This document shows, in pieces, positions 1 through 64,000 of a stretch of 64,000 nucleotides of DNA. Made by a program: the position numbers and the translations under genes. The notes under the pieces are model-generated. The model ran no database searches. It saw only the letters and a list, made by a program, of their open reading frames with translations, and had not been told where the DNA came from. The stretch is from NCBI GenBank assembly GCA_003223645.1, contig QHVT01000026.1, positions 1 to 64,000 of the forward strand. The letters are read 5' to 3'. The DNA is from Acidobacteriota bacterium. Its GTDB lineage: Bacteria > Acidobacteriota > Thermoanaerobaculia > Gp7-AA8. The number at the start of each line of letters is the position of its first letter. Position 1 is the first letter of the stretch.

Positions 1-94
1 AAACACCCCGAGACACTGAGCTCGTTGTTGGGTGTAACCGCAACTTCAATGGATAACGAATTGGGCTGTGTGAACAGTGAACCTGTGATTCGCG

Positions 95-169
95 GAGCCG
101 GATGCGGGAGTCCCGCACGTCCGGATCTTCAGGGGGGCCGGGGCGAGTAATCGCCTCGGTCTACCCGAC
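95..169 (+). mobile_element. Group II intron 3' end (domains V and VI)
   Basis: Positions 95-127 fold as a group II intron domain V: a GAGCCGGA / TCCGGATC outer stem, the two-base CG bulge after CGCA, and a short GC-capped inner hairpin. Positions 138-159 form a nine-pair hairpin with a GTAA loop (domain VI). It is followed by CTACCCGAC, whose A is placed as a branch point about seven bases from the AY-type 3' end at 169. This is the architecture of bacterial class C introns. The catalytic core and any reverse transcriptase would lie before base 1, so only the tail is visible. Identification rests on my reading of the secondary structure; a covariance-model search would settle it. Confidence 0.72.
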
Positions 170-364
170 CAGATCGCCAGTCGTTGCATGCCACTCCTCG
201 GCGGCAACCGTCGCGCCGCGTCGGCTTCGGCACGTGGACCCTGGCCGTGCAGCTTAGGCTCAAACCGTTAGACGCACTTAGAATAGACGCACTAAAGAAA
301 AACTCGATGCAGTGGTATGTGGCGTAGCCGGCGGAGGGCGATTGCTCGCCCCCCGACGACGCGC
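170..364. other. Non-coding stretch after the intron, with integron-like core motif
   Basis: No convincing gene. GTTAGAC at 267-273 matches the GTTRRRY core of integron attC sites. The complementary GTCTAAC occurs at 1921-1927, so the secreted-protein gene lies between two oppositely facing cores. Part of the attC arm would be interrupted by the intron. A complete foldable attC was not found, so this is only a hint of a former gene cassette. A GC-rich hairpin at about 338-356 lies just before the convergent gene end. Confidence 0.3.
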
Positions 365-1696
365 TCATCGGCACGACGGACACCTGCCAAATGTGAACTG
401 ACGGATGGCCGTGCACGTGCGGCATGGTTGCGTGGGCGTGCCCGAGAAGTTAGCTTCGAATTCGATGACCATGGTGATCGAGTCATTGCAGTTGAACGAT
501 CCTGTGCCTGGCGATAGATCGAACGTCATTGCGAACGGGGCGGGCCCGAGCGCATGTCCGCTCGACGACCAAACAATCTGATTGCCATGGAGGAACGGCA
601 CCGAGGCGGGATTCCAGCCAGTGGGAGAAGGCGGCTGAGTCGACGTCCACGCCGCGGTTGCGGTAATGGGGCTGGGCATCCCGCAACCCGATGGGAAGGT
701 GTGCCATGCGCCCAACACCGTCGCTTTCACTAGCGTCGCCTGTTGTCCGCCAGCGTTCATGGCGACCGTTAACGTCGCGTCTCCGTACGACTCCGAAGTA
801 ACGAGCGTCGGACTGATCGAGTCGCAGCAGATCGGGTGCGGGCAGGCGTGCACGATGAAGTTCGATGCCATCGGGCAGCCATTCACGTTCGAAGTGACTT
901 GGATCGAGCCGCCGCTGTTCGACGCCCAAGTGACAGCGATGCAGGATCCGTCAGCCGTCACCGGAACGAATGTCCCGGGGACCGACCATGTGAACGGCCC
1001 CGTGGCGGGAGGCTTCACACAGTAAGTCGACGGCTTGGTACATGTGTCGGATGGACCATCGATGACCGGCGGCTGCACTTCCCGGATGCAGATGTTGTCG
1101 ATCTGGCCGAATGAGACTTGAGCGCCGTCGTTGATGCTTGAGCCGTTCGATGGGCTGATAGTAAGGAGCGATTCATTATGGGCCGCGGTGAAGCAGCCTT
1201 TGAAGGTACCCCAGGATGTAGATGCGATATTGCTCGTCGTCATCACAGTTTCGCACGTCCCAGTGGGGCACGATGGATCCGTCAGCGGCCCAGTCGAGGC
1301 GCGCAGCGCGATGGTTACAAACGTCGAAAGAGGCTTATTCGGGTCGGGGTGAAATCGGCCGCAGAACTCGATAGAGTAAGTGCGACCAGCTACGAACGTC
1401 ACCGGCTGCTGGATCGCCTCGCCGACAACTTTGTTCCCCCAGAAGCTGACGTAATCGGGATCATGACAGCCGGCGCCACTCTGCAATTGCGGGGTGCCGT
1501 AGGCCGCTGTCCAGAAGGCGGTACTACTGGGCGGCATCGAGCCGTCACCGATGATGACAGTGTTCGAATTGAAGCCGCCGTTCTTAACGATGTTGCCGGG
1601 GCACGACCAGGGAGCGGATTGTGCATTCGATGCCGGCGCCTGCGCCGAGAAGCCGATGAAGAGTAGAACAGACAAGAATGCCGATGACACTCGCAT
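365..1696 (-). CDS. Secreted protein of unknown function, Cys-rich
   Basis: A 443-residue exported protein. The start at 1696 (MRVSSAFLSV) is preferred because AAAGGA sits six bases upstream; an ATG at 1702 is too close to that site. Residues 1-25 form a signal peptide (hydrophobic LSVLLFIGF, then AQA). The mature part begins with a carbohydrate-binding-like jelly-roll pattern (NIVKNGGF, then YSIEFCGRF and later IDNICIREV), as in proteins with a choice-of-anchor or CBM-like N-terminal domain. A PKD-like segment with SGSCIAV-like wording follows, then a Cys-rich tail with CRTC and CPSC. No catalytic motif is visible. It is lower in GC than its neighbours and lies beside an intron end, which fits transfer. 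Function unknown. Confidence 0.7.
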   Translation of the reverse strand: MRVSSAFLSVLLFIGFSAQAPASNAQSAPWSCPGNIVKNGGFNSNTVIIGDGSMPPSSTAFWTAAYGTPQLQSGAGCHDPDYVSFWGNKVVGEAIQQPVTFVAGRTYSIEFCGRFHPDPNKPLSTFVTIALRASTGPLTDPSCPTGTCETVMTTSNIASTSWGTFKGCFTAAHNESLLTISPSNGSSINDGAQVSFGQIDNICIREVQPPVIDGPSDTCTKPSTYCVKPPATGPFTWSVPGTFVPVTADGSCIAVTWASNSGGSIQVTSNVNGCPMASNFIVHACPHPICCDSISPTLVTSESYGDATLTVAMNAGGQQATLVKATVLGAWHTFPSGCGMPSPITATAAWTSTQPPSPTGWNPASVPFLHGNQIVWSSSGHALGPAPFAMTFDLSPGTGSFNCNDSITMVIEFEANFSGTPTQPCRTCTAIRQFTFGRCPSCR

Positions 1697-1965
1697 TTTC
1701 ATTCCTTTCAGGATGAAGCCGGACCGATTCTGTCTGTTAGTGACGGAATGGTGGTTATCGTTACAAAACAAACAGAACCACAACGTCACGAACGGCGGCG
1801 TGTGTCCAACTCCGCAACGCCGCCGCGATCATCTCGGAAGGAATCCGGACGCTGGCTCGCGTGTCGGAGCTCGCAGGCCCATTCGATCAAGGTCAAAGGG
1901 ACATCGATAGTGGTAGCGGCGTCTAACTCGAGCCAGAAGCTCGCGTAGGAGCACCATCGAATTGC

Positions 1966-1971
1966 TATACT
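1966..1971 (+). promoter_or_regulatory. Candidate -10 box for a leaderless antitoxin mRNA
   Basis: TATACT lies nine bases before the antitoxin ATG, with no ribosome binding site in between. A transcript starting at a normal distance would begin at or next to the ATG, so the antitoxin may be translated from a leaderless message. No good -35 box was found. The rest of 1697-1980 holds no gene. Confidence 0.35.
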
Positions 1972-1980
1972 TTCGATATT

Positions 1981-2211
1981 ATGGCTGGACTGCTCATCAA
2001 AGATCTCCCGAAGGAACTTCATCGCAAGCTGAAGGTGCGGGCGCAGGCGCATCGGCGGAGTCTGAGCAGTGAGGCGATCACGATTCTCGAGTCGGTTCTT
2101 GATGACCGATCGGGGCCGCCGACGATCGAGGAGATTGATCGGCTGCGCGCGCAGGGAAAACGGCCGCTCACGCAGGCAATCATTGACCGCGCGCGCCGGA
2201 GAGATCGTTGA
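1981..2211 (+). CDS. FitA/VapB-type ribbon-helix-helix antitoxin
   Basis: A 76-residue antitoxin. The N-terminal LLIKDLPKELHRKLKVRAQ and SLSSEAITILESVL segments form the strand-helix-helix of Arc/FitA-like DNA-binding antitoxins. The Arg-rich C-terminus is the usual toxin-neutralising tail. It would bind and block the PIN-domain toxin encoded immediately downstream (four-base overlap of stop and TTG start) and repress its own promoter. The partner toxin is frameshifted, so this antitoxin may now be an orphan. Confidence 0.82.
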   Translation: MAGLLIKDLPKELHRKLKVRAQAHRRSLSSEAITILESVLDDRSGPPTIEEIDRLRAQGKRPLTQAIIDRARRRDR

Positions 2212-2710
2212 TCGTCACGGACACGAACCTCGTCGCCTATCTGCTGATCATGAGTGAGTACACGGCGGTGGCCCGAGGGGTGTGCGTGAAAACGGTCAGT
2301 GGATGTTGCCCACTCTCTGGCGCAGCGAACTTTTGAACGTGCTTGCGACGTCAGTGCGGGCAGGCATTCTGACGCGAGCGCAAGCCGGAGACACGTGGCA
2401 GATTGCGCGCGCAATCTTTGGCAGAAATGAAGTCGAGCCATCCGGAATCGATGTGCTCGAAACTGCGGCGGAGCGGAACTTGTCGGCGTATGACGCGCAA
2501 TTCGTCGTCGCTGCGTCCGATCTCGAAGTACCGCTCGTGACGTCCGACCGGAAACTGCTGCCGCGTGTCCCGTTCTCGCGATTGCGCCGGAGCGGTTCAC
2601 GGCGCGCAGAAACAAGTAGCGCGGCGGCTTTGCCGCCGCGCTACGAAGAAACCACTACCAGATCCGGACGCGCTCTTCCGGCTTCACGTACTCCTTGTCG
2701 CCTTCCTTGA
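2208..2710 (+). pseudogene. Frameshifted PIN-domain (VapC/FitB-like) toxin
   Basis: Translation from the TTG at 2208 gives LIVTDTNLVAYLLI, the PIN start with its first catalytic Asp, but this frame ends after about 40 residues in CCPLSGAANF. The rest of the family sequence continues in another frame from about 2282: RENGQWMLPTLWRSELLNVL, then the later acidic residues in LSAYDAQFVVAA (YDA) and VTSDRKLL. The break lies in the GGGGTGTGCGTG stretch, which a two-base TG duplication or one-base loss would explain. The second frame also runs on past the expected end, through a palindrome, into the neighbouring convergent gene. Toxin RNase activity is probably lost unless frameshifting occurs; a sequencing error is the alternative. 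Confidence 0.75.
2616..2644. terminator. Perfect GC palindrome between convergent genes
   Basis: GTAGCGCGGCGG - CTTTG - CCGCCGCGCTAC forms a 12-pair hairpin between the toxin and the M13 peptidase gene, which converge here. There is no T-tract, so it may slow transcription from both sides or act as an RNA-end stabiliser rather than a classical terminator. It resembles the other dispersed palindromes of the window in design. Confidence 0.6.
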
Positions 2711-4736
2711 CGCCGAAGGCTTCGTACCAGGCGTCCACGTTTCGCAGGGGGGCGAACGCGCGGATCATGCCGGGGGAGTGCGAGTCGGTCATGATGAGCT
2801 GGCGCAGCGCGTCGTCGCGCACGATCGTCCGCCACACCTGGCCGAATCCGAGGAACACGCGCTGGTTGCCGGTGAAGCCGTCGATCACCGGCGCGGGCTG
2901 GCCGGCCAGCGAGATGTGATACGCATCGAGCGCCATCAGGATGCCGCCGAGGTCGCCGATGTTCTCGCCCATGGTGTTGCGGCCGACGATGTGGATGCCG
3001 GGAAGCTGCGGGAAGTCGAACGACTCGTACTGCGCGCCGAGCTTCGTGGCCTGCTCTTCGAACTTCTTCGCGTCGTCGGCGGCCCACCAGTCGCGCAGCA
3101 CGCCGTCGCCGTCGGACTTGCGGCCCTGGTCGTCGAATCCGTGCGTGATCTCGTGTCCGATCACGGCGCCGATCGCGCCGTAGTTCACCGCGGGGTCAGC
3201 CTTCGGGTCGAAGAACGGCGGCTGCAGGATCGCGGCCGGGAAGACGACCTCGTTCTTCGTCGACTGGTAATACGCGTTGACCGTCTGCGGCGTCATGCCC
3301 CACTCGGCCTTGTCGACCGGCTTGTTCAGCCGTCCGACGTTGTACTCCCATTCGAACTTCCCGAGGCGCTCGGCATTGCCGATGAGGTCACCCTCTTTGA
3401 CCTGGAGCTTCGAGTAGTCGCGCCACTTCGACGGATACCCGATCTTCACTCCGAATTTCGAAAGCTTCTCGAGTGCCTTCGCTTTCGTGTCGGGCGACAT
3501 CCACGTCAGATTCTCGATGCGGCCCTTCATCGCCAGGCGGAGATCGGCGACGAGCTTTTCCATCTTCGCCTTTGACTCCGGCGGGAAGTACTCGGAGACA
3601 TACGTGCGGCCGATCGCTTCGCCCATCGCGCCTTCCGCGCCCGCGACGGCGCGCTTCCAGCGCGGGCGCTGTTCCTGCGCGCCGTTGAGGAACTTCGAGC
3701 GGAACTCCCATTCCGTGTTGACGAAACGCTTCGACAGCAGCGCCGCCGCGTCATCGGTGACGTGGAAAGCCTGCCATGCTTTCAGCGTGTCGATCGGCGC
3801 ATCGCCGAAGATCTTGGCGATCTTCGGAAGCGCGGTGTTCTGACGAATGACGGCCTTGTCGGCTTTCTCGAGGCCCGCTTCCTTGAAGTACAGCGACCAC
3901 GGGAACTCCGGCGCGGCCTTCTCGAGCTCCGCGATGGTCATCAGGTTGTAGGTCTTGTCGCGGTCGCGGCTTTCCGCGCGCGTCCAGTGCGCCTCGGCGA
4001 TCTTCGTCTCCATCGCCACGATGTCGGCCGCGTTCTTCTCCGGCTCATCCCAGCCGGCGAGCGTCAGCATGTCGGCGACGTATTTCTGGTAGCGCTCTTT
4101 CTGCGGCTTGAAGTTGTCGCGCAGATAGAACTCGCGGTCGGGAAGACCGAGGCCGGCCTGTCCGACGTACAGCGCGTTCTTATCGGGATTCTTCGCGTCG
4201 TCGCCGACGAACGCGCCGAAGAACGAGCGGCCGAAGCCGGCGCTGGAGCGCGCCATGGCACGCGCGACGTCCGCGCGCGTCTGTTCCTTCTTGATCGCGT
4301 CGAGGATCGGCTGGATCGGCTTCGAGTCGGCCTTCTCGGCCGCTGCCTCATCCATGAACGAGCGATACAACATCGCGACTTTTGCTTCGTCCGAGCCGGC
4401 CTTCAGGTTCTTGTCGGCCGCCCATTTGTCGAGCATCGCGTGCACGCGCGCCTCGGACAAATCGCGCAGGATGTTGAACGCGCCGTAGCGCGTCTGATCG
4501 GGCGGGATCTGCGTCGTGGCAACCCACTTGCCGTTCACGTATTTGAAGAAATCGTCTCCCGGCTTGATGGACGTGTCCATGCCGTTGAGATCGACGCCCC
4601 ACGTTCCGAAGCGCTGCGCCGCCGTCGGAGTGGAAGCTGGTGCGGCTGCGGTCGTGGTCGCCGGTTCTTCGGCGATCGCAGCCACAGACAGGAGTGCGAT
4701 CAATGCGATCGCGAAGACAAGAAGCCTCGTTTTCAT
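2655..4736 (-). CDS. M13 family zinc endopeptidase (PepO/neprilysin type)
   Basis: A 693-residue exported metallopeptidase. The signal peptide is MKTRLLVFAIALIALLSVAAIA, with the cut near AEEP. The Peptidase_M13 N-terminal domain spans about 40-440 and starts with the family's IKPGDDFFKYVNGKW. The catalytic domain carries HEITHGFDDQG (HExxH zinc site, about 535) and GENIGDLGG (third zinc ligand Glu and catalytic Asp, about 595). It ends in the typical RIW. The start at 4736 is chosen because it begins the signal peptide; the upstream in-frame extension has none. M13 enzymes cut short peptides in the periplasm or at the cell surface; acidobacterial genomes often carry several. Confidence 0.95.
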   Translation of the reverse strand: MKTRLLVFAIALIALLSVAAIAEEPATTTAAAPASTPTAAQRFGTWGVDLNGMDTSIKPGDDFFKYVNGKWVATTQIPPDQTRYGAFNILRDLSEARVHAMLDKWAADKNLKAGSDEAKVAMLYRSFMDEAAAEKADSKPIQPILDAIKKEQTRADVARAMARSSAGFGRSFFGAFVGDDAKNPDKNALYVGQAGLGLPDREFYLRDNFKPQKERYQKYVADMLTLAGWDEPEKNAADIVAMETKIAEAHWTRAESRDRDKTYNLMTIAELEKAAPEFPWSLYFKEAGLEKADKAVIRQNTALPKIAKIFGDAPIDTLKAWQAFHVTDDAAALLSKRFVNTEWEFRSKFLNGAQEQRPRWKRAVAGAEGAMGEAIGRTYVSEYFPPESKAKMEKLVADLRLAMKGRIENLTWMSPDTKAKALEKLSKFGVKIGYPSKWRDYSKLQVKEGDLIGNAERLGKFEWEYNVGRLNKPVDKAEWGMTPQTVNAYYQSTKNEVVFPAAILQPPFFDPKADPAVNYGAIGAVIGHEITHGFDDQGRKSDGDGVLRDWWAADDAKKFEEQATKLGAQYESFDFPQLPGIHIVGRNTMGENIGDLGGILMALDAYHISLAGQPAPVIDGFTGNQRVFLGFGQVWRTIVRDDALRQLIMTDSHSPGMIRAFAPLRNVDAWYEAFGVKEGDKEYVKPEERVRIW

Positions 4737-4868
4737 CAGTGTTCCTCTCGGTTTGCGATGAACTTTGGTAGGACTCGGACGACAACACGCCGCCGTGCGG
4801 AGATTATTCGATGAGCCGCGCATTGTGTCAGCGGCGTCAACCGTGAAGTTTGCACCAGCGTTACAGCG

Positions 4869-5843
4869 TCAGCGTTCGCTGTCGAGTTGTTGCATCTGCC
4901 GTTCGTCGTAGCGCGTGCCTGCAACCGCCTCGGCGGGAACGGCGCGCTCGATCTGTTCGAGATCGCTCGCGCTGAGTTGAATCGACAGCGCGCCGAGGGC
5001 GTCGTGGAGCTGCGCGCGAGTCCGCGCGCCGATGACCGGAACGATGTTCTCGCCGCGCGCGAGCACCCACGCGATCGCGAGCTGCACCGGCGTCGCGTCG
5101 TGCTGGGCGGCGATGTCGCGCAACGCGTCGATCAGCTGCTGGTTCTGCTCGCGATTCTCGCTGCGGAATCGCGGCATGAACGAACGATAGTCGCCTTTCT
5201 GCGCGGGCATCGATCCGCTGAGGAGTCCGCGCGACAGCACTCCGTAGGCGGTCACTCCGATGCCGAGCTCGCGCAGCGCGGGAAAGATCGCGCGCTCCGG
5301 TCCGCGGCTGACGAGCGAGTATTCGATCTGCAGATCGCTGATCGGATGCACGGCCGCCGCGCGGCGAATCGTGTCGGCGCCGACTTCCGACAATCCGATC
5401 GCGCGCACCCATCCCGCTTTCACGAGCTCGGCGAGCGCACCGATCGTTTCTTCGATCGGCACGCTCGGATCGAGACGCGCCGGACGATAGATGTCGATGT
5501 GATCGACGCCGAGTCGCGTGAGCGAATACGCGAGAAAGTTTTTCACCGCGACGGGACGCGCGTCGAAGCCGAGCCACGCGACGTCGGGCCCCCGCATCGC
5601 GCCGAACTTCACCGAGAGCAGCACGCGATCGCGCCGGTCGCGAATCGCGCGGCCGATGAGCATCTCGTTGTGTCCCATCCCGTAGAAGTCGCCGGTGTCG
5701 AGAACGTTGATGCCGCGATCGATCGCCTCGTGAATCGTGGCGATGCTCTCGTTCTCATCCGCCGCGCCGTACATCCCCGACATGCCCATGCATCCGAGGG
5801 CGATCGGGAAGACGTCGTAGGAGCCGAGCCTGCGTGCGTTCAT
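4869..5843 (-). CDS. Aldo/keto reductase (aryl-alcohol/YakC-like)
   Basis: A 324-residue cytoplasmic NADPH-dependent oxidoreductase with the AKR barrel. [11 protein letters not shown] is near the N-terminus, DTGDFYGMG holds the catalytic Asp and Tyr, and LLSVKFG holds the Lys. The usual catalytic His position reads YRPARLDPS, as in a known AKR subgroup that lacks this His. [16 protein letters not shown] and the C-terminal [11 protein letters not shown] cofactor loop complete the fold. The ATG at 5843 overlaps the stop of a broken transporter upstream, which suggests the two were once co-transcribed. The carbonyl substrate cannot be read from sequence. Confidence 0.9.
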
Positions 5844-6040
5844 GTGCGGCGCACAAGCATAACGCCGAAGATCGCGAGCGCGCCGCCGGCGATCGTCGGC
5901 AGGCCTGGAACTTCGCCGAGCCAAACGCATCCGATGAGCACGGCGACGGGCGGGATGAGATAGCGAAACGCGGCCGCGAACGACGCGTTGACGCGCAGCG
6001 CGTGCGACCAGCTCGCAGTCGCGTGGCTCGTGCCCGAGAA
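5840..6040 (-). pseudogene. C-terminal remnant of an EamA-family (DMT) transporter
   Basis: The minus strand encodes about 66 residues ending ...[19 protein letters not shown] and then a final helix ...[11 protein letters not shown], followed by TGA. This is the last two transmembrane helices of an EamA/RhaT-type drug-metabolite transporter. Upstream the frame hits a stop at 6041-6043, and the remaining eight helices are absent; a promoter and a new gene on the opposite strand occupy the space. The TGA overlaps the ATG of the aldo/keto reductase by four bases, so the intact ancestor was probably a transporter-reductase operon. Nothing suggests this piece is functional. Confidence 0.7.
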
Positions 6041-6172
6041 TCAGCGGATTACGTGGGATCGCGGAGCGATCCCGCAGGAACAGGTCGTCGAAGAATTTTT
6101 CGGCGGCGCCGCAATCCCACTGGATCGCGGCTCTTCCCGCCATGGCGGCATTCCATGCCGAAGAAGCTTTGT

Positions 6173-6200
6173 TTGCGACCGCAATCGGTATGTGTACAAT
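6173..6200 (+). promoter_or_regulatory. Candidate sigma70 promoter of the HExxH protein gene
   Basis: TTGCGA (6173-6178), a 16-base spacer and TACAAT (6195-6200) stand ten bases before the ATG at 6210. Transcription would therefore begin close to the start codon. It lies inside the area of the broken EamA gene, on the other strand. Confidence 0.45.
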
Positions 6201-6209
6201 GGCGCACTT

Positions 6210-7919
6210 ATGCATATCTGGAGAATTTTCGCCAGCTGTGTCCTTCTTCTCGTCGCGTGGATCCCGATCGCGTCCGCTGACGACGAGGTCGTTCCCGGCA
6301 GCCATGGCGGCTCTTACACCCTCAACATGAATGGAGATCAAGTCGCCTCGGTGACGAATGATGACGGAAGCGTCATTCAATATCATTATGACCTTTCTGG
6401 CACTCAGTCCGGGATGACTGTGATTGTCGGCGGCGTGTCGCTCACTTTGAGTTACGGGACCGACGGGAGCGGCGGCGGATGGCTCTATGCGGCGCCGATG
6501 CCACCGCTGTTCCATTCAGCGGACGCGCACGGCCGCACTGTAACGGCCACGTTGTATCCGGGTATGTCGATGGACAACGGTAGTTGGGAGATGGGCGTGA
6601 ACGCGCCTCCTCCGATCCCGGTGGCGTCATTTGTCTACGGCGAATCCGGGCATGTGGGCGCGGTCACGCTGAGCAACGGCCTGTCGATGCATCTCGATAC
6701 GACGCCGGAGGCGGAATCAGGGCCGTCATGGGGGCCGCCGACAACGCCGTCCGAACTCGTGTCGCAAACGGTCTATGGCAGCGACGGTACTCTGCTGGTC
6801 AGTGCTTCGCCGGCGGGTGGGACGAATGCCATGCGCGTCGCACCGACGCAATTGGACGCGGTTGCAACACAACTCGGATTGGGCGCAAATTGGGCGGAGA
6901 CGCTGACGTTTACACGCAGTGCAAACGGGCAACTGACGACGGTGCGCAATTGGACGACGGGAGAGGTCAAGCTGTATCTGGTCGACGTGGGAGAGTTTCG
7001 CGTCGGGTACACACCAGGTGGTACACCTGTTTTCTACGACTTCACGCCGAACTACAGCGCCACCGAAGAGTTTGAGGCGGATCCCTCAATCAAGGTCGCC
7101 GGCGTCGCCCCGACTCAGATCGTCATGACGGCCGCTGGTGCCACGGGCATGTATAACGATCGGCCGGCCGAGGGCGCTGTTTACGGTGTCTGGAATGACG
7201 CCGCCGGCGTGACCCACTTTGGCCGTCTCACGACCGAGCCGGAAAGCTCTCGCCGCATGGCGTCTCAATCCGTACGGACGGGAAAGATGAGGACCAATTC
7301 CTATGTGCGGCACATCGCTACGGTGTGCGCAGGCGGCCAGTGTTGGAACACTTTTTGGTTTGAGTATCAGGACGACTATGGAGGCGGAGGCGGAAGCGGC
7401 GGTGGAGGCGGCGGTGGAGGCGGCCTTCCACCTGCCGGTCCACCTGTCGGCGGCGGCGGCTCGCCCGGCAAGACCGGGAATCAGGTCAGGGATGGGAAAC
7501 TGAAAGCGGCGGTCGATCGCGCCTTGAAAAAAGCGCAGCAGAAGTTGCAGAATCAGCAATGCCTCGCGCTGTTCAATCGAATCGGAACCGTGCCTGGTGA
7601 GACGTCGAAGCCATTGATCGACGTGATGCACAATCGGAAATATACCGATCCGGGCGCTTATTTGACGAAGTATCTCACATACGTAGGTGGCGATTCGACG
7701 GATTGTGCGGACTTTGCCCAAGCCAGCACGAAGGTGGGTCAGTCGCAAGTCGCCGTCTGCGGAACGTTCTTGAGTTCGAGCACGAGTGACGGATGGAACG
7801 CGGTCTATCTGATCCACGAAATGATGCACTCGCTCGGCCAGGGCGAGAATCCGCCGATGGCAGGCCAGCCGACGAGCGCACAGCTCAACCAGCAAGTGAG
7901 TGCCGCATGCGGACATTGA
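6210..7919 (+). CDS. Secreted protein with C-terminal HExxH metallopeptidase-like domain
   Basis: A 569-residue exported protein. The start at 6210 gives the signal peptide MHIWRIFASCVLLLVAWIPI then ASA. Residues about 25-330 are beta-rich with RHS/YD-like wording (LNMNGDQVASVTNDDGSVIQYHYD; TFTRSANGQLTTVRNWTTGE). A Gly-rich linker (GGGGSGGGGG) leads to a C-terminal domain with two conserved-looking Cys and HEMMHSLGQ, an HExxH zinc-protease signature near residue 537. The first domain is shared with the downstream gene, which lacks linker and peptidase. A toxin-like or surface-protease role is possible, but no known family is certain. Confidence 0.72.
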   Translation: MHIWRIFASCVLLLVAWIPIASADDEVVPGSHGGSYTLNMNGDQVASVTNDDGSVIQYHYDLSGTQSGMTVIVGGVSLTLSYGTDGSGGGWLYAAPMPPLFHSADAHGRTVTATLYPGMSMDNGSWEMGVNAPPPIPVASFVYGESGHVGAVTLSNGLSMHLDTTPEAESGPSWGPPTTPSELVSQTVYGSDGTLLVSASPAGGTNAMRVAPTQLDAVATQLGLGANWAETLTFTRSANGQLTTVRNWTTGEVKLYLVDVGEFRVGYTPGGTPVFYDFTPNYSATEEFEADPSIKVAGVAPTQIVMTAAGATGMYNDRPAEGAVYGVWNDAAGVTHFGRLTTEPESSRRMASQSVRTGKMRTNSYVRHIATVCAGGQCWNTFWFEYQDDYGGGGGSGGGGGGGGGLPPAGPPVGGGGSPGKTGNQVRDGKLKAAVDRALKKAQQKLQNQQCLALFNRIGTVPGETSKPLIDVMHNRKYTDPGAYLTKYLTYVGGDSTDCADFAQASTKVGQSQVAVCGTFLSSSTSDGWNAVYLIHEMMHSLGQGENPPMAGQPTSAQLNQQVSAACGH

Positions 7920-8824
7920 CTATCGGAATCGCCCTGATCTTTTCGATCGCCTCATTGGCGCAAACGCCGGGGCAGACGCAAGAGGTGACGGATAGCGGCG
8001 TGATGATCATGGACTCCACGGGACGTGTAGTGCGTTTCGAAGGCACGGACAGTGTCGTCGTCGAATACCTCTATGCCAGTGCAGATGCACAGGAAACGTC
8101 CGGCGTCACGGTGCGGGTCAACGAGAAACTGAGTCTCTCCGTGAAGTACTCGGGTCGTCAGGAAGTTCAAGCGGCGGGTCTGCCAAAGCTTACCTCGGTA
8201 TTTGATCGCAAGGATCGGACCTGTGAAGTGTTGGCCGATGACACCGTGCTGGCTCGTCTCGAATACACGAGCGACGAGCTCTTCTCACGGATCGTGCTGC
8301 CCAGGTATCTCACCTGGACTTGCACGACCGAGGCGCCGCGGCGCGTTCGAGAGAGCGTACAGGATTCGCGTGGCAAGGTCGTCGCCAGTGTAGTGGGGCG
8401 GGCCGGCGACGGCATCCGAATGGGCTGGCCCTCTGCTGCCGTGGCCGAAGATTTCGGCGTCGATCCCGACGCGCTCACTTACGAACAAAGCCCCACGGGT
8501 GCGCTCACCACCGCGCGTGACGCCGCGGGACGTGTTGCGTTTTACATCGTGAGCATCGAAGGGTGTGATGTCGGTTTCGCCCCAAATGGCGAGGGCCGTT
8601 TTTACGATCTCGAGCTGAGGGTGCTCGGCGGTGAAAGTTTCCCCGGCGGTGACATCGTGGTCTCGAAGGCGTGGGAGATGCAGCGCGCGACGATTCCCGA
8701 TCATCTCGTCGTGACCGCGCGCGGAAGAGCCGGCGTCTATCTCTACGAGGCCGCGAAAGACGGAATCGCCTCGGCTTGGACCGATGCGAAGAGCCGCGTG
8801 CACTTGATGAAATTCCAGGAATGA
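7907..8824 (+). CDS. Secreted protein related to the N-terminal domain of its upstream neighbour
   Basis: A 305-residue exported protein with signal peptide MRTLTIGIALIFSIASLA. It overlaps the preceding gene by 13 bases in another frame, so the two are translated from one message. Several blocks repeat the neighbour's first domain: GVMIMDSTGRVVRFEG resembles its NGDQVASVTNDDGS, SLSVKYSG resembles SLTLSYG, and AFYIVSIEGCDVGFAPNGEG resembles LYLVDVGEFRVGYTPGGT. It has no HExxH motif. It may be an immunity, chaperone or partner protein for the peptidase, or simply a truncated paralogue. Function unknown. Confidence 0.68.
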   Translation: MRTLTIGIALIFSIASLAQTPGQTQEVTDSGVMIMDSTGRVVRFEGTDSVVVEYLYASADAQETSGVTVRVNEKLSLSVKYSGRQEVQAAGLPKLTSVFDRKDRTCEVLADDTVLARLEYTSDELFSRIVLPRYLTWTCTTEAPRRVRESVQDSRGKVVASVVGRAGDGIRMGWPSAAVAEDFGVDPDALTYEQSPTGALTTARDAAGRVAFYIVSIEGCDVGFAPNGEGRFYDLELRVLGGESFPGGDIVVSKAWEMQRATIPDHLVVTARGRAGVYLYEAAKDGIASAWTDAKSRVHLMKFQE

Positions 8825-8828
8825 ACAT

Positions 8829-9737
8829 TCATCGCTTGTACACGTCCGTGTTCAGGTACTTCAATCCCGAGTCCGCCATCAACGTTACCACCGTCGCCTT
8901 CGGCTTCAACGTTAGGGCCACCTGTTGCGCCGCGAGCGAGTTCGCTCCGGACGATGTTCCCGCGAACACGCCTTCTTCTCGCGCGAGGCGTCGCGCTTCC
9001 GCTTTCGCGTCATTCGTCGGGATCGCGATGATCTCGTCGACGAGCGATGCATCCCAGAGCGGCGGTGTATAGCCGATCCCGACACCTTCGATTTTGTGCG
9101 GGCCAGGTTGTCCGCCGGACAACACTGCAGATTCTGCAGGTTCGACGGCGATGATTTTCACGGACGGTTTGTAGCGTTTGAGAATCGTCGCGACGCCGCG
9201 CAGGCACGCTGCTGTACCGACACAATGGACGAACGCGTCGACTTCACCATTGGTCTGCGTCCAGATTTCCTCGGCGAACGGAAAGTAGCCCGCAATCGCA
9301 TCGTGATTGTTGAGCTGGTCGGTCCAATAGGTGTTCGGCTCGCGGCTCAATGTGCGTGCGGTCTCGATCATGTCGAGGATCAGTTTCTTCGTCGTGCGTC
9401 CGTCCTCGCTCGGCACGATCGTCAGCTCCGCGCCGAACGCCTTCATCTGATCGCGTTTCTCCGGACTGAACGCATCCGATGTGACGATGCGCAGGCGATA
9501 GCCTTTCGCCGCGCAGACGAGCGCGAGCGACGCGCCGGTGCTGCCGCCGGTGTATTCGAGCACCGTGTCGCCCGGCCTCAATCGTCCGTCCGCCTCGGCG
9601 CGCGCGATGACGGCCAGCGCCATCCGGTCTTTGATGCTGCCGGTCGGGTTTTCCCATTCCAGCTTCGCGAAGATGCCGCCGCGCAGCTGGACCATCGAGG
9701 TGCTTCCGATCGCCTGAAGGATGTCCATGGTCGGCAT
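8829..9737 (-). CDS. PLP-dependent cysteine synthase family protein
   Basis: A 302-residue fold-type II PLP enzyme. KLEWENPTGSIKDRMAL contains the PLP Lys (SIKDR), EYTGGSTGASLA is the substrate-activating loop, and GTAACLRGVATILK with SGANSLAA binds cofactor phosphate. It is close to CysK/CBS-type O-acetylserine sulfhydrylases but shorter and without extra domains. The start at 9737 (MPTMDI) and at 9728 (MDILQA) are both possible. It is convergent with the preceding secreted-protein gene (four-base gap) and divergent from pqiA. Cysteine synthesis or a related beta-replacement is likely; the substrate is uncertain. Confidence 0.85.
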   Translation of the reverse strand: MPTMDILQAIGSTSMVQLRGGIFAKLEWENPTGSIKDRMALAVIARAEADGRLRPGDTVLEYTGGSTGASLALVCAAKGYRLRIVTSDAFSPEKRDQMKAFGAELTIVPSEDGRTTKKLILDMIETARTLSREPNTYWTDQLNNHDAIAGYFPFAEEIWTQTNGEVDAFVHCVGTAACLRGVATILKRYKPSVKIIAVEPAESAVLSGGQPGPHKIEGVGIGYTPPLWDASLVDEIIAIPTNDAKAEARRLAREEGVFAGTSSGANSLAAQQVALTLKPKATVVTLMADSGLKYLNTDVYKR

Positions 9738-9789
9738 TCTGAATGCAACACTGTCTCGATCGCGAACGCTTGCAGAGCGGCGACACTCC

Positions 9790-9898
9790 TGCGCCCGGGC
9801 CCATGCCCGCTTCCGCGCCCGGGGTGGGCGGCGAGCGAAGCGACCAACGTCGCTCCTCCCACCCCGGGCTCGGAAGCGGGCGCGGGCCCGGGCGCGGG
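9790..9898. repeat. Family 1 palindromic repeat, copy A
   Basis: A long imperfect palindrome. The left arm is GCCCGCTTCCGCGCCCGGGG, the right arm is its complement, and the centre contains GGCGAGCGAAGCGACC. It lies between the divergent cysteine-synthase-like gene and pqiA and stops one base before the pqiA ATG, so it forms the whole leader of pqiA. Six more copies occur in the window. Confidence 0.9.
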
Positions 9899-9899
9899 A

Positions 9900-11141
9900 A
9901 TGAGCCCGGAACTTGTCTTGCAACCACAGCCGCCCGTGACGATCTCGTGTGCCGACTGCGGGACCCTGCAGCACATTCCCGACCTGCCGCCCGGCGGCGT
10001 CGTGGAGTGTCAGCGCTGCGATCGCACGCTGGCGAAACGGTCGGCCACCGGCTTCGATCTCACGCTCGCGTGCGCGATCGCGATCTTTCTTCTTCTGCCG
10101 CCCGCCGTGTTCATGCCGCTGCTCGACTCGTCGCTCAAAAAGCTGCTTTTCGAAGAGAGCCGCCTCGTCTCCAGCGTGGGCACGATCTATCACGAGGTGT
10201 GGTTCCCGTTCGCGTTCGGCTTCCTCTTCTTCGCGTTTCTTTTTCCCGCGTTGCGCGCGCTGTTTCAAATCGTCGTCTTTACGTCGCTGCGCCTGGGCTG
10301 GCCGCTGTGGCAGCGGGGGCGGATTTTTCGCTGGAGCGAAGAGCTGCGGATCTGGAGCATGACCGACGTCGTGGTCATCGCCGGCGCGGTTGCATACGTG
10401 CGCGCCGCGATTCCCGCGGACGTCGTCGTGCGCATCGGTGCGTGGTGTTATCTCGTCGTGGCGATCCTCGTGATCATCGGCGATCGATCGCTCGACCGGC
10501 GCGCGGTGTGGAACGCGATTCATGCCGACGCGGAAACAGTTCCGCATCGACACGTCGCATCGTGTGATGTCTGCGAGCTCGCGGCTCCGCAGCGACGATC
10601 GGGGGATTCCTGTCCGCGTTGCGGCTCGCGTCTCGATCGCCCGATCGCGCCGCGCTACATTCCCGCCGTCACCGCGGTCGCGGCCGCGATTCCGCTCTGC
10701 ATTCCCGCGTACGGCGCGGCGGTGATGGTGAACGATCAGCTCACCGGCGTGCTCGAGCACACCGTCATCGGCACCGTGCAGCTCCTCGCCGATCACGGCT
10801 ACTGGCAGATTGGCGTCATCGTGCTCGTCGCCGGAGTCGCGGTGCCGATCACCGTCCTGACAGGACTCATCTGGCTGCTCGCGCGCGTCCGCTTCCCGAA
10901 CAAACACGGCCTCGTGATCCGCACGCGCGCGTATCGCGTGCTGCATCGGCTGGTGCGCTGGCCGATGATCATCCCGTTCGTCGCCGCGCTCGCCGCGCCG
11001 ATCGTCGACTATCGCGGCATCGACGACATCGTGGCCGGCCCCGGCGCAACGCCGCTGTTCCTGCTGATCGCGCTCCTGATGTTCGCGATGCGTTTCTTCG
11101 AGCCGCGACAAATGTGGAAGAGCGCCGGAGAGTTGACGTGA
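9900..11141 (+). CDS. pqiA: PqiA-like inner-membrane protein
   Basis: A 413-residue membrane protein of the paraquat-inducible PqiA/YebS family. It has two repeats, each a zinc ribbon followed by a four-helix bundle. The first ribbon is SCADCGTL...ECQRCDR (about 18-45), the second VASCDVCELA...SCPRCGSRL (about 220-245). The helices include AIAIFLLLPPAVFMPLL and AIPLCIPAYGAAVMV. With PqiB and PqiC it forms an envelope-spanning MCE system thought to move lipids or hydrophobic compounds between membranes. The start codon directly abuts a family 1 repeat, and its ribosome binding site would be the repeat's GCGGGA end. It is first of a three-gene operon with four-base overlaps. Confidence 0.93.
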   Translation: MSPELVLQPQPPVTISCADCGTLQHIPDLPPGGVVECQRCDRTLAKRSATGFDLTLACAIAIFLLLPPAVFMPLLDSSLKKLLFEESRLVSSVGTIYHEVWFPFAFGFLFFAFLFPALRALFQIVVFTSLRLGWPLWQRGRIFRWSEELRIWSMTDVVVIAGAVAYVRAAIPADVVVRIGAWCYLVVAILVIIGDRSLDRRAVWNAIHADAETVPHRHVASCDVCELAAPQRRSGDSCPRCGSRLDRPIAPRYIPAVTAVAAAIPLCIPAYGAAVMVNDQLTGVLEHTVIGTVQLLADHGYWQIGVIVLVAGVAVPITVLTGLIWLLARVRFPNKHGLVIRTRAYRVLHRLVRWPMIIPFVAALAAPIVDYRGIDDIVAGPGATPLFLLIALLMFAMRFFEPRQMWKSAGELT

Positions 11142-12811
11142 GCGAGTACGACCATCACGACGAAGAGCGGCGCCGCGAAGAGCATCCCGAGGCGCATACG
11201 TATGTGGCGAAGTGGACGCCGTGGTTGTGGATCGTCCCCGCGCTGGCGGTGTTCTTCGTCGGCTTCCTGATCGTCCGCTACGGATTTTTCGGCGGCGGCG
11301 ACATCACCGTTCGATTCGCCGAGGCGCACGGACTCGATCGATACAGCCCGGTGCGATTCCGCGGCGCGAAAGTCGGAACGGTGCAGAAGATCAAAGTCGA
11401 CGAGAACGGCGGATCGGTGCTCGTGCGCATCTCGATGGATGCGTCGATGGATTACGCGCTGCGCAAAGGGACGAAGTTCTGGATCGTCGAGCCCGGACTC
11501 GAAAGCGGCGGCGTCGGCGGTCTCCTCGGCGGCACCTACGTCGGCATCGCGCCGGGCGTCGGCGGCGAGACGCGGGAGTTTGCGGGACAGGAATACGCGC
11601 CCGTGCTCGCGCCGGCGGAAGCGGGAAGGACGGTGCTGCTCGAAGCGCGCGGACTCGGTGCGCTGTCGATCGGATCGCCGGTGCAGTTCCAGGGCATGCG
11701 CGTCGGCCGCATCCTCGGCTCCGAATACGACGCCGCGAAAGGCGTGACACTCGTGCACGCGTTCGTCGTGCAACGCTTCGCGAGTTACGTGCGGCAGTCG
11801 ACGCGCTTCTGGCGCGGGGGCGGAATCAGCGTGTCGCTGAGCGGCGGCGGACTGCAGACGTCCGGTACTTCCCTCGGCGCACTGCTCAACGCGCCCGTCT
11901 CGTTTTACACGCCGGAGTTGTTCCCGGGACCGGAAGTCGTGAACGGCACGCGCTTCGAGTTGTACGAATCGGAAGCGGCAGCGCTGGCGACGTCCGACGG
12001 ACCGCATCTCACGTACGTCACCTATTTCAACGGCGCGGTACAGGGACTCGATACCGGGACGCCGGTGCGGATGCGCGGCGTCGAGGTCGGACACGTGCGC
12101 GAAGTGCGGCTTCGTTACGTGCCGGAGAGCGCGACGCTGTTGACGCCGGTGACGATCGAGATCGATCCGCGACTGCTCGAGATCGACGCGCACGTCGCGA
12201 CGCGCGACGAGTTGCGCATGCGGATGAATGACGCCCTCGGACAGCTCGTGCGGAAAGGCATGCGTGCGACGCTGGCGACGAGTCTCGTGCTTCCCGGCGC
12301 GAGCGGCGTGTCGCTGGAGACGGTCGCGGCGCCGAACACGGGACGTCTTGTCGTCGAAGTCGAGCCGCCGATCATTCCGTCCTCCGGCAAAGGCGGCGGA
12401 CTGGAAACCGCCCTCGGCGCAATCGGCGACATCGCCGCTCGAATTCGGGCGCTGCCGATCGAAGAGATCGCCGGCAATCTGCGCAGCGCCACCGCGCGCG
12501 CGAGCTCATTGCTCAACGATCCGACGTTGCAGGACAGCCTGCAGCGCTTGAATCGTTCGCTCGCGGACGTCGAAAAGATCACGGCCGTCGGGCGCGAAAA
12601 CATCGGACCGATCGTCGAGAGCCTGCGCAACGCGGCCGGATCGGCGGAGAGCGCGGCCGCGCGCGCACAGCAACTGATGGGCAACGCGCCGCGGCAGAAC
12701 TACGACATCGGCGCGCTGGTGAAAGAGCTGACGCGCGCGGCCGAAGCAGTGCGCGCGCTGGCGTCGTACCTCGAGGAAAATCCGGACGCGCTGCTGAAGG
12801 GAAGAAAATGA
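11138..12811 (+). CDS. pqiB: PqiB-like MCE protein
   Basis: A 557-residue MlaD/MCE protein. One N-terminal transmembrane anchor (LWIVPALAVFFVGFLIV, about 28-45) is followed by three MCE domains: GDITVRFAEAHGLDRYSPVR, then VLLEARGLGALSIGSPVQFQ, then YVTYFNGAVQGLDTGTPVRM. A helical C-terminus of about 110 residues follows. In E. coli, PqiB hexamers stack into a periplasm-spanning tube anchored to PqiA in the inner membrane. Its GTG start overlaps the pqiA stop, and its stop overlaps the pqiC ATG. The length is near the family norm. Confidence 0.93.
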   Translation: MSEYDHHDEERRREEHPEAHTYVAKWTPWLWIVPALAVFFVGFLIVRYGFFGGGDITVRFAEAHGLDRYSPVRFRGAKVGTVQKIKVDENGGSVLVRISMDASMDYALRKGTKFWIVEPGLESGGVGGLLGGTYVGIAPGVGGETREFAGQEYAPVLAPAEAGRTVLLEARGLGALSIGSPVQFQGMRVGRILGSEYDAAKGVTLVHAFVVQRFASYVRQSTRFWRGGGISVSLSGGGLQTSGTSLGALLNAPVSFYTPELFPGPEVVNGTRFELYESEAAALATSDGPHLTYVTYFNGAVQGLDTGTPVRMRGVEVGHVREVRLRYVPESATLLTPVTIEIDPRLLEIDAHVATRDELRMRMNDALGQLVRKGMRATLATSLVLPGASGVSLETVAAPNTGRLVVEVEPPIIPSSGKGGGLETALGAIGDIAARIRALPIEEIAGNLRSATARASSLLNDPTLQDSLQRLNRSLADVEKITAVGRENIGPIVESLRNAAGSAESAAARAQQLMGNAPRQNYDIGALVKELTRAAEAVRALASYLEENPDALLKGRK

Positions 12812-13386
12812 AGGCAGAAGGCAGAAGGCAGAAGGCAGAAGTGAGCGTCGTACTGCTTTCGCTCGTCGTGACCGGTTGCAGTTTCTTCTCCCGCACAAAG
12901 AGCAACTTCTATTCGCTCGAGCGCATCGCACCAACCACCGCCGTTGTTGCCGCGCGCGGTGTTCCCGTCGCGATCGACTCGATCGAGATGCCGCCGGGGT
13001 TCGATCGCAAGGACATCGTCGTCCGCAAGGCGAATCATCAGCTCGACGTCCGCGGCACGGAGCAGTGGACGGCGTCGCTGGAGCCGATGGTGCTGCACAC
13101 GCTGGCGTTCGATCTCGCGAGCCGGTTGCCCGAGGGGATGGTGATTCTGCCGGGACAACTGAAGCCGGCAGGGATGACGCGCTCGATCAGCGTCGTGTTC
13201 GGCGAATTCGCGGCGGGGCCGGACGCGAACGTCACGCTCGATGCGCGATGGACGTTGAACAACGTCACGCATGCGGAGCGCATCGAGCTGCCGATCGCGT
13301 CGCTCGACAGCGCGAACATCGCCGACGGGTTCAGTCGCGCGCTGGCGCAGCTGGCGGACCGGATGGCGGCGCAGCTGGGCCCTTGA
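12808..13386 (+). CDS. pqiC: PqiC-like ABC-transport auxiliary lipoprotein
   Basis: A 192-residue PqiC/YmbA-type outer-membrane lipoprotein with the family's NFYSLERIAP, VPVAIDSIEMPPGFDRKDIVVR and a DUF330-like core. The ATG at 12808 overlaps the pqiB stop and gives the n-region MKAEGRRQKAE, the hydrophobic VSVVLLSLVV and the lipobox VTGC (Cys24). A GTG at 12841 would leave almost no n-region. The charged n-region is encoded by a short tandem repeat (GGCAGAA units), so a repeat has become part of the export signal. It caps the Pqi tube at the outer membrane. Confidence 0.88.
   Translation: MKAEGRRQKAEVSVVLLSLVVTGCSFFSRTKSNFYSLERIAPTTAVVAARGVPVAIDSIEMPPGFDRKDIVVRKANHQLDVRGTEQWTASLEPMVLHTLAFDLASRLPEGMVILPGQLKPAGMTRSISVVFGEFAAGPDANVTLDARWTLNNVTHAERIELPIASLDSANIADGFSRALAQLADRMAAQLGP
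12811..12840 (+). repeat. Short tandem GGCAGAA repeat inside pqiC
   Basis: AAGGCAGAAGGCAGA-type units (about four of seven bases) directly after the pqiC ATG encode the basic residues of its lipoprotein signal. The same wording, but palindromic, appears at 50066-50154, suggesting one repeat family with a half-copy here. Confidence 0.7.
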
Positions 13387-14623
13387 ACACGACGCCGCCT
13401 TTCATCACGAACACGACGTTCTCCAGCGTCTTGATGTCGTCGAGCGGATTCCCGCGGACGGCGATGATGTCGGCGAGCTTCGACGACGCGAGGGCGCCAC
13501 GATCGCTGACGCCGAGAAGCGCGGCGGCGGAGATCGTGGCGGCGCGGATCGCGTCGGCCGGTTTCATTCCGAGCTTTACCATCGTCGAGAACTCGCGCGC
13601 GTTGAGGCCGTGCGGAAACACGCCCGCATCGGTGCCGAACGCGATCTTCACTCCGGCGTCGAGCGCCGCGCGAAAACTGCGCCGCGCCGCTGCGCCGACG
13701 GCCGCGCCTTTCTCCCGCATCACCGCCGGCATTTCCTCCTTGACCTCCTCGTCTCTTTCAGTCAGGTAGATCGTCGGCACGAGATAGACGCCTTTGGCTT
13801 TCATCATCGCGATCGCCTCGTCGTTGAGCATCGAGCCGTGCTCGATCGAGTCGACGCCCGCACGGAGCGCCGCGAGGATGCCTTCCGTTCCGTGCGCATG
13901 CGCGGCGACGCGCAAACCGTTGCGCTTCGCTTCCTCGACGACCACGCGCAGCTCTTCATCCGAAAACTGCCGCGCCGTGGCCGTGCGCTCGTAGCCCATC
14001 ACGCCCGCCGTGACCATCAACTTGATGACTTCCGCGCCGTACTTGATCTGATAGCGCACCGCGTACAACAGTTGTTCGGGACCGTCAGCGACGCCCTGCT
14101 TCGGCGTCAGCTCGTACTCGCCCGGCGGATAGCCGGTGTTGTCGCCGTGACCGCCGGTCATGCTGATCTGATAGCCGGACGGCGTGATGCGCGGACCGAC
14201 CGCGACGTCGCGTTCGATCGCGCGCTTCAGCGCGACGTCGATGAAATCATTCGCGCCGCATTCGCGGACGGTCGTGAAGCCTGCCATCAGCGTCGCGCGC
14301 GCATTCATCGACGCCTGCAGCGCGTGATCGACCGGCCCGCCGTAATAGTCGGCCGGTTTCGTGTCCGGCGTACGCCCGATGGAAAGGTGCGTATGCATGT
14401 CGAAGAGCCCGGGAAGCAGCGTGACGTCCCCGAGATCGATCACCCGCGCGTCCTTCGGCACCTCGCGTCCGACCGATTTGATGTGGTCTCCGTCGATGAC
14501 GACGACCGGATCGTTCACGATCACCCCGCGCTCGACGTCGAGCATCCGTTTCGCGCGCAATGCGAGAACGTCGGCGTGCGCGGTGAGGGCGAAGAAGAGG
14601 AGGGCGAGAAGGACGCGTTTCAT
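13331..14623 (-). CDS. Secreted amidohydrolase (imidazolonepropionase-like)
   Basis: A 430-residue metal-dependent hydrolase of the amidohydrolase superfamily. Signal peptide MKRVLLALLFFALTAHA. DMHTHLS supplies the first two metal His (about 75), GYQISMTGGHGD lies in the middle, VAAHAHGTEGI and SIEHGSM the next His ligands, and AFGTDAGVFP the catalytic Asp. This subgroup includes secreted Xaa-Pro/prolidase-like and imidazolone-type enzymes; the substrate cannot be told. The last 56 bases overlap the tail of pqiC on the opposite strand, an unusually long convergent overlap. Confidence 0.9.
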   Translation of the reverse strand: MKRVLLALLFFALTAHADVLALRAKRMLDVERGVIVNDPVVVIDGDHIKSVGREVPKDARVIDLGDVTLLPGLFDMHTHLSIGRTPDTKPADYYGGPVDHALQASMNARATLMAGFTTVRECGANDFIDVALKRAIERDVAVGPRITPSGYQISMTGGHGDNTGYPPGEYELTPKQGVADGPEQLLYAVRYQIKYGAEVIKLMVTAGVMGYERTATARQFSDEELRVVVEEAKRNGLRVAAHAHGTEGILAALRAGVDSIEHGSMLNDEAIAMMKAKGVYLVPTIYLTERDEEVKEEMPAVMREKGAAVGAAARRSFRAALDAGVKIAFGTDAGVFPHGLNAREFSTMVKLGMKPADAIRAATISAAALLGVSDRGALASSKLADIIAVRGNPLDDIKTLENVVFVMKGGVVFKGPAAPPSGPPAAPARD

Positions 14624-14702
14624 GAACGCGTTCTTAGATCACCTGTCGTCGAATTGCTGTGAGTTTTCGACAACGTTTTGAGGAGGGGCTGCTATTGAAT
14701 TC

Positions 14703-14912
14703 GTGACCGATCCGCGCCAAGTCGTCCATTCGGATCCCGAGATCATGGGAGGCACCCCGGTGTTCGTCGGTACGCGTGTTCCAGTGCAAAGTCTTTTTGT
14801 CTATCTCGAAGCTGGAGACTCGTTGGAGGAGTTTCTCGAGGCGTTTCCCACGGTGTCACGTGAACAGGCAGTGCCGCGTTGGAAATCGCGGCTGCTCGTT
14901 GATTCGGATTGA
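14703..14912 (+). pseudogene. DUF433 antitoxin gene with a C-terminal frameshift
   Basis: Residues 1-55 match the DUF433 antitoxin family well (IMGGTPVFVGTRVPVQSLF, LEEFLEAFPTVSREQA). The family's final helix (AALEIAAAR, then stop) is present, but in another frame: after GCAGT one base seems lost, so the annotated frame ends in PRWKSRLLVDSD. DUF433 proteins normally precede a DUF5615 PIN-like toxin. No such gene follows; palindromic repeats fill the space instead. This looks like the remnant of a toxin-antitoxin module. GTG start; GAGGAGGGG lies about 14 bases upstream. Confidence 0.7.
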
Positions 14913-14923
14913 GCGTGAGCCGC

Positions 14924-15155
14924 CTTCTTTGGACTGCGGCAGCTACGCTGCCGCTTTTGTACACCGTATGAAAGCGCGGCGCAGCAGACCGTCTACAACA
15001 ATGACACCGTCATCCTGAGCTGCGCAGACAGCGAAGGATCTCCGAATACGCAGACGTTTCGCATTCAGAGATCCTTCGGCGTCTCCGCGCCTCAGGATGA
15101 CGACGCTGTTATCGGTGTGGAAAAGCGGCGGCGTTAACCGCCGCAGTCCAAAAGC
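14924..15155. repeat. Composite palindrome: family 5 nested in family 4
   Basis: The outer pair is TTTGGACTGCGGCAGC at 14928 and its complement GCCGCAGTCCAAA ending near 15153. Nested inside is a second inverted pair, TCATCCTGAG...GAAGGATCTC with GAGATCCTTC...CTCAGGATGA (about 15010-15101). The whole forms a multi-armed cruciform with no gene in it. It lies where the toxin partner of the broken DUF433 antitoxin would be expected. Confidence 0.85.
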
Positions 15156-15187
15156 ACGTCATCTCCACTGCTCGAGCCACCGCGCGC

Positions 15188-15880
15188 CTACCGCGCCAGC
15201 CAGCCGCCGTCGACGGCGATGACGGAGCCGTGCATGTATGACGAGGCTGGCGAGGCGAGGAAGACGACCGCGCCCATCAGGTCGGCGGGCGTGCCCCAGC
15301 GGCCGGCGGGGATGCGCGCGAGGATGTCGCGGCTGCGGACGGGGTCGTCGCGCAGCGCCTGCGTGTTGTCGGTGGCCATGTAGCCGGGGGCGATGGCGTT
15401 GACGTTGATGCCGTGCGGCGCGAGCTCGTTGGCGAGCGCGCGCGTGAGGCCGAGAATCGCGCTTTTCGCGGCGGTGTAGGCGACGACGCGGATGCCGCCC
15501 TGGAAGGAGAGCATCGACGCGATGTTGATGATCTTGCCGCTGCGTTTTTCTTCGACGAGGCGTCGCGCGAAGTCGCGGGAGAGCGCGAAGACGGATCGGA
15601 GATTGACTTCGATGACGTCGTCGAAGTCTTCGTCGCTGTAGTCGACGAGATCGGCGCGGCGGATGATGCCGGCGTTGTTGACGAGGATGTCGGCGTCGCC
15701 CGCGCGATCGAGGAGCGAAGCGACGGACGTGCGGTCGCTGAGGTCTGCGATCGAGGAGGAAGCGCGGAATACATTCGCGCCGGCCTGTTCGAGCGCATCG
15801 GCCATGGCTGCGCCGAGTCCGCGCGAAGCGCCGGTGACGAGGGCGGAGTGGCCGTCGAGACGGAAGGCGTCGAGGATCAT
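15188..15880 (-). CDS. kduD: KduD-like short-chain dehydrogenase
   Basis: A 230-residue SDR. TGASRGLGAAM binds NAD(P), NNAGII follows, Ser lies in INIASML, and the catalytic YTAAK is present. INVNAIAPGYMATDNTQALRDD and RIPAGRWGTPADLMGAVVFL match 2-dehydro-3-deoxy-D-gluconate 5-dehydrogenase (KduD), which reduces 2,5-diketo-3-deoxygluconate to KDG in pectin breakdown. It is slightly shorter than the usual 250 residues, with a compact stretch after beta-strand 2. It is last of a minus-strand run with uxaC and the hexuronate transporter, separated from uxaC by a family 1 repeat. The gluconate 5-dehydrogenase family is the alternative reading. Confidence 0.82.
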   Translation of the reverse strand: MILDAFRLDGHSALVTGASRGLGAAMADALEQAGANVFRASSSIADLSDRTSVASLLDRAGDADILVNNAGIIRRADLVDYSDEDFDDVIEVNLRSVFALSRDFARRLVEEKRSGKIINIASMLSFQGGIRVVAYTAAKSAILGLTRALANELAPHGINVNAIAPGYMATDNTQALRDDPVRSRDILARIPAGRWGTPADLMGAVVFLASPASSYMHGSVIAVDGGWLAR

Positions 15881-15896
15881 GTCGCGCGCCTCATCG

Positions 15897-15995
15897 TCCC
15901 GGGCCCGAGCCCGAGCCCGCGCCCGGGGTGGGGGAGCGAAGCGACTGCGTGCCCCCACCCCGGGCGCGGAAGCGGGCGCGGGCCCGGGCACGGGA
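15897..15995. repeat. Family 1 palindromic repeat, copy B
   Basis: Fills the gap between the uxaC stop (15999) and the kduD start (15880). The right arm carries GCGCGGAAGCGGGCGCGGGC; the left arm has CCCGAGCCCGAGCCCG in place of the usual TTCC version. The shorter centre is GGAGCGAAGCGAC. In the mRNA it would form a strong stem between two co-transcribed genes. Confidence 0.88.
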
Positions 15996-15998
15996 AAG

Positions 15999-17435
15999 TC
16001 ATGCGGCGCGCTGCACGTCCGCGCCGAGTCGCCCCAACTCCAATCCCAGATACTCGCGCGCATTGAAAAACGACACGTCCTCGGCCAATCGCGCGAGGGC
16101 TTCGCGGTCATCGGGAGCGAGGCCGTCGCGTACGTCGTTGCCGAGGAGGTTGCAGACGAGTCGGCGGAAGTATTCGTGTCGTGAATACGACAGGAAGCTG
16201 CGGGAGTCGGTGACCATGCCGACGAAGCGGGCGAAGAGGCCCATGTTCGAGAGCGCGCGGATCTGCGCTTCCATCCCGTCCTTCTGATCGAGGAACCACC
16301 ACGCCGCGCCTTGCTGCATTTTTCCGGGGACGGAGCCGTCCTGGAAGTTGCCGATCATGGTGGCGAAGACTTCGTTGTCGGCGGGGTTGTTGTTGTAGAG
16401 GATCGTCTTCGCGAGCTGATTCGTGGAGTCGAGGCGGTCGAGGAAACGCGCGAGCGGGCGCGCCTGTTCGAAGTCGCCGATCGAGTCGAGTCCGGAGTCG
16501 GCGCCGAGTGTTCGTCGCATGCGCGAGCTCGTGTTGCGCAGCGCGCCGAGGTGGAACTGTTGGACCCAGCCGCGGCCGTGATCCATCAGCGCGAAGAGAT
16601 GCAGCAGCGTGGACTTGAATCCATGCGCGTCTTCCGCCGGTTTGCGCGAGCGCAGACGCGCGAAGATTTTCGCGGCCTCGGCGTCGCTGACGGGATCGGC
16701 GTAGATCTGTTCGAGTCCGTGATCGGACGCGCGACAGCCGGCTTCGTGAAAGGCCGCGTGACGTCGCTCGAGCGCGTCCATGAATTCGTCGAAGGTTGCG
16801 ATCGATGCGCCGGCCGCGGCTTCGAGTCGATCGACCCAGGCGTTCCACGCGTTCACGTCTTCGACTGCGAGCGCAGCGTCGGGACGCCAGGTCGGAACGA
16901 CGCGCGTGTCGGGATCGGGACGGCGCGCGAGCGCCTGATGATGATCGAGTGTGTCGGCGGGATCGTCGGTCGTCGCGACGACGGCGACGTTGAACTGGCG
17001 CAGCAAGCCCAGCGTCGTGAAGTTCGGATCACGCAGTTGTTCGTTGCAGCGCTCGAAGATGGATCGCGCGCTGCGCTCGTTCAACAGCTCGGTGATGCCG
17101 AACGGTTTCTTCAGCTCGCAATGCGTCCAGTGATAGAGCGGATTGCGCAGCGTGGCCGGAACGGTGCGCGCCCACGCTTCGAATTTTTCCCAGTCGCTCG
17201 CGTCGCCGGTGCAATAGCGCTCGTCGACGCCGTTCGCGCGCATCGCGCGCCACTTGTAGTGATCGCCGTCCAGCCACACCTCGGTGATCGATCGGAACTG
17301 ATGATTCGTCGCGATCTGCTCGACCGGCAGATGGCAGTGGTAGTCGATGATCGGCAAGTCAGCGACGCAGCGGTGATAGAGATCGCGCGCGACGCCGGTC
17401 TCGAGGAGGAAGTCGTCGTGAATGAAGTTGTTCAT
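15999..17435 (-). CDS. uxaC: Uronate isomerase
   Basis: A 478-residue UxaC, which converts D-galacturonate to D-tagaturonate and D-glucuronate to D-fructuronate. It begins with FIHDDFLLET and IIDYHCHLPVEQIA (metal His pair HCH). VAVVATTDDPADTLDHH, then HLGALRNTSSRM (His and Arg), TILYNNNPADNEVFATMIGN, and VGMVTDSRSFLSYSRHEYFRR near the C-terminus are family hallmarks. The length equals the family norm. It is cytoplasmic and the entry step for free galacturonate released by the polygalacturonase and GH105 of this island. No UxaB or UxaA is seen in the window. Confidence 0.97.
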   Translation of the reverse strand: MNNFIHDDFLLETGVARDLYHRCVADLPIIDYHCHLPVEQIATNHQFRSITEVWLDGDHYKWRAMRANGVDERYCTGDASDWEKFEAWARTVPATLRNPLYHWTHCELKKPFGITELLNERSARSIFERCNEQLRDPNFTTLGLLRQFNVAVVATTDDPADTLDHHQALARRPDPDTRVVPTWRPDAALAVEDVNAWNAWVDRLEAAAGASIATFDEFMDALERRHAAFHEAGCRASDHGLEQIYADPVSDAEAAKIFARLRSRKPAEDAHGFKSTLLHLFALMDHGRGWVQQFHLGALRNTSSRMRRTLGADSGLDSIGDFEQARPLARFLDRLDSTNQLAKTILYNNNPADNEVFATMIGNFQDGSVPGKMQQGAAWWFLDQKDGMEAQIRALSNMGLFARFVGMVTDSRSFLSYSRHEYFRRLVCNLLGNDVRDGLAPDDREALARLAEDVSFFNAREYLGLELGRLGADVQRAA

Positions 17436-17448
17436 CGTTCCTGCCGCG

Positions 17449-17570
17449 GCCCCTCACCCGCCGCTTCGCGGCACCCTCTCCCCGCAAGCGGGGCGAGGGG
17501 CAACCATGGGGTGGTGGCCCTTCGCCCCGCTTGCGGGGAGAAGGTGGCCGAAGGCCGGATGAGGGGTGGC
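17449..17570. repeat. Family 7 palindromic repeat between uxaC and the transporter
   Basis: Inverted arms CCCCTCACCCGCC...CTCTCCCCGCAAGCGGGGCG and CGCCCCGCTTGCGGGGAGAA...GGATGAGGGG. It occupies the entire uxaC leader between the transporter stop and the uxaC ATG. A short version (CCCCTCATCCGCCC-GAAA-GGGCGGATGAGGGG) recurs near 27053-27086. Comparable CCCTCACC...GCAAGCGGGG elements are widespread REP-like repeats in unrelated bacteria. Confidence 0.88.
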
Positions 17571-17574
17571 TGCT

Positions 17575-18867
17575 TCATGACGCGGTGCGCAGACGGACGG
17601 GCTCGAGCCGCGGCGCGAGCGTGTGAATCGCGGCGAGTGCAATCAGGTACACGAAGCCGGCGATGGTGAACATCGTGATGTAGCTGCCTTGATGTTCGCG
17701 GAACCAGCCGGCGCCGAGGTTCATGAAGAAGCCGCCCATGGCGCCGGCGAAACCGCCGATGCCGACGACAGAGCCGACGGCGGGCTTCGGGAACATGTCC
17801 GACGCGATCGTGAAAATGTTCGCGGAGAAACCTTGATGCGCGGCGGCGGCGACTGCGACGAGCCAGACGGCGCTCCAGCCGTTCGAGACGCGGGGCGCCA
17901 TGGCCACCGGAAGAATCAGCAGCGCGCAAATCAGCATCGCCGTTTTGCGCGCAGCGTTCGACGACCATCCGCGCTTGAGGAGATGAGAGCTGAGCCAGCC
18001 GCCGCCGACCGAGCCGAAGTCGGCGACGAGATAGACCGTGACGAGCGGCAAGCCGATCGTCTTGAGGTCGAACTTGAACGTGTCGTTCATGAAGAGCGGG
18101 AACCAGAAGAGATAGAACCACCAGATCGCGTCGGTGAGGAACTTGCCGGACGCGAACGCCCACGTCTGCCGGTGTCGCAGCAGCTCGGGCCAGGAGACGA
18201 CGACTTTCGGTTCCGGCGGATCGCTCTCGATGTACGCGCGCTCTGCCTCGCTGAGCCGCGGATGATCGGCCGGTTTGCGATAAAGCGGCAACCAGAAGAA
18301 CACCCACACGAGTCCGATGAGGCCTGTGATGGCGAACGCCGCGCGCCAGCTCCAGTTGAGCGTGAGCCACGGCACGGCGAGCGGCGCGAGGATGGCGCCG
18401 ACGTTCGAGCCGGCGTTGAAGATGCCGGTCGCGAACGCGCGCTCGCGTCGCGGGAACCATTCCGCCACGGTTTTGATCGCGGCGGGAAAGTTTCCCGACT
18501 CTCCGAGTCCGAGCGCGAAGCGCGCGACTCCGAAGCCGAATGCCGTCGCCGCGAGTGAGTGTCCCGCGGCGGCGAGAGACCAGGCAATCAGGAAAACGGC
18601 ATAACCGATGCGCGTGCCGATGCGATCGATAAACCAGCCGGCGAAGAGAAAGCCGATCGCGTAGGCGAGCGTGAATGCGGCGCTGATCCTGCCGTAAGCG
18701 GAGTCGGTCCAGCCGATCTCGTGACGCAGCGTCGGCGCGAGCAGCCCCATCACCGAGCGGTCGACGTAGTTGATCGTCGTGGCGAAGAAGAGGAGCGCGC
18801 AGACGGTCCAGCGCACGTAGCCGCGTTTGTCCATGGTGACGATCGCGCTGGTGGTCGCGGTGGTCAT
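17575..18867 (-). CDS. exuT: Hexuronate MFS transporter (ExuT-like)
   Basis: A 430-residue 12-helix transporter of the anion:cation symporter family. Helix 1 ends in TTINYVDRSVMGLLAP, the family signature seen in ExuT and GudP. The loop 2-3 motif is FAGWFIDRIGTRIGY, and the loop 4-5 motif GLGESGNFPAAIKTVAEWFPRRERA is strongly diagnostic. C-terminal GSVVGIGGFAGAMGGFF follows. It would import galacturonate or glucuronate across the inner membrane with protons. It stands upstream of uxaC and kduD on the same strand, so uptake and first catabolic steps are coupled. Substrate inferred from context. Confidence 0.93.
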   Translation of the reverse strand: MTTATTSAIVTMDKRGYVRWTVCALLFFATTINYVDRSVMGLLAPTLRHEIGWTDSAYGRISAAFTLAYAIGFLFAGWFIDRIGTRIGYAVFLIAWSLAAAGHSLAATAFGFGVARFALGLGESGNFPAAIKTVAEWFPRRERAFATGIFNAGSNVGAILAPLAVPWLTLNWSWRAAFAITGLIGLVWVFFWLPLYRKPADHPRLSEAERAYIESDPPEPKVVVSWPELLRHRQTWAFASGKFLTDAIWWFYLFWFPLFMNDTFKFDLKTIGLPLVTVYLVADFGSVGGGWLSSHLLKRGWSSNAARKTAMLICALLILPVAMAPRVSNGWSAVWLVAVAAAAHQGFSANIFTIASDMFPKPAVGSVVGIGGFAGAMGGFFMNLGAGWFREHQGSYITMFTIAGFVYLIALAAIHTLAPRLEPVRLRTAS

Positions 18868-18880
18868 TGCGAAACACCCC

Positions 18881-18909
18881 GGGGAGCGCGGGCGTCTCGC
18901 CCGCGGTCC
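18881..18909. repeat. Half copy of family 6 repeat
   Basis: GGAGCGCGGGCGTCTCGCCC followed by GCGGTCC matches the left arm of the longer family 6 elements at 26836 and 43711. It fills the gap between the transporter start and the fuconate dehydratase stop. Confidence 0.65.
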
Positions 18910-18916
18910 GACGTCA

Positions 18917-20224
18917 TCACGCCACCCCCTGCAGTTTCCGCCACACGCGTCCGCCGGGAAATTCGTACGCGTCGAGCGACTCCGGCTTGATGGTGATGCT
19001 GTAGCCGGGACGCGTCGGTGCGATGTAGCGCGCGTTCTTCACGATACAGGGATCGACGAAATGCTCATGCAGATGATCGACGTATTCGCAGACGCGATCC
19101 TCGAGACTCGCGCCGATCGCGATGTAGTCGAAGATCGAGATGTGCTGCACGTATTCGCACAAGCCGACGCCGCCGGCGTGCGGACAAACGGGCACACCGA
19201 ACTTCGCGGCCATCAGCAGAACGGGAAGCACTTCGTTCACGCCGCCCATGCGGCAGCTGTCGACCTGCAGGAAGCGGATCGCGTTGGCCTGCAGCATCTG
19301 TTTGAAGATGACGCGGTTCTGCACGACTTCGCCGGTGGCGACGCGGATCGGAGTGATCGCGCGCTGGATCGCGGCGTGTCCGAGTACGTCGTCGGGACTG
19401 GTCGGCTCCTCGATCCACCACGGATCGAATACCGCGAGCGCTTTCATCTGATCGATCGCCTCGCCGACATCCCAGCACTGATTCGCGTCCATCATCAGCA
19501 GGCGATTGCTGCCGATCTCTTCGCGCATCAGCGCCGCGCGGCGGATGTTGTCTTCGAGATTGCGTCCGACTTTCATCTTGAACGCGGTCCAGCCGTCGGA
19601 CATCGCCTGCCGGCAGAGACGGCGCACTTTGTCGTCGGAGTATCCGAGCCATCCCGTCGACGTCGTGTACGCGGGAAATCCGTCGCGCAGCATTTCCGCT
19701 TCGCGTTCTTCCTTGCCGTCCTCGCGCGACTTCAGAATCGCGAGCGCTTCGTCGGGCGTGAGTGCGTCGGTGATGTAGGTAAAGTCGATCGCGTTGACGA
19801 TTTGCTCGGGCGACATGTCGGCGAGGTGCTTCCACATCGGCTTCCCCTCGCGCTTAGCCCAGAGGTCCCACACGCCGTTGATCAGCGCGCCGGTGGCCAT
19901 GTGCAGGATTCCTTTTTCGGGACCGAGCCAGCGCAGCTGATTGTCGACGGTGAGGTCGCGAAAGAAGCCGCTCAGGTTGCCGGTGATCTCCGCGAGACGG
20001 CGGCCGATGACGTGATGCTTGAGCGCATGCACGGCCGCAACGACGATCTCGTTGCCGCGACCGTTGGTGAACGTCAGGCCGTTGCCGGTGAGGCCGGTGT
20101 CGGTGTGGACGGTGACGTACGTGGCGGAGTAATCGCCGAGGTTCAGCGAATCCGAGCCGTCCATGTCGAGGGAAGTGGGGAAGCGAATGTCCCGGACCTG
20201 GACTTCGGTGATTTTTGGGCTCAC
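18917..20224 (-). CDS. L-fuconate dehydratase (FucD/ENOSF1-like)
   Basis: A 435-residue enolase-superfamily acid-sugar dehydratase, colinear with human ENOSF1 and Xanthomonas FucD. Landmarks are DYSATYVTVHTDTGLTGNG, QLRWLGPEKGILHMATGALI, GWTAFKMKVG (catalytic Lys), LLMMDANQCWDV, WIEEPTSPDDVLGH, RVATGE (metal ligands) and VPVCPHAGGVGLCEYVQH (catalytic His). It turns L-fuconate into 2-keto-3-deoxy-L-fuconate. The GTG start at 20224 is supported by AAGGAGGAATCGC just upstream, one of the best ribosome binding sites in the window. With the next SDR gene it could degrade fucose released from pectin side chains. Confidence 0.93.
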   Translation of the reverse strand: MSPKITEVQVRDIRFPTSLDMDGSDSLNLGDYSATYVTVHTDTGLTGNGLTFTNGRGNEIVVAAVHALKHHVIGRRLAEITGNLSGFFRDLTVDNQLRWLGPEKGILHMATGALINGVWDLWAKREGKPMWKHLADMSPEQIVNAIDFTYITDALTPDEALAILKSREDGKEEREAEMLRDGFPAYTTSTGWLGYSDDKVRRLCRQAMSDGWTAFKMKVGRNLEDNIRRAALMREEIGSNRLLMMDANQCWDVGEAIDQMKALAVFDPWWIEEPTSPDDVLGHAAIQRAITPIRVATGEVVQNRVIFKQMLQANAIRFLQVDSCRMGGVNEVLPVLLMAAKFGVPVCPHAGGVGLCEYVQHISIFDYIAIGASLEDRVCEYVDHLHEHFVDPCIVKNARYIAPTRPGYSITIKPESLDAYEFPGGRVWRKLQGVA

Positions 20225-20253
20225 GCGATTCCTCCTTCGACAACGCGTTTCGG

Positions 20254-20350
20254 CGCACGCGCCCGCTTCCGCGCCCGGGGCGGGGGAACGTGATCGCTTC
20301 GCTCGCCGCCCACCCCGGGCGCGGAAGCGGGCGCGGGCACGGGCGCGGGA
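20254..20350. repeat. Family 1 palindromic repeat, copy C
   Basis: Arms CGCCCGCTTCCGCGCCCGGG and CCCGGGCGCGGAAGCGGGCG. The centre holds GATCGCTTCGCTCGCC, which is the reverse-complement orientation of the centre in copies A, F and G. It lies just upstream of the fuconate dehydratase ribosome binding site. Confidence 0.9.
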
Positions 20351-20377
20351 TTGGGAAATCTCCCATCCACCGTGAGG

Positions 20378-20456
20378 ACGCAGTTGCGCAGTTGCGCAGT
20401 CGCGCGGTGAGACGCCGCGTAACTGAGCGACCGCGCGACCGCGCAACCCCGGTTCA
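20378..20456. repeat. Family 11 repeat (TTGCGCAG arms) flanked by a short direct repeat
   Basis: Inverted arms GCAGTTGCGCAGTTGCGCAG and GACCGCGCGACCGCGCAACC surround a centre with GTGAGACGCCGCGTAAC. It reaches the SDR stop codon. A 23-base near-identical direct repeat (CATCCACCGTGAGGA core) flanks it at 20356-20378 and 20478-20500; the right copy is SDR coding sequence. Another copy of family 11 lies in frame in the large pectinase at 22408. Confidence 0.75.
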
Positions 20457-21224
20457 CTGATTCACCCCGCTCGCGAGAAATCCTCCATCCACCGTGAGGA
20501 TCTCGCCGTTCACGAAACTCGCGGCTTCCGAGGCGAGGAAGACGCATGCGGGCGCGAGCTCTTCGACGCGGCCGAATCTGCGCATCGGGGTGCGCAGCTG
20601 AAATTCTTTTCCGCGCTCGGTGCCGTCGAGGAGCGAGGTGTTGAGCGGCGTACGAAAGACGCCGGGCGCGATGGCGTTGACGTTTACGCCGCGCGCTCCC
20701 CATTCGACGGCCAGCGCGCGCGTGAGTCCGGCGACGCCGGCTTTGCTCGCGGTGTACGCGGCGACTTCGAAGAGGCCGACGAACGATGCAAGCGACGCAA
20801 TATTGATGATGCGTCCATATCCTCGGGTCAGCATGTGCGCGCCGAAGACCTGACACGCGCGCAATGTGCCGGTGAGGTTCGTCTCGAGGATCGAATTCCA
20901 CTCCGCGTCGGTGACGTCGAGCGTCGGCGTGCGTTTGGTGATGCCGGCGCAGTTGACGAGGATGTCGACGCTGCCGAGCTTTTCTGTCGTTTGCGCGAGC
21001 GCGTTTTGCAGCGACGCGCGATCGCCGACGTCGGACGTCACGCGAACAGTGCGTCGTCCGCGTTGTTCGACTTCGTCTGCTGCTGCATCGACTTGTTCCT
21101 TGCGGCGCGAAGTCGGAACGACGTCCGCGCCGGCGTCGGCGAGTCCGCGCGTGAGCGCGAGTCCGATGCCCGACGTGCCGCCGGTCACGACGGCGACGCG
21201 TCCGTTCAGCGGAAGGTCGCTCAC
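20454..21224 (-). CDS. Short-chain dehydrogenase, likely sugar-acid dehydrogenase
   Basis: A 256-residue SDR. VTGGTSGIGLALTRGLA binds cofactor; NCAGITKRTP follows; Ser lies in INIASLASF; the catalytic YTASK is present; NVNAIAPGVFRTPLN and VEELAPACVFLAS close the fold. It is similar to gluconate 5-dehydrogenase and 2-keto-3-deoxy-L-fuconate dehydrogenase. The neighbouring fuconate dehydratase makes 2-keto-3-deoxy-L-fuconate its most economical substrate guess. The GTG start overlaps the stop of the GntR gene by four bases, so regulator and enzyme are co-translated. Confidence 0.85.
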   Translation of the reverse strand: MSDLPLNGRVAVVTGGTSGIGLALTRGLADAGADVVPTSRRKEQVDAAADEVEQRGRRTVRVTSDVGDRASLQNALAQTTEKLGSVDILVNCAGITKRTPTLDVTDAEWNSILETNLTGTLRACQVFGAHMLTRGYGRIINIASLASFVGLFEVAAYTASKAGVAGLTRALAVEWGARGVNVNAIAPGVFRTPLNTSLLDGTERGKEFQLRTPMRRFGRVEELAPACVFLASEAASFVNGEILTVDGGFLASGVNQ

Positions 21225-21964
21225 GCGTTGCCCATCACTTGCGAAGGAAGCACGCCGGCCGGCAGCGGCAACTCTTCGGACGCTTGCGCGGCGCGCGCGA
21301 GGTCGAGGTGTTTCGTCATCTCGACGCGCGCGCGCTCGGGATCGCGATCGCGAATCGCCTGATAAATGCGGCGATGCATTTCGGCCGACTCTTTCAAGTC
21401 GATCGCGTGCTCGACCGTCAGTCTTCGCTGTTCGTAGACGAGCGAGGAAATCATCTCGACGAGCGCGAGCAGCACGGGGTTACCCGAGGCGGAGGCAATG
21501 GCGCGATGAAAACGGACGTCGTGCACGAGGAACGTTTGCGGTTCGCTCAGCGCCGCGAACATGCCGGTGACTTCTTCGGCCATCGGCGCGAGGCGATCGG
21601 CGAGACCGCGCTCGGCGGCGAGTCCGGCCGCGCCGACCTCGAGGACCTTGCGCGCTTCGAAAATCTGATCGCGCGTGAAACCGTGCAGCGCGGCGAGAAA
21701 ACTCAAGGGGCCGGCGCCGAGGCGGGGGGGACCGCCGGTGATGAACGTGCCGGCGCCCTGTCGCGACTCGGTGACGCCCATCGCGGCGAGCGCGTGCAGT
21801 CCGGCACGGACGGTGGGCCGGCTGACGCCGAGCTGTTCGGCGAGCTCGCGCTCGGGGACGAGCCGATCGCCGGGCCGCAGCTCGCCGCGTTCGATCAATA
21901 AAGCGACGTGCCGGACCACCTGATCGGCAGTTTGGATTTCGATCGAGTCGGGTTTGCTTGTCAT
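21221..21964 (-). CDS. GntR/FCD transcription regulator (FadR/UxuR subfamily)
   Basis: A 247-residue repressor. The winged helix is about 8-75 (IQTADQVVRHVALLIERGEL, PERELAEQLGVSRPTVRAGL, TESRQGAGTFI). The FCD effector domain is about 100-235, with metal ligands in HDVRFHRAIA (Asp/His) and HRRIYQAIRDRD and a further His in TKHLDLAR. Family members ExuR and UxuR sense uronates and bind TTGGTATACCAA-like operators. Matching palindromes occur at 22064, 28303 and 28368. It therefore probably controls the pectin island and its own operon. It is first of the minus-strand operon with the SDR. Confidence 0.92.
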   Translation of the reverse strand: MTSKPDSIEIQTADQVVRHVALLIERGELRPGDRLVPERELAEQLGVSRPTVRAGLHALAAMGVTESRQGAGTFITGGPPRLGAGPLSFLAALHGFTRDQIFEARKVLEVGAAGLAAERGLADRLAPMAEEVTGMFAALSEPQTFLVHDVRFHRAIASASGNPVLLALVEMISSLVYEQRRLTVEHAIDLKESAEMHRRIYQAIRDRDPERARVEMTKHLDLARAAQASEELPLPAGVLPSQVMGNA

Positions 21965-21974
21965 AGTTGAAACC

Positions 21975-22061
21975 GATGGCCGATGGGCGGATGGCGGATG
22001 GCGGATGGCCAGAGCGCGCGCTGCGTTCCCGCCATCTGCCATCTGCCATCCGCCATCCGCC
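21975..22061. repeat. Family 9 repeat (GGCGGATGGC tandem arms)
   Basis: The left arm is tandem GATGGGCGGATGGCGGATGG, the right arm tandem GCCATCTGCCATCTGCCATC, with an AGAGCGCGCGCTGCG centre. It stands in the control region between the GntR gene and the large pectinase. A second copy lies at 53707 before an MFS gene. Confidence 0.85.
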
Positions 22062-22063
22062 TC

Positions 22064-22078
22064 ATTGGCTTTACCAAT
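22064..22078. promoter_or_regulatory. Candidate UxuR/ExuR-like operator upstream of the pectinase
   Basis: ATTGG-CTTTA-CCAAT is a perfect five-base-arm palindrome matching the TTGGT...ACCAA pattern of FadR-subfamily operators. It lies in the divergent region between the regulator and the large pectinase, where it could serve both. Confidence 0.55.
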
Positions 22079-22111
22079 TCTCTACACCAGTATGCAGTTG
22101 TCAACACTGGA

Positions 22112-22141
22112 TTGACCAATTTCGTAAGGTGAGGGTAGCAT
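22112..22141 (+). promoter_or_regulatory. Promoter of the fused pectinase with overlapping operator half-site
   Basis: TTGACC (22113-22118), a 17-base spacer and TAGCAT (22136-22141) form a plausible sigma70 promoter ending about 30 bases before the TTG start. The -35 box is embedded in ATTGACCAAT, which shares the ACCAAT half of the operator 35 bases upstream, so repressor binding would block polymerase. Confidence 0.5.
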
Positions 22142-22172
22142 CGACAGCCGTTCGCGACGGAGTCGCGTCATT

Positions 22173-25100
22173 TTGAGACGGATTGGTCTGACCTTATCGA
22201 TCGTCTTCGTTCTGCTTGCGGTAGACGCGAGCGGAGAGATCGTTCTTTTCGCCGACTATTCGGACCCCGACGTCATCCGCGTCGGCAACCTCTATTACTT
22301 GGTGTCGTCGAGCTTCGATGCCGTTCCGGGGCTGCCGATTCTGGAGTCGCCCGATCTGCAGCACTGGACGATCATCGGCCACGCGGTGCAACGGTTGCCG
22401 GATTGGGGTTACGCGGTTGCGCAGTCGCGCGGTGACGCGGCGCCGAGCAACCGGGCAACTGCGCAACCGCGCAACCTCATAGGCCACGGCAACGGCTTGT
22501 GGGCGCCGAGCATCCGCTATCACGACGGCTGGTTCTGGATTTACGTTGGCGATCCCGATCGCGGGATTTTCATGACGCGCGCGAAGAATGCGCGCGGGCC
22601 GTGGGCGCCGCTGACGCTCGTCAAAGCAGCGAAGGGTTGGATCGATCCCTGTCCGCTGTGGGATGACGACGGCAACGTCTATCTCGTGCATGCGTGGGCG
22701 AAGAGCCGCGCCGGTTTCAACAGCGTGCTGACGGTCAACAAGTTGACCTCTGACGGCACGCGCGTCGTCGATGACGGCGTGGTCGTGTTCGACGGCCGCG
22801 AGCGCCATCCGACGATCGAGGGTCCGAAGTTCTACAAGCGCAACGGCTGGTACTACATCTTCGCGCCGGCGGGCGGCGTGAAGCGCGGATGGCAGACGGT
22901 GCTGCGCTCGAAGAGCGTATATGGGCCGTACGAGGATCGCGTGATTCTCGAGGATGGGTTGCACCAGGGAGCCTATGTCGAAGGAACGTCTGACGACTGG
23001 TTCGTGCATTTTCAGGATCGCGGCGCGTACGGACGGATCGTCCATCGGCAGCGGCTCAAGTGGGTGAATGACTGGCCGGAGATCGAAACCCTTTCCGCGC
23101 CCGAGCCCGCGCCCGCTTCCGCGCCCGGGGTGGGGGAACGTGATCGCTTCGCTCGCCGCCCGCCCCGGGCGCGGAAGCGGGCGCGGGCGCGGGTTGGCGA
23201 AACCAGTGGAGCGGCGGCCGCTTCGGCCGCCGGCCCTCGCGAGAATCCGGCGGCCGAAGCGGCCGCCGCTCCACAGACTTCGGACGAATTCAATTCGATC
23301 GGCTTCCAGTGGCAATGGGAAGGAAATCCGCCGAAGGACGCCTACTCGCTGCGCAACGGCAAGCTGCGGCTCTCGGATGCGCCGCTGCTGCAGAAATTCA
23401 GCGCGCCGGCGTTTCATGCGACGACGCTCGTCGATCCTTCGTCGTTGAAGGTCGGCGAGCGCGCGGGGCTCGTGATTTCGGGGACGGAGTCCGCCGAGCT
23501 CGCGATCGCGCGAACGAAGAGCGGGTTCGTCGTCAATCAGGGAGAGGCGTCGCAGCCGATCGCGAACAAGCCCGTGCAATTGCGAGTCACGATCGCGCCG
23601 GAAGCGGTCGCGCGATTCAGCGTCGACGGAAAGCCGATCGGCAAGGCGTTCGTCGTGCGGCCGGGGAAGTGGATCGGCGCGAAGGTCGGCATTTTCGGAC
23701 GAGGCACGTTCGACTGGTTCCACGTCGAGCCGTTCGAGCCGGCGGAGAACGCGAGTCTCGTCGTCGCGCAGGACGGGAGCGGCGACTTCCGCACGATCCA
23801 GGAAGCGATCGACGCGATTCCGGCGGACAACGACGACGATCGCATCATCCTGGTTCGCAACGGCGCGTATCGCGAGAAGCTGATGATCGCGAAGAGTCAC
23901 ATCGCGCTCGTCGGAGAAGATCGCGAGAAGACGCGGATCGAGTTTGCGGAGCTGCGGCGCAATTGGCGCACGTCGCACCCCGATGACTACGGCGCGGCGG
24001 TCGTCAACATCGCCGACGGCGCGACCGACATCATCGTCGCCAATCTCACGGTCCTCAACGACTACGGCCGCACGCACGGCGGTGAGAACGATCATCAGTT
24101 CGCGATTCGTTCTCTTGGTCGCGCGAATCGCCTCGCTGTTTTGCACGCGAACGTGATCGCCGACGGCGGGGACACGTTCAGTCCGTGGAACCACGATACC
24201 GGCATGACGTACGCGAGTGATTCGTATTTCGAAGGCCACGTCGACTACGTCTGTCCGCGCGGCTGGGCGTACATCACCAACAGCCGCTTCTTCGGCCACA
24301 ACGACAACGCGAGCATCTGGCACGACGGCAGCCGCGATCGCGATCAGAAGTTCGTCATTCGCCATTCCTCGTTCGACGGCATCCCGAACTTTCCCCTCGG
24401 CCGCAATCATCGCGACGCGCAGTTCTATCTCGTCGACGTCACGTTCTCGTCGAACATGGCCGACCGCGCGATCTACGCGCCGCCCGCGCCCGACCCGATC
24501 CAGTGGGGCGCGCGCTATTACTTCGAGAACGCCCATCGCAACGGCGGCGATTACGCGTGGTTCGCCGACAACCTCGAGACCGCCGACGGCGCGCCGCGCG
24601 ACGAAGACATCACCGCGCCGTGGACGTTCGGCGGGCGCTGGGATCCGGCGTCGCTGCCGCCGGTGCTGCCGTTCGCGTCGATCCCGCGTCCCGAAAACGG
24701 CTGGCGGTGGGTCGATCCAGCGGGAGTGACGCTGCGCTGGACGCGCGCGCGCAACGCACGCCCTTCACCCGCGCCCGCGCCCGCTTCCGCGCCCGGGGTG
24801 GGGGACTTCGTCGCTTCGCTCGCCCCCACCCCGGGCACGGAAGCGGGCTCGGGCGCGGGCTCGGGCGAAGGCTCGGGACGTGCGCAGCGCGTTTGCTTTG
24901 GTGTAGTGCAGGCTTTCCAGCCTGCCCCTCAGCCGCAGGCTGGAAAGCCTGCGCCACACGAGGGATGCACAGACGTTCACGAATCTAAATTCGACACCGG
25001 TCCGCTCCAACCCGGCAAGACGTACGAGTGGCGCATCGATGACGGACCGACATGGACGTTCCGCGCCGATCCGCGCACGACGCGCATCGCGCTCGTCGCC

Positions 25101-26786
25101 GACTCGACGGTGACGGAGAAGCAGGGATGGGGACGCGGCTTCAAGTCGTACGTCGCGGAAAGCGCGGCGGTGTGGAATCTCGCGCGCGGCGGACGCAGCT
25201 CGAAGTCGTATCGCAGCGAAGGTCATTGGAACGACGTGCTGCGCCGGAAGCCGACGCACATCCTCCTGCAGTTCGGACACAACGACGAGCCGGGGAAGGG
25301 GAGCGATCGCGAGACCGATCTGCCCACGTTCAAGGCGAACATGGCGCGCTACGTCGACGACGCGCGCGCCATCGGCGCGGAGCCAATCCTCGTGACGTCG
25401 CTGCCGCGCCGCTACGACGATCCGGTGCTTCCACAGTACGCGGAGATGACGCGCGAAGTCGCGAAGGAGAAGAACGTCGCGCTCATCGATCTCAATGTAA
25501 AAGCGCGCGAGTTCGGCGACGCGTCGATCGGCCCGCTGAAAACGGACGGAACGATCGACAAGACGCATCTCAATGCCGAAGGGAGCGCGATCATCGGCGC
25601 GCTGATGGCGAGCGAAGTGCGCGCCGCCGTGCCGTCGCTCGCGCCGCACATCCGCGCTGCGAATTTGAGGAAGCCGCAAGGCGCGTGGTCGACGCGCATG
25701 GCCGACGCCGTGATGAAGCGCAATCCCGACGCGTCGACCGTCGACGGCAATCGCTGGGAGTACACGCCGGGACTGGTGATGAAGGCGATGTTCGACGTCG
25801 CGCAGCGCACCGGCGACGATCGCTACTTCAATTACGCCAAGTCGTATTACGACGCGTTCATCGCTCCCGACGGCACGATTCGCGGCGGCTACAACAAAGA
25901 CGACTACAACATCGATCGCATCAATCCCGGCAAGCCGCTGTTTCTGTTGTACGCAAAAACGAAAGACGAAAAGTATCGCGAGGCGATTGAGACGCTGCGC
26001 CAGCAGATGCGCGAGCATCCCCGCACGTCCGAGGGCGGGTTCTGGCACAAGAAGCGGTACCCGTATCAGATGTGGCTCGACGGCTTGTACATGGGCGCAC
26101 CGTTTCTCGCGCAGTACGCGAAGACGTTCCACGAGCCCGCGCTGTTCGACGACGTGATCAACCAATACGTGCTGATGGAGAAGCACGCGCGCGACGAGAA
26201 GACGGGACTGCTGGTTCACGGCTGGGACGAGAAGCGCGCGCAGAAGTGGGCCGATCCCACGACCGGACGCTCGCCCGCATTCTGGGGACGCGCGATGGGG
26301 TGGTACGCGATGGGACTCGTCGAAACGCTCGACTACGTGCCGCTCGATCATCCGCGCCGCGGCGAGTTGATCGCTATCCTGCAGCGGCTCGCGGAAGCGG
26401 TCGTGAAAGTGCAAGACCCGAACACGGGGGTGTGGTGGCAGGTCGTCGATCAGCCGGGACGCGACGGCAACTATCTCGAGTCCTCCGCCTCCACGATGTT
26501 CGCCTTCGCTCTCCTCAAGTCCACACGCCTCGGCTACATCGATCCGCCCTATCGCACTGCCGCGCGCCGCGCGTACGAAGGCATCATCAAGAACTTCATC
26601 ACCGTTGAGGACGGAGTCGTCAACATCAATCAGGCTTGCGCCGTCGCCGGCCTCGGCGGCGATCCCGAGAAAGGGGAGCGCTATCGCTCCGGCACCTTTG
26701 ATTACTACGTCACGGAGCCGGTGCGCAGCAACGACCCGAAGGCGGTCGGGCCGTTCATTTTCGCGAGTTTGGAGATGGAGCGATAA
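22173..26786 (+). CDS. Five-domain secreted pectin-degrading enzyme (GH43-CE8-SGNH-GH105)
   Basis: A 1537-residue secreted fusion. Signal peptide 1-20 (LTLSIVFVLLAV). GH43 about 21-305: base Asp in FADYSDPDVIRV, WIDPCPLWDDDG, acid Glu in IEGPKFYKRNG. GH43 C-terminal beta-sandwich about 370-528. CE8 pectin methylesterase about 530-830: DGSGDFRTIQEAI, SDSYFEGHVDYVCPRG with the catalytic Asp. An Fn3-like segment, then SGNH esterase about 965-1155 (LVADSTVT, QFGHNDE, DKTHLN), like rhamnogalacturonan acetylesterase. GH105 unsaturated rhamnogalacturonyl hydrolase about 1165-1537 (FWHKKRYPYQMWLDGLYMGA). Palindromic repeats lie in frame at residues 79-101, 308-367, 866-903 and 910-929. It would remove arabinan side chains, methyl and acetyl groups and unsaturated ends. 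TTG start; no better start found. Confidence 0.92.
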   Translation: MRRIGLTLSIVFVLLAVDASGEIVLFADYSDPDVIRVGNLYYLVSSSFDAVPGLPILESPDLQHWTIIGHAVQRLPDWGYAVAQSRGDAAPSNRATAQPRNLIGHGNGLWAPSIRYHDGWFWIYVGDPDRGIFMTRAKNARGPWAPLTLVKAAKGWIDPCPLWDDDGNVYLVHAWAKSRAGFNSVLTVNKLTSDGTRVVDDGVVVFDGRERHPTIEGPKFYKRNGWYYIFAPAGGVKRGWQTVLRSKSVYGPYEDRVILEDGLHQGAYVEGTSDDWFVHFQDRGAYGRIVHRQRLKWVNDWPEIETLSAPEPAPASAPGVGERDRFARRPPRARKRARARVGETSGAAAASAAGPRENPAAEAAAAPQTSDEFNSIGFQWQWEGNPPKDAYSLRNGKLRLSDAPLLQKFSAPAFHATTLVDPSSLKVGERAGLVISGTESAELAIARTKSGFVVNQGEASQPIANKPVQLRVTIAPEAVARFSVDGKPIGKAFVVRPGKWIGAKVGIFGRGTFDWFHVEPFEPAENASLVVAQDGSGDFRTIQEAIDAIPADNDDDRIILVRNGAYREKLMIAKSHIALVGEDREKTRIEFAELRRNWRTSHPDDYGAAVVNIADGATDIIVANLTVLNDYGRTHGGENDHQFAIRSLGRANRLAVLHANVIADGGDTFSPWNHDTGMTYASDSYFEGHVDYVCPRGWAYITNSRFFGHNDNASIWHDGSRDRDQKFVIRHSSFDGIPNFPLGRNHRDAQFYLVDVTFSSNMADRAIYAPPAPDPIQWGARYYFENAHRNGGDYAWFADNLETADGAPRDEDITAPWTFGGRWDPASLPPVLPFASIPRPENGWRWVDPAGVTLRWTRARNARPSPAPAPASAPGVGDFVASLAPTPGTEAGSGAGSGEGSGRAQRVCFGVVQAFQPAPQPQAGKPAPHEGCTDVHESKFDTGPLQPGKTYEWRIDDGPTWTFRADPRTTRIALVADSTVTEKQGWGRGFKSYVAESAAVWNLARGGRSSKSYRSEGHWNDVLRRKPTHILLQFGHNDEPGKGSDRETDLPTFKANMARYVDDARAIGAEPILVTSLPRRYDDPVLPQYAEMTREVAKEKNVALIDLNVKAREFGDASIGPLKTDGTIDKTHLNAEGSAIIGALMASEVRAAVPSLAPHIRAANLRKPQGAWSTRMADAVMKRNPDASTVDGNRWEYTPGLVMKAMFDVAQRTGDDRYFNYAKSYYDAFIAPDGTIRGGYNKDDYNIDRINPGKPLFLLYAKTKDEKYREAIETLRQQMREHPRTSEGGFWHKKRYPYQMWLDGLYMGAPFLAQYAKTFHEPALFDDVINQYVLMEKHARDEKTGLLVHGWDEKRAQKWADPTTGRSPAFWGRAMGWYAMGLVETLDYVPLDHPRRGELIAILQRLAEAVVKVQDPNTGVWWQVVDQPGRDGNYLESSASTMFAFALLKSTRLGYIDPPYRTAARRAYEGIIKNFITVEDGVVNINQACAVAGLGGDPEKGERYRSGTFDYYVTEPVRSNDPKAVGPFIFASLEMER
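22408..22475. repeat. Family 11 repeat in frame inside the GH43 domain
   Basis: Arms GTTACGCGGTTGCGCAGTCG and CAACTGCGCAACCGCGCAAC. It is translated as YAVAQSRGDAAPSNRATAQP within a loop before the conserved GNGLWAPSIRYHDG, a place where GH43 enzymes normally have only a few residues. Confidence 0.85.
23096..23194. repeat. Family 1 palindromic repeat, copy D, in frame
   Basis: Almost the same core as copy C. It is read without a stop as an Ala/Pro then Arg-rich linker (PAPASAPGVG..., then PRARKRARARV) between the GH43 catalytic domain and its C-terminal beta-sandwich. Confidence 0.92.
23206..23274. repeat. Family 2 palindromic repeat in frame, next to family 1 copy
   Basis: Arms GTGGAGCGGCGGCCGCTTCG and CGAAGCGGCCGCCGCTCCAC around GCCGCCGGCCCTCGCGAGAA. 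Starting 11 bases after copy D, it extends the same linker (SGAAAASAAGPRENPAAEAA), so two unrelated families were placed side by side in frame. Confidence 0.92.
24768..24879. repeat. Family 1 palindromic repeat, copy E, in frame
   Basis: It interrupts an Fn3-like segment between TLRWTRARNA and RAQRVCFG and is read as PSPAPAPASAPGVG then GTEAGSGAGSGEGSG. The reading frame on the right arm differs from copy D, giving Gly/Ser-rich instead of Arg-rich residues. Confidence 0.92.
24901..24959. repeat. Family 8 palindromic repeat in frame
   Basis: GTGTAGTGCAGGCTTTCCAG with its complement CTGGAAAGCCTGCGCCACAC. It is translated VQAFQPAPQPQAGKPAPHEG in a second loop of the same Fn3-like segment, 21 bases after copy E. 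A second family 8 copy lies at 61392. GGCTTTCCAGCCTGCC elements of this kind are common in several soil phyla. Confidence 0.9.
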
Positions 26787-26795
26787 ATCGTCGCG

Positions 26796-27142
26796 TCATC
26801 CTGAGAGGCTGTGAAAAATCCCTCGTCGCTTGAGGAGCGCGGGCGTCTCGCCCGCAATCGCGGAGCGTCTCGCTCCGCGATCTAGCGCGTCGGGCGAGAC
26901 ACCCGACGCGTGCGGCCGGGACGGCCGCCCTCCTCCGTCTTCAACAACGATTTTTTAACATCCTGAGTCGGCGAAGCGCGACGAAGGATCTCAAGTGCGA
27001 TGAACCTGCAATTTCGAGATCTTCGCCGTCGATGCGGCTTCTTCTAATGACACGCCCCTCATCCGCCCGAAAGGGCGGATGAGGGGCGGTCATTGCGATC
27101 GATGTCTGGCGTATCGCGCAGTGCGCCGACTCAGGATGACGG
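26796..27142. repeat. Composite of family 5, 6 and 7 palindromes
   Basis: Outer family 5 ends are GTCATCCTGAG (26795) and CTCAGGATGACGG (27130-27142). Inside are a family 6 element (26836-26936: GAGGAGCGCGGGCGTCTCGC ... GGCCGGGACGGCCGCCCTCC) with its own inner GCGGAGCGTCTCGCTCCGCG hairpin, a second family 5 arm pair (26960-27020) and a short family 7 hairpin at 27053-27086. There is no gene in the non-overlapping part. The right end supplies the last codons and stop of the pectate-lyase-like gene. Confidence 0.85.
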
Positions 27143-28375
27143 ACGTCCCAGCCGCTTCCACAACGGCGCGACATCCAACTGCCGATCCTCGCGCAATTCC
27201 TTCGACAGCTTCGCGAGCCACGCGCGGCGATCCTTCGGAACGACGAGCGCGCGCTTCGTCGCCTCGCGTTTCGGATAGCCGCCCACTTCGTTCTGACTGT
27301 CGATGATGTGACCGTCGCCGCGGATGATCGACTGCACGATGCGCGCGTCGATCGGATCGCGGCGCGCGGCGCGCGCGCCCGCGGAGCGAAGCGCGCGAGT
27401 GGCATTTGCTCGCGCGTCCCCGCCCGAAGGCGCGCCGGAGGCGCGCACCACTCCGTCGTCCGCTTCCGCTACGCCAAACAAGAGGTTGTCCTGCATCGCC
27501 ACGATCCCTCCCGGATCCACACTCTTCACGAACACTTTCCCCTTCGTGTCCGAGCCCGCGATCGCGACGTTGCCAACGAGCACGGCCTGCGCGGGCACGA
27601 GCATCTTCTGGTTGCCGCGCGCGCCGACGCCGACACAGGCCGCGCTCCAGTTGTACATGACGTTGTCGCGCACGGTCGTGAGCGTCCCGCCTTTGAGTCG
27701 CGGATTGCGCTCGCGGTTGTGCGCGTAGACGCATCCTTCGATCAGCACGTTGCGCACGCCGTCGTGCACGAGCGTCCCCTTCGAATGCTCTCCTTTCGGA
27801 TGGGTCGCGTGCGAGAGTCCCTCCGCGATCAAGCAGCTGCGCAGCGTGATGTCGTGCGCCGTCAAACGGGAGTCTTCGACGTCGCCCGGTCCCGACGTCG
27901 AGAGGTTCTCGTCGATCGCCCACGTCGCCGAACAATGTTCGATCACGACGTTGGATCCGCGGGTCACGCTGATCGCGTCCGGCGCCCACGGCTTCGGTCC
28001 GTCGTCGCCCGGCCGCACGGCGATGTGCTGCACGACGACGTCGTGCGTCTCGATCACCAATCCTCCGCGGATCAGCGTGATGCCGGGATCGGGCGCGGTC
28101 TGGCCGGCGATCGTGAGGTAGGGGTGCTTCACCGAAAGCGATCGCCCGCCGAGATCGATCACGCCGCCGACTTCGAAGACGACCAGCCGCGCACCGTCCG
28201 TTTCCAGCGCCTCGCACAGCGATCCGGGGCCTTTCGCCGCCAGCGTCGTCACGCGCAAAACGGCTCCGTCGATGCCGCCTTCCGTGTGCGCTCCTGTTGA
28301 AATTGGTATGACCAAACTGGCGTCATTCGCGAGAATCGATAGCGCGAGAACGGCAAAAAGCGGGAAATTGGTCAT
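27131..28375 (-). CDS. Secreted pectate-lyase-like right-handed beta-helix protein
   Basis: A 414-residue exported protein. Signal peptide MTNFPLFAVLALSILANDA; an ATG 21 bases earlier is the alternative. Residues 25-300 follow the pectate lyase pattern of PelA/PL1-like proteins: GSLCEALETDGARLVVFEVGG, LTIAGQTAPDPGITLIRGGL, VIEHCSATWAIDENLS and LIEGCVYAHNRERNPRLKGG, with the Arg-Pro-rich active region. A family 3 palindrome adds VVRASGAP...ANATRAL... residues near 305-325. The end RPSS and stop come from a family 5 arm (CTCAGGATGACGG). The signal peptide and GH28/GH105 neighbours suggest action on polygalacturonan outside the cytoplasm. Confidence 0.87.
   Translation of the reverse strand: MTNFPLFAVLALSILANDASLVIPISTGAHTEGGIDGAVLRVTTLAAKGPGSLCEALETDGARLVVFEVGGVIDLGGRSLSVKHPYLTIAGQTAPDPGITLIRGGLVIETHDVVVQHIAVRPGDDGPKPWAPDAISVTRGSNVVIEHCSATWAIDENLSTSGPGDVEDSRLTAHDITLRSCLIAEGLSHATHPKGEHSKGTLVHDGVRNVLIEGCVYAHNRERNPRLKGGTLTTVRDNVMYNWSAACVGVGARGNQKMLVPAQAVLVGNVAIAGSDTKGKVFVKSVDPGGIVAMQDNLLFGVAEADDGVVRASGAPSGGDARANATRALRSAGARAARRDPIDARIVQSIIRGDGHIIDSQNEVGGYPKREATKRALVVPKDRRAWLAKLSKELREDRQLDVAPLWKRLGRPSS
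27397..27454. repeat. Family 3 palindromic repeat in frame, left arm decayed
   Basis: The right arm GGCGCGCCGGAGGCGCGCAC then CACTCC is intact, while the left arm has diverged. It encodes VVRASGAPSGG and a following Ala/Arg-rich stretch in the late beta-helix region of the lyase-like protein. The decayed arm suggests an older insertion than those at 33195 and 43241. Confidence 0.8.
28303..28315. promoter_or_regulatory. Operator-like palindrome inside the lyase gene start
   Basis: TTGGT-ATG-ACCAA is a perfect palindrome of the UxuR/ExuR type. It lies 60 bases into the lyase-like coding sequence (SLVIPIS) and about 80 bases upstream of the TonB receptor promoter, suited for looping or auxiliary binding. 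Confidence 0.5.
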
Positions 28376-28379
28376 ACAA
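28368..28379. promoter_or_regulatory. Operator-like site over the lyase start codon
   Basis: TTGGTCATACAA overlaps the ATG of the lyase-like gene and lies immediately upstream of the TonB receptor -35 box. It differs from the perfect palindrome at 28303 by one base in the right arm. Confidence 0.5.
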
Positions 28380-28382
28380 CAC

Positions 28383-28412
28383 TTGACTATCAGCATTCAG
28401 TGGTCATATAAC
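28383..28412 (+). promoter_or_regulatory. Promoter of the TonB receptor with operator over the -10
   Basis: TTGACT (28383-28388), an 18-base spacer and TATAAC (28407-28412). The -10 lies in GTGGTCATATAACAC, a third TGGTCATA-type site. The receptor ATG follows at 28449 after AGAGGAG. Confidence 0.55.
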
Positions 28413-28448
28413 ACACTTCATCGAACCAGAGCCCGAAGAGGAGATGCA

Positions 28449-31400
28449 ATGAAGCGAATCGGCCTGCTCAGCGCTTGCGTGTTCATTCTCACCCTTCCCA
28501 TCTTCGCGCAGGATTTTCGCGGCGCGGTCAGCGGCACCGTGAAAGACGCGAGCGGCGCGCTCCTGCCCGGCGTCACCATCACGATCCGCAACACGGAGAC
28601 GAACGTCACCAACACCACCGTCACCGACGCGAGGGGCGCGTATCAGGTGCGCTACCTGAACGCCGGCACCTATGACGTGCAGGCACAGCTCGAAGGATTG
28701 CAGACGGCGCAGCGCAAAAACGTTTCCGTCCGCGTCGCCGAGACGCTTCCCGTCGACTTCAAGATGGAGCAGGGCTCGGTGTCGGAGGTCATGGTCGTCA
28801 CCGCGAGCGCGCCGATCATCGACACGACGAGCGGCGTCACCGGCACGACCGTCGACAGCAATCAAATCCAGCAGCTCCCGTTGGGCGACGGCACCGCGTA
28901 CATGCTGACGCGGCTCGCGCCCGGCGTGATGGATTCGTCGGACCTGCACTTCTCGCGTCCGATGGACAACGGCAATCTCGCCGGCCTCGTTGCGAACGGC
29001 GCGCAGGGCGGCAACGAGTTCACGCTCGACGGCGCGCCGAACCGCGTCTCGCCGAACAATTTCAACGCCGCGAACAACAACGGCGTGGTCGGCTTCTCGC
29101 CTCCGTCCGAGGCGATCTCGCAGTTCAAGATCCAGACGAACGCGTTCGACGCGCAGTCCGGCCACACCGCCGGCGCGACCGTCAACCTCGCGCTCAAGAG
29201 CGGCACGAACGATTGGAAAGGAGCGGTCTCCTATTTCAATCGCTCCGACGCGCGCTCCGCAACGCCGCTGCTCACCAAGCGCGCCGGCGCGGACAAACCG
29301 ACGCGCGAGTACAACCGCTACAGCGGTACGTTCTCCGGTCCGCTCATCAAAGACCGCACGTTTTTCATGGTGTCGTTCGAGCACTTGAAAGACATCCAGC
29401 CCGAGCCGTCCTCGTACACCGTGCCGACCGCGAAGATGCGCGCCGGCGATATGTCGGAGTGGACCGGCGCCGGCAATCAGGTCTTCGACCCGCTGACGTC
29501 GACCGGCAGCAACAACGCGCGCACCGCGTTCGCCGGCAACATCATTCCGCAGAATCGCATCAACCCGATCGCGAAGGCCTACGCTGCGCTCTATCCGCTG
29601 CCGAATCGTCCCGGCCTGGAAGACAACTACTTTACCAATATGCTCCGGCCGTACGACTACAACGCCGTGCTGCTGCGCGGCGATCACAACTTCAACGGCG
29701 CGAACAAACTCTTCCTCAATGCCTACTGGAACAAGCGGCAGGAAGACCGCTACAACTGGGCGCTCGGCGCGGAAAACGCGACCGGGAACGGCGAGATCGG
29801 CGGCTTCCTCGTCACGCAGGGCTTCGACTATCGCAGCAACAAAGGCGCGACGCTCGGCTACACGACGCTCATCCACGAGTCGCTCGCGCTCGACGTGATC
29901 GGCGCCTGGTCGCAGTTCGGCGAGTGGCGCACCGCCGGCGGCGAGATCGATCCGGCCGCGCTCGGATTCTCTTCGCAGGTCGTGTCGCTGATGAACGGAT
30001 ACAAATACCTCCCCTTCATCACGTTCGGCGGCTTCAGCTCGACGAACGCGAACTCGCGCATGGCCTCTCTCGGCTCGCAGCGCTCCGACTTCGGCGAAGG
30101 CTTCAGCCGTCCGTTCACCAACATCTCGCTCACGCCGACCGCGAGCTGGATCATGGGCGAGCATTCGCTGCGCACCGGCTACGAGCTGCGCAACCAGCGC
30201 TGGAACATCACTTCCGCGCCGTACGGCGCCGGCCGCTATCACTTCAACGGCGCCTACACGCGTGCGAACAACTCCGGCGCGACGAACGTGATCCCGCAGT
30301 CGTGGGCGCAGTTTCTTCTCGGCATTCCGACGACCGGCACCGGCGCTCCCGCGACGGTCAGCCCGTCGGGCTGCTGCCCGAGCCAGTTCGAGATCGCCGC
30401 GAACGCCGACTATCGCCAGGTCTCGCATTCGCTCTTCGCGCAGGACGACTGGTCCGTCAATCAGAGGCTGACGCTGAACCTCGGCGCGCGCATCGAGTAC
30501 GACCAGGCGATGCGCGAAGCGCAGGACCGCAACATTCGGGGATTCAACTCAACGCTGACGAGTCCGATCGCGGCGGCGGCGCTCGCGAAATACGCGGCGA
30601 ATCCGATTCCGGAAATCGCGGCGAGCGCCTTCAAGGTCAACGGCGGACTCGAATTCGCCGACGGTCCGATCTACAACGACCTGCACAAAATCCTGCCGCG
30701 CGCCGCGTTCTCGTATCTCATCAATGACCGCACCGTCCTTCGCGGCGGCGCCGGTCTCTTCAGCTACGACTACTACTTCGACGCCGGCAATCAGATCGGC
30801 TTCTCGCAGCCGACCGGCATCATCTCGACGCTCGACAACGGCAAGACCTTCCTCGCCGACATCGGCAGCCCCGGCTTCACCGCGCTCACGCCGCCGACCG
30901 GCGCATCGCTCGGCGCGGCCACGGGACTCGGCGCCTCGCTCGGCACGATCGTGCCCGCGCACCGCGAGTCTGCGTACTACACGCGCTGGCAGCTCGGCGG
31001 ACAGCGCGACTTCGGCGGCGGCTGGTCGGCCGAAGCGTTCTACGTCGACTCGCGCGGACGCCACCTCCCGGTGCAGCGCGAGATCGACGGCATTCCGTTC
31101 CAGTACCTCTCGACCGCGACGCAGCGCGACACCGCGAACGAACAGTTCCTCAGCGCGTCGGTTCCGAATCCCTTCACCGGTTTGCTTCCCGGCACGGGAC
31201 TCAACGGCGCGACCACCACGCGCGGACAGCTCCTCCGTCCGTTCCCGCAGTTCACCGGCATCATCCTCGAGGAGTACACCGGCTCCGATCACTATCAGGC
31301 CGGATCGCTTCGCATCGACAAGCGTTTCCGCAGCGGCAACTCGCTCATCGCGACGTACACGCGCTCGCGCACGACCGACAGACTCAGCTTCCTCAATCCT

Positions 31401-32030
31401 GCGCAGGACGTGCTGGAGAGCCGCATTTCTCCGAACGACCGCCCGAACCGCGCCACGCTTGGTGCAACCATCCGGTTGCCTTTCGGCCACGGCTCGCGCT
31501 ACGGCTCGAACTGGAACAGCATTACCGACGCGATTCTCGGCGGATGGACGATCAGCGCGACCTATCAGTATCAGGACGGCTTCCCGCTGACGTGGAGCAG
31601 CAACCTTTACTACGACCCTGCGCGCAATCCGAAAGATCTCGTGTCTCACATCGGCAGCGACTGCCCCGGAGGCGGCACGGCCGGTCTCGATTGCCCGGCC
31701 TGGGATCTCTCCGGCTTCTACCTCGATCCGAATCCCGCGACGCGCCGCAGCGATCAGCGCATCTCGATGGGCAACACCGTTCGCCGTTTCCCGTCGACGC
31801 TGCCGAACGTCCGCACCGACAATCTCCATCTCCTCGACCTCGGCGTCTACAAGACCTTCGGTCTGCCCTCGGACATCGATCTGCAGGTGCGCATCGAAGT
31901 CATCAACGCGCTCAACTACACGGTGCTCTGGAATCCGAATCAGGATCCGACCAGCGCGTCGTTCGGTCTTGTGAACCAGGACCGCAACAATCCGCGCGAC
32001 ATCCAGCTTGGAGCGAAGCTGACGTTCTGA
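28449..32030 (+). CDS. Oar-type TonB-dependent outer-membrane receptor
   Basis: A 1193-residue receptor. Signal peptide MKRIGLLSACVFILTLPIFA. A carboxypeptidase-regulatory-like domain spans about 22-105 (GAVSGTVKDASGALLPGVTI). The plug is about 115-220 (VVTASAPIIDTTSG, IQQLPLGDG, FTLDGAPNRVSPN). A long 22-strand-type barrel ends in QLGAKLTF with the terminal Phe. This architecture is typical of acidobacterial Oar-like receptors that import oligosaccharides with TonB energy. It stands divergent from the lyase and upstream of DUF4861, GH28 and KDG genes, so pectin oligosaccharides are the likely ligand. The start is supported by AGAGGAG seven bases upstream. Confidence 0.95.
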   Translation: MKRIGLLSACVFILTLPIFAQDFRGAVSGTVKDASGALLPGVTITIRNTETNVTNTTVTDARGAYQVRYLNAGTYDVQAQLEGLQTAQRKNVSVRVAETLPVDFKMEQGSVSEVMVVTASAPIIDTTSGVTGTTVDSNQIQQLPLGDGTAYMLTRLAPGVMDSSDLHFSRPMDNGNLAGLVANGAQGGNEFTLDGAPNRVSPNNFNAANNNGVVGFSPPSEAISQFKIQTNAFDAQSGHTAGATVNLALKSGTNDWKGAVSYFNRSDARSATPLLTKRAGADKPTREYNRYSGTFSGPLIKDRTFFMVSFEHLKDIQPEPSSYTVPTAKMRAGDMSEWTGAGNQVFDPLTSTGSNNARTAFAGNIIPQNRINPIAKAYAALYPLPNRPGLEDNYFTNMLRPYDYNAVLLRGDHNFNGANKLFLNAYWNKRQEDRYNWALGAENATGNGEIGGFLVTQGFDYRSNKGATLGYTTLIHESLALDVIGAWSQFGEWRTAGGEIDPAALGFSSQVVSLMNGYKYLPFITFGGFSSTNANSRMASLGSQRSDFGEGFSRPFTNISLTPTASWIMGEHSLRTGYELRNQRWNITSAPYGAGRYHFNGAYTRANNSGATNVIPQSWAQFLLGIPTTGTGAPATVSPSGCCPSQFEIAANADYRQVSHSLFAQDDWSVNQRLTLNLGARIEYDQAMREAQDRNIRGFNSTLTSPIAAAALAKYAANPIPEIAASAFKVNGGLEFADGPIYNDLHKILPRAAFSYLINDRTVLRGGAGLFSYDYYFDAGNQIGFSQPTGIISTLDNGKTFLADIGSPGFTALTPPTGASLGAATGLGASLGTIVPAHRESAYYTRWQLGGQRDFGGGWSAEAFYVDSRGRHLPVQREIDGIPFQYLSTATQRDTANEQFLSASVPNPFTGLLPGTGLNGATTTRGQLLRPFPQFTGIILEEYTGSDHYQAGSLRIDKRFRSGNSLIATYTRSRTTDRLSFLNPAQDVLESRISPNDRPNRATLGATIRLPFGHGSRYGSNWNSITDAILGGWTISATYQYQDGFPLTWSSNLYYDPARNPKDLVSHIGSDCPGGGTAGLDCPAWDLSGFYLDPNPATRRSDQRISMGNTVRRFPSTLPNVRTDNLHLLDLGVYKTFGLPSDIDLQVRIEVINALNYTVLWNPNQDPTSASFGLVNQDRNNPRDIQLGAKLTF

Positions 32031-32043
32031 TACGAGAGACCGT

Positions 32044-33093
32044 GTGAACCGATTTTGCTACCTGGCGGCGGCTCTCGGAGCCGCCGTCAGCGTCTCCGCC
32101 GCCACCACCGTCATCGTTCGCAATGATCTCGACCTCGCGCGCCCGTCCGAAACGGTCGAGGTGAGCGCGGCTTCGCTTGCGCCGCTCGGCGACGATCTCA
32201 CGCGTGTTCACGTGTACGAGAACGGCGTCGAAGTCCTCGCACAATCGATCGACGGGTGGTTGATTTTTCAAACCGACATGCCGCCGAAGGGCGTGAAATC
32301 GTTCGAGCTGCGACTCGGCGAGAAGCGCGTCTACAAACGCGCCGACTTTCGCGTGTACGGACGATTCGTGCGCGAGCGCTTCGATGATTTCGCGTGGGAA
32401 AACGATCGCGTCGCGCATCGCATGTACGGCGCGGCGCTGGAGACGTGGCAGAAAGAGCCGCTGACGTCGAGCACCGTCGACGTCTGGCTCAAACGCACGC
32501 GACGGCTCGTGATCAACGACTGGTACCTGGTCGACGACTATCACCGCGACACCGGCGAAGGCGCCGATTTTTATTCGGCCGGAAAAAGCCGCGGCTGCGG
32601 CGGCGGGGGAGTGTGGCGCGACGGAAAGCTCGTGGTGTCGAAAAACTTCCGCGACTCGAAAGTCCTCGCCAACGGCCCGATTCGCCTGATCTTCGAGCTG
32701 TACTATCCCGACTTCAAGGAAACGAAGCGCATCACCCTCGACGCGGGACAAAACTTCAATCGCTTCGAGAGCAACGTCACCGACACTGCCGGCATCAAGA
32801 AAACGCAGACGCAGAACATGCGGATCGATCGCGATCACGGAATCCTCCGCGCCTGGGACTCCGTCGCCAACAACAACGGCGAGTTCGGCTGCGCGGTCGT
32901 GTTCGATCCGAAGGCCGAGGTTGCGGAAGCGGATGGCAATCAACTCTTTGTCACGAAGACGCCGCAACCGTATTGGGTGGGCACGGGCTGGGATCGCAGC
33001 GGCGACTTCGCGAACCGCGACGCGTTCGATCGCTACGTCGATCAGTTCGTGCAGAGATTGCGCTCGCCGGTGCGTGTCGAGGTGAAACCGTGA
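32044..33093 (+). CDS. DUF4861 family secreted protein
   Basis: A 349-residue exported protein. Signal peptide MNRFCYLAAALGAAVSVSAA from the GTG at 32044. The body matches DUF4861 proteins of pectin loci (VRNDLDLARPSETVEV, FDDFAWENDRVAHRMYGAAL, DDYHRDTGEGADFYSAGKSRGCGG, ending GDFANRDAFDRYV). The fold suggests a carbohydrate-active beta-sandwich; activity is unproven. It follows the TonB receptor by 13 bases and overlaps the GH28 start by four bases, so all three are one transcript. A role in handling pectin oligosaccharides in the periplasm is inferred from context. Confidence 0.88.
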   Translation: MNRFCYLAAALGAAVSVSAATTVIVRNDLDLARPSETVEVSAASLAPLGDDLTRVHVYENGVEVLAQSIDGWLIFQTDMPPKGVKSFELRLGEKRVYKRADFRVYGRFVRERFDDFAWENDRVAHRMYGAALETWQKEPLTSSTVDVWLKRTRRLVINDWYLVDDYHRDTGEGADFYSAGKSRGCGGGGVWRDGKLVVSKNFRDSKVLANGPIRLIFELYYPDFKETKRITLDAGQNFNRFESNVTDTAGIKKTQTQNMRIDRDHGILRAWDSVANNNGEFGCAVVFDPKAEVAEADGNQLFVTKTPQPYWVGTGWDRSGDFANRDAFDRYVDQFVQRLRSPVRVEVKP

Positions 33094-34550
33094 AGCCTTC
33101 TTTGGACTGCGGCAGCCACGCTGCCGCTTTCCCACACTTCACGCGCCGCACGCTCCTCCGCAACACGCTCATCGCCGGCACCGGCATCGCGTTCGGAGTG
33201 GTGCGCGCCTCCGGCGCGCCCCCGCCCCAAGGCGCGCCGGAGGCGCGCACCACTCCACAAGATCCGTGGGACGCGCTGCCCGACATCCTCGCGCGCATCG
33301 GTCCTCCCAACATCCCGCGCCGCGACTTCGTCGTGAAGAAAGGCGCGATCCAGAAAACGATCGACGCCGCATTCAAAGCCGGAGGCGGACGCGTCGTCGT
33401 TCCCGCGGGCGACTATGAAGTCGCGCCGATTCATCTGAAAAGCAGAATCGAGTTGCACGTCGCGAAAGACGCGACGCTGCGCTTCACGCGCGACACGTCC
33501 AGGTACCCGCTCGTCCTCACGCGCTGGGAAGGTGTCGAGCTGATGAACTACTCGCCGCTCATTTACGCGCTCGACTGCGAAGACATCGCCATCACCGGCG
33601 ACGGCACGCTCGATGGACAAGCGGATGAAGAGCATTGGTGGCCGTGGAAAGGCGTCGTCACCGGCAAGCGCGACGACGTCACGAAAAACGCCGACGTTCC
33701 CGCGCCGCAGCTCGCCGACCGCAACGCGCTCTTCAGGATGGGGCAGGACGGAGTGCCGGTCGCGGAGCGCGTGTTCGGCGCGGGACATTTTTTGCGCCCG
33801 ACGTTCATCGAGCCGTATCGTTGCAGGAACGTGCTCATCGAAGGACTGACGATCAGGAACGCGCCGTTCTGGGTCACGCATCCGACGCTCTCCTCGAACG
33901 TCATCGTGCGCGGCATCACCGTGATCTCGCACGGACCGAACAACGACGGCTGCGATCCCGAATGCTCGCGCGACGTGCTGATCGAGAACTGCGTCTTCGA
34001 CACCGGCGACGACTGCATCGCGCTGAAGTCGGGACGCAACAACGACGGACGCCGCGTGAACGTGCCGGTCGAGAATGTCGTCATTCGCAACTGTGAAATG
34101 CGCGACGGTCACGGCGGCATCACCATCGGCAGTGAAGTGAGCGGCGGCGCGCGCAACGTCTTCGCCGAGAAGTGCCGGCTCGACAGCCCGAACCTCGAGC
34201 GCGGCCTGCGCCTCAAGACGAACACCGTCCGCGGCGGCGTGATCGAGAACGTCTTCGTGCGCGACATCGAGATCGGCAACGTCAAGCTCGCGCCGATCGA
34301 GATCGACCTCCGCTACGAGCCACCCGAGTCCGGACCGTTCATCCCCGAAGTGCGCAACGTGCGCGTGGAGCGCATGACGTCGAAGAGCAGCAAACACGCG
34401 ATCTACATCCGCGGGCTGGAACAGGCGCCGCTGAAAAACATCGTCGTGCGCGACAGCGTCTTCCGCGGCGTCGCGCAGGGCGACATCATCGAAGGCGCCG
34501 TCGACCTCACCCTCGAGCGCGTCATCACCGAAGGAGAAATCAAGAAATGA
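33090..34550 (+). CDS. GH28 polygalacturonase with repeat-derived Tat signal region
   Basis: A 486-residue glycoside hydrolase of family 28. The export signal is Tat-like: FTRRTLLRNTLIAGTGIAF. The residues before it (MKPSLDCGSHAAAF) come from a family 4 repeat arm, and the cleavage region VVRASGAPPP from a family 3 palindrome. The catalytic beta-helix carries GPNNDGCDPE (NxD), DTGDDCIALKSG (DD), GHGGITIGSE (GHG) and RGLRLKTN (RxK), the complete GH28 set. It hydrolyses polygalacturonan, probably exo-acting by similarity to bacterial secreted forms. The GTG start overlaps the DUF4861 stop, and the stop overlaps the next ATG. Confidence 0.95.
   Translation: MKPSLDCGSHAAAFPHFTRRTLLRNTLIAGTGIAFGVVRASGAPPPQGAPEARTTPQDPWDALPDILARIGPPNIPRRDFVVKKGAIQKTIDAAFKAGGGRVVVPAGDYEVAPIHLKSRIELHVAKDATLRFTRDTSRYPLVLTRWEGVELMNYSPLIYALDCEDIAITGDGTLDGQADEEHWWPWKGVVTGKRDDVTKNADVPAPQLADRNALFRMGQDGVPVAERVFGAGHFLRPTFIEPYRCRNVLIEGLTIRNAPFWVTHPTLSSNVIVRGITVISHGPNNDGCDPECSRDVLIENCVFDTGDDCIALKSGRNNDGRRVNVPVENVVIRNCEMRDGHGGITIGSEVSGGARNVFAEKCRLDSPNLERGLRLKTNTVRGGVIENVFVRDIEIGNVKLAPIEIDLRYEPPESGPFIPEVRNVRVERMTSKSSKHAIYIRGLEQAPLKNIVVRDSVFRGVAQGDIIEGAVDLTLERVITEGEIKK
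33098..33136. repeat. Family 4 half-copy at the GH28 start
   Basis: TTTGGACTGCGGCAGCCACG then CTGCCGCTTT equals the left arm of the composite at 14924. It starts six bases into the GH28 gene and encodes LDCGSHAAAF, so the gene's start codon context and first residues are repeat-derived. Confidence 0.85.
33195..33256. repeat. Family 3 palindromic repeat in frame in GH28
   Basis: GGAGTGGTGCGCGCCTCCGG with arm partner CCGGAGGCGCGCACCACTCC around CGCGCCCCCGCCCCAAGGCG. It encodes GVVRASGAPPPQGAPEARTT, which spans the expected signal peptidase region and the start of the mature enzyme. Confidence 0.92.
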
Positions 34551-35407
34551 CTTTCCCCGCGATCGATGCAACGACGTGCGTCGTACGCGACACCGCCAGC
34601 CAACGCGGACGGCACATCTCCGTCAAACCCGGAACCACCGCCGCGCAGCATTTGTACTACGGCCGGATCGTTCTGAGTGGAGCGGCGCCCGCTTCGGGCG
34701 CCGAAACCCCGACGGCCGAAGCGGCCGCCGCTCCACAGTCCGTCGCGTTTTCCACAGAAGATCGCGAAACCGCATTGATCTGCCTGCGCGGAAACGCACG
34801 CGTCGATGCCGGCGAGACTTTCGAACTCGAAAAATACGACGCCCTCTACATCCCCCGCGACACTGAAGTCACGGTCACCGGCACCTGCGATCTCGCCGAA
34901 GTCGCCGCACCCGTCGAAGCGCATCATCCGCTCCAATTCATCCGTTTCGCCGACGTCCAGAACGATCCCGCGCTGCACTTCGACACCGGCGGTCCTTCGT
35001 CGCAACGCACGCTCAACATTCTCATCGGCAAGAACGTCGAAGCGGGACGCATCCTCGCCGGCGTCACGTTCTCGAAGCCCGGCAACTGGACGTCGTGGCC
35101 GCCGCATGAACACGCGCGGCTCGCCGAGGAGGCGTATCTCTATATCGAGATGCCGGAGCCGGGATGGGGACTGCAGCTCGTCTACAACGATCCGCGCAAT
35201 CCCGAGTTGGTCGCGGTCGTGAAGCAGGACGACGTCGTGATCATGCCGCAGGGCTATCACCCCAACGTCTCCGCGCCCGGCGGTACGATCAACTTCCTCT
35301 GGATGATGGCCGCGAATCGCGAGGACGTCGACCGCCAGTTCGGCGTCGTCAACGTGCAACCCGAATACGCAACCGGCGGATCGGGACTCGAGGCGTCGAG
35401 AAAATGA
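34547..35407 (+). CDS. KduI/IolB-fold uronate isomerase
   Basis: A 286-residue cupin of the KduI/IolB family, closer to IolB (5-deoxy-glucuronate isomerase) than to E. coli KduI. The metal site reads SWPPHEHARLAEEAYLYIEM, with a later GYHPNVSAPGG His. In a pectin locus with KduD, KDG kinase and KDPG aldolase it most likely isomerises 4-deoxy-5-hexosulose-uronate to 2,5-diketo-3-deoxygluconate. An inositol role is less likely because no iol genes are present. A family 2 palindrome inserts about 20 residues (GAAPASGAETPTAEAAAAPQ) after YYGRIVLS in a surface loop. The ATG overlaps the GH28 stop. Confidence 0.85.
   Translation: MTFPAIDATTCVVRDTASQRGRHISVKPGTTAAQHLYYGRIVLSGAAPASGAETPTAEAAAAPQSVAFSTEDRETALICLRGNARVDAGETFELEKYDALYIPRDTEVTVTGTCDLAEVAAPVEAHHPLQFIRFADVQNDPALHFDTGGPSSQRTLNILIGKNVEAGRILAGVTFSKPGNWTSWPPHEHARLAEEAYLYIEMPEPGWGLQLVYNDPRNPELVAVVKQDDVVIMPQGYHPNVSAPGGTINFLWMMAANREDVDRQFGVVNVQPEYATGGSGLEASRK
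34677..34736. repeat. Family 2 palindromic repeat in frame in the isomerase
   Basis: GTGGAGCGGCGCCCGCTTCG and CCGAAGCGGCCGCCGCTCCA arms around GCGCCGAAACCCCGACGG. Exactly 60 bases, so it adds 20 codons without disturbing the frame. Confidence 0.92.
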
Positions 35408-35429
35408 AGATCCCGACTCGCGTTGCCCA

Positions 35430-35535
35430 ACCCGCGCCCGCGCCCGTGCCCGCTTCCGCGCCCGGGGCGGGGGCGAGCGAAGCGACCGAATCCCCCGCCC
35501 CGGGCGCGGAAGCGGGCGCGGGCTCGGGCGCGGGT
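35430..35535. repeat. Family 1 palindromic repeat, copy F
   Basis: Lies between the isomerase stop and the KDG kinase start. Centre GGCGAGCGAAGCGACCG. It can be read as an apparent small ORF of Ala/Pro/Gly, but that is only the repeat translated. The kinase ribosome binding site GAGGGG follows directly. Confidence 0.9.
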
Positions 35536-35549
35536 ACGCGAGGGGTCGA

Positions 35550-36635
35550 ATGAACATCAAGCCCCCCGAGGACGCCCGCTTCGATCTCGTTTCTTTGGGC
35601 GAAGTCATGCTGCGCCTCGATCCGGGCGAAGGCCGCGTCTCGACCACGCGCACGTTTCAATGTTGGGAAGGCGGCGGCGAGTACAACGTCTCGCGCGGAC
35701 TGCGGCGCTGCTTCGGCATGCGCACCGCGATCGTCACTGCGCTCGTCGACAACGCGGTCGGCCGCCTCGTCGAAGACTTGATGCTGCAGGGCGGAACCGA
35801 TCTTTCATTTCTGCGATGGGTCGCCGACGACGGCGTCGGACGCCGCGCGCGCAACGGACTCAATTTCACCGAGCGCGGTTTCGGCGTGCGCGCCGCACTC
35901 GGCAGCTCCGATCGCGGACACACCGCCGTCTCGCAGCTGAAAGCAGGCGACGTCGATTGGGACGCCGTCCTCTCCGGCGCGCGCTGGTTCCACACCGGCG
36001 GCATCTTCGCCGCGCTTTCCGAAACGACTCCCGACGTCGCGCGCGAAGCGATGGAAGCCGCGCGCAAACATGGCGCGATCGTTTCCTACGATCTCAACTA
36101 TCGACCTTCGTTGTGGAAGGGAATCGGCGGCCCCGAAAAGGCGCGCGCCGTGAATCGCGAGCTCGTCTCCCTCGTCGACGTGCTCTTCGGAAACGAAGAA
36201 GACTTCAGCGTCGCCCTCGGCTTCGACGTCGAAGGCGTCGACGAACACCTCGGCGAATTGCCGAAAGAAGCCTTCCAGAAAATGATCGGCAAAGTGCGCG
36301 AGTCCTATCCGCAGCTGCAAGTCATCGCGACCACACTCCGCGTCGCACACACCGCGACGATCAACGATTGGGGCGCGATTGCGTGGCACAACGGTGCCTT
36401 CTACGAAGCGACGCCGCGCGCCGATCTCGAGATCCTCGATCGCGTCGGCGGCGGCGACTCCTTCGCCTCCGGCCTGATCTACGGCTTTCTCGCGGAGAAA
36501 GGCGCGCAATGGGCCGTCGAATGCGGCGCCGCCCACGGCGCGCTCGCCATGACGACACCTGGCGACACGAGCATGGCCACACTCGCCGAAGTCGAGCGCG
36601 TGATGAAGGGCGGGACCGCCCGCGTAAGCCGGTGA
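35550..36635 (+). CDS. kdgK: 2-keto-3-deoxygluconate kinase (PfkB family)
   Basis: A 361-residue ribokinase-fold sugar kinase. SLGEVMLRLDPG starts the fold, GGGEYNVSRGLRR is the PfkB signature 1 region, SYDLNYRPSLWKG is typical of KdgK, FGNEEDF follows, and DRVGGGDSFASGLIYG (signature 2) holds the catalytic Asp. It phosphorylates KDG to KDPG with ATP. An insertion around EGVDEHLGELPKEAFQKMI matches a KdgK subgroup. It is followed by the aldolase that cleaves its product. Both genes are preceded by family 1 repeats. Confidence 0.94.
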   Translation: MNIKPPEDARFDLVSLGEVMLRLDPGEGRVSTTRTFQCWEGGGEYNVSRGLRRCFGMRTAIVTALVDNAVGRLVEDLMLQGGTDLSFLRWVADDGVGRRARNGLNFTERGFGVRAALGSSDRGHTAVSQLKAGDVDWDAVLSGARWFHTGGIFAALSETTPDVAREAMEAARKHGAIVSYDLNYRPSLWKGIGGPEKARAVNRELVSLVDVLFGNEEDFSVALGFDVEGVDEHLGELPKEAFQKMIGKVRESYPQLQVIATTLRVAHTATINDWGAIAWHNGAFYEATPRADLEILDRVGGGDSFASGLIYGFLAEKGAQWAVECGAAHGALAMTTPGDTSMATLAEVERVMKGGTARVSR

Positions 36636-36661
36636 GTATGAGTGAGCCGATGACGCTCGCA

Positions 36662-36766
36662 ACCCGCGCCCGTGCCCGCGCCCGCTCCCGCGCCCGGGGA
36701 GGGGGCGAGCGAAGCGACGATTTCCCCCACCCCGGGAGCGGGAGCGGGCACGGGCGCGGGAGCGGG
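36662..36766. repeat. Family 1 palindromic repeat, copy G
   Basis: Between kdgK and eda. The arms use the GCTCCCGCGCCCGGGG variant and GGGAGCGGGAGCGGGC complement, a compensated change on both sides, which shows that the hairpin pairing is kept. GGAAGGA at its right end is the ribosome binding site of eda. Confidence 0.9.
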
Positions 36767-36780
36767 AAGGAATCGCGCCA

Positions 36781-37419
36781 ATGAACGTCGTCGAACGCAT
36801 CCGCGAAGTCGGCCTCGTCCCCGTCGTGCGCGCCGCGTCCGCCGACGAGGCCTTCGCCGCCGTCGAAGCCATCCGCGCCGGCGGCATCCCGATTCTCGAG
36901 ATCACGCTCACCGTTCCCGGCGCCGTCGCGATCATCAGTCAGCTGTCCAAACGCCTCGGCGACGAAGCCCTTATCGGTGCCGGAACCGTGCTCGATGCCG
37001 ACACCGCACAGCAATGCATCGACGCCGGCGCGCGCTTCATCGTCAGCCCCGCGCTCCATATCCCGACGATCGAACGTTGCCGCCGCCTCGAAGTGCCGGT
37101 GTTTCCCGGCGCGCTCACGCCGACCGAGATCGTCACCGCCTGGCGCGCCGGCGCGAATGCAGTAAAAGTCTTTCCCGCGAACGCCCTCGGTGGCGCCAGC
37201 TATCTCAAGTCGCTCAAAGCCCCGCTGCCACAAATCGAATTGCTCCCGACCGGCGGCGTCAATCTGAAAACCGCCGCCGACTTCATCGCTGCAGGAGCGT
37301 TCGCGTTAGGCGTCGGTGCCGATCTCGTCGACCTCGCCGCGCTGCGTCGAGGCGAAGCCGCGTCGATCACGGAGAAGGCGCGGCAGTACGTGGCGGCGGT
37401 GGCAGCGGCGCGAGCGTAA
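36781..37419 (+). CDS. eda: KDPG aldolase
   Basis: A 212-residue class I aldolase. GLVPVVRAASADEAFAAVEA, GIPILEITLTVPGA (catalytic Glu), LIGAGTVLDADTAQQCIDAGARFIVSP and AVKVFPANALGG (Schiff-base Lys) followed by PLPQIELLPTGGVN are the KDPG/KHG aldolase set. It splits 2-keto-3-deoxy-6-phosphogluconate into pyruvate and glyceraldehyde 3-phosphate and is the final step of the uronate pathway. It is the last gene of the plus-strand pectin operon; a family 2 hairpin follows. Confidence 0.96.
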   Translation: MNVVERIREVGLVPVVRAASADEAFAAVEAIRAGGIPILEITLTVPGAVAIISQLSKRLGDEALIGAGTVLDADTAQQCIDAGARFIVSPALHIPTIERCRRLEVPVFPGALTPTEIVTAWRAGANAVKVFPANALGGASYLKSLKAPLPQIELLPTGGVNLKTAADFIAAGAFALGVGADLVDLAALRRGEAASITEKARQYVAAVAAARA

Positions 37420-37450
37420 TCACCGGCGTTCTCCTTCAACGACGAATCTG

Positions 37451-37532
37451 TGGAGCGGCGGCCGCCCTCGGCCGCCGGAGCGCAGCAACAAGCCGTCTCT
37501 AAGCGCTTCGGTTTCGGCGGCCGCCGCTCCAC
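37451..37532. repeat. Family 2 palindromic repeat after eda
   Basis: GTGGAGCGGCGGCCGCCCTC and GGCGGCCGCCGCTCCAC arms around a 40-base centre with GCCTTCGG-like pairing. Lies between the convergent eda and GH18 genes and may act as a bidirectional hairpin. Confidence 0.9.
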
Positions 37533-37553
37533 AGAGATGCGCATACGCGCCGA

Positions 37554-38507
37554 TCAATGATCCGGTTTCGGCTTTCCCGTAATTCCCGCGACGATCGTCC
37601 GGTGCCACTGATGGTCATCGGCATCGGGAAACATCTTCTTGTTCTGCTCCTTGTACGTGAACTGCTGGATGTCCTGTGAGAACGTGTAGAGCATGATGCC
37701 GAGGATCGGAGGCGTGGACTTGCGGTCCGAGACCGGCTCGACGCTCCACTTCGCGACGTCGTAGACGACGTCGATGTTCGTGAAGTTGGACTTGCCGTCC
37801 GGCCCGGCCTGCACGCCGATGAGGAGTTGGTTCCAACCCATTCCGACGTTCTTTCCGTTCACGACGACGTTGTGGTACCACGCGATTCTGTTCGCCATGG
37901 ACCTGACGTCGCCCGTGTACGTCATCTCCCCGCCGAAGTCGAGGAGTTGTCCGAGATAGCGGCCCGCGTTCGGGAATCCTTCCGCGACCGGCGTCTTGAA
38001 ATACTGCATGTCCGTCCAAAGCGCTTTCGTGAGCAAGGATCCGGTCAGTGACGCGCGCAGAGCTCCGATCGCGTTCATGAAATCCTGGTACTTGTCGGTG
38101 ACGTCGCTCCACTCGTTGTCGATGTCGATCCCGTCGAGGCCGTACTGCTCGATGACGACTTCCTGCACCCACTTCGCGAAGCCCGCGGGATCGCTGATGT
38201 TGTCCCAGCCGTAGCCGCGCAGGCCCTGCACCGACAAGAGGACCTTGATGCCCGCCGCCTGCAGCTCCTGCACGTTCGTGCGGGCTTGCCCCGGCTGCAG
38301 CGTCATCTCCTTCATGAGCTCATCGGGAATCGTGAGATAGGGCGTGCTCTGAGATGTGAACCTGGCGAAGCCAAGGAACACGACGTTGGTGGGGAACTTC
38401 AGGACGTCGAGCAGCGGCACATGTACGTGCTGCATCTTGTCCTGCGGTCCGATCCCGACGTCGGGAATCCAATAGGTTGCGATCACACCCTGGCTGGGCA
38501 GAGTCAT
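37554..38507 (-). CDS. GH18 family glycosidase (endo-beta-N-acetylglucosaminidase-like), no signal peptide
   Basis: A 317-residue TIM barrel. VIATYWIPD starts strand 1, GIKVLLSVQGLRGYGW is strand 3, and YGLDGIDIDNEW is the GH18 DxxDxDxE motif with catalytic Glu (about 132). LWTDMQYFK, GGEMTYTGDV, LLIGVQAG and ILGIMLYTFSQD follow. Similarity is to EndoH/EndoF-type enzymes that cut the GlcNAc-GlcNAc core of N-glycans. Unlike those it has no export signal and starts MTLPSQG, with AGGAG eight bases upstream. It is divergent from an aldo/keto reductase. Physiological substrate unknown. Confidence 0.85.
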   Translation of the reverse strand: MTLPSQGVIATYWIPDVGIGPQDKMQHVHVPLLDVLKFPTNVVFLGFARFTSQSTPYLTIPDELMKEMTLQPGQARTNVQELQAAGIKVLLSVQGLRGYGWDNISDPAGFAKWVQEVVIEQYGLDGIDIDNEWSDVTDKYQDFMNAIGALRASLTGSLLTKALWTDMQYFKTPVAEGFPNAGRYLGQLLDFGGEMTYTGDVRSMANRIAWYHNVVVNGKNVGMGWNQLLIGVQAGPDGKSNFTNIDVVYDVAKWSVEPVSDRKSTPPILGIMLYTFSQDIQQFTYKEQNKKMFPDADDHQWHRTIVAGITGKPKPDH

Positions 38508-38554
38508 GATGGAGCTCCTCTCTCGCGATGTTGTGGGAAGGACGGCAGATTACC

Positions 38555-39370
38555 ATGACGCCGATGATCCCTACCTTCCTCTACGGCACCGCCTGGAAAG
38601 AAGACGACACGGAGCGCTGCGTGCGGCTCGCGATCGAGGCCGGCTTTCGCGGCATCGACACCGCGAATCAGCGGCGGCATTACTTCGAAGCGGCCGTCGG
38701 CGCAGCGGTCAAGGCGAGCGGCGTGAGCCGCGAGCAACTCTTCCTGCAGACGAAGTTCACGTACATCGACTCGCAGGATCATCGCCTTCCGTACGATCCG
38801 AACGCCGACGTCGCGATGCAGGTGCGGCAGTCGTTTGCGAGCTCGCTCGAGCATTTGCAGGTCGACGCGATCGACTCGTATGTGTTGCATGGTCCGTCGC
38901 GTCGTCATGGTTTGTCGCAGGACGATCTCGACGTCTGGCGCGCGATGGAGGAGTTGCACGACGCGCAAAAGACGCGCTTCCTCGGCGTGAGCAACGTCGC
39001 GCTCGATCAGCTCGAGCTGCTCTGCGCGGAGGCGCGCGTACAGCCGAGGTTCGTGCAGAACCGCTGCTTCGCGCGCACGATGTGGGACCGTGACGTGCGC
39101 CGCTTCTGCCGCGCACGCGGCATCGTCTATCAGGGCTTCTCGCTGCTGACCGCGAATGTCGCGGAGCTGCGCACGCGCGCCTTTCGCGAGATCGTGGAGC
39201 GCACGGGTATGACTCCGGCTCAGGTCGTCTTCTGCTTCGCGCAGCAGGTCGGAATGCTGCCGCTGACGGGCACGACCGATCCGTCACATATGCGCGAAGA
39301 TCTCGCGGCGGAGCGGTTCGAGCTCTCCGCGGACGATTTGCGTCTGATGGAAACAATCGCGCAGGCGTAA
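38555..39370 (+). CDS. Aldo/keto reductase
   Basis: A 271-residue NADPH-dependent reductase. YGTAWKEDDTERCVRLAIEA, GIDTANQRRHY (catalytic Asp; Tyr replaced in context), LFLQTKFTYI (Lys), SYVLHGPSR (His), FLGVSNVAL, VQNRCF and the C-terminal LPLTGTTDPSHM loop. The ATG at 38555 gives the natural strand MIPTFLYG; an upstream ATG at 38528 would add residues with no homology. The QRRHY sequence after the Asp is unusual: the AKR Tyr would be expected four residues after Asp. Substrate unknown. Confidence 0.86.
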   Translation: MTPMIPTFLYGTAWKEDDTERCVRLAIEAGFRGIDTANQRRHYFEAAVGAAVKASGVSREQLFLQTKFTYIDSQDHRLPYDPNADVAMQVRQSFASSLEHLQVDAIDSYVLHGPSRRHGLSQDDLDVWRAMEELHDAQKTRFLGVSNVALDQLELLCAEARVQPRFVQNRCFARTMWDRDVRRFCRARGIVYQGFSLLTANVAELRTRAFREIVERTGMTPAQVVFCFAQQVGMLPLTGTTDPSHMREDLAAERFELSADDLRLMETIAQA

Positions 39371-39388
39371 ACTATCCGTACCAAAGTC

Positions 39389-41590
39389 GTGTCCAAAACC
39401 GGCCGGAGTCTCCTCGTCACCCTCGGCGTGGCGATTTGCTACGTCGCGTGTGCGAAGCTCGGTCTCGCGCTGGCCTTTCGCGCGGAGCAGGTCACTGCCG
39501 TCTGGCCGCCGACCGCGTTCGCGCTCGTGGTCGTTCTTCGCCTCGGCCGCCGCGCCGTTCCCGGCATTCTTCTCGGCGCGTTCGTCGCCAACGCCACCGC
39601 GAACGAGCCGCTCGCCGTCGCCGCCGGAGTCGCGATCGGCAACACGCTCGAAGCGCTCGCCGGCGCGTGGCTGCTGCGCCGCTTCGCGTTCGACGGCCGT
39701 CTCGCGCGGGTGCGCGACGTGCTCGCGCTGCTCTGCGCGATCGTCGTCAGTCCGGCGATCAGCGCGACGATCGGCGTCGCGTCGCTGACGACCGGCGGCG
39801 TGCAGTCGACGAGCAGCGCGCCGACGCTTTGGTGGATCTGGTGGCTCGGCGATGCGCTCGGCGGTTTGATCTTTGCGCCGCCGCTTCTCGTCTGGAGCGA
39901 TCGCGATCGACTGCCGCGTCGCCGCGGCGCAGTCAGCGAAGGCGCGATCCTCTTCGCCGGCGTCATCATCGCGAGCCTCGTTGTTTTCTTCGGCTCGCCG
40001 TCGCTGATCGCCACCGAGTACATCGTCTTCCCGTTTCTCATCTGGGCCGCGCTGCGCTTCGGTCCCGCCGGATCCGCGACCGCCGCCGTGATCGCGAACG
40101 CGATCGCGGTGTGGGGCACCGCATCGGGCATCGGACCGTTCGGCAACGCCGGCCCCGAGCACGGTCTCGTGCTGCTGCAAATCTTCACCGCCGTCGCCGC
40201 GACGACGTCGCTGTTTCTCGGCGCGATCGCGGAACAGAACAAACACGCGCAGCAGCGCGCGGAGCTGAGCGAGCGGCGTTTGCTGATGGCGATGAGCGGC
40301 GCGCGCATCGAAGCGTGGGAGTGGGACGCCGGCAGTGCGGACGAGAAGTTCTATCGCGAGCTCGTGCATCCCGACGATCTCGCGCGCGTTGACGCCGCCA
40401 TCGCATCGCGCGATTCGTTCGAAGTCGACTTCCGCCGCCTCGGCGAAGACGGCACGCTGCACTGGATCGCCGCGCGCGGCGTCGCGATCGAGGACCAGCG
40501 GCTGATCGGCGTCGACATCGACGTCACGCGACTCAAGCAACTCGAAGAAGAGTTGCGTCTGCAGGATCGCCGCAAGGACGAGTTCCTGGCGATGCTCGCG
40601 CACGAGCTGCGCAATCCGCTCGCGCCGATCCTCCACGCCACCGATCTCCTCGGCTCCTCCGACGCCGGCGTCGCGCGCGACGTCATTCGCCGCCAGTCCA
40701 AACACCTCGCGCGTCTCGTCGACGATCTCCTCGACGTCTCGCGCATCGCGCGCGGCCAGATGCGTCTCGAGCGCCGCCGCGTGCTGCTCGCGAATGTCGT
40801 GAATGACGCCGTCGACATCTGGCGCCATCTGATCGATGAAAAGAAGCAGCAGCTCTTCGTCCGCATCGATCCCGAGGCCGTGTGGCTCGATGCCGATCCG
40901 ACGCGGCTCACGCAGTCGATCGCCAACCTCGTGCACAACGCGGCGAAGTTCACGCCCATCGGCGGACGCATCGACGTCGCGGCGGGCGAGGACGACGGCC
41001 ACGGATTCGTGCGCGTGCGCGACAGCGGGCCGGGCATGAACGCGCCGCCGCCCGACCGCCGCTCCGGCGGCCTCGGACTCGGACTCACGATCGTGCGGCA
41101 CCTCATCGCACTGCATGACGGCACGATCGACGTGCGCAGCAGCGAGGACGGCAGCACGGTCGTCGTGCGATTGCCGATCGCGCCGGCGCCGGCCATCGAA
41201 ACACCGCTGCGCCACGAAGCGCCGGCCGGATCGCGCGCGCGGCGCGTGCTGCTCGTCGAAGATCACGCCGACGCGCGCCGCGTGCTCGCGTTGATGCTGA
41301 CGCGCAGCGGACACGACGTTCGCACCGCCGGTGACGGACCGGCCGCCCTCGCGGAAGCGAAGCGTTTCGCGCCGGAAGTCGTGCTGCTCGACATCGGATT
41401 GCCGGGAATGGACGGCTACGCCGTCGCGCGCCAGCTGCGCACGCTGCCGGAGTGCGGCGGCGCGCGCCTCATCGCGCTCACCGGATATGGACAGGCCGAG
41501 GACCTCGAACAGTCGAGACTCGCGGGCATCGACGAGCATTTGCTGAAGCCCGTCGAGCCCGCGAATTTACTCGCGCTGTTGGAGCGATAA
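39389..41590 (+). CDS. MASE1-PAS hybrid histidine kinase
   Basis: A 733-residue membrane sensor. A MASE1 domain with about eight helices spans 1-285 (VTAVWPPTAFALVVVLRLG is diagnostic). A degenerate PAS is about 300-385. HisKA is about 393-460 with the phospho-His in FLAMLAHELRNPLAPI. HATPase is about 500-610 (N box ANLVHNAAKF, G1 RDSGPGM, G2 GLGLGLTIV). A receiver domain about 625-733 has VLLVEDHADAR, phospho-Asp in VLLDIGLPGMDG, and the Lys in EHLLKPVEP. GTG start; spacing from the aldo/keto reductase is 18 bases. No dedicated output gene is adjacent; the signal is unknown. Confidence 0.93.
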   Translation: MSKTGRSLLVTLGVAICYVACAKLGLALAFRAEQVTAVWPPTAFALVVVLRLGRRAVPGILLGAFVANATANEPLAVAAGVAIGNTLEALAGAWLLRRFAFDGRLARVRDVLALLCAIVVSPAISATIGVASLTTGGVQSTSSAPTLWWIWWLGDALGGLIFAPPLLVWSDRDRLPRRRGAVSEGAILFAGVIIASLVVFFGSPSLIATEYIVFPFLIWAALRFGPAGSATAAVIANAIAVWGTASGIGPFGNAGPEHGLVLLQIFTAVAATTSLFLGAIAEQNKHAQQRAELSERRLLMAMSGARIEAWEWDAGSADEKFYRELVHPDDLARVDAAIASRDSFEVDFRRLGEDGTLHWIAARGVAIEDQRLIGVDIDVTRLKQLEEELRLQDRRKDEFLAMLAHELRNPLAPILHATDLLGSSDAGVARDVIRRQSKHLARLVDDLLDVSRIARGQMRLERRRVLLANVVNDAVDIWRHLIDEKKQQLFVRIDPEAVWLDADPTRLTQSIANLVHNAAKFTPIGGRIDVAAGEDDGHGFVRVRDSGPGMNAPPPDRRSGGLGLGLTIVRHLIALHDGTIDVRSSEDGSTVVVRLPIAPAPAIETPLRHEAPAGSRARRVLLVEDHADARRVLALMLTRSGHDVRTAGDGPAALAEAKRFAPEVVLLDIGLPGMDGYAVARQLRTLPECGGARLIALTGYGQAEDLEQSRLAGIDEHLLKPVEPANLLALLER

Positions 41591-41594
41591 ATCA

Positions 41595-41687
41595 GTGGAG
41601 CAGCGGCCGCCCTCGGCCGCCGAAAACGGTTACGACATCATACGAGGCGTGTGACTTTCCGGCGCCCGAGGGCGGGCGCCGCTCCAG
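41595..41687. repeat. Family 2 palindromic repeat after the kinase
   Basis: GTGGAGCAGCGGCCGCCCTC left arm and GGCGGGCGCCGCTCCA right arm around a centre with TACGACATCATACGAGGCGT. Fills the gap between the convergent kinase and the small secreted-protein gene. Confidence 0.88.
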
Positions 41688-41693
41688 AGGGAA

Positions 41694-42008
41694 TCAGATC
41701 TTCTGCGCCGACTCGATGACCAGCTCTTCGTGTCCGCTGCAGCTCACGACCTTTCCTTTGACGCGATATGTGCCGGCGCCGCTGGTCTGCTCGAGGATCG
41801 ATGCCTTCGTCTGCTCGCACACGGTGTAATTCTGCGACGTGTTCGCGACGTGGAATACCGTCTTCGCTTCGTCGCCGCTTCCGCTGTGCGTGAGCGTTCC
41901 TGTCAGCGTGACGGGCGTTCCCTTCGCCCTCATCTCGCATTCTTTGCCGCCAGCGAAAAGCGATGACGCGATGAACAGCGCGATCAGCGTGATTGCTACT
42001 CGTTTCAT
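41694..42008 (-). CDS. Small secreted protein, function unknown
   Basis: A 104-residue exported protein. Signal peptide MKRVAITLIALFIASSLFAGG. The mature part has Cys at KECEM, YTVCEQ and VVSCSG and reads like a small OB-fold or beta-barrel domain (VTLTGTLTHSGSGDEAKTVF, TYRVKGKVVSCSGHEELVI). AGGAG lies eight bases before the ATG. Monocistronic. I do not recognise a family. Confidence 0.75.
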   Translation of the reverse strand: MKRVAITLIALFIASSLFAGGKECEMRAKGTPVTLTGTLTHSGSGDEAKTVFHVANTSQNYTVCEQTKASILEQTSGAGTYRVKGKVVSCSGHEELVIESAQKI

Positions 42009-42081
42009 GTGTGTGTCTCCTTTCGGGCGCCAACGTAGCGCGTGAGGCCCGTGCGAGTCTTGTCAGAGTTGCAAAAGGAAG

Positions 42082-43554
42082 TCACAGTGAAGAAAACGCT
42101 GCGGCGAGCCGCTGCACGCCGCGCGTGATGTCGGCGGTCGCAACGGTCGTGTAGCCGAGGAGCAGCGTCGCGTGACGCGGCGCGCGCTGGTAGTAGGGAC
42201 GTCCGCTGTACACGAGCACGCCGGCGTCGCGCGCCGCGATGAGCAACTGTTCGGTTGCATTTGCGCGCAAATGCCGAAAGCGCAAGAAGATGTGCGTGCC
42301 GGACGCCTCGCCGCTCGCGATCACGTCGTCGTCGGAGAAATGCTCGCGGATCGCGGCGACGATGCGATCGCGCTTCTCCGTCAGCGCGCGCACGCCGCGG
42401 CGGCGCAGCGACTCGTACGCGCCCGACTCGAGGAGCGACGCGACGGCCTGCTGTTCGAGCGCCGGACTGCCGCGATCGGCGAGCCACTTGACCGCGCGGA
42501 ACGCGTCGCGGAGCGCGCGCGGCGCGACGATGTATCCGAGGCGCAGGGCGGGGAAGAGCGTGCGCGCGAACGTGCCGACGTAGATCACGCGTCCGCCGCC
42601 GTCGAGTCCCTGCAGCGCCGGAATCGCGCCGACGCCGTAGCGGAACTCGCAGTCGTAGTCGTCCTCGATGATCCACGCGCGCCGCTTGTCCGCCCACTGC
42701 AAGAGCGCGAGACGTCGCGCTGCGCTCATGATCGCGCCGGTTGGAAACTGATGCGACGGCGTGACGCACACCGCGCGTGCGTGTCCGAGGCGATCGACGC
42801 GCAGACCTTCGTCATCGACGGGACACGGGATCACGTGCGCGCCCGCTGCGAGAAATGCCTGGCGCGTTCCCTGATAGTGCGGGTCTTCGATGCCGATGCG
42901 CGTGCCGCGATCGCACAGCACGCGCGCGGTGAGATCGATCGCCTGCTGCGCGCCGCCGACGATCACGATGTCGTCCGCGTCCGCGATCACACCGCGCTGC
43001 TCGCGCAGATACGTCGCCAGCACGCGCCGCAGCGAAGGGAGACCCGCCGGATCGGGATAGTCGACGTACGGCTCCGCGGCGGCACGCGCGATGGCCTGCC
43101 GCCAGAGCGCGACCGTGCGCGCGTCGGGGACAATGGTCGCGTAGCGAAAATCGATCGCGCCTTTCGCGCGGCGCGGCTGCTGTCCGGGTGGCTCCTGCGG
43201 CGAGAGTCGCTGCGCTCTTCGCGCGTAGTGCGAGATGACCGGAGTGGTGCGTGCCTCCGGCGCGCCTCCGCCCAAAGGCGCGCCGGAGGCGCGCACCACT
43301 CCATCCACCTGCAAGGCCACGCGCGATCCCGCTCCAACCGTCGACTCGATGTACCCCTCGGCGACGAGCTGTTCGAACGCCGACAGCACGACGATGCGCG
43401 ACACGCCGAGGTCGTTCGCGAGCGTGCGCGTGCCGGGGAGGGGAGTGCCGGCGGACAGCTCGCCGCTCAGGATCTTGTCGCGCAACGCTTCGTAGATGCG
43501 GCGGTACAGCGGACCGGATTTAGGGAGGGGGAGGAGCATGTGTTTGCCCGTCAT
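42082..43554 (-). CDS. MocR-type regulator lacking the PLP lysine
   Basis: A 490-residue GntR-aminotransferase fusion. The winged helix is about 15-80 (IYEALRDKILSGELSAGTPL, ANDLGVSRIVVLSAFEQLVA). The linker contains a family 3 palindrome read as VVRASGAPLGGGAPEARTTP. The aminotransferase-like domain is about 125-490: TPSHQFPTGAIMS, WIIEDDYDCEFRY, YVGTFARTLFPALRLGYI. In GabR/PdxR relatives that last motif reads SKTLxPxLRLGY with the Schiff-base Lys; here it is AR, so covalent PLP binding should be lost. The ATG at 43554 lies inside a family 5 arm; MLLPLPKSGPLY from 43539 is the alternative start. Confidence 0.88.
   Translation of the reverse strand: MTGKHMLLPLPKSGPLYRRIYEALRDKILSGELSAGTPLPGTRTLANDLGVSRIVVLSAFEQLVAEGYIESTVGAGSRVALQVDGVVRASGAPLGGGAPEARTTPVISHYARRAQRLSPQEPPGQQPRRAKGAIDFRYATIVPDARTVALWRQAIARAAAEPYVDYPDPAGLPSLRRVLATYLREQRGVIADADDIVIVGGAQQAIDLTARVLCDRGTRIGIEDPHYQGTRQAFLAAGAHVIPCPVDDEGLRVDRLGHARAVCVTPSHQFPTGAIMSAARRLALLQWADKRRAWIIEDDYDCEFRYGVGAIPALQGLDGGGRVIYVGTFARTLFPALRLGYIVAPRALRDAFRAVKWLADRGSPALEQQAVASLLESGAYESLRRRGVRALTEKRDRIVAAIREHFSDDDVIASGEASGTHIFLRFRHLRANATEQLLIAARDAGVLVYSGRPYYQRAPRHATLLLGYTTVATADITRGVQRLAAAFSSL
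43241..43302. repeat. Family 3 palindromic repeat in frame in the MocR linker
   Basis: GGAGTGGTGCGTGCCTCCGG and CCGGAGGCGCGCACCACTCC arms around CGCGCCTCCGCCCAAAGGCG. Same size as the GH28 copy (62 bases including ends) and the same peptide (VVRASGAP...APEARTTP) although this gene is on the other strand: the palindrome gives almost the same product in both orientations. Confidence 0.92.
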
Positions 43555-43641
43555 CCTGAGCCGCGGAGACGGCGAAGGATCTCAAACGTCGCGCATCGCA
43601 TTTCGAGATCCTTCTTCGTCTTCGCGACTCAGGATGACGGA
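43549..43641. repeat. Family 5 palindromic repeat upstream of MocR
   Basis: GTCATCCTGAGCCGCGGAGA...GAAGGATCTC and GAGATCCTTC...GACTCAGGATGAC. It covers the annotated MocR start codon and its leader. Downstream, GTGGTTATATC (43646) and GTGGTCATTGA (43672) form a loose direct repeat of the kind MocR proteins bind. Confidence 0.88.
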
Positions 43642-43710
43642 GGAAGTGGTTATATCAAATCCGCAGAATGTGGTCATTGAAGCAGTCCACCGCGTTCCGT
43701 AGCATTGCCG

Positions 43711-43767
43711 AGGAGCGCGGGCGTCCCGCCCGCCCACCGGGGGCGGCCGGGACGGCCGCTCTCCTTG
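43711..43767. repeat. Family 6 palindromic repeat
   Basis: GAGGAGCGCGGGCGTCCCGC, CCACCGGGGG and GGCCGGGACGGCCGCTCTCC. It lies between MocR and the NIPSNAP gene and ends three bases before the NIPSNAP ATG. Confidence 0.85.
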
Positions 43768-43770
43768 GGA

Positions 43771-44343
43771 ATGGTGAACATGCAAGTCGATCTGCACATT
43801 GAAACGTTGGAAAGCGAGCGCCGCTGGAACCGGCTGCAACGGTTCGAGTCGGCGTCGCCAGACGGCGTCCTCGGAAAATTTCTCGCGTACCGAGACCAGG
43901 AGACGTTCGTCTGGCTGCGCGCGCCTCACGCTCCGCTTCCCGATCAGACGTTCGTCCGCAGCACGCGGACGATCCGCCTCGCGCCGGCGGTCGGATCGAC
44001 GATCACCGAGGCGGAACACTTCGCGCGCATCGCGGAGTCGCCGCTCCTCGAGCTGCGGCAATATCGCATCGTCCCCGGCGCGCGCCGCCGCTTCGCCGAG
44101 TTCCTCCGCGAGCGCACGTTCGACGAGCACGTCCGCCTCGGCATGGCGATATACGGCCCGTTCGACGCGCTCGACGACGAAGACCTCATCGTCTGGTTCC
44201 GCGGCTTCTCCGATCTGGTGGATCGCGACCGCCGCAAGGCGCAGTTCTATCAGGGCGACTTGTGGGTCAACGAGCTCGAGTCGATTGCGATGCCGATGAT
44301 CGCGGACTACAGCAACGTGATGCTCGTGACGCCGGTCGCATGA
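43771..44343 (+). CDS. NIPSNAP family protein
   Basis: A 190-residue protein with the NIPSNAP ferredoxin-like barrel: an N-terminal half with ETFVWLRAPHAPLPDQTF and a C-terminal half beginning LLELRQYRIVPGARRRFAEF and ending WVNELESIAMPMIADYSNVM. Function of bacterial NIPSNAPs is unknown. The start at 43771 (MVNMQVDLHIE) follows the family 6 repeat directly; the upstream in-frame extension translates the repeat and was rejected. The ATG at 43780 is the alternative. Confidence 0.8.
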   Translation: MVNMQVDLHIETLESERRWNRLQRFESASPDGVLGKFLAYRDQETFVWLRAPHAPLPDQTFVRSTRTIRLAPAVGSTITEAEHFARIAESPLLELRQYRIVPGARRRFAEFLRERTFDEHVRLGMAIYGPFDALDDEDLIVWFRGFSDLVDRDRRKAQFYQGDLWVNELESIAMPMIADYSNVMLVTPVA

Positions 44344-44382
44344 ACTTTTTCGCGTGGCTGCGCTGTCTTAGGCATCGCTCCG

Positions 44383-47300
44383 ATGTCACGGCTGTGCCTC
44401 CCGTTTCTCCTCTTCGCAACGGTGCTGTACGCGGGTGACCGCGTCGATCTTCATTTGGAGGAACCGCAGCCGGCGGGATGGCCTGCTGGATGGCCTGCTG
44501 GATGGATTGTCGAGTTCCGTCCGAATGCGACGTTCGAACAATTCCGGCGCGACGTCGCGGAGATCGACAAGCACGCGCACGCGATCAGTCCGATCCGCCG
44601 CGAGTATCGACTCGCGATGTTCGGCGCGGCCGTCGAATCGATCGATGCCGATGCGTTGCGTCGTCTTCCGTACGTGCGCGCCGTCTATCCCGACCGCGTC
44701 GTGAAGATGTGCGCGATCGAAACTGACACCCCGATCGACGCGCGCACGCGCGTCAACGCCGTCTCGCTGCCGGCGCGCGGCGAAGGCATCGTCGTCGGCG
44801 TCCTCGACTCCGGCGTCGACTACACGCATCCCGCGCTCGGCAACGGATTTGGCGCGGGACACAAAGTCGCCGGCGGCTACGACTTCGTCAACGACGACGC
44901 CGATCCGATGGACGACAACGGGCACGGCACGCACGTCGCCGGCATCATCGCCGCCGACTCCGCGGAGCTGTCGGGCGTCGCGCCGGCGGCGACGCTCGTC
45001 GCGTACAAAGTGCTCGACGCGATGGGACGCGGACTCGAGTCCAACATGATCGCGGCGATCGAGCGCAGCATCGATCCGAACAAAGACGGCAATCCCGCCG
45101 ATCATCTCGACGTCATCAATCTCAGTTTCGGCGGAGCCGGAACCGCGGACGATCTTCCGTCGAAGGCGGTCGACAAAGCGACGGCCGCCGGCGTCATCGT
45201 CGTCGTCGCCGCGGGCAACGAGACGGTGCTCGGATCGGTGCGCAGTCCCGGCACCGCGCGCACCGCGATCACCGTCGGCGCGATCGACGACGCCGGCGCG
45301 GTGGCGTCATTCAGCTCGCGCGGTCCGTCGCCCGCATCGCTGGCGATGAAGCCCGACGTGATGGCGCCGGGATCGCAGATCGTCTCCGCGCGTCGCGGCG
45401 GCGGACTCGTCTCGATGACCGGCACGTCGATGGCGGCGCCGCACGTCGCCGGCGTCGCGGCGCTGCTCCTGAAACTGCATCGCGACTGGAAGCCGGTCGA
45501 CATCAAGAGCGTGCTGATCATGACCGCGGGCGCGGTGGCCGGCTCGCCGATCGCGCGCGCGGCCGGACGCGCTGATGCCGCGCGCGCGAACGCCGGCACG
45601 CTGTTCATCGACGGCGCGGGCGTGAGCTTCGGCCTCGCGTCGGGGAAGACGAGCAGCGCGACGATCACGCGCAGCATGACGACGACGAATCGCGGCACGA
45701 CCGCGCAAACGTTCGACATCATCGCGACGAACGTTCCGACCGGCGCGACGATCATCGCCACGCCGCCGCTGCTCAATCTCGCGCCCGGTGCGTCGCAGAA
45801 TCTCGAGTTGCGTTTGACGATCGACAACGCCGCGGTCGCGTTTCCGCCCGACGTCGTCCTCGGCGGTGACATCGAGTTTCGCGGCGCGGAGAAATTCGCG
45901 CTGCCGTGGATCGTCGCGCGCGCCGCGCGGCTCACCGTCACGTACGACGCGCCCGCGACGAGCGTGACCGCGCTCTCCAGCGACGCGACGCTGACGCCGA
46001 TCCTCTACGACCTCGGCAAGGCGGAATTCTTCGGCAAGCCCGACTCGAAGTGGGACGTGATTCTGAATTCGACCGACGCCGACGCGGCAACGGTGCGGTT
46101 CGTGATCGCCGAGGATCGCAGCATGGCGGGAGATGGCGAAGTCGCGCTGCGCAAGAGCGGCGCGTCGCTCGAATTGAATCTCGATGCCCACGACCGCTTC
46201 GGCTCACACCTCGGCCGTCTCGCGCGCGACATCGACGCCGGCTACATCCTCAGCTTCGCCGTCGACTATCACAAAGGCGCGCGCAGCGACGAGATCGACT
46301 ACTACTTCGGCCGCTGGGTGAAGATCCTGATGTCACCCGCGTCGCCGGGCTTCGTGCTCTATCCGTTCGAAGCGTTCAGCGATCTCGCAGACGGCCGCGC
46401 GTACAACGTGCAACACGCGCCGCTCAACGGAATCACGGAGTCGAAAACGCTGACCACCGACAGCAGCGCGTACACACACGCGCGGCTGCGCCTCAACGCG
46501 CGAGGACTCGATCCCTACTTTGTATCCACGTGCGTCAACAACGGCGTGAAAAACGAGGGCAAGCTGCTCGATCTCACGTCGGTGCACTGCTTCGATCATC
46601 GCGTCACGCAGCCGGTCGCGATCGACTACTACACGACGAAAGACTCCGGCGCAGGCGCGTCGGGAATCGTGTTCGGCGGCACCGACGTGCTGCTGCCCGC
46701 ACTGCGCGGAGTCAGCGGTGGCCTGACGTCGACCGACCTCACGCCGTCGCCGATCGCATATCGCATCGCGAACGACGAAGACGTGACCATCGGCGCGTCG
46801 CCGTTCTTTCCGCTCGCATTTTTCGGAACCACGAGCGGCGTGCGACCGGAGTGGCTGCGGCCCGGCTTCACCGGCCCTCTCGGCGAATGGCTTCCCGGCG
46901 CGACGAACGCGACGTCGTGGACGATGTTCAGCGCCGACAACGCGGTGCGCGCGACGGGAATGATCGACGTTCTCACGCTCGGGCCCGGACCGATCGCGCA
47001 GCCCGGCGATCGCTTCGTCGCGACACGCAACGGGCCGCTGCACGGCGACCTCGAAGTGAAATTCGGCGACGATCCAGGTGATCTCATCGCGCCGACACTG
47101 ACGTCGCTGCGCATCGAAAACGGACTCGGACGCATCGCCGATCGCTTGATCGTCGGCAGCAACGCAACGCTGCGCTTCTCCGCCGCCGACCTCGATTACT
47201 CATCCAACTCACGAACGCGCCCGCTGCGCACGGAGTCGACGCACGCGTTCTATCGCGTCACCGGCACCAGCGTGTGGCACCAACTCTCCGCCATCTTCGA

Positions 47301-47505
47301 CGGCTCCGACGAAGGCACCACCACATCCCTCGGCCGCATCCCGAACGGCGACGTCTATCGCGCCGATCTCGCCACCGCAACCACCACCCTCGGCACCTAC
47401 GACCTCCGCATCGAATTCGAAGACACGCACGACAATCGCGTGAGCTGGACACAAACCGCCGCGTTCACCGTCGTCGCGCCGAAATTGCGCTCCGTGAGGC
47501 ACTGA
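44383..47505 (+). CDS. Secreted S8 (subtilisin-like) serine protease
   Basis: A 1040-residue exported protease. Signal peptide MSRLCLPFLLFATVLYAG. An I9-like propeptide of about 30-110 includes PAGWPAGWPAGW from a 12-base tandem repeat. The S8 domain is about 130-400: VLDSGVDYTHP (Asp), NGHGTHVAGII (His), VVVAAGNE (oxyanion Asn region) and GTSMAAPHVAGVAA (Ser). The remaining 600 residues are beta-sandwich domains (SSATITRSMTTTNRGTTAQTF is a Fn3-like start). Ten consecutive PAGW-like residues before the active domain are unusual. It acts outside the cytoplasm; substrate unknown. Confidence 0.93.
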   Translation: MSRLCLPFLLFATVLYAGDRVDLHLEEPQPAGWPAGWPAGWIVEFRPNATFEQFRRDVAEIDKHAHAISPIRREYRLAMFGAAVESIDADALRRLPYVRAVYPDRVVKMCAIETDTPIDARTRVNAVSLPARGEGIVVGVLDSGVDYTHPALGNGFGAGHKVAGGYDFVNDDADPMDDNGHGTHVAGIIAADSAELSGVAPAATLVAYKVLDAMGRGLESNMIAAIERSIDPNKDGNPADHLDVINLSFGGAGTADDLPSKAVDKATAAGVIVVVAAGNETVLGSVRSPGTARTAITVGAIDDAGAVASFSSRGPSPASLAMKPDVMAPGSQIVSARRGGGLVSMTGTSMAAPHVAGVAALLLKLHRDWKPVDIKSVLIMTAGAVAGSPIARAAGRADAARANAGTLFIDGAGVSFGLASGKTSSATITRSMTTTNRGTTAQTFDIIATNVPTGATIIATPPLLNLAPGASQNLELRLTIDNAAVAFPPDVVLGGDIEFRGAEKFALPWIVARAARLTVTYDAPATSVTALSSDATLTPILYDLGKAEFFGKPDSKWDVILNSTDADAATVRFVIAEDRSMAGDGEVALRKSGASLELNLDAHDRFGSHLGRLARDIDAGYILSFAVDYHKGARSDEIDYYFGRWVKILMSPASPGFVLYPFEAFSDLADGRAYNVQHAPLNGITESKTLTTDSSAYTHARLRLNARGLDPYFVSTCVNNGVKNEGKLLDLTSVHCFDHRVTQPVAIDYYTTKDSGAGASGIVFGGTDVLLPALRGVSGGLTSTDLTPSPIAYRIANDEDVTIGASPFFPLAFFGTTSGVRPEWLRPGFTGPLGEWLPGATNATSWTMFSADNAVRATGMIDVLTLGPGPIAQPGDRFVATRNGPLHGDLEVKFGDDPGDLIAPTLTSLRIENGLGRIADRLIVGSNATLRFSAADLDYSSNSRTRPLRTESTHAFYRVTGTSVWHQLSAIFDGSDEGTTTSLGRIPNGDVYRADLATATTTLGTYDLRIEFEDTHDNRVSWTQTAAFTVVAPKLRSVRH
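44472..44505 (+). repeat. In-frame 12-base tandem repeat in the S8 protease
   Basis: Nearly three copies of the 12-base unit GCCTGCTGGATG encode PAGW repeats in the propeptide. The unit length is a multiple of three, so copy number can change without a frameshift. Confidence 0.85.
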
Positions 47506-47642
47506 GGCGCGTTCGCACACTCCTCATGGTTGCAACCCGTGCGGGCGCGGGAGGAAACGCCCGATCCGGCAGCGAACGCGGCGGCTTGGCGTTGAATGAT
47601 TCCGTGCGATGACACGCAACGACCGCAATCACGATCGCGAAT

Positions 47643-47942
47643 ATGATTTACCGCATGTCTGCCTTGATCATCGTCGACATCGAAGTCACCGATCCCGTTC
47701 GCTACGAAGACTACAAACGCCTCGCCTCGGCGTCGATTTCCGCGCACGGCGGACGGTACCTCGTGCGTGGCGGGAGGAGCGAGGTGCTGGACGGCGATTG
47801 GATGCCGCGGCGGCTGGTGGTGCTGGAGTTCGATTCGGTCGAAAAGGCGAAGGCGTGGCGCGCGTCGCCGGAGTACGCGGAGGCGAAGAAGGTTCGCGAG
47901 AGTTGCGCGCGCTCGAACATGATCGTCGTCGAAGGCGTGTAA
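47643..47942 (+). CDS. DUF1330 family protein
   Basis: A 99-residue dimeric ferredoxin-like barrel protein with the DUF1330 pattern: ALIIVDIEVTDPVRYEDYKR, GGRYLVRGGRSEVLDGDW, RRLVVLEFDSVEKAKAW and YAEAKKVRE. Function unknown. The second ATG (47655, MSALIIVD) fits the family start better than the first. The 137 bases upstream contain nothing recognisable. Confidence 0.88.
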   Translation: MIYRMSALIIVDIEVTDPVRYEDYKRLASASISAHGGRYLVRGGRSEVLDGDWMPRRLVVLEFDSVEKAKAWRASPEYAEAKKVRESCARSNMIVVEGV

Positions 47943-47949
47943 TTCAGCT

Positions 47950-48050
47950 GTCATCCTGAGGCGCGAGACGCCGAAGGATCCCCCGCCGACGGAGCGCTGG
48001 TCGTGCTTCGGCGGGGGATTCCTCGTCGTCTGCGCGACTCGGAATGACAC
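47950..48050. repeat. Family 5 palindromic repeat with a distinct inner hairpin
   Basis: GTCATCCTGAGGCGCGAGAC and GCGACTCGGAATGACAC ends; inside are GAAGGATCCCCCGCCGACGG and CTTCGGCGGGGGATTCCTCG. The inner hairpin replaces the usual GATCTC pair by a longer GATCCCCCGCC pair. It lies between DUF1330 and the dienelactone hydrolase gene. Confidence 0.88.
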
Positions 48051-48079
48051 GATGCGAAGTCGGATCGTTGGAGGAATCG

Positions 48080-48982
48080 ATGAAGAAGGCGTTGTTCGCA
48101 ATTGCGATTCTTTGGATCTCGGTTGCAGCGGTCGCGCAGGAGCACATGGAGCATCAGATGCCGCCCGCGACGACGACCGCTGCTCCGGTGCCGCCGATGC
48201 AGGCCGGCCAGCCGTGGGCGAAGCAGGCGCTCGAGGCGTCGCCGCGGCATCGCGAATGGGTCAACATCAAGTCGGGCGATCGCACGGTCAGCGCGTTTGT
48301 CGTTTATCCCGAAGTGAAAAAGAAAGCGACGTCGGTCGTCGTCATCCACGAGATCTTCGGAATGTCGGATTGGGTGCAGATGCTGACCGACGAGCTGGCA
48401 GCGGCCGGATCCCTCGCGATCGCTCCCGATCTCCTCTCCGGCATGGGACCGAACGGCGGCGGCACCAGTTCTTTCGCAGACGGACAGGCCGTCGGAAAAG
48501 CGATTCGCGATCTGCCGCCCGATCAGATCACCGCCGATCTCAACGCCGTCGCGGACTACGTTTCGAAACTGCCGGCGGCGAACGGCAAAGTCGCGGTCGC
48601 CGGATTCTGCTGGGGCGGCACGGAGACGTTCCGCTTCGCGACGAATCGTCCGAGTCTCGCTGCCGCATTCGTCTTTTACGGCAGCAGTCCCGAGTCGCCT
48701 GAAGCGATCGCCGCGATCAAGGCGCCGGTGTACGGCTTCTACGCCGGCAACGACGCGCGCATCGGCGCGACGGTGCCGAAGACGCAGGAGCTGATGGCGG
48801 CGGCGAAGAAAAAATACGAGGTCGTGACGTACGAAGGCGCGGGACACGGCTTCATGCGCGCGGGCGATGCGCCTCCGCCGCCGGCGGACGCGGACGAGAA
48901 AACGCGCGAGGCGTACGCCGCGAACAAGAAAGCGCGCGACGCCGCGTGGGCGCGCTGGAAGGAACGGCTCAAGAAGTTGTGA
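48080..48982 (+). CDS. Secreted dienelactone hydrolase family protein
   Basis: A 300-residue alpha/beta hydrolase. Signal peptide MKKALFAIAILWISVAAVAQ, followed by a His/Met-rich short stretch (EHMEHQM) that may bind metal. The DLH fold has VVVIHEIFGMSDWVQ, nucleophile Cys in VAGFCWGGTE, Asp in GNDARIG and His in EGAGHGFMR. DLH enzymes open lactones such as dienelactone; secreted members have uncertain substrates. The start is fixed by GGAGG nine bases before. Its stop overlaps the GTG of the next gene. Confidence 0.9.
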   Translation: MKKALFAIAILWISVAAVAQEHMEHQMPPATTTAAPVPPMQAGQPWAKQALEASPRHREWVNIKSGDRTVSAFVVYPEVKKKATSVVVIHEIFGMSDWVQMLTDELAAAGSLAIAPDLLSGMGPNGGGTSSFADGQAVGKAIRDLPPDQITADLNAVADYVSKLPAANGKVAVAGFCWGGTETFRFATNRPSLAAAFVFYGSSPESPEAIAAIKAPVYGFYAGNDARIGATVPKTQELMAAAKKKYEVVTYEGAGHGFMRAGDAPPPPADADEKTREAYAANKKARDAAWARWKERLKKL

Positions 48983-49398
48983 GCGCGCGCATCGACGACT
49001 TCGCGCCGGGACAGCACGCGTCGTTCACGAAGACGTTCACCGAGGAAGATGTGCAGCGGTTCATCGCCATCACCGGCGACGTCAATCCGCTGCATGTCGA
49101 CGACGCCTTCGCGTCGACGACGCGCTTCGGCCGCCGCGTCCTCCACGGCATGCTCACCGCGTCGCTCTTCTCGACGATGGTCGGAATGTTCATTCCCGGC
49201 ACCGGCGCGATCTATCGCTCGCAAACGCTCGCGTTCCTCCGCCCGGTCTACGTCGGCGACACCGTTACCGCGCACTTCACCATCCGCTCCATCGACCGCG
49301 AGAAACACCGCCTCGTCATCGACGCGTGGATCGAAAACGAAGCGGGGGAGCGGGTGGTGGAGGGAGTGTGTGAGGCGGGAGTGTTACGAGGCTCATAG
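48979..49398 (+). CDS. MaoC-like (R)-specific enoyl-CoA hydratase
   Basis: A 139-residue hot-dog-fold hydratase. TFTEEDVQRFIAITGDVNPLHVD holds the catalytic Asp/His dyad, followed by RVLHGMLTASLFSTMVG and SQTLAFLRPVYVGDTV. PhaJ-type enzymes feed (R)-3-hydroxyacyl-CoA to polyester synthesis or fatty-acid pathways. The GTG start overlaps the stop of the hydrolase (GTGA), so the two are translationally coupled. The last residues RGS and the TAG stop come from a family 10 repeat (GGCTCATAG). Confidence 0.9.
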   Translation: MSARIDDFAPGQHASFTKTFTEEDVQRFIAITGDVNPLHVDDAFASTTRFGRRVLHGMLTASLFSTMVGMFIPGTGAIYRSQTLAFLRPVYVGDTVTAHFTIRSIDREKHRLVIDAWIENEAGERVVEGVCEAGVLRGS

Positions 49399-49489
49399 GC
49401 TCATAGGCTCATAGGCGCAGAGGCGCAGAGGCGTCACAGGAGTCTTCAACCCCCTATGAGCCTAGGCGCCTATGCGCCTGTGAGCCTCA
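49388..49489. repeat. Family 10 palindromic tandem repeat (GGCTCATAG units)
   Basis: Tandem GAGGCTCATAGGCTCATAGG on the left and CCTATGCGCCTGTGAGCCTC on the right, with a GGCGCAGAGGCGCAGAGGCG variant inside. The left end supplies the stop of the MaoC gene; the right end touches the stop of the opposite CPXCG gene. Confidence 0.9.
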
Positions 49490-49675
49490 CTCGTCGCCCG
49501 TCCGCAACACCGCACTCCAGTCCCCCTCCTCATCGCGCGTGAGCTCGACCTGCCACGGCTGACAGCACACCGGGCAGTCCTGCACGTAGGACTGGCGGCT
49601 CCAGCCGCTGTCTTCGACGTCGAGCTCGGACGGCTCGCCGCAGTACGGGCAGGTGACGGCGATCCAGTCGGTCAT
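49487..49675 (-). CDS. CPXCG-motif cysteine-rich protein
   Basis: A 62-residue protein of the Cys_rich_CPXG family: VTCPYCGEPSELDVEDSG, then YVQDCPVCCQPWQV. The paired CPxC motifs would bind one zinc. Function unknown. Its ATG overlaps the stop of the upstream membrane-protein gene by four bases. The C-terminal end lies against a family 10 repeat. Confidence 0.9.
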   Translation of the reverse strand: MTDWIAVTCPYCGEPSELDVEDSGWSRQSYVQDCPVCCQPWQVELTRDEEGDWSAVLRTGDE

Positions 49676-50049
49676 CCGGACGTCTCGTCCGGCGGTTCAT
49701 GGGATGACTGCCGGGCAGAATGCCCGTCAGTTTCGGGCGGGACGCCCGCGCTCCTTGCGAAATCGAACTGATACACGACGGCGGAGACGAAGAGTGTTGC
49801 GATCGATGGTGCGAACAGGATCGAACACCCGAACTTCGGAGTGAGCCTCACGAGTCCCGCGCCGAGCAGCGCCGACCCCGCCAGAACGACGACCGTTCCT
49901 CGGCCGTTGAACCATGCGGCACGGATCACGAAGACGATCGGGACGATGATCCCGGCGGCGATGAAGGGATAAAGCGCTTGCTCGCCGTGCGCGAATGCGG
50001 GGAGCGCCGCGAAGAGGATCGACGCGAGGAGCGCGAGGCGCAATCTCAC
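49672..50049 (-). CDS. Small membrane protein with repeat-derived tail
   Basis: A 125-residue protein. Signal-like helix LALLASILFAALPAFA, then helices FIAAGIIVPIVFVI, GTVVVLAGSALLGAGLV and SIATLFVSAVVYQF. The last 30 residues (ARSAGVPPETDGHSARQSSH...) come from a family 6 repeat and are unrelated to a membrane domain. GTG start at 50049, because upstream frame is repeat sequence. It precedes the CPXCG gene with a four-base overlap. No family recognised. Confidence 0.65.
   Translation of the reverse strand: MRLRLALLASILFAALPAFAHGEQALYPFIAAGIIVPIVFVIRAAWFNGRGTVVVLAGSALLGAGLVRLTPKFGCSILFAPSIATLFVSAVVYQFDFARSAGVPPETDGHSARQSSHEPPDETSG
49676..49760. repeat. Family 6-like palindrome forming a C-terminus
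   Basis: CGGACGTCTCGTCCGGCGG, then CTGCCGGGCAGAATGCCCG and GGGCGGGACGCCCGCGCTCC. Three nested hairpins with the GGGACGCCCGCGCTCC end typical of family 6. It is translated as the last 30 codons of the membrane protein gene. Confidence 0.75.
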
Positions 50050-50065
50050 GCGCTCGATTGTACGC

Positions 50066-50154
50066 AGGAACGCGGAACGCAGAGCGCAGAACGTAGAATT
50101 GAGAAGATGAGTCGTTCTTCGTTCTTCATTCTGCGCTCTGCGTTCTGCGTTCTG
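50066..50154. repeat. Family 12 palindrome (AACGCAGAGCGCAGAAC) over a start codon
   Basis: Left arm GGAACGCGGAACGCAGAGCG, right arm CGCTCTGCGTTCTGCGTTCT with a CTTCGTTCTTC centre. The hydrolase ATG at 50107 lies in the middle, and the right arm encodes its signal peptide (FFILRSAFCVL). The element also covers the control region between the divergent membrane-protein and hydrolase genes. Confidence 0.88.
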
Positions 50155-51018
50155 ATGATCATCCCGCTTGCCGCCGCCACGCTCAAATCCGACGACGGCG
50201 TCACTCTGTTCTATGAGACGCACGGCAAGGGCGTTCCGATCCTGTTGCTCTCCGGCGGTCCCGGATTTTCGTCGGACTACATGCTGCCGATCGCGCGGCA
50301 TCTCGAGCGCCGCTACAAGGCGGTGCTCTTCGATCAGCGCGGGACGGGGAGGTCGCTGCTGGAGACGTATGACGCGACGACACTCGATCACAAGAAGCTC
50401 GTCGCCGACATCGAAGCGCTGCGGCGCGCGCTGAAGGTCGAGAAGCTGACGCTCGTCGGACACTCGTGGGGCGGGATCCTGTCGATGCTGTACGCGTCGG
50501 AGCATCCCGATCGCGTGAACGCGATGGTGCTGATCGATGCAGGCGGACCGACGACCGCGGGCGTCGCGAAGTTCACCGCGAATCACACGGCGCGCATGAC
50601 CGAAGAGGACACGAAGCGCGTCGCCGAGGGATACGCGAACCTGCAGAAGGACCACAAGGCGGCGATCCTCGAGATCACACGCGCGCGAACGCCGCCGTAT
50701 TTTCACGATCGCGCGAAAGCGATTGCGTTCGCGGACGCGTTGAACGAAGACTCATTCAATGACAAAGCGTTCTGGCCGATCGTCGGCCAGATCACGCCCG
50801 GCTTCGATCTTCGGCCTGCTCTGAAAAAAGTGAACGTGCCGGTGCTCATCATCCACGGCAAGAGCGATCCGCTGGAGACGGCGCAGGAACTACACGACGC
50901 GCTGGCGGGATCGCGCGTGGAGATGATCGACGACGCGGGACATTTTCCATGGGCCGAGCAGCCGGCCGCGGTCTATCGCGTGCTCGACGACTTCCTACGC
51001 AAGGTCGTCAAGCGCTAG
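50107..51018 (+). CDS. Secreted alpha/beta hydrolase (proline iminopeptidase-like)
   Basis: A 303-residue hydrolase. Signal peptide MSRSSFFILRSAFCVLMIIP then LAAA, of which residues 4-16 are encoded by a palindromic repeat. Fold: ILLLSGGPGFSSDYML (oxyanion loop), VLFDQRGTGRS (typical of prolyl aminopeptidases), VGHSWGGILSMLY (Ser), IIHGKSDPLE (Asp) and DDAGHFPWAE (His). Release of N-terminal Pro is the best guess. It converges with the following minus-strand gene by a 24-base overlap. Confidence 0.9.
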   Translation: MSRSSFFILRSAFCVLMIIPLAAATLKSDDGVTLFYETHGKGVPILLLSGGPGFSSDYMLPIARHLERRYKAVLFDQRGTGRSLLETYDATTLDHKKLVADIEALRRALKVEKLTLVGHSWGGILSMLYASEHPDRVNAMVLIDAGGPTTAGVAKFTANHTARMTEEDTKRVAEGYANLQKDHKAAILEITRARTPPYFHDRAKAIAFADALNEDSFNDKAFWPIVGQITPGFDLRPALKKVNVPVLIIHGKSDPLETAQELHDALAGSRVEMIDDAGHFPWAEQPAAVYRVLDDFLRKVVKR

Positions 51019-51528
51019 CTCTTCGAGCAGTCGCTTGCACACCTCGCGTCGCGACTCTCTCCGCGCATGCAGCCACTCCTCGGCGCGCGGCGACAGCCAG
51101 TCCGGCACGGCGACGTCGGACAGCGCGGAGCGCAGCACATCCATCAACGAGCTTCCTTCGCGCCGCGCCCGCGTGAATAGCTCCGTGAGTCCGCGTACGC
51201 CCGCGGCATCGATCATCACCGCCGCCGCGACCGCGCGCTCGGCATCCGTCACCGGATCCTCGAGTCGCTGAATCGATATCGCCGTCTGCCGCAACTCGAC
51301 GTCGGTGAGTCCATTCACCGCGAGTATCGTGCGTGAAACGTTGCCGACTTTGTCGAGCCACTTGCCGAGCCGATGAAAGCGCAGCAGCAGATCGAACGCG
51401 CGCGCCTCTTCGGTCGTGGCGGGAGTGTAGAGCCTGCGCGCGATCTTCGCGATGCGCTCGACTTCGTCGAGTCGCGAGACTCCGTCGAGGTCCTGGTACA
51501 GCGGCTTGAGAAACGTCTCGAGATCCAC
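50995..51528 (-). CDS. Conserved helical protein, function unknown
   Basis: A 177-residue, almost all-helical soluble protein (RLDEVERIAKIARRLYTPAT, FDLLLRFHRLGKWLDKVGN, TDAERAVAAAVMIDAAG). The spacing of His and Asp residues is weakly like HD-type hydrolases, but no HD pair is visible. GTG start at 51528. It is divergent from the DUF1905 protein gene with a 23-base gap. I do not recognise a family. Confidence 0.65.
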   Translation of the reverse strand: MDLETFLKPLYQDLDGVSRLDEVERIAKIARRLYTPATTEEARAFDLLLRFHRLGKWLDKVGNVSRTILAVNGLTDVELRQTAISIQRLEDPVTDAERAVAAAVMIDAAGVRGLTELFTRARREGSSLMDVLRSALSDVAVPDWLSPRAEEWLHARRESRREVCKRLLEELALDDLA

Positions 51529-51551
51529 GGGCGCGCAGTATGATCGGACTG

Positions 51552-52010
51552 ATGGCGAGCAAGACGTATAAAACGAAAATCCATCGCGACGAGTCGATGT
51601 GCTACATCCCGGTGCCGTTCGATCCGAAGCCGGTCTTCGGACAAGTGCGCGCGCCGGTGAAGGTGACGGTGAACGGCTACACGTACCGCAGCACGATCGC
51701 GGCGATGGGCGGCACGGTATGCATTCCGCTGCGGAAGAGCAATCGCGAGGCGGCCGGGCTCGAGGGAAACGAGAGCGTCGAAGTGCGGCTCGATCTCGAC
51801 ACGGATAAGCGCGAAGTAAAGCCGCCGGCGGACTTCGTGAAAGCGCTGAAGGCGGCGCCGCCGGCGTGGGAGCGATGGCAGGAGCTGCCGTTCACGCATC
51901 AGCGCGAGCACGTTGAAGCGATCGAGGGCGCGAAGAAGCCGGAGACGCGCGCGCGCCGGCTCGGGGGCGCCGTGAAGATGATCGCAGCGCGTCCGCCCAG
52001 GAAAAAGTGA
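51552..52010 (+). CDS. DUF1905/YdeI (OmdA-like) protein
   Basis: A 152-residue protein. The N-terminal DUF1905 beta domain (YIPVPFDPKPVFGQVRAPVKVTVNG, LEGNESVEVRLDLDTDKREV) is followed by a YdeI/OmdA tail (FVKALKAAPPAWERWQELP, THQREHVEAIEGAKKPETRARRLGGAV). Relatives are called bacteriocin-protection proteins, on limited evidence. ATG at 51552 fits family lengths; the ATG at 51540 adds MIGL. Confidence 0.88.
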   Translation: MASKTYKTKIHRDESMCYIPVPFDPKPVFGQVRAPVKVTVNGYTYRSTIAAMGGTVCIPLRKSNREAAGLEGNESVEVRLDLDTDKREVKPPADFVKALKAAPPAWERWQELPFTHQREHVEAIEGAKKPETRARRLGGAVKMIAARPPRKK

Positions 52011-52056
52011 AACCTTCCGCGGAGCCCTCCGTATCGGCTGAGGGAGGAGAGCCCGC

Positions 52057-52896
52057 ATGAAAAGAGCAGCGATCGCGACCGCAATGATTCTCGCCGCCGG
52101 CTCGGCATTCGCCGGCGGACTGTTCGACGATGATTGCAAACACGCCGCGCCGCGCAACCTCACGGCGCCGGCGAGCGGCGTGACGAAGGTCGTCATTCAC
52201 GCCGAGGCGGGATCGCTCAAGGTCGACGGCGTGCAGGGCGCAACGCAGATCGCCACCACCGGCACCGCCTGCACCTCGGACGACGATTTCCTCGACCGCA
52301 TCACACTCTCGCAACACCGTTCCGGCTCGACGCTCTACATCGAGGCGCACATCCCCGATCGCACCGTCGTCTTCAACTTCTATCAGGCGCGCCTCGACTT
52401 CGCCGTCACGATGCCGGTCGGACTCGAGGTCAAGATCGACGACGGCAGCGGCTGGATCAAGACCGCGAACACCGGCGCATTGACGATCGACGACGACTCC
52501 GGCTCGATCGAAGTGATCAACGTGCGCGGACCGGTCAAGATCGATGACGACTCCGGCGACATCGCGATCGACGCGGTGATCGGCGATGTCTCGATCAGCG
52601 ACGACTCCGGCGGCATCGACATCAAGCACGTCAACGGCAGCGTGGAGATCGAAGACGACTCCGGCGGCATCGTCGTCGCGAATGTCGAAGGTCAGGTTCA
52701 CATCAAGAACGACGACTCCGGCGGAATCACCATCGCCAACGTGAAGCGCGACGTCCTCATCGACGATGACGGCTCCGGCCCGATCGAAGTCGCCGACATC
52801 GGCGGCAGTTTCACCGTCGGCTCGAAAGGCAGCGGCAGCATCGACTACGAGCGCGTCAGCGGACGCGTGCGGATTCCCGAGCGATACCGCAGGTAG
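52057..52896 (+). CDS. Secreted DUF4097-like beta-solenoid with DDSG repeats
   Basis: A 279-residue exported protein. Signal peptide MKRAAIATAMILAAGSAFA. From residue 145 it has at least seven turns of about 18-20 residues built on DDDSGSI/DDSGGI (IDDDSGSIEVINVRGPV, ISDDSGGIDIKHVNGSV, IEDDSGGIVVANVEGQV), as in DUF4097/adhesin-like beta-solenoids. Stacked Asp ladders could bind calcium. The regular period suggests growth by internal duplication. GGAGG lies 9 bases upstream. Function unknown. Confidence 0.85.
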   Translation: MKRAAIATAMILAAGSAFAGGLFDDDCKHAAPRNLTAPASGVTKVVIHAEAGSLKVDGVQGATQIATTGTACTSDDDFLDRITLSQHRSGSTLYIEAHIPDRTVVFNFYQARLDFAVTMPVGLEVKIDDGSGWIKTANTGALTIDDDSGSIEVINVRGPVKIDDDSGDIAIDAVIGDVSISDDSGGIDIKHVNGSVEIEDDSGGIVVANVEGQVHIKNDDSGGITIANVKRDVLIDDDGSGPIEVADIGGSFTVGSKGSGSIDYERVSGRVRIPERYRR

Positions 52897-53006
52897 AGGC
52901 GCATGGGCGCATGGGCCACATGGGCACATGGGCTCATAGGCTCATAGGCTCATAGAGAGTACGTACTGTGAGCCTATGAGCCTATGAGCCTATGAGCCTG
53001 TGAGCC
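52897..53006. repeat. Family 10 palindromic tandem repeat, second copy
   Basis: GGGCGCATGGGCCACATGGG, GGCTCATAGGCTCATAGGCT, a near-perfect GAGAGTACGTACTGTGAG centre, then CCTATGAGCCTATGAGCCTA. The right end is read in reverse as the last codons HRLTGS and TAG of the HAD gene. Confidence 0.9.
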
Positions 53007-53694
53007 TGTGATGCCCGGTAATCGCAGACATCAGCGCGCCGAGGTCTTCCGCGTTCTCGAAAAAGAAGCGGGGGTTCTCGGCGCGTAGTGTTTCCGCCGG
53101 AGTTTTTCCGGATGCGACCGCGATCGTGATCGCGTCGTACGGAACGCCGCAGCGGATGTCGTAGATCGAGTCGCCGATGATCACGACTTCGCTGCCGCGG
53201 AAGCGATGGCCGTGCATCTCCGCGGCGCGTTGCATCGCGACCGGCGGGAGTTGATTGCGATCGGCGGAGTCGCTGCCGAAGGCGCCGAAGGGGAAGTATT
53301 CGTTGAGCGCGGCGCCGCCGAGCTTGAGACGCGCGCCCGGCTCGATGTTGCCGGTGAGAAGGCCGAGGATCACCCACGCGTGCGACGCGAGCTCGCCGAC
53401 GAGCGCGCGGATGCCGGGCAGCGCGCGGACGCGCTCGGGCGTCGCGTTGCGCGCGAGGCCGGCGAGATACACGTCCCACAGTTGCGGCAGACGTGCGTCG
53501 ATATCGGCGTCGCGCCAGTCGGCATCGCGCAGCACCATGCGCGCGATCTGTGGATCGGTGCGGCCGGAAAAATCGTAACGCGAGAGATCGCCGCGATAGT
53601 CGTAGACGGCATCGAGCGCCGACCCGAATGCGTCGCGCGCCGCACCGCGGTCGGTGATCAGCGTCCCGTCGATGTCGAAGAGGACTAAGCGCAC
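52990..53694 (-). CDS. HAD-family phosphatase (PGP-like)
   Basis: A 234-residue HAD hydrolase. Motif I FDIDGTLI near the start, motif II in LLTGN, the Lys region GGAALNEYFPFGAFG and motif III IGDSIYDIRCG. A helical cap spans about 15-90. Similar to phosphoglycolate phosphatase-like enzymes. GTG start. The C-terminal TGHHRLTGS and stop are encoded by a family 10 repeat. Confidence 0.88.
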   Translation of the reverse strand: MRLVLFDIDGTLITDRGAARDAFGSALDAVYDYRGDLSRYDFSGRTDPQIARMVLRDADWRDADIDARLPQLWDVYLAGLARNATPERVRALPGIRALVGELASHAWVILGLLTGNIEPGARLKLGGAALNEYFPFGAFGSDSADRNQLPPVAMQRAAEMHGHRFRGSEVVIIGDSIYDIRCGVPYDAITIAVASGKTPAETLRAENPRFFFENAEDLGALMSAITGHHRLTGS

Positions 53695-53706
53695 GACGCA
53701 GATTCT

Positions 53707-53775
53707 AGATGGCGGATGGCAGATGGCAGATGGCGAAAACCGCTTTTGCCATCCGCCATCCGCCGTCTGCCATCT
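53707..53775. repeat. Family 9 palindromic tandem repeat, second copy
   Basis: AGATGGCGGATGGCAGATGG and GCCATCCGCCATCCGCCGTC arms around GCGAAAACCGC, ending CTGCCATCT. It lies between the divergent HAD gene and the MFS gene, covering most of the control region. Confidence 0.9.
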
Positions 53776-53792
53776 AAAATGGCCCGCTCCTC

Positions 53793-55007
53793 ATGCGCAA
53801 GGCCTCGCTGCTCGCCCTCTTCCTCACCGTCTTCATCGATCTCATCGGGTTCGGGATGGTGATTCCGTTCCTCTCCTTCTACGCGCGTGAGTACGGTGCG
53901 AGCGGAATCGCGGTCGGCGCAATCGTCGGCATCTACTCGATCATGCAGTTTTTCTTCGCGCCGATGTGGGGGAGGCTGTCCGATCGCATCGGGCGCCGTC
54001 CGGTCCTGCTCATCAGTCTCACCGCGAGTTTCACCGGCTATCTCCTCTTCGCATTCGCGCACAGCCTGGGCGTGTTGTTCGCGTCGCGCGTGATCGCGGG
54101 CGTGGGCGGCGCGAACATCGGGACGGCGCAGGCGTACATCGCGGACAGCACGACGCACGAGGATCGCGCGAAGGGGATGGGACTCATCGGAGCCGCGTTC
54201 GGAATGGGGTTCATCCTCGGGCCGCCGCTCAGCGGATTCCTCTCCGCGTTCGGCACGCATCATCACTTCCACGGAAATCTTCTACCGGGACTCGCGGCAG
54301 CGGCGCTCTCGCTCACCGCGTTCGTCGTCGCGATGACCGTGCTCGTCGAGTCGAAGCCGGCCGATCTCGTGCCGCGCTCGGGACTGCCGCCGCAGTTCGA
54401 TCGCCGCATCTGGAGCGAGATGATTCACAACCGTCTCCTCACCTCGCTGATCGCGGCCCTCTTTCTCACGCTGCTCGCGGTGGCGGGAATGGAGATCGGC
54501 GTGACGCTGCACGCGCGCGAGCGATTCGGGTTCCGCCAGATCGACATGGCGTACTTCTTTTTGTTCATGGGCGTGATCGTCGCCGGCATCCAGGGCGGGT
54601 TGATCGGCAGGTTCGCGAAGTCGGTCGGCGAGACTACGCTGATCATCATCGGCGCCGCATCGTTCACTCTAGGCTTCACGCTCGTGCCATCGATCGATCG
54701 CGTGCCGCTGTTGTACGTCGTCGCGTTTCTCATCGCCATCGGACAGGGACTCTGTTACCCGTCGCTGACGTCGCTGGTTTCGAAAGTCGCGCCGGAGAGC
54801 GAGCGCGGGAGTCTCCTCGGCCTCGCGACGTCGGTCGGCTCGCTGGCGCGCTTCATCGGACCGATCCTCTCCGGATTTCTGTGGGACCTCGCCGGAGCGG
54901 CGGGCGCGTTTTACGGCGGCGCGGCGCTGATGGTGTGCGCGCTGGCGATCGCGATCTCCATGCGCCGCCTGTCGGTCACACCTGGTCCCGCTCCTGATCC
55001 GCTCTAG
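53793..55007 (+). CDS. MFS efflux transporter (TetA-like)
   Basis: A 404-residue 12-helix transporter. Helix 1 LLALFLTVFIDLIGFGMVIP is typical of TetA/DHA1 exporters; motif A GRLSDRIGRRPVLL in loop 2-3; motif C-like GAAFGMGFILGPPLSGFL in helix 5. Proton-driven export of a drug or metabolite is likely; substrate unknown. The last residues (APDPL) and stop are ordinary. Confidence 0.92.
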   Translation: MRKASLLALFLTVFIDLIGFGMVIPFLSFYAREYGASGIAVGAIVGIYSIMQFFFAPMWGRLSDRIGRRPVLLISLTASFTGYLLFAFAHSLGVLFASRVIAGVGGANIGTAQAYIADSTTHEDRAKGMGLIGAAFGMGFILGPPLSGFLSAFGTHHHFHGNLLPGLAAAALSLTAFVVAMTVLVESKPADLVPRSGLPPQFDRRIWSEMIHNRLLTSLIAALFLTLLAVAGMEIGVTLHARERFGFRQIDMAYFFLFMGVIVAGIQGGLIGRFAKSVGETTLIIIGAASFTLGFTLVPSIDRVPLLYVVAFLIAIGQGLCYPSLTSLVSKVAPESERGSLLGLATSVGSLARFIGPILSGFLWDLAGAAGAFYGGAALMVCALAIAISMRRLSVTPGPAPDPL

Positions 55008-55073
55008 ATCGCCGCGAGTCCGTTTCGTCCTCGACTGCTCGACGCGCGCGATGGCCGTTTGTAGTGTGCCACG

Positions 55074-56414
55074 ATGGATACGATCGCGTTCCTCACGCTG
55101 TTCCTCGGATTGGCTCTCGGTCCGACCGACGTCAAGTTGTCGGCCACCGATGCAGTGAAGCGCATCGAAGTGCGTCTCGACGGCGCTTCCGTCGCGACGC
55201 TCGCGTCCGCGCCGTGGACCGCGCGCGTGAATCTCGGACGCACGCTCGTTCCGCATCGTCTGAGCGCGATCGCATACGACGCGTCCGGCGAGCGCATCGC
55301 GAGCATCGAGCAGAAGATCAACGTACCGCGGCCGACGACCGAGGCAAGAATCGTGGTGGAGCACGACCGCGCGGGAGTGCCGCGGAAGGCGCGCGTCGTG
55401 TGGAACAGCGTCGCCAGCCGCAACCTGAGAAACGTCAGTGTCGATCTCGACGGAGTGCCGCTCACGGTCGCGAAAGACCTGAGCGTCGCGCTTCCTCCGC
55501 TTTCGAGCACGCCGCACATTCTGCGCGCGACGGTCGTGACGCCGGGCGGCGACTCCGGCGAAGCGACGACGCTGATCGGCGCGTCGCTCGCGGCGGAATC
55601 GGACTCGCAGCTGACGGCGGTCGCGGTCGAGGTGAGCGGTACGCCGAAACGCGACACGTCCGATCTGCTGCGCGCGGGCGGCAGGCCGGTGCGCGTGATG
55701 GCGGTCGACAAAGTCTCCGCGGAAGTGATCTTCGTCCGCCATCCCGCGGAAAAAGAAGCGCTGATGGCGCTCGACGTCGATGCGCGCGTGCATCGCCGCT
55801 CCGGCAGCAGCATGAACGTGGCGATGATGACCGGCGTTTCCGAGGATCGCGATACGTCCGACGTGCACCTCGGCGCGGACGACAACATTCGCTTTCTCTG
55901 GCCGACCGTGAGCATGGGAGCGGGCGAGACCAAGGCCGCGCTCTTTCCGTCGTCGCGCTCCGTGCACACCGGCGATCACGGACTGCGCTGGTGGCTCTCG
56001 CACATCTCCGCGCCCGATTCGTCGCAGCTTCGATACGCCGACGCGGTTGCCGTCGCGGGACTGCAGGCGCTCGGATCGCGCCGTGCACGCGCCGTCGTGC
56101 TGGTCCTCGACGCAAACTACCGCGACTCGAGCGCGCTCACTCCCGCGGCCGCGCGCGCGTATCTCGATCAGGTCGGCGTCCCGCTGTACGTCTGGTCGCT
56201 CGCGGATCCGGACAAGATGCCGGACGGGGCGAGCGCGTGGGGCGCGATCGAGGACGTGTCGACGATGGACAAACTGCGCGACGCGACGAAGAGATTATCC
56301 ACGCAGCTGGCGAAGCAGCAGATCGTGTGGGCCGAAGGCGATTTTCTGCCGCAGGACGTGACGCTCGGTCCGTCGGCAGGCGAGGGGATCAAACTGCTTA
56401 CGAAGTCGAAGTGA
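55074..56414 (+). CDS. VWFA-related acidobacterial-type protein
   Basis: A 446-residue protein with a hydrophobic N-terminus (IAFLTLFLGLALG). The first half is beta-rich with bacterial Ig-like wording (VRLDGASVATLASAPWTARVNLG, VDLDGVPLTVAKD). The second half has VVLVLDANYRDSSALTPAAARAYL, DQVGVPLYVWSL and DKLRDATKRLSTQL, like the C-terminal part of acidobacterial VWFA-related proteins, but no clear MIDAS (DxSxS). Function unknown; the family is enriched in Acidobacteriota, which supports the taxonomic guess. Confidence 0.7.
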   Translation: MDTIAFLTLFLGLALGPTDVKLSATDAVKRIEVRLDGASVATLASAPWTARVNLGRTLVPHRLSAIAYDASGERIASIEQKINVPRPTTEARIVVEHDRAGVPRKARVVWNSVASRNLRNVSVDLDGVPLTVAKDLSVALPPLSSTPHILRATVVTPGGDSGEATTLIGASLAAESDSQLTAVAVEVSGTPKRDTSDLLRAGGRPVRVMAVDKVSAEVIFVRHPAEKEALMALDVDARVHRRSGSSMNVAMMTGVSEDRDTSDVHLGADDNIRFLWPTVSMGAGETKAALFPSSRSVHTGDHGLRWWLSHISAPDSSQLRYADAVAVAGLQALGSRRARAVVLVLDANYRDSSALTPAAARAYLDQVGVPLYVWSLADPDKMPDGASAWGAIEDVSTMDKLRDATKRLSTQLAKQQIVWAEGDFLPQDVTLGPSAGEGIKLLTKSK

Positions 56415-56431
56415 GCGATAAACTTGCGCGC

Positions 56432-56947
56432 ATGTCGATTCTGAAAGTCGCGCGACTCGGACATCCGGTACTCCGTCAGAAGGCGTCCGACCTCGAGCTC
56501 AAAGACATCCAAGCAGGAAAGTTCGCGACGCTCATCGAGGACATGGTCGAGACGATGCACGCGTACGAAGGCGTCGGCCTCGCCGGGCCGCAGGTGCACC
56601 TGCCGCTGCGCATTTTCGTGTTCGAAGTGCAGGAGCGCGTGGCGAAGCGGCGCGGCGTGAAGCAACTGAGCGCGGGCGCGATCTTCAACGCGACGTACGA
56701 GCCGGTCGGCACCGACCGCATCACCGACTGGGAAGGCTGCCTCAGCGTCCCATTCCTCGGAGGCGAAACGCCGCGCTACCAGCGCGTCCGCCTGCGCGGC
56801 TACGACCACGACGGCGATCCGATGGACGTCGAGGTCGAAGACTTCACCGCGCGCATTTTTCAGCACGAGATCGACCACACGGATGGCCACGTGTATCTCG
56901 ATCGGATGCCGGATTTGAAGACGCTCGGGTATACGATCGTGCTGTAG
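56432..56947 (+). CDS. def: Peptide deformylase
   Basis: A 171-residue metallo-enzyme that removes the formyl group from nascent peptides. Motif 1 GVGLAGPQ (GxGLAAxQ class), motif 2 EGCLSVPF (Cys ligand) and motif 3 QHEIDHTDG (HExxH). It has a small insertion RGVKQLSAGAIF between motifs 1 and 2. It begins 17 bases after the VWFA-related gene. No methionyl-tRNA formyltransferase gene follows, unlike in many genomes. Confidence 0.95.
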   Translation: MSILKVARLGHPVLRQKASDLELKDIQAGKFATLIEDMVETMHAYEGVGLAGPQVHLPLRIFVFEVQERVAKRRGVKQLSAGAIFNATYEPVGTDRITDWEGCLSVPFLGGETPRYQRVRLRGYDHDGDPMDVEVEDFTARIFQHEIDHTDGHVYLDRMPDLKTLGYTIVL

Positions 56948-56975
56948 GGTTGAATCGCAGTAGGATAGGAAGACG

Positions 56976-57203
56976 ATGGCTCGGGATTTAAAGGAACTCA
57001 TCCGGGACGCTGTCGAGCTGCCTGAATCTGATCGGGCAACACTTGCCGGGATCATGATCGAAAGCCTCGACCCTGCTCCTACTGCTGCAGTCAAGGCGGC
57101 TTGGTCGAGAGAAATCGAACGGCGAATTCGTGAGATCGACGAGGGAACAGTCGAGTTGCTTGACTGGGAAGATGTCCGCGACGAGCTCTTCGCCGAAAAA
57201 TGA
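56976..57203 (+). CDS. Addiction-module antitoxin (Unstab_antitox family)
   Basis: A 75-residue antitoxin of the putative addiction module family: LKELIRDAVELPESDRATLA, SREIERRIREIDEGTVELLDW. Binds the toxin encoded next; its TGA overlaps the toxin ATG. This is the only intact toxin-antitoxin pair in the window; those at 1981 and 14703 have lost a partner. Confidence 0.92.
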   Translation: MARDLKELIRDAVELPESDRATLAGIMIESLDPAPTAAVKAAWSREIERRIREIDEGTVELLDWEDVRDELFAEK

Positions 57204-57493
57204 GGGTGAAGTTTCACCCCGATGCACGCTTAGACCTGAGAGAAGGAAAGGCGTTCTATCGCCACCGAAGTCCGCTCGCGGCCGTCACGTTCGCACAAGA
57301 AATCGATCGGGCGATCTCCCGGATTACCGAGGCACCGACGCGGTATCAAAACGGCGAGCTTGGGACGCGGGAGTTCGCTCTCCCTTGGCGGTTTCCGTAT
57401 ACCGTCGTGTATCTGGTCAAAGATCGTCTCGTCGTCATCGTGGCGGTTGCTCATCACAGTAAGGAACCAGGCTATTGGCATCATCGCATCTGA
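57200..57493 (+). CDS. RelE/ParE-superfamily toxin
   Basis: A 97-residue toxin. VKFHPDARLDLREGKAFYRH, RAISRITEAPTRYQNG, TREFALPWRFPYTVVYLVKDRLVVIVAVAHH and the terminal HHRI fit ParE/RelE-type folds. ParE-like proteins poison gyrase, RelE-like ones cut mRNA; the class is not decided by sequence. A family 2 mini-hairpin follows directly and may act as terminator. Confidence 0.9.
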   Translation: MRVKFHPDARLDLREGKAFYRHRSPLAAVTFAQEIDRAISRITEAPTRYQNGELGTREFALPWRFPYTVVYLVKDRLVVIVAVAHHSKEPGYWHHRI

Positions 57494-57503
57494 GCTGCGA
57501 ACT

Positions 57504-57527
57504 GTGGAGCGGCGGCCGCCGCTCCAC
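57504..57527. repeat. Minimal family 2 palindrome
   Basis: GTGGAGCGGCGG-CCGCCGCTCCAC is a perfect 24-base palindrome, the family 2 arms with no centre. It looks like the collapsed form left when the inner part is deleted, and lies between the convergent toxin gene and the next gene. Confidence 0.92.
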
Positions 57528-57533
57528 TGGTCC

Positions 57534-59879
57534 TCAATGTCGTGCGCTGCGGCGGCGCTCGATCGAGACTTCGTATCCCGGCGAATAGCCGCCCGCATTG
57601 AATGCGCGCACGCGCACCGCCGCGGCCATCGGCACCGTCACGCTGTGCACGTTCGCGTCAACGAGGGTCGCCAGCGTGAGCTCGCCGCTCGTCGTTCGGG
57701 TTTCGACGGCGTAGCCTTCGACGTCGCCCGCGACCGCGTCCCACCTGACGACGATGTTCCCGCCTTGCGCTGCGACCGTCACGTTCGGCGCGCGCGGCGG
57801 CGCAGGCAACGGTCCCATGTCGCGCTCGAGATAGCTGACGGCCTGCTGCGTGTCACCGGCGATCGCGACTTCGTGCAGCGCGATCATCGATGACGCGATG
57901 CTCGGCGATGAGGCGGCTGCGAAGTCGGGCGCGGCGACGCTCGTGTACAGCGGCGGCAGCAGCGGCACGCCGTTGCGATCGAGATGACGAACGATGAGGT
58001 TTTTCGAGAACGGTCCGTAGCGCGAGGCGACGACGTACTCGCTGCCGTTCCACAGCATGTCGTTCGCGGCAAAGTACGGATGCGCGAAGAACGTACGTGG
58101 CGGATCGGCGTGCAAGCCGGTCGCGTCCGCGCGAAGAACGATCGAGGTCGTATCGCAGACGACGAGAAAGTCGGAGCCGTCGGATGCAATGGTGTGGCGA
58201 AGGTACTGGCGCGCCAGTTCGATCGGCTCGCCGCCTTTCAGAAGCGCGGCGAAGACGTACGGGTTTGCATCCGGCAAGATCTCCGGGATCGGAGAGCGCA
58301 GACCGTATTGCGTTTCGTTCCAGACGATCACGACGTCGCGTCCGTTGAACGCGAGCGACGGGCTGTGCACGCCGCGCGACCAGTTGTCGGGGAGGGGAGT
58401 CGCGAACGTGAGCTCGCGCGACGGACCGACGACCGCGGTCGGTCCGACTTCGGCCGTGAAGAGGCGAAGATGATTCGTCCACGCGACTACCCATCGATCG
58501 CCGACCCACACCGCCGCCGAGAAACCGGGGTGATCGCTTTCGCCGATGACGAACGGCTCGCGATCGAAGCGCTCGCCGTTGTTCTTCACGCGCAGACCGA
58601 GCAACTGCTTTCCGCGGCGCGCGAGGAGCAGAATCTCGCTGCCGTTCGGCGCGAGCCTCTGCATGTCGAGCGATGCGTTCTCGAGAATCGTCGAGGTCAC
58701 CGGCGTGCCGAGGAGCGCCGCGCGAATCGACGTCGCATCGGCGGAGGACTCGGTCCAGACGGCGAGCGTGTCGAGGACGAGCGGATCGCTTTGACGCGCG
58801 GGGGCGAGCGACACGACGTCGATCTTCGCGTCGCCGTTCGATGCGATCGCGATCGTCCGGACGTGCGACGTCGTGCTGAATCCTTCCGGATTCAGACTGA
58901 GCACGAGCGTCGTGTCGCCGTTCGATGCGACCGCGGACGGGCCGAGCGACTCCTTCAGTGGGATGGGCTGAATTTGATTCGTGTTGAGATCGATGTAGGC
59001 GAGGTTCGGATATTCGGAGAGGATGATGCGCTCGCGTCCCGAGAGCGCGACGACGTCGAGCGGCACGACATTGCTCTTCGCGACGATGCGAATGAGCGAC
59101 GGAGGACCGTCGCGCACGACGGCGCTCTTCAGCTCCGGCGTCTCGTTGAAGCGCCGCGTGATCCAGACCGCGAGCACGTCGCCGTTCGATTGCGCGACGG
59201 ACTTCACCGATAACGGGTGATAGTCGTCCGCGCGTCCGGCGCCGTCATCCATTTTCCAGCGCGGCGACTCGCCGCTGACCGCGACGCGCTGCGCGAAGAG
59301 TCCGTTGAATCCCGCCGCGAATGTGATGAAGCCGTCGCCCGACGGCGCGGCGTGCGCGTGATACGAAGACGCGAGCGGTTCGCGGCGCAGCACCGCGCCG
59401 TCGCGATCGAAGATCACGGCTTGGCCTGCAGAAAGATTCGGAGTGACGGCGATGAAGTGCGTGCCGTTCCACGCGAAGAAGGATGAGTACGTGAACTTCA
59501 GCGACGTCGCGACGTCGCGCGTTGCGACTCCGTTCGCATCGACGCTGACGATGTGCAACGGCGTGGCGCTGCTCCACCACAGCAGCGTGTACGTGTCGCC
59601 GGTCGCGACGAGTTGCAGGTACGCCGGCGGATCGATCGCCGTGACGATCGTGAACCATGCTGGCGAGATGCGTTTTCCGTCGCGATCGCTGAACACGCCG
59701 ACGATGTGTGCGCCGGCGCCGCGCGTGTCATAGACCCACGCGCTGAGAAATCGTCCCGACGCGAATGCCGTCGAGCCGGTGCGGATCGGATAAGGCGCGG
59801 CGACCAGCGGCCGCGGCGCGATGGGATGTCCTGCTGCGAAGAGTCGGAGCGCGAAGAGTACCGGGAGAATGAGACGCAC
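57534..59879 (-). CDS. Large secreted beta-propeller-like protein with C-terminal Fn3
   Basis: A 781-residue exported protein. Signal peptide MRLILPVLFALRLFAAG. Residues 40-660 are repeated beta blades (GRFLSAWVYDTRG, GTHFIAVTPN, WVGDRWVVAWTNHLRLF, NGRDVVIVWNETQYG, NGSEYVVASRYG), typical of FG-GAP-like or WD-like propellers seen in acidobacterial cell-surface proteins. A Fn3 domain ends the protein (PNVTVAAQGGNIVVRWDAVAGDVEGYAVETRT). No catalytic motif seen. Its stop lies seven bases from the family 2 hairpin. Confidence 0.8.
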   Translation of the reverse strand: MRLILPVLFALRLFAAGHPIAPRPLVAAPYPIRTGSTAFASGRFLSAWVYDTRGAGAHIVGVFSDRDGKRISPAWFTIVTAIDPPAYLQLVATGDTYTLLWWSSATPLHIVSVDANGVATRDVATSLKFTYSSFFAWNGTHFIAVTPNLSAGQAVIFDRDGAVLRREPLASSYHAHAAPSGDGFITFAAGFNGLFAQRVAVSGESPRWKMDDGAGRADDYHPLSVKSVAQSNGDVLAVWITRRFNETPELKSAVVRDGPPSLIRIVAKSNVVPLDVVALSGRERIILSEYPNLAYIDLNTNQIQPIPLKESLGPSAVASNGDTTLVLSLNPEGFSTTSHVRTIAIASNGDAKIDVVSLAPARQSDPLVLDTLAVWTESSADATSIRAALLGTPVTSTILENASLDMQRLAPNGSEILLLARRGKQLLGLRVKNNGERFDREPFVIGESDHPGFSAAVWVGDRWVVAWTNHLRLFTAEVGPTAVVGPSRELTFATPLPDNWSRGVHSPSLAFNGRDVVIVWNETQYGLRSPIPEILPDANPYVFAALLKGGEPIELARQYLRHTIASDGSDFLVVCDTTSIVLRADATGLHADPPRTFFAHPYFAANDMLWNGSEYVVASRYGPFSKNLIVRHLDRNGVPLLPPLYTSVAAPDFAAASSPSIASSMIALHEVAIAGDTQQAVSYLERDMGPLPAPPRAPNVTVAAQGGNIVVRWDAVAGDVEGYAVETRTTSGELTLATLVDANVHSVTVPMAAAVRVRAFNAGGYSPGYEVSIERRRSARH

Positions 59880-59884
59880 GGGAG

Positions 59885-61027
59885 TTATTTTAACATTCGT
59901 GCGCCAAGGACTTCACCGACAATTTCGACCGCGCGATCGATCTCCGCCTCGGTCGTGTAGCGCGACAGGGAGAAACGTACGACGCCCATCGCCGCGCGCA
60001 GCGGAATGCCCATCGCCTTCACCGTGCTGCTCGGCTCGACGCTTCCCGAATGACATGCCGCGCCGGCGGACACGCACACGCCTTCGGCGTCGAGCGCGCG
60101 CACGACTTCATCCGCTTTCGCGTCGTGGAAGGCGATGCTCGCGGTGTTGCCGAGGCGGGGTTGCGTGACGCCGTTGATCGACGTGTCTTCGACGCGCGCG
60201 CGGATGCCGGACTCGAGGCGATCGCGCAGCGCGCGCACGCGGCCGTACACCGGCAGGGCTTCGCGCGCGAGCCGCGCGGCCGCGGCGAGTGCCACGATCG
60301 CCGGCACCGGCTCGGTTCCCGATCGCATGCCGAGCTCCTGTCCGCCGCCGTACCACAGCGGCTGCAGCGCAATGCCTTTGCGAATCGTCAGCGCGCCGAT
60401 TCCTTTCGGCGCGTGAAATTTGTGGCCGCTGATGGTGATGAAGTCGGCGTCCAATTCTTTCTGCGAGATCGGGATCTTTCCCGCGGCCTGCACCGCGTCG
60501 ACGTGCATGCGCGCGCCGCGCGCGCGCGCCATCCCCGCGATCTTCGCAATCGGATGAATGACGCCGGTCTCGTTCTGCGCGAGCATCACGGAGACGAGCA
60601 GCGTGCGATCGTCGATCGCTTTGTTCATGCGACCGAGATCGATCACGCCTTGTTGATCGACGGGGACGACGTCAAGCTCGATGACGTTCTCGCGCTCCAG
60701 CGCGCGCAGCAGCGTGAGCACGGACGGATGCTCGACCGCACTCGTGACGATCTTCCGCCGATCCGGATGCCGATCGAGCAGTCCGCGAATCACCATCGCG
60801 TTCCCCTCGGTGCCGCAGCTGGTGAAGATGACCTCACTGGCGCTGCATCCGAGGAGCTCGGCGACGTCGGCGCGCGCGGCTTCGACGCCGTCATGCGCGC
60901 GCCGTCCGAGAGAGTGAATCGCGTGCGGATTGCCGTAGTGCTCGCGATAGAAAGGAGTCATCGCCGCGAGCACTTCGTCGGCGACACGGGTCGTTGCGTT
61001 GTTGTCGAGGTAGATGATCTCGGACAT
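59885..61027 (-). CDS. Cysteine desulfurase (NifS/IscS-like)
   Basis: A 380-residue fold-type I PLP enzyme. YLDNNATTRVADEVL, TEGNAMVIRGLL, SAVEHPSVL, MHVDAVQAAGKIPI, SGHKFHAPKGIG (PLP Lys) and the mobile sulfur-carrying Cys in SAGAACHSGSVEPS. It supplies sulfur for Fe-S clusters or tRNA thiolation; no isc partner gene is adjacent. ATG at 61027; it is convergent-less and followed by the propeller gene with a five-base gap. Confidence 0.95.
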   Translation of the reverse strand: MSEIIYLDNNATTRVADEVLAAMTPFYREHYGNPHAIHSLGRRAHDGVEAARADVAELLGCSASEVIFTSCGTEGNAMVIRGLLDRHPDRRKIVTSAVEHPSVLTLLRALERENVIELDVVPVDQQGVIDLGRMNKAIDDRTLLVSVMLAQNETGVIHPIAKIAGMARARGARMHVDAVQAAGKIPISQKELDADFITISGHKFHAPKGIGALTIRKGIALQPLWYGGGQELGMRSGTEPVPAIVALAAAARLAREALPVYGRVRALRDRLESGIRARVEDTSINGVTQPRLGNTASIAFHDAKADEVVRALDAEGVCVSAGAACHSGSVEPSSTVKAMGIPLRAAMGVVRFSLSRYTTEAEIDRAVEIVGEVLGARMLK

Positions 61028-61061
61028 GGGAGTGCGATTTTATCGTTTTGCGCTTCTCTGA

Positions 61062-61360
61062 CGCGACGCCTGACGACACAATCACGTTGCGGGTCACGGA
61101 CGTGGAGCAATTCCGAAAGTTTCACGGTGCAGGACGCGGAGGGATGACTTCGCATCCGTACTATTCACTGCGATACAGCGCTCCGAATCGAGAACCGGCA
61201 GCGTGTTGTATGAGAGAGAGCAGACAGGCGAGCAGCGCGCGTGGCGCTGTCTCGCCTGCTGTTTTTTGGCCGGCACGGCCGGCAGCGCTGGTTGCCCGAG
61301 GCTTCTTGAAGCCCTGCTCCCTTGTGGGCTACTGCAGCGCGGTACCTTACCCGGTGCACT
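61062..61360. other. Intergenic region with possible structured RNA
   Basis: No gene with support. A strong terminator lies at 61224-61267 on the plus strand, though no plus-strand ORF ends here, so a small RNA could be transcribed through about 61062-61267. Beyond it, 61268-61360 contains paired segments GGCTTC-TTG-AAGCC and GCAGCGC/GCGCTG that could fold in RNA. I cannot match it to 6S, SRP or tmRNA by eye. Confidence 0.3.
61224..61267 (+). terminator. Rho-independent terminator without an assigned gene
   Basis: CAGGCGAGCAGCGC and GCGCTGTCTCGCCTG pair (one bulged base) and are followed by CTGTTTTTT. The stem of about 14 pairs and six T residues make this the best intrinsic terminator in the window. 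The only plus-strand material before it is non-coding. Confidence 0.7.
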
Positions 61361-61556
61361 GTGGAGCGGCGCCCGCGCTGGTCTGCCCCAGGTGTCGTGT
61401 GGGGCAGGTTTTCCAACCTGCCCTCCGGGGCGCAGGCTGGAAAGCCTGCGCTACACCAGTGGAGCGGCGGCCGGTCCGCCCTCGGGCGCCGAAATGGAAT
61501 GGCGCAGATCATCGGTACGCTTGCTTTTCGGCGGCCGAGGGCGGCCGCCGCTCCAC
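61361..61556. repeat. Composite palindrome: family 8 between family 2 arms
   Basis: Begins GTGGAGCGGCGCCCGCGCTG, then a family 8 element (61392-61456: GTGTCGTGTGGGGCAGG... CTGGAAAGCCTGCGCTACAC), then a second family 2 element (61459-61556: GTGGAGCGGCGGCCGGTCCG ... GGCGGCCGCCGCTCCAC). It lies between the terminator region and the glycine-zipper gene and reaches within six bases of that gene's stop. Confidence 0.9.
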
Positions 61557-61561
61557 GAGTC

Positions 61562-61831
61562 TTACCGATACCGACGCGCCACCTGGCGATGTCTGCGGTG
61601 TTTTTTACGGTGCTTGGTGTGCCGGACCGCCTGCACGCCGTTGCCGAGGGCCGCGCCGACCACTGCGCCTTTCTTTCCGCCGACGAGCGCGCCGGCGATG
61701 GCGCCGACCACCGTTCCCTTCGTGCGGCTGTCGCTCTTACTCCAGTCGTTTCCCATCGCGGCTCCGGCCGGCAGCAGCAACGCGCCGCTCAGCACGAGCG
61801 CCTGAGCTTTCTTGGCAAGAAGAGACGTCAT
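61562..61831 (-). CDS. Small glycine-zipper membrane protein
   Basis: An 89-residue exported or membrane-inserted protein. Signal peptide VLSGALLLPAGAAMG; glycine zipper GTVVGAIAGALVGGKKGAVVGAALGN (about 38-65); basic tail HRKKHRRHRQVARRYR. Resembles YMGG-type Gly-zipper proteins that insert in membranes or stabilise the envelope. The strongly basic C-terminus could bind nucleic acid or lipid head groups. Single gene. Confidence 0.8.
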   Translation of the reverse strand: MTSLLAKKAQALVLSGALLLPAGAAMGNDWSKSDSRTKGTVVGAIAGALVGGKKGAVVGAALGNGVQAVRHTKHRKKHRRHRQVARRYR

Positions 61832-61894
61832 TCTCTGACCTCCTGCCGCTGATCATTGCGAGCCGTGTGCCCGTCTTAAGCCTCTGAGCGGACT

Positions 61895-62356
61895 CTAGAT
61901 ATCCATCAGAAACTGATCGGGCGGCGCGGTCGTGTCGTACTCGGCCTGAAGATCGGTCTTGTGCTTCCACTCGATCTCGGCGAGCTCCATGAACAGACGG
62001 CCGAGGTCGGTCGTGTCGGGGACGCGCTCACACATGAACCGGTAGTAACTCTCGGACTCGCGCTCGTGATCGAGCACGAGCTTGAGCGCGCGCGCCATGT
62101 CGAGCTGGACGAGCTCCGGCGGGATGTCGACCACGACCGGCTCCGGATTCGGCGGCGCCTGCCCGATCATCTCGCGATACTTGCGCTCCAGCTTCGCGCG
62201 ATGCACGAGCTCGAGATCGGCGAGCTGCAGCAGCCGCTTCTTCACGTCCGCCGACCCCGCGCGCTCGGACAGCTTCTGCAAATACGCGCGCGTCTCGACC
62301 TCGGACTGAATCGCGTGGCGAAGGACTTCTTCGACCGTGGTCTGGAGCGGTTTCAT
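61895..62356 (-). CDS. Ferritin-like/rubrerythrin-related protein
   Basis: A 153-residue four-helix protein. Helix 1 has VLRHAIQSEVETRAYLQKL; helix 2 has LLQLADLELVHRAKLER (E-x-x-x-H); helix 3 has ALKLVLDHERESESYYRFMCE; helix 4 has FMELAEIEWKHKTDLQ. The Glu and ExxH pairs in helices 1/2 and 3/4 form a di-iron site as in ferritin-like rubrerythrins, with no rubredoxin domain. Probable role in peroxide defence or iron handling. Confidence 0.85.
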   Translation of the reverse strand: MKPLQTTVEEVLRHAIQSEVETRAYLQKLSERAGSADVKKRLLQLADLELVHRAKLERKYREMIGQAPPNPEPVVVDIPPELVQLDMARALKLVLDHERESESYYRFMCERVPDTTDLGRLFMELAEIEWKHKTDLQAEYDTTAPPDQFLMDI

Positions 62357-62414
62357 GGAGAAGATGCGAAGCCGCCGACATCATAGTTCACAGCGCCGTC
62401 ATCGGTGAACTGTT

Positions 62415-62423
62415 ACACTGTGT
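62415..62423. promoter_or_regulatory. Candidate BlaI-type operator near the blaI start
   Basis: ACAC-T-GTGT is a perfect palindrome six bases before the repressor ATG, within GTGAACTGTTACACTGTGTC. BlaI/MecI operators carry TACA/TGTA half-sites; GTTACA here fits one half. The blaI gene may thus be autoregulated. Confidence 0.45.
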
Positions 62424-62428
62424 CACGG

Positions 62429-62827
62429 ATGGCCGCACGCCGGAAGAAGCACCTCCCCGAGCTCTCTCCGCTGGAAGCGAAAGTGATGGAGATCCTCTGG
62501 AGCGCCGGCGAGGCCACCGCGGACGAGGTGCGGCAGGGGCTGCCCGCCGATCTGACCGACTCCTCGGTGCGCACGCTGCTGCGGCGGCTCGAGCAGAAGT
62601 CGTATGTCACGCACGAGCGGGAGCGCAAGCGTTTCATTTTCCGCGCGGCGGTGGAGCGGCCGACGGCCGCGGCGGCGGTGGCGCGGCGGATCGTGAAGTC
62701 CATCTGCGGCGGTGCGGTGGAGTCGCTGCTCATCGGAATGGTGGAGTCGCGCATGCTGTCGCGGAAGGAGCTCGACGCCGCACGGAAGCGTCTCGCGCAG
62801 TTGGAAAGCGAGGCGCGCGATGACTGA
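62429..62827 (+). CDS. blaI: BlaI/MecI/CopY family repressor
   Basis: A 132-residue winged-helix repressor. LSPLEAKVMEILWSAGEATADEVRQGL and SSVRTLLRRLEQKSYVTHERERKRFIFRA form the DNA-binding domain; a C-terminal dimerisation helix contains IVKSICGGAVESLLIGMVES and ELDAARKRLAQLES. It is probably inactivated by proteolysis through the M56 sensor encoded next, with which it overlaps by eight bases. ATG at 62429 chosen over an upstream GTG that adds MNCYTVSR. Confidence 0.93.
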   Translation: MAARRKKHLPELSPLEAKVMEILWSAGEATADEVRQGLPADLTDSSVRTLLRRLEQKSYVTHERERKRFIFRAAVERPTAAAAVARRIVKSICGGAVESLLIGMVESRMLSRKELDAARKRLAQLESEARDD

Positions 62828-64000
62828 CCTCCGCCTCGCGGCCGAGATCGCGCTGCGGACGCTGGCCATCGTCGCCGCCGCGGAAGTCGCGCAGCGAACG
62901 CTTCTCCGCGACGCGCGGCACGTGCGCCGCCTCTGGCTCGCGGCGTTGTTCGCGATCGCCGCGGTCGCGCTGGCGGCGGTGGTCGACTGGAAGCCGTCAT
63001 TGCCGCGCATCGTCACGACTGCGCCGGTGCGGCAGCTCGCCGCGAACGACGTGCGCATCGCCGATGCACAACCGTGGGAGCATCCTCGATATCGACACGA
63101 CTCGCGGCGAGTGGAAGTCGTCGTCGGTTACTGGCTCGGCGCAGCCGGCGTCGCGTTGCTCGTGATCATCAGCCTGTTGTCGTTCCGAGGGCTGCGCCGC
63201 GCGTCGGTGCCGGCGTTGCCGAGGATCGTCGGCGTTGCGCGCGAGCTCGGCGCGCGTTGCATGATTGCGTTCGCGGCCGTCGATGCGCCGTGCACGGTCG
63301 GCGTGATGCGGTCGATCATCCTTCTGCCGCGCGCGAGCGAGCATTGGGCAGACGCGAAGCTGCGCGCGGCGATCGCGCACGAGCTCGCGCACGTGCGGCA
63401 GCGCGATTCGCTTTGGATGACGTTCGGGTGGGCGATCTGCGCGGCGATGTGGTTCGCGCCCGGGGCTTGGATCGCCCGCCGCCGTCTGCGCGCCGCGTGC
63501 GAGCTGGCGAGTGACGCCGCCGCGGCGTCGGCCGGCGGAGACGCGCGCGTGTATGCGCAGACGCTGATCGAGATCGCGGAGGCGGCGGCGCGGCGGGTTC
63601 CGCTCGCGGCGAACATGGCGGGCTCGGTGTCGCTCACCGCTCGCGTCGAATGGCTGGTCAAGCCGCGGCGTCCGGCGTTTCGCGTGGCCGCCCTGCTGAT
63701 CGTTCCGCTCACGCTCGCGGCGTTCGACTGGCAGGTGAGGCTCACGTCATTCGCGGCGGCAAAGCCGCTCCTCGCGGACACGCGCTCGCCCGATCCCGGC
63801 GTTCGCGCGCGTGCGCTGTTCCGACTCGCGCGCTGGCAGGGACGCGGCGACGAAGTGCTGCCGATACTGATCGATGCTCTCGGCGATGACGCGTCGACCG
63901 CCGCGGTTCCGCGATGGGACTACAACCGCGACGGATGGGCGCCCGCGCGCTCGACGCTCGTGCATCCATCGCCGGGCGAGGTCGCGGCGATCGGACTGGC
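62820..64000 (+). CDS. blaR1: BlaR1/M56 family membrane metallopeptidase, cut by the window
   Basis: At least 393 residues; the gene runs off the end. Helices VRRLWLAALFAIAAVALAAVV and VVVGYWLGAAGVALLVIISLL; the M56 zinc site in AIAHELAHVRQRDSLWMTFGW (HExxH) and a third ligand likely in ELASDAAA. Past residue 330 it reads like HEAT repeats (RSPDPGVRARALFRLARWQG), which replaces the penicillin-sensor domain of classical BlaR1. It would sense a signal and cleave BlaI. Confidence 0.9.
   Translation, partial: MTDLRLAAEIALRTLAIVAAAEVAQRTLLRDARHVRRLWLAALFAIAAVALAAVVDWKPSLPRIVTTAPVRQLAANDVRIADAQPWEHPRYRHDSRRVEVVVGYWLGAAGVALLVIISLLSFRGLRRASVPALPRIVGVARELGARCMIAFAAVDAPCTVGVMRSIILLPRASEHWADAKLRAAIAHELAHVRQRDSLWMTFGWAICAAMWFAPGAWIARRRLRAACELASDAAAASAGGDARVYAQTLIEIAEAAARRVPLAANMAGSVSLTARVEWLVKPRRPAFRVAALLIVPLTLAAFDWQVRLTSFAAAKPLLADTRSPDPGVRARALFRLARWQGRGDEVLPILIDALGDDASTAAVPRWDYNRDGWAPARSTLVHPSPGEVAAIGL

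Follow-up and report, generated by a model that had tools for sequence, protein, structure and literature searches.

A single open reading frame in the window, a 64,000-nucleotide stretch of an Acidobacteriota genome (contig QHVT01000026.1), was found to encode GH43, GH43_C2, CE8-like, Fn3-like, SGNH esterase and GH105 domains, in that order by Pfam and alignment, together with five in-frame palindromes belonging to four dispersed families. This is probably an exported pectin-trimming chain derived from fused operon neighbours, in which REP-type inserts came later and were tolerated. The features of the gene are as follows.

22173..26786 (+), fusion ORF, 1537 aa, TTG start, signal-peptide-like N-terminus at residues 1-21
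22242..23078 (+), GH43 catalytic domain, residues 24-302, Pfam E 1e-50
22407..22476 (+), palindrome A, in frame within the GH43 domain, residues 79-102, disordered loop
23100..23193 (+), palindrome B, GH43/C2 linker, residues 310-341, same family as D
23206..23274 (+), palindrome C, GH43/C2 linker, residues 345-368
23280..23732 (+), GH43_C2 concanavalin-like domain, residues 370-520, Pfam match 370-518, E 6e-12
23715..23777 (+), fusion joint, FHVE + PFEPAENAS + LVVAQDGSG of the CE8-like domain
23742..24690 (+), CE8-like beta-helix, about residues 524-839, Q642, D667, D691 and R744 kept
24690..25097 (+), Fn3-like module, about residues 840-975, between CE8-like and SGNH domains
24768..24859 (+), palindrome D, Fn3-like module, residues 866-896
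24901..24959 (+), palindrome E, interstrand loop of the Fn3-like module, residues 910-929
25098..25668 (+), SGNH/CE12-like esterase, residues 976-1165, Lipase_GDSL_2 match 986-1139, 2e-17
25686..26783 (+), YteR-like GH105, residues 1172-1537, Glyco_hydro_88 match 7e-117

The frame was open throughout its 1537 codons with no internal stop. Pfam found the five domains named in the first-pass annotation, in order and each above its curated cut-off (GH43, GH43_C2, Pectinesterase, Lipase_GDSL_2, and Glyco_hydro_88, a model that also catches GH105). That annotation had counted five pectin-active domains; all five are present, but GH43_C2 is an accessory beta-sandwich, which leaves four catalytic-type domains, and the Fn3-like module and the five palindromes had been missed. 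Catalytic positions were kept across the GH43, SGNH and GH105 domains in alignments to homologs and solved relatives; the catalytic roles given to the residues listed below are those established for these families. A candidate signal peptide (RRIGLTLSIVFVLLAVDASG, followed by E) was recognised by eye at the N-terminus and, together with the signal-like starts of nearly all GH105 relatives, suggests that the chain is exported.

The same domain order was also found elsewhere, in one frame, in an ortholog from another genus of the same family (loci L093 and L014, which are the same contig). Because the five domains share a single frame in this ortholog too, the frame in the window is not an assembly accident, and an assembly artefact or a chance ORF was ruled out by its conservation combined with purifying selection in every domain. 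Pairwise dN/dS against L093 was 0.23 for GH43, 0.43 for C2, 0.30 for CE8, 0.27 for the Fn3-like module, 0.35 for SGNH, and 0.21 for GH105. On these sequence comparisons, the single-frame fusion is regarded as genuine. A family search of 18 genomes located the CE8 region in one genome besides that of the window, and at the thresholds used it was present in 4 of the 149 genomes searched for the class and 5 of the 396 searched for the phylum; among the genomes searched, the full fusion was seen in two only. The 2220-aa frame of the ortholog was considered as a larger protein and rejected, as the ~740 residues that precede the signal peptide look like a spurious N-terminal extension.

In the GH43 domain, the base D31, D158 and the acid E216 were invariant in 22 homologs, and both the Asp/Asp/Glu catalytic triad and the fold match were present (Pfam, homolog alignment, and Foldseek to GH43 enzymes). 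The first part of the chain had a predicted fold that matched GH43+C2 enzymes by Foldseek, and the nearest solved relatives of the GH43 domain were beta-xylosidases and arabinofuranosidases. By sequence and predicted structure, this part resembles exo-acting GH43+C2 enzymes of those two kinds far more closely than endo-arabinanases, which weakens the arabinan trimming originally assigned to it. One of the best GH43 structural matches, 6MLY (bifunctional GH43-CE BACEGG_01304 of Bacteroides eggerthii), likewise combines GH43 with a carbohydrate esterase, but the match covered only the GH43 part of its 807-residue PDB chain, for which no GH105 is named.

The CE8-like domain has the pectinesterase beta-helix fold according to both Pfam (residues 529-707, 7e-14) and Foldseek, for which the top match was 1xg2 (E 1e-10). 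The earlier naming of a CE8 pectin methylesterase is weakened by the loss of the canonical QDT / VDFIFG / LGRPW signature, in place of which the domain reads GGDT(F), VDYVCPRG, and LGRNHRD. In the comparison alignment, 3uw0 and other methylesterases carry QDTLY as the second active-site block and VDFIFG as the next, whereas the CE8-like domain retains two Asp and the Arg and has lost the Gln of QDT and the Trp of LGRPW. Since the canonical QDT and Trp signature is absent, methylesterase activity is uncertain. It is possible, though the balance is tilted against it, that the domain is an esterase or a binding module for another substituent, in which case the chain would not demethylate; this would be compatible with an exported pectin-trimming fusion. 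Such a role is favoured by the clade as a whole, in which Gly stands for the QDT Gln and LGRxxRD for the LGRPW Trp region, and by the Pfam match, which does not extend beyond the first half of the profile; it is opposed by the retention of the two Asp residues, one Gln and the Arg, and by a predicted fold nearest to that of pectin methylesterases (TMt about 0.6-0.7). Replacement of the GGDT...W / VD(Y/F)xCPRG / LGRxxRD type was seen in all 13 aligned clade members, from Acidobacteriota and Bacteroidota. The clade that shares these noncanonical motifs (window 23742-24690, L013, L093, L136, L137, L018, L019, L064, and L066) may differ in its substrate.

The Fn3-like module had no Pfam family match and is so named for its likeness in a beta-strand model and a shared alignment; it is common to L013, L136, L137, and L093, and the copy in the fusion is interrupted by palindromes D and E. 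In the SGNH domain, the Ser, Gly, Asn and Asp-x-x-His blocks (S978, G1007, N1037, and D1129/H1132) were present and were common to at least 30 homologs. Its solved relatives are YxiM and rhamnogalacturonan acetylesterase, with 1deo and 3c1u among both the sequence and the fold matches, and the predicted fold of the middle part of the chain matched SGNH esterases as well as pectin methylesterases (Foldseek). The domain probably removes acetyl groups.

The last domain was matched over its full length by YteR-type GH105 enzymes, its best solved relatives (Bacillus subtilis 1nc5/2gh4; 4wu0), and all active-site positions were kept, with D1248, D1303, H1349, W1371 and R1373 aligning to the YteR active site. 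YteR-type enzymes stand alone, whereas the GH105 here is C-terminal in a predicted exported fusion. The first-pass annotation had considered a secreted GH105 unusual, which was not supported: a signal-peptide-like or lipobox start was found in nearly all of about 40 relatives, and lipobox or type I signals have been tabulated for GH105s (PMC7953866). As the clade is routinely exported, an exported location is ordinary for this domain.

Multidomain carbohydrate enzymes and fusions of glycoside hydrolases with esterases are common. The expectation that the present activities normally occupy separate genes of one locus was borne out in the fetched loci, where GH43-C2 occurred alone in 25 frames and GH105 without the other domains in 73. 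Two other Acidobacteriota clusters, L013 and L137, have the same modules in the same order as the fusion, but there the genes are separate, overlapping or adjoining one another, and carry signal-like sequences of their own; PL10, which was not found in the genome of the window, is also present. L013 consists of three genes, GH43-C2, CE8-Fn3, and GH105-PL10, joined by overlapping stop and start codons (GTGTCGAGTAG; ATGA): GH43-C2 ends in FRVE and is overlapped by the start of CE8-Fn3, which has a lipoprotein-like signal and whose stop in turn overlaps the ATG of GH105, with the PL10 lyase at the GH105 C-terminus. In L137, GH43-C2 ends in FFRVE and is followed directly by a CE8-Fn3-SGNH-PL10 gene, and a CE8-SGNH combination was found in L142. 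At the joint in the fusion, GH43-C2 ends in F.VE as in the separate L013 and L137 genes, and about 9 linker residues then replace the stop and the signal peptide; the CE8-like domain has no signal of its own. The L013 and L137 arrangements likely represent earlier steps toward fusion, and the simplest reading of the origin would be that collinear, translationally coupled operon genes were fused through loss of stops and signal peptides. The separate-gene state would be the older one.

A search of its own genome with the fusion protein returned about 70 short matches, nearly all to two linkers and a GH43 loop. For the B/D family, about 40 sites were scored in this genome and no match was obtained in the same-genus genome searched; families A, C, and E had 29, 40, and 36 sites, respectively, in 800 kb. 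A census of 800 kb with 623 predicted genes (called with a simple codon-usage predictor rather than taken from curated annotation) gave 18 internal palindromes in 16 genes, with at most two per gene, as against five in the fusion gene. The Poisson probability of five or more in a gene was 2e-7, a figure that is uncorrected for some thousands of genes and ignores the possibility that long multidomain genes tolerate inserts better. AlphaFold pLDDT was below 50 at residues 85-106, 308-368, and 861-901, which correspond to palindromes A, B plus C, and D, and the flanking domains were mostly confident. All five palindromes were absent from the ortholog L093 and from L013, which have empty sites, and palindrome A was also absent from GH43 homologs. 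An unrelated palindrome occupies the same GH43/C2 linker in the ortholog (L093 7415-7466). That palindromes are a recurrent source of linkers and loops in newly fused enzymes, entering the same linker independently in two genera and enriched in fusions far above the genome average, is rather doubtful. Also in the ortholog (L093:6468-6650), the likely ATG lies at the end of a palindrome of the CGTC type (AGGATGAC), and the signal peptide thus seems to take its start codon from the repeat.

At the mRNA level the palindromes form extremely stable folds (-169.5 kcal/mol for the 175 nt of B plus C) that could hinder transcription or translation of the fusion gene. An improbable alternative is that the chain does not work at full length but as a polyprotein, split by the hairpins or by linker proteolysis into the pieces GH43, C2-CE8, and SGNH-GH105 while it is being made or afterwards. 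Hairpin arms of up to 37 bp with very low folding energies, long disordered linkers near two domain borders, and the separate production of the parts in relatives would fit such splitting, but none of the domains after the first has its own signal peptide, and cleavage would therefore have to follow export; in the ortholog, moreover, the fusion is retained with short tight joints and one long internal palindrome only, and D and E are located within the Fn3-like module and not at a border. It is very improbable that selection favoured the Pro/Ala-rich inserts as flexible spacers separating the catalytic domains: two of the five lie in the GH43/C2 linker, where the ortholog gained a different palindrome, and PAPAPASAP-type peptides look like natural linkers, but one insert lies within the GH43 catalytic domain, two break up the Fn3-like module, the same peptides occur in unrelated proteins, and tolerance accounts for the sites without selection.

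Peptides encoded by the palindromes recur in proteins such as KduI and a GntR-aminotransferase. In-gene copies of family C were read in a single frame (SGAAAASA...) in six of seven cases, and the inserts were RPE-like in their in-frame insertion, preferred frame, and empty sites in L093 and L013. Four copies of family C flank the only Y1 (RAYT-like, PF01797) transposase gene detected in the genome, one before and three after it; repeats surrounding a Y1 transposase are the layout known from REP-associated transposases (PMC3733652). Family C is thus a set of dispersed palindromes adjoining a Y1 HUH transposase, a link that the other families lack. With respect to GTAG/CGTC tags, CGTC fits the CGTCATCCTGAG family in the window; within the boundaries drawn here, the ends of A-E show neither tag. 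Insertion of REP and RPE elements in frame is known, sometimes with several in a single gene or with different repeats at roughly the same site (PMC3733652). As in the fusion, intragenic REP and Rickettsia palindromic elements are dispersed palindromes lying in frame in protein genes (PMC3733652); the fusion differs in that a single enzyme holds five inserts from four families, one of which adjoins a Y1/RAYT-like gene.

Further copies were noted outside the fusion gene. At L138:1308-2195 (G000:C4, with the Y1 gene at about 53122), three family C copies lie in tandem with 124-base spacing, and the frame of the Y1 transposase gene itself extends into one family C copy. KduI contains an in-frame family C palindrome at 34677-34736 of the window (SGAAPASGAETPTAEAAAAPQ, residues 44-64). 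In the GGAGTGGTGCGCGCC... palindrome family, 11 of 14 sites are inside predicted genes (window 33195-33256, 43241-43302, and 27412-27454, and eight more in C44/C21); they are mostly read as GVVRASGAP...PEARTTP in unrelated proteins (VVRASGAP-type in most of the 11), which is RPE-like.

The pectin context proposed for the fusion was supported by the surrounding genes.

15999..17435 (-), UxaC uronate isomerase
20454..21224 (-), SDR dehydrogenase, KduD candidate
21221..21964 (-), GntR/FCD regulator
28449..32030 (+), CarboxypepD_reg plus outer-membrane beta-barrel receptor, TonB-dependent type
32044..33093 (+), DUF4861 protein, between the receptor and GH28
33102..34550 (+), GH28 polygalacturonase-type
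34547..35407 (+), KduI
35550..36635 (+), PfkB sugar kinase, KDG kinase candidate
36781..37419 (+), KDPG/KHG aldolase

The PL10 and PL11 lyase families, the only two lyase families searched, had no match in the 97%-complete genome of the window. GH105 enzymes free DKI from unsaturated oligosaccharides, and KduI and KduD turn DKI into KDG (PMC7953866). Given this product route and the pathway genes around the fusion, the fusion protein most likely works outside the cytoplasm, where it trims pectic chains and supplies the KduI-KduD route. We infer the enzyme activities and their substrate, the order of events, and the near-neutrality of the inserts as follows. GH43 would remove side-chain pentoses, the CE8-like and SGNH domains, with the Fn3-like spacer between them, would remove ester groups, and the YteR-like GH105 would remove unsaturated galacturonate from oligosaccharide ends; the released sugar would then enter the KduI-KduD-KDG kinase-KDPG aldolase route encoded nearby. 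REP-type palindromes would have entered surface loops and linkers in frame, after fusion, in the species of the window, and would have been kept because they do little harm to folded domains.

No description of a GH43-CE8-SGNH-GH105 chain was found in the open-licence literature searched. The domain combination and the presence of five inserts in one enzyme appear to be new; fusions and in-frame REP/RPE insertions are each already known. Among living relatives, the steps from overlapping genes to a single multi-enzyme chain can be read in series, and the costs and benefits of enzyme fusion are therefore testable with natural intermediates. In this GC-rich, soil-type Acidobacteriota bacterium, REP-type repeats add peptides to enzymes, even within a catalytic domain, and empty insert sites are available for comparison in an ortholog.

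Follow-up and report, generated by a model that had tools for sequence, protein, structure and literature searches.

A probable mosaic of inserted repeats in the Tat-type export signal of a GH28 enzyme, and a mostly intragenic REPIN-like family of one acidobacterial genome

How does the export signal of one enzyme come to be encoded in part by repeats that are dispersed over its genome? The question is raised by a GH28 gene in the window analysed here, a stretch of 64,000 nucleotides from an Acidobacteriota bacterium. A preliminary description of the locus held that the first residues of the enzyme are the left arm of one repeat family (F4), that its cleavage region is a palindrome of another (F3), and that the repeats supply both the n-region and the peptidase site of the signal. 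The features concerned are as follows.

33079 to 33082, plus strand: Shine-Dalgarno-like GAGG, 7 nt before GTG 33090 (read from the sequence)
33090 to 34550, plus strand: GH28 gene of 486 aa, with a GTG start overlapping the upstream stop (translation and Pfam)
33100 to 33130, plus strand: F4 REP-like hairpin unit within the codons S-L-D-C-G-S-H-A-A-A-F, n-region extension (30-copy consensus)
33144 to 33149, plus strand: twin-arginine codons R19 R20 (translation; aligned with the RR of 28 relatives selected for RR)
33150 to 33197, plus strand: hydrophobic core TLLRNTLIAGTGIAFG, its last codon GGA common to F3 (AlphaFold2 helix 19-40, hydropathy rule)
33195 to 33256, no strand assigned: F3 REPIN-like palindrome read as GVVRASGAPPPQGAPEARTTP, c-region and linker (perfect inverted repeat)
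33207 to 33212, plus strand: candidate signal peptidase site A40↓S41 within V38-R39-A40↓S41 ((-3,-1) rule; modelled helix end at 40)

The protein belongs to GH28, as it matches PF00295 at residues 236-455 (E 1.9e-31; 109.8 bits against a gathering cut-off of 22.9), and its best NCBIfam relative is of the alpha-D-galacturonidase BT4155 type, at 324 bits well under the cut-off of 800. The gene stands in a row with a TonB-type receptor-like gene (by eye), a DUF4861 gene whose stop it overlaps (sequence GTGA), a KduI-family gene and a PfkB-family kinase, and most of its best-matching relatives bear the label Acidobacteria/Acidobacteriota or Vicinamibacteria. Read from GTG 33090, the N-terminus is MKPSLDCGSHAAAFPHFTRRTLLRNTLIAGTGIAFGVVRASGAPPPQGAPEARTTPQDPW. 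An Rfam scan of the window gave no match.

The F4 origin of the first residues was borne out. The F4 consensus CTTTGGACTGCGGCAGCtACGCTGCCGCTTT is common to 30 genomic copies, 51 copies were found at no more than 3 mismatches against 0 for the reversed control, and one arm alone forms a complete hairpin. A second, inverted half follows many of the 30 copies and is absent from the GH28 copy, a solo F4 read as SLDCGSHAAAF for which the term left arm is fair. With 24 of 30 loci intergenic, F4 fits an extragenic REP better than F3 does; six copies, the GH28 one among them, lie in genes and are read in several frames. For comparison, GH28 relatives were collected (usable matches from 81 of 82 loci), 38 of which had RR together with a start, and n-region lengths were counted on 36 of these, two being excluded for having no hydrophobic stretch. 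In 35 of the 36 only 1-9 residues precede the RR, against 18 in the GH28 protein studied here, and F4 therefore appears to be an n-region extension, one that would lengthen the n-region rather than supply it. The claim that the repeats provide n-region and peptidase site thus stands in so far as the c-region and a lengthening of the n-region are repeat-coded, and fails in so far as an n-region is present in the relatives as well; the signal without F4 would be expected to stay a normal Tat-type one.

Between the two repeats, sequence and translation hold just the RR motif and the hydrophobic core, as had been described. An RR followed by a hydrophobic core near the N-terminus is what a Tat signal calls for, and the GH28 protein has both, the relatives compared having been selected for RR. 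The suggested Tat prediction lent no support: the Tat HMMs PF10518 and TIGR01409 did not match the GH28 protein at E<=10. The same models match 12 and 10 of 29 aligned proteins, missing the majority of the relatives with RR too, and because no Tat HMM matched, we name the signal Tat-type, not proven Tat. The AlphaFold2 model, built on an alignment of 28 of the 38 RR relatives, has a helix at 19-40, residues 41-58 of low confidence without secondary structure, and a confident strand-rich fold beyond about residue 60, a layout by which F3 would encode the last signal residues and the linker to the enzyme. Comparison with the orthologues agreed, in that they carry a linker of variable length at the F3 position. 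The GH28 signal is thus like the Tat-type signals of its relatives in its RR, its hydrophobic core and the variable linker before DPW..ILARI, and unlike them in its long n-region and its repeat-coded c-region. Signal peptidase sites follow the (-3,-1) rule, to which V-R-A↓S conforms; together with the homologues this makes A40↓S41, within F3, the most likely candidate site. A c-region arginine in Tat signals hinders the Sec path, and the F3 arginine may for this reason even favour Tat use.

A REPIN consists of two REP hairpins, inverted and separated by a short spacer, and F3 has this build. The GH28 copy, at the VVRASGAP stretch where a palindrome had been described, is a perfect inverted repeat of 26+10+26 (arms 33195-33220 and 33231-33256) with a GCGCGCC/GGCGCGC arm stem, encoding residues 36-56. 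F3 is also dispersed in high copy, its arms having 214 genomic matches at no more than 3 mismatches against 0 for the control. We distinguished 92 elements, 74 pairs and 18 solo arms, which form a non-random sample. The best matches to the copy in the window account for 30 loci; most of the others trace to 100 exact arms among the 214 arm matches, and the remainder to sampled stretches. A gene finder based on codon usage and trained on the same genome places 70 of the 92 wholly within genes, 20 as intergenic and 2 as partial, in a genome sample that is 87% coding. F3 is thus a REPIN-like family of one genome, mostly intragenic, and is labelled REPIN-like because REPs are expected to be mainly extragenic; the reading of F3 as an extragenic REP was ruled out by the same count. 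The full 62-mer was absent from 18 other genomes of the order, no F3 was found at up to 1 mismatch in 395 other genomes of the phylum, and viral contigs had 0. Two further copies lie in the window:

43241 to 43302, no strand assigned: F3 pair, in frame in a minus-strand gene (42082-43554; GntR/aminotransferase-type regulator-like by eye)
27429 to 27451, minus strand: solo F3 arm, in frame in a minus-strand gene (27131-28375)

The intragenic copies are nearly always read in one way. The frame VVRASGAP...GAPEARTT is used by 64 of 70, and the other two frames by 4 and 2 (P 3.5e-24 against one third); where both flanks are coding-like, 43 of 47 are in the main frame. About seven of the 64 main-frame copies switch frame in the spacer, so that the second arm is read otherwise. 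In one count, two of ten arms taken as coding (L161; L164 at 12156) give unrelated peptides, probably by chance. Length is biased as well: among intragenic pairs, 47 of 56 have a core (from GTGG to CCAC) whose length is 2 mod 3, against 1 of 18 others (Fisher P 2e-9). The arms of these non-coding pairs are equally well kept, yet a plain frame filter predicts about one third of them in the coding length class, and the shortage of such cores between genes exceeds what the filter would do. Intragenic arms had no synonymous excess over intergenic ones (20 of 45 against 13 of 25 changed codons), and peptide-level selection after insertion therefore receives no support from this comparison.

The majority of F3 copies are found within ordinary cytosolic or membrane proteins. 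Judged by eye, the hosts encode glycerol kinase (with two copies), glucokinase, TilS, TrpA, ABC ATPases, glycosyltransferases and regulators; FGGY domains were found in the glycerol kinase, and the domain search also backs one ABC ATPase (L010). The inserts are absent from relatives of the same family in glycerol kinase at both sites (4 relatives), in TilS (1) and in glucokinase (9 shown), while at the N-terminal site in TrpA (L162) no relative aligned in the insert comparison. Exact empty sites and target duplications were not found, the closest relatives, at 53-67% identity, being too distant. The TilS protein (L177) carries, besides F3, HVIPSVARDLGG and two near-identical RAPAPSLTLG(M/L)TQLVQLQRGA stretches; HVIPSVARDLGG looks like the in-frame translation of a genome repeat, TCATCCCGAGCGT...GAGGGACCT. 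At L016 (1501-1562) a hydrophobic AVALLIVSLG leads into F3 with no ATG, GTG or TTG upstream, so that an unusual start or a broken gene is possible.

Several F3 copies end export signals. By a fixed rule (an early hydrophobic stretch with F3 no more than 12 residues after it), 4 of 70 were seen where 1.13 were expected (P 0.027), namely GH28, L176, L178 and the lipoprotein-like L003, which is a weak enrichment; two cases outside the rule were seen by eye, L025 (TRREVLAVLAFG[AVRASGAL...]) and L207 (MILALVLASG[VVRASGAP]), with F3-coded residues in brackets. In the four exported proteins compared with homologues (GH28, an aldo-keto reductase, an alkaline phosphatase and an outer-membrane-like protein), F3 ends the hydrophobic core and presents a V/A-R-A↓S-type site, where the relatives have other sequence. 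Thus L176 reads MKRFAALTIALFALG[VVRASGAP]PNPVINPDRPG, with ...ALFALG directly before F3, against MKHIAFLVLFFVASAGLAQDADLINPDRPG in the relative L333; relatives have ordinary signals with an A-x-A-type end, such as ...ASAGLA↓QDADLINPDRPG (division by eye). The relatives of the alkaline phosphatase (L178) and of the Tat-type aldo-keto reductase (L025) carry unrelated signals, with RR in three of the L025 relatives shown. An export-specific device was ruled out for F3, as the copies are spread across all sorts of genes.

F5, a sister family of F3 with the TGGAG head in both, points to a possible means of movement. F5 REPINs, and none of F3, flank the sole Y1 transposase (Y1_Tnp) gene of the genome on either side, F3 sharing the TGGAG head only; the flanking F5 copies give the layout of a RAYT/REPIN system, and the shared head suggests that F3 may be moved by the same transposase. 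At this RAYT-type locus (L217 2936-3817; G000:C4:52935-53816; transposase at G000:C4:53122-53433) three downstream F5 REPINs stand in tandem, and the last residues of the transposase look F5-coded by eye. F5 is intragenic in 17 of 37 elements examined, and the frame SGAA(A/P)AS...PAAEAAAAP is that of all 15 forward arms and of 9 of the 13 reverse arms. One such copy lies next to the GH28 gene:

34677 to 34736, no strand assigned: F5 REPIN, in frame near the N-terminus of the KduI-family gene (34547-35407), read as SGAAPASGAETPTAEAAAAPQ

Neither a Y1 transposase match nor F5 was found in a genome of the same genus (G017), which has few repeats in a 340-kb sample; for this repeat poverty only, and never for counts, we used a general k-mer clustering, which lumped large families. 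A genome of another genus in the same family (G006) has 181 F5-like arm matches, and 36 of 39 elements examined are intergenic and 3 intragenic in the F5 frame given above, by gene calls that rest on the codon model of our genome (G000); an F5 arm is near one of its four Y1-type loci examined. F5 being almost wholly intergenic there, the intragenic habit is not due to the repeat alone.

Taken as a whole, the explanation that we consider probable is that the GH28 export signal is a repeat mosaic made by insertion, and one case of a broad in-frame insertion of F3. An ancestral Tat-type signal with a short n-region, RR, hydrophobic core and variable linker would have received two inserts, a solo F4 REP directly behind its start codon and, where the core ends, an F3 REPIN. 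The F3 family, presumably moved by the RAYT-type transposase, would insert with little regard for genes, and copies that break the frame, or whose peptide is basic or rich in Cys/Trp, would be lost, so that the survivors read as a neutral Ala/Gly/Pro/Thr linker; selection of this kind would be the source of the frame bias. At the end of a signal the F3 peptide would offer V-R-A↓S and take over the position of the ancestral cleavage site. The repeats, the frame bias, the length bias and the absence of inserts from relatives are the observed parts of this account. It is unlikely that the single frame was set by insertion itself, through a short target at a fixed codon position and in-phase landing. 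The ends of F3 are indeed nearly invariant (on the left, 73 of 74 pairs have G or C followed by G, with A next in 69; on the right, 72-73 of 74 have TC, followed by C or G), and both F3 and F5 are read so that GGA forms a codon, but the downstream arm is also in frame, through spacers of 7, 10, 13 and 19 nt, non-coding copies differ in length, and a target preference by itself leaves spacer length unfixed.

If F3 had been selected in export genes for its usefulness as a portable linker with a cleavage site, the four homologue-checked signals and the enrichment would be accounted for, but most copies are elsewhere and the enrichment may merely reflect the tolerance of c-regions for inserts; we judge such selection quite unlikely. 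A start at one of the two in-frame GTG codons within F3 (33198 or 33201, behind GGAG) would yield a protein without a signal peptide, that is, a cytosolic enzyme with a fortuitous RR and with the repeats outside the functional protein. We hold this to be highly improbable: the GGAG is too near these codons, whereas GTG 33090 has a good ribosome site and the overlap with the upstream stop, and the RR and core match the 28 aligned relatives. Between F4 and the RR codons there is no in-frame ATG, GTG or TTG, the only nearby starts being GTG 33090 and TTG 33102, and no start downstream of the repeats brings a complete signal peptide of its own. Least credible of all is that the hosts are decaying pseudogenes; the frame shift inside some copies and the missing usual start of L016 would suit it, but open frames with coding-like codon use lie on both sides of F3 in 47 of 70, and enzymes such as TilS and TrpA are among the hosts. 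Beyond the probable mosaic, we put forward tentatively, and as rather less than an even chance, that a REPIN family has turned into a translated element. Its sequence would have come to rest on one benign frame, giving an Ala/Gly/Pro/Thr linker that contains a signal peptidase motif, and the element could thereby spread through genes instead of between them and repeatedly rebuild Tat/Sec cleavage ends. If true, the proteome would be being dotted with one selfish linker.

Protein-coding palindromes are best known from Rickettsia, and also from Wolbachia. PMC2229807 describes Rickettsia palindromic elements (RPE) as short palindromes that have entered numerous conserved protein genes in frame and are translated and tolerated, and an RPE-bearing guanylate kinase as active. 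F3 resembles RPE in its in-frame insertion into protein genes and in the lack of the insert in relatives, and differs in its 60-odd bp, GC-rich sequence, REPIN build, large 6.4-Mb genome and restriction to one genome; the likeness drawn here is one of mode of working, not of family membership. A 2013 survey (BMC Genomics, PMC3733652) gives REPs as mostly intergenic; Opitutus terrae and R. conorii are listed there with intragenic ones, and of the inserts more than half encode 20-30 residues. F3 is like REPINs in its inverted pair of REP hairpins, and unlike the REPs of that survey in being mostly intragenic and nearly always in one frame. Delihas 2007 (PMC2759123) describes a YPAL/RU-2 element within the signal peptide predicted for Yersinia YPO1552; that element has 168 bp, is partly hydrophobic and concerns one protein, whereas F3 provides c-region and cleavage motif for four proteins compared with homologues. 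A further paper (PMC6649704) deals with palindromes within mitochondrial genes of worms. The literature searched, with few subscription journals, reported no mainly intragenic REPIN family and no REPIN-supplied signal peptidase sites.

The larger meaning of the locus is that a REPIN-like family of a large bacterial genome is translated in one frame, the GH28 signal being a clear example. The reduced genomes of Rickettsia and its like invite the idea that weak selection permits coding palindromes; here a large genome has 64 single-frame insertions among those examined. A large host, a Y1 transposase tied to F5 and a related genome with almost only intergenic F5 allow mutation, target choice and selection to be tested against each other as sources of the frame, and signal peptides would have a route to change their cleavage end in one step. 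The window holds other repeats too. Within the open frame of the gene at 22173-26786 we observed two F1 repeats and one F5 repeat:

23111 to 23274, no strand assigned: F1 and F5 repeats inside this gene, with the second F1 at 24779-24848

Many more short-repeat families, inverted or tandem (GGCTCATA, GGCGGATGGC, GAACGCAGA), occur in the window at 49382-49487, 52913-53016, 21986-22054 and 50068-50152.
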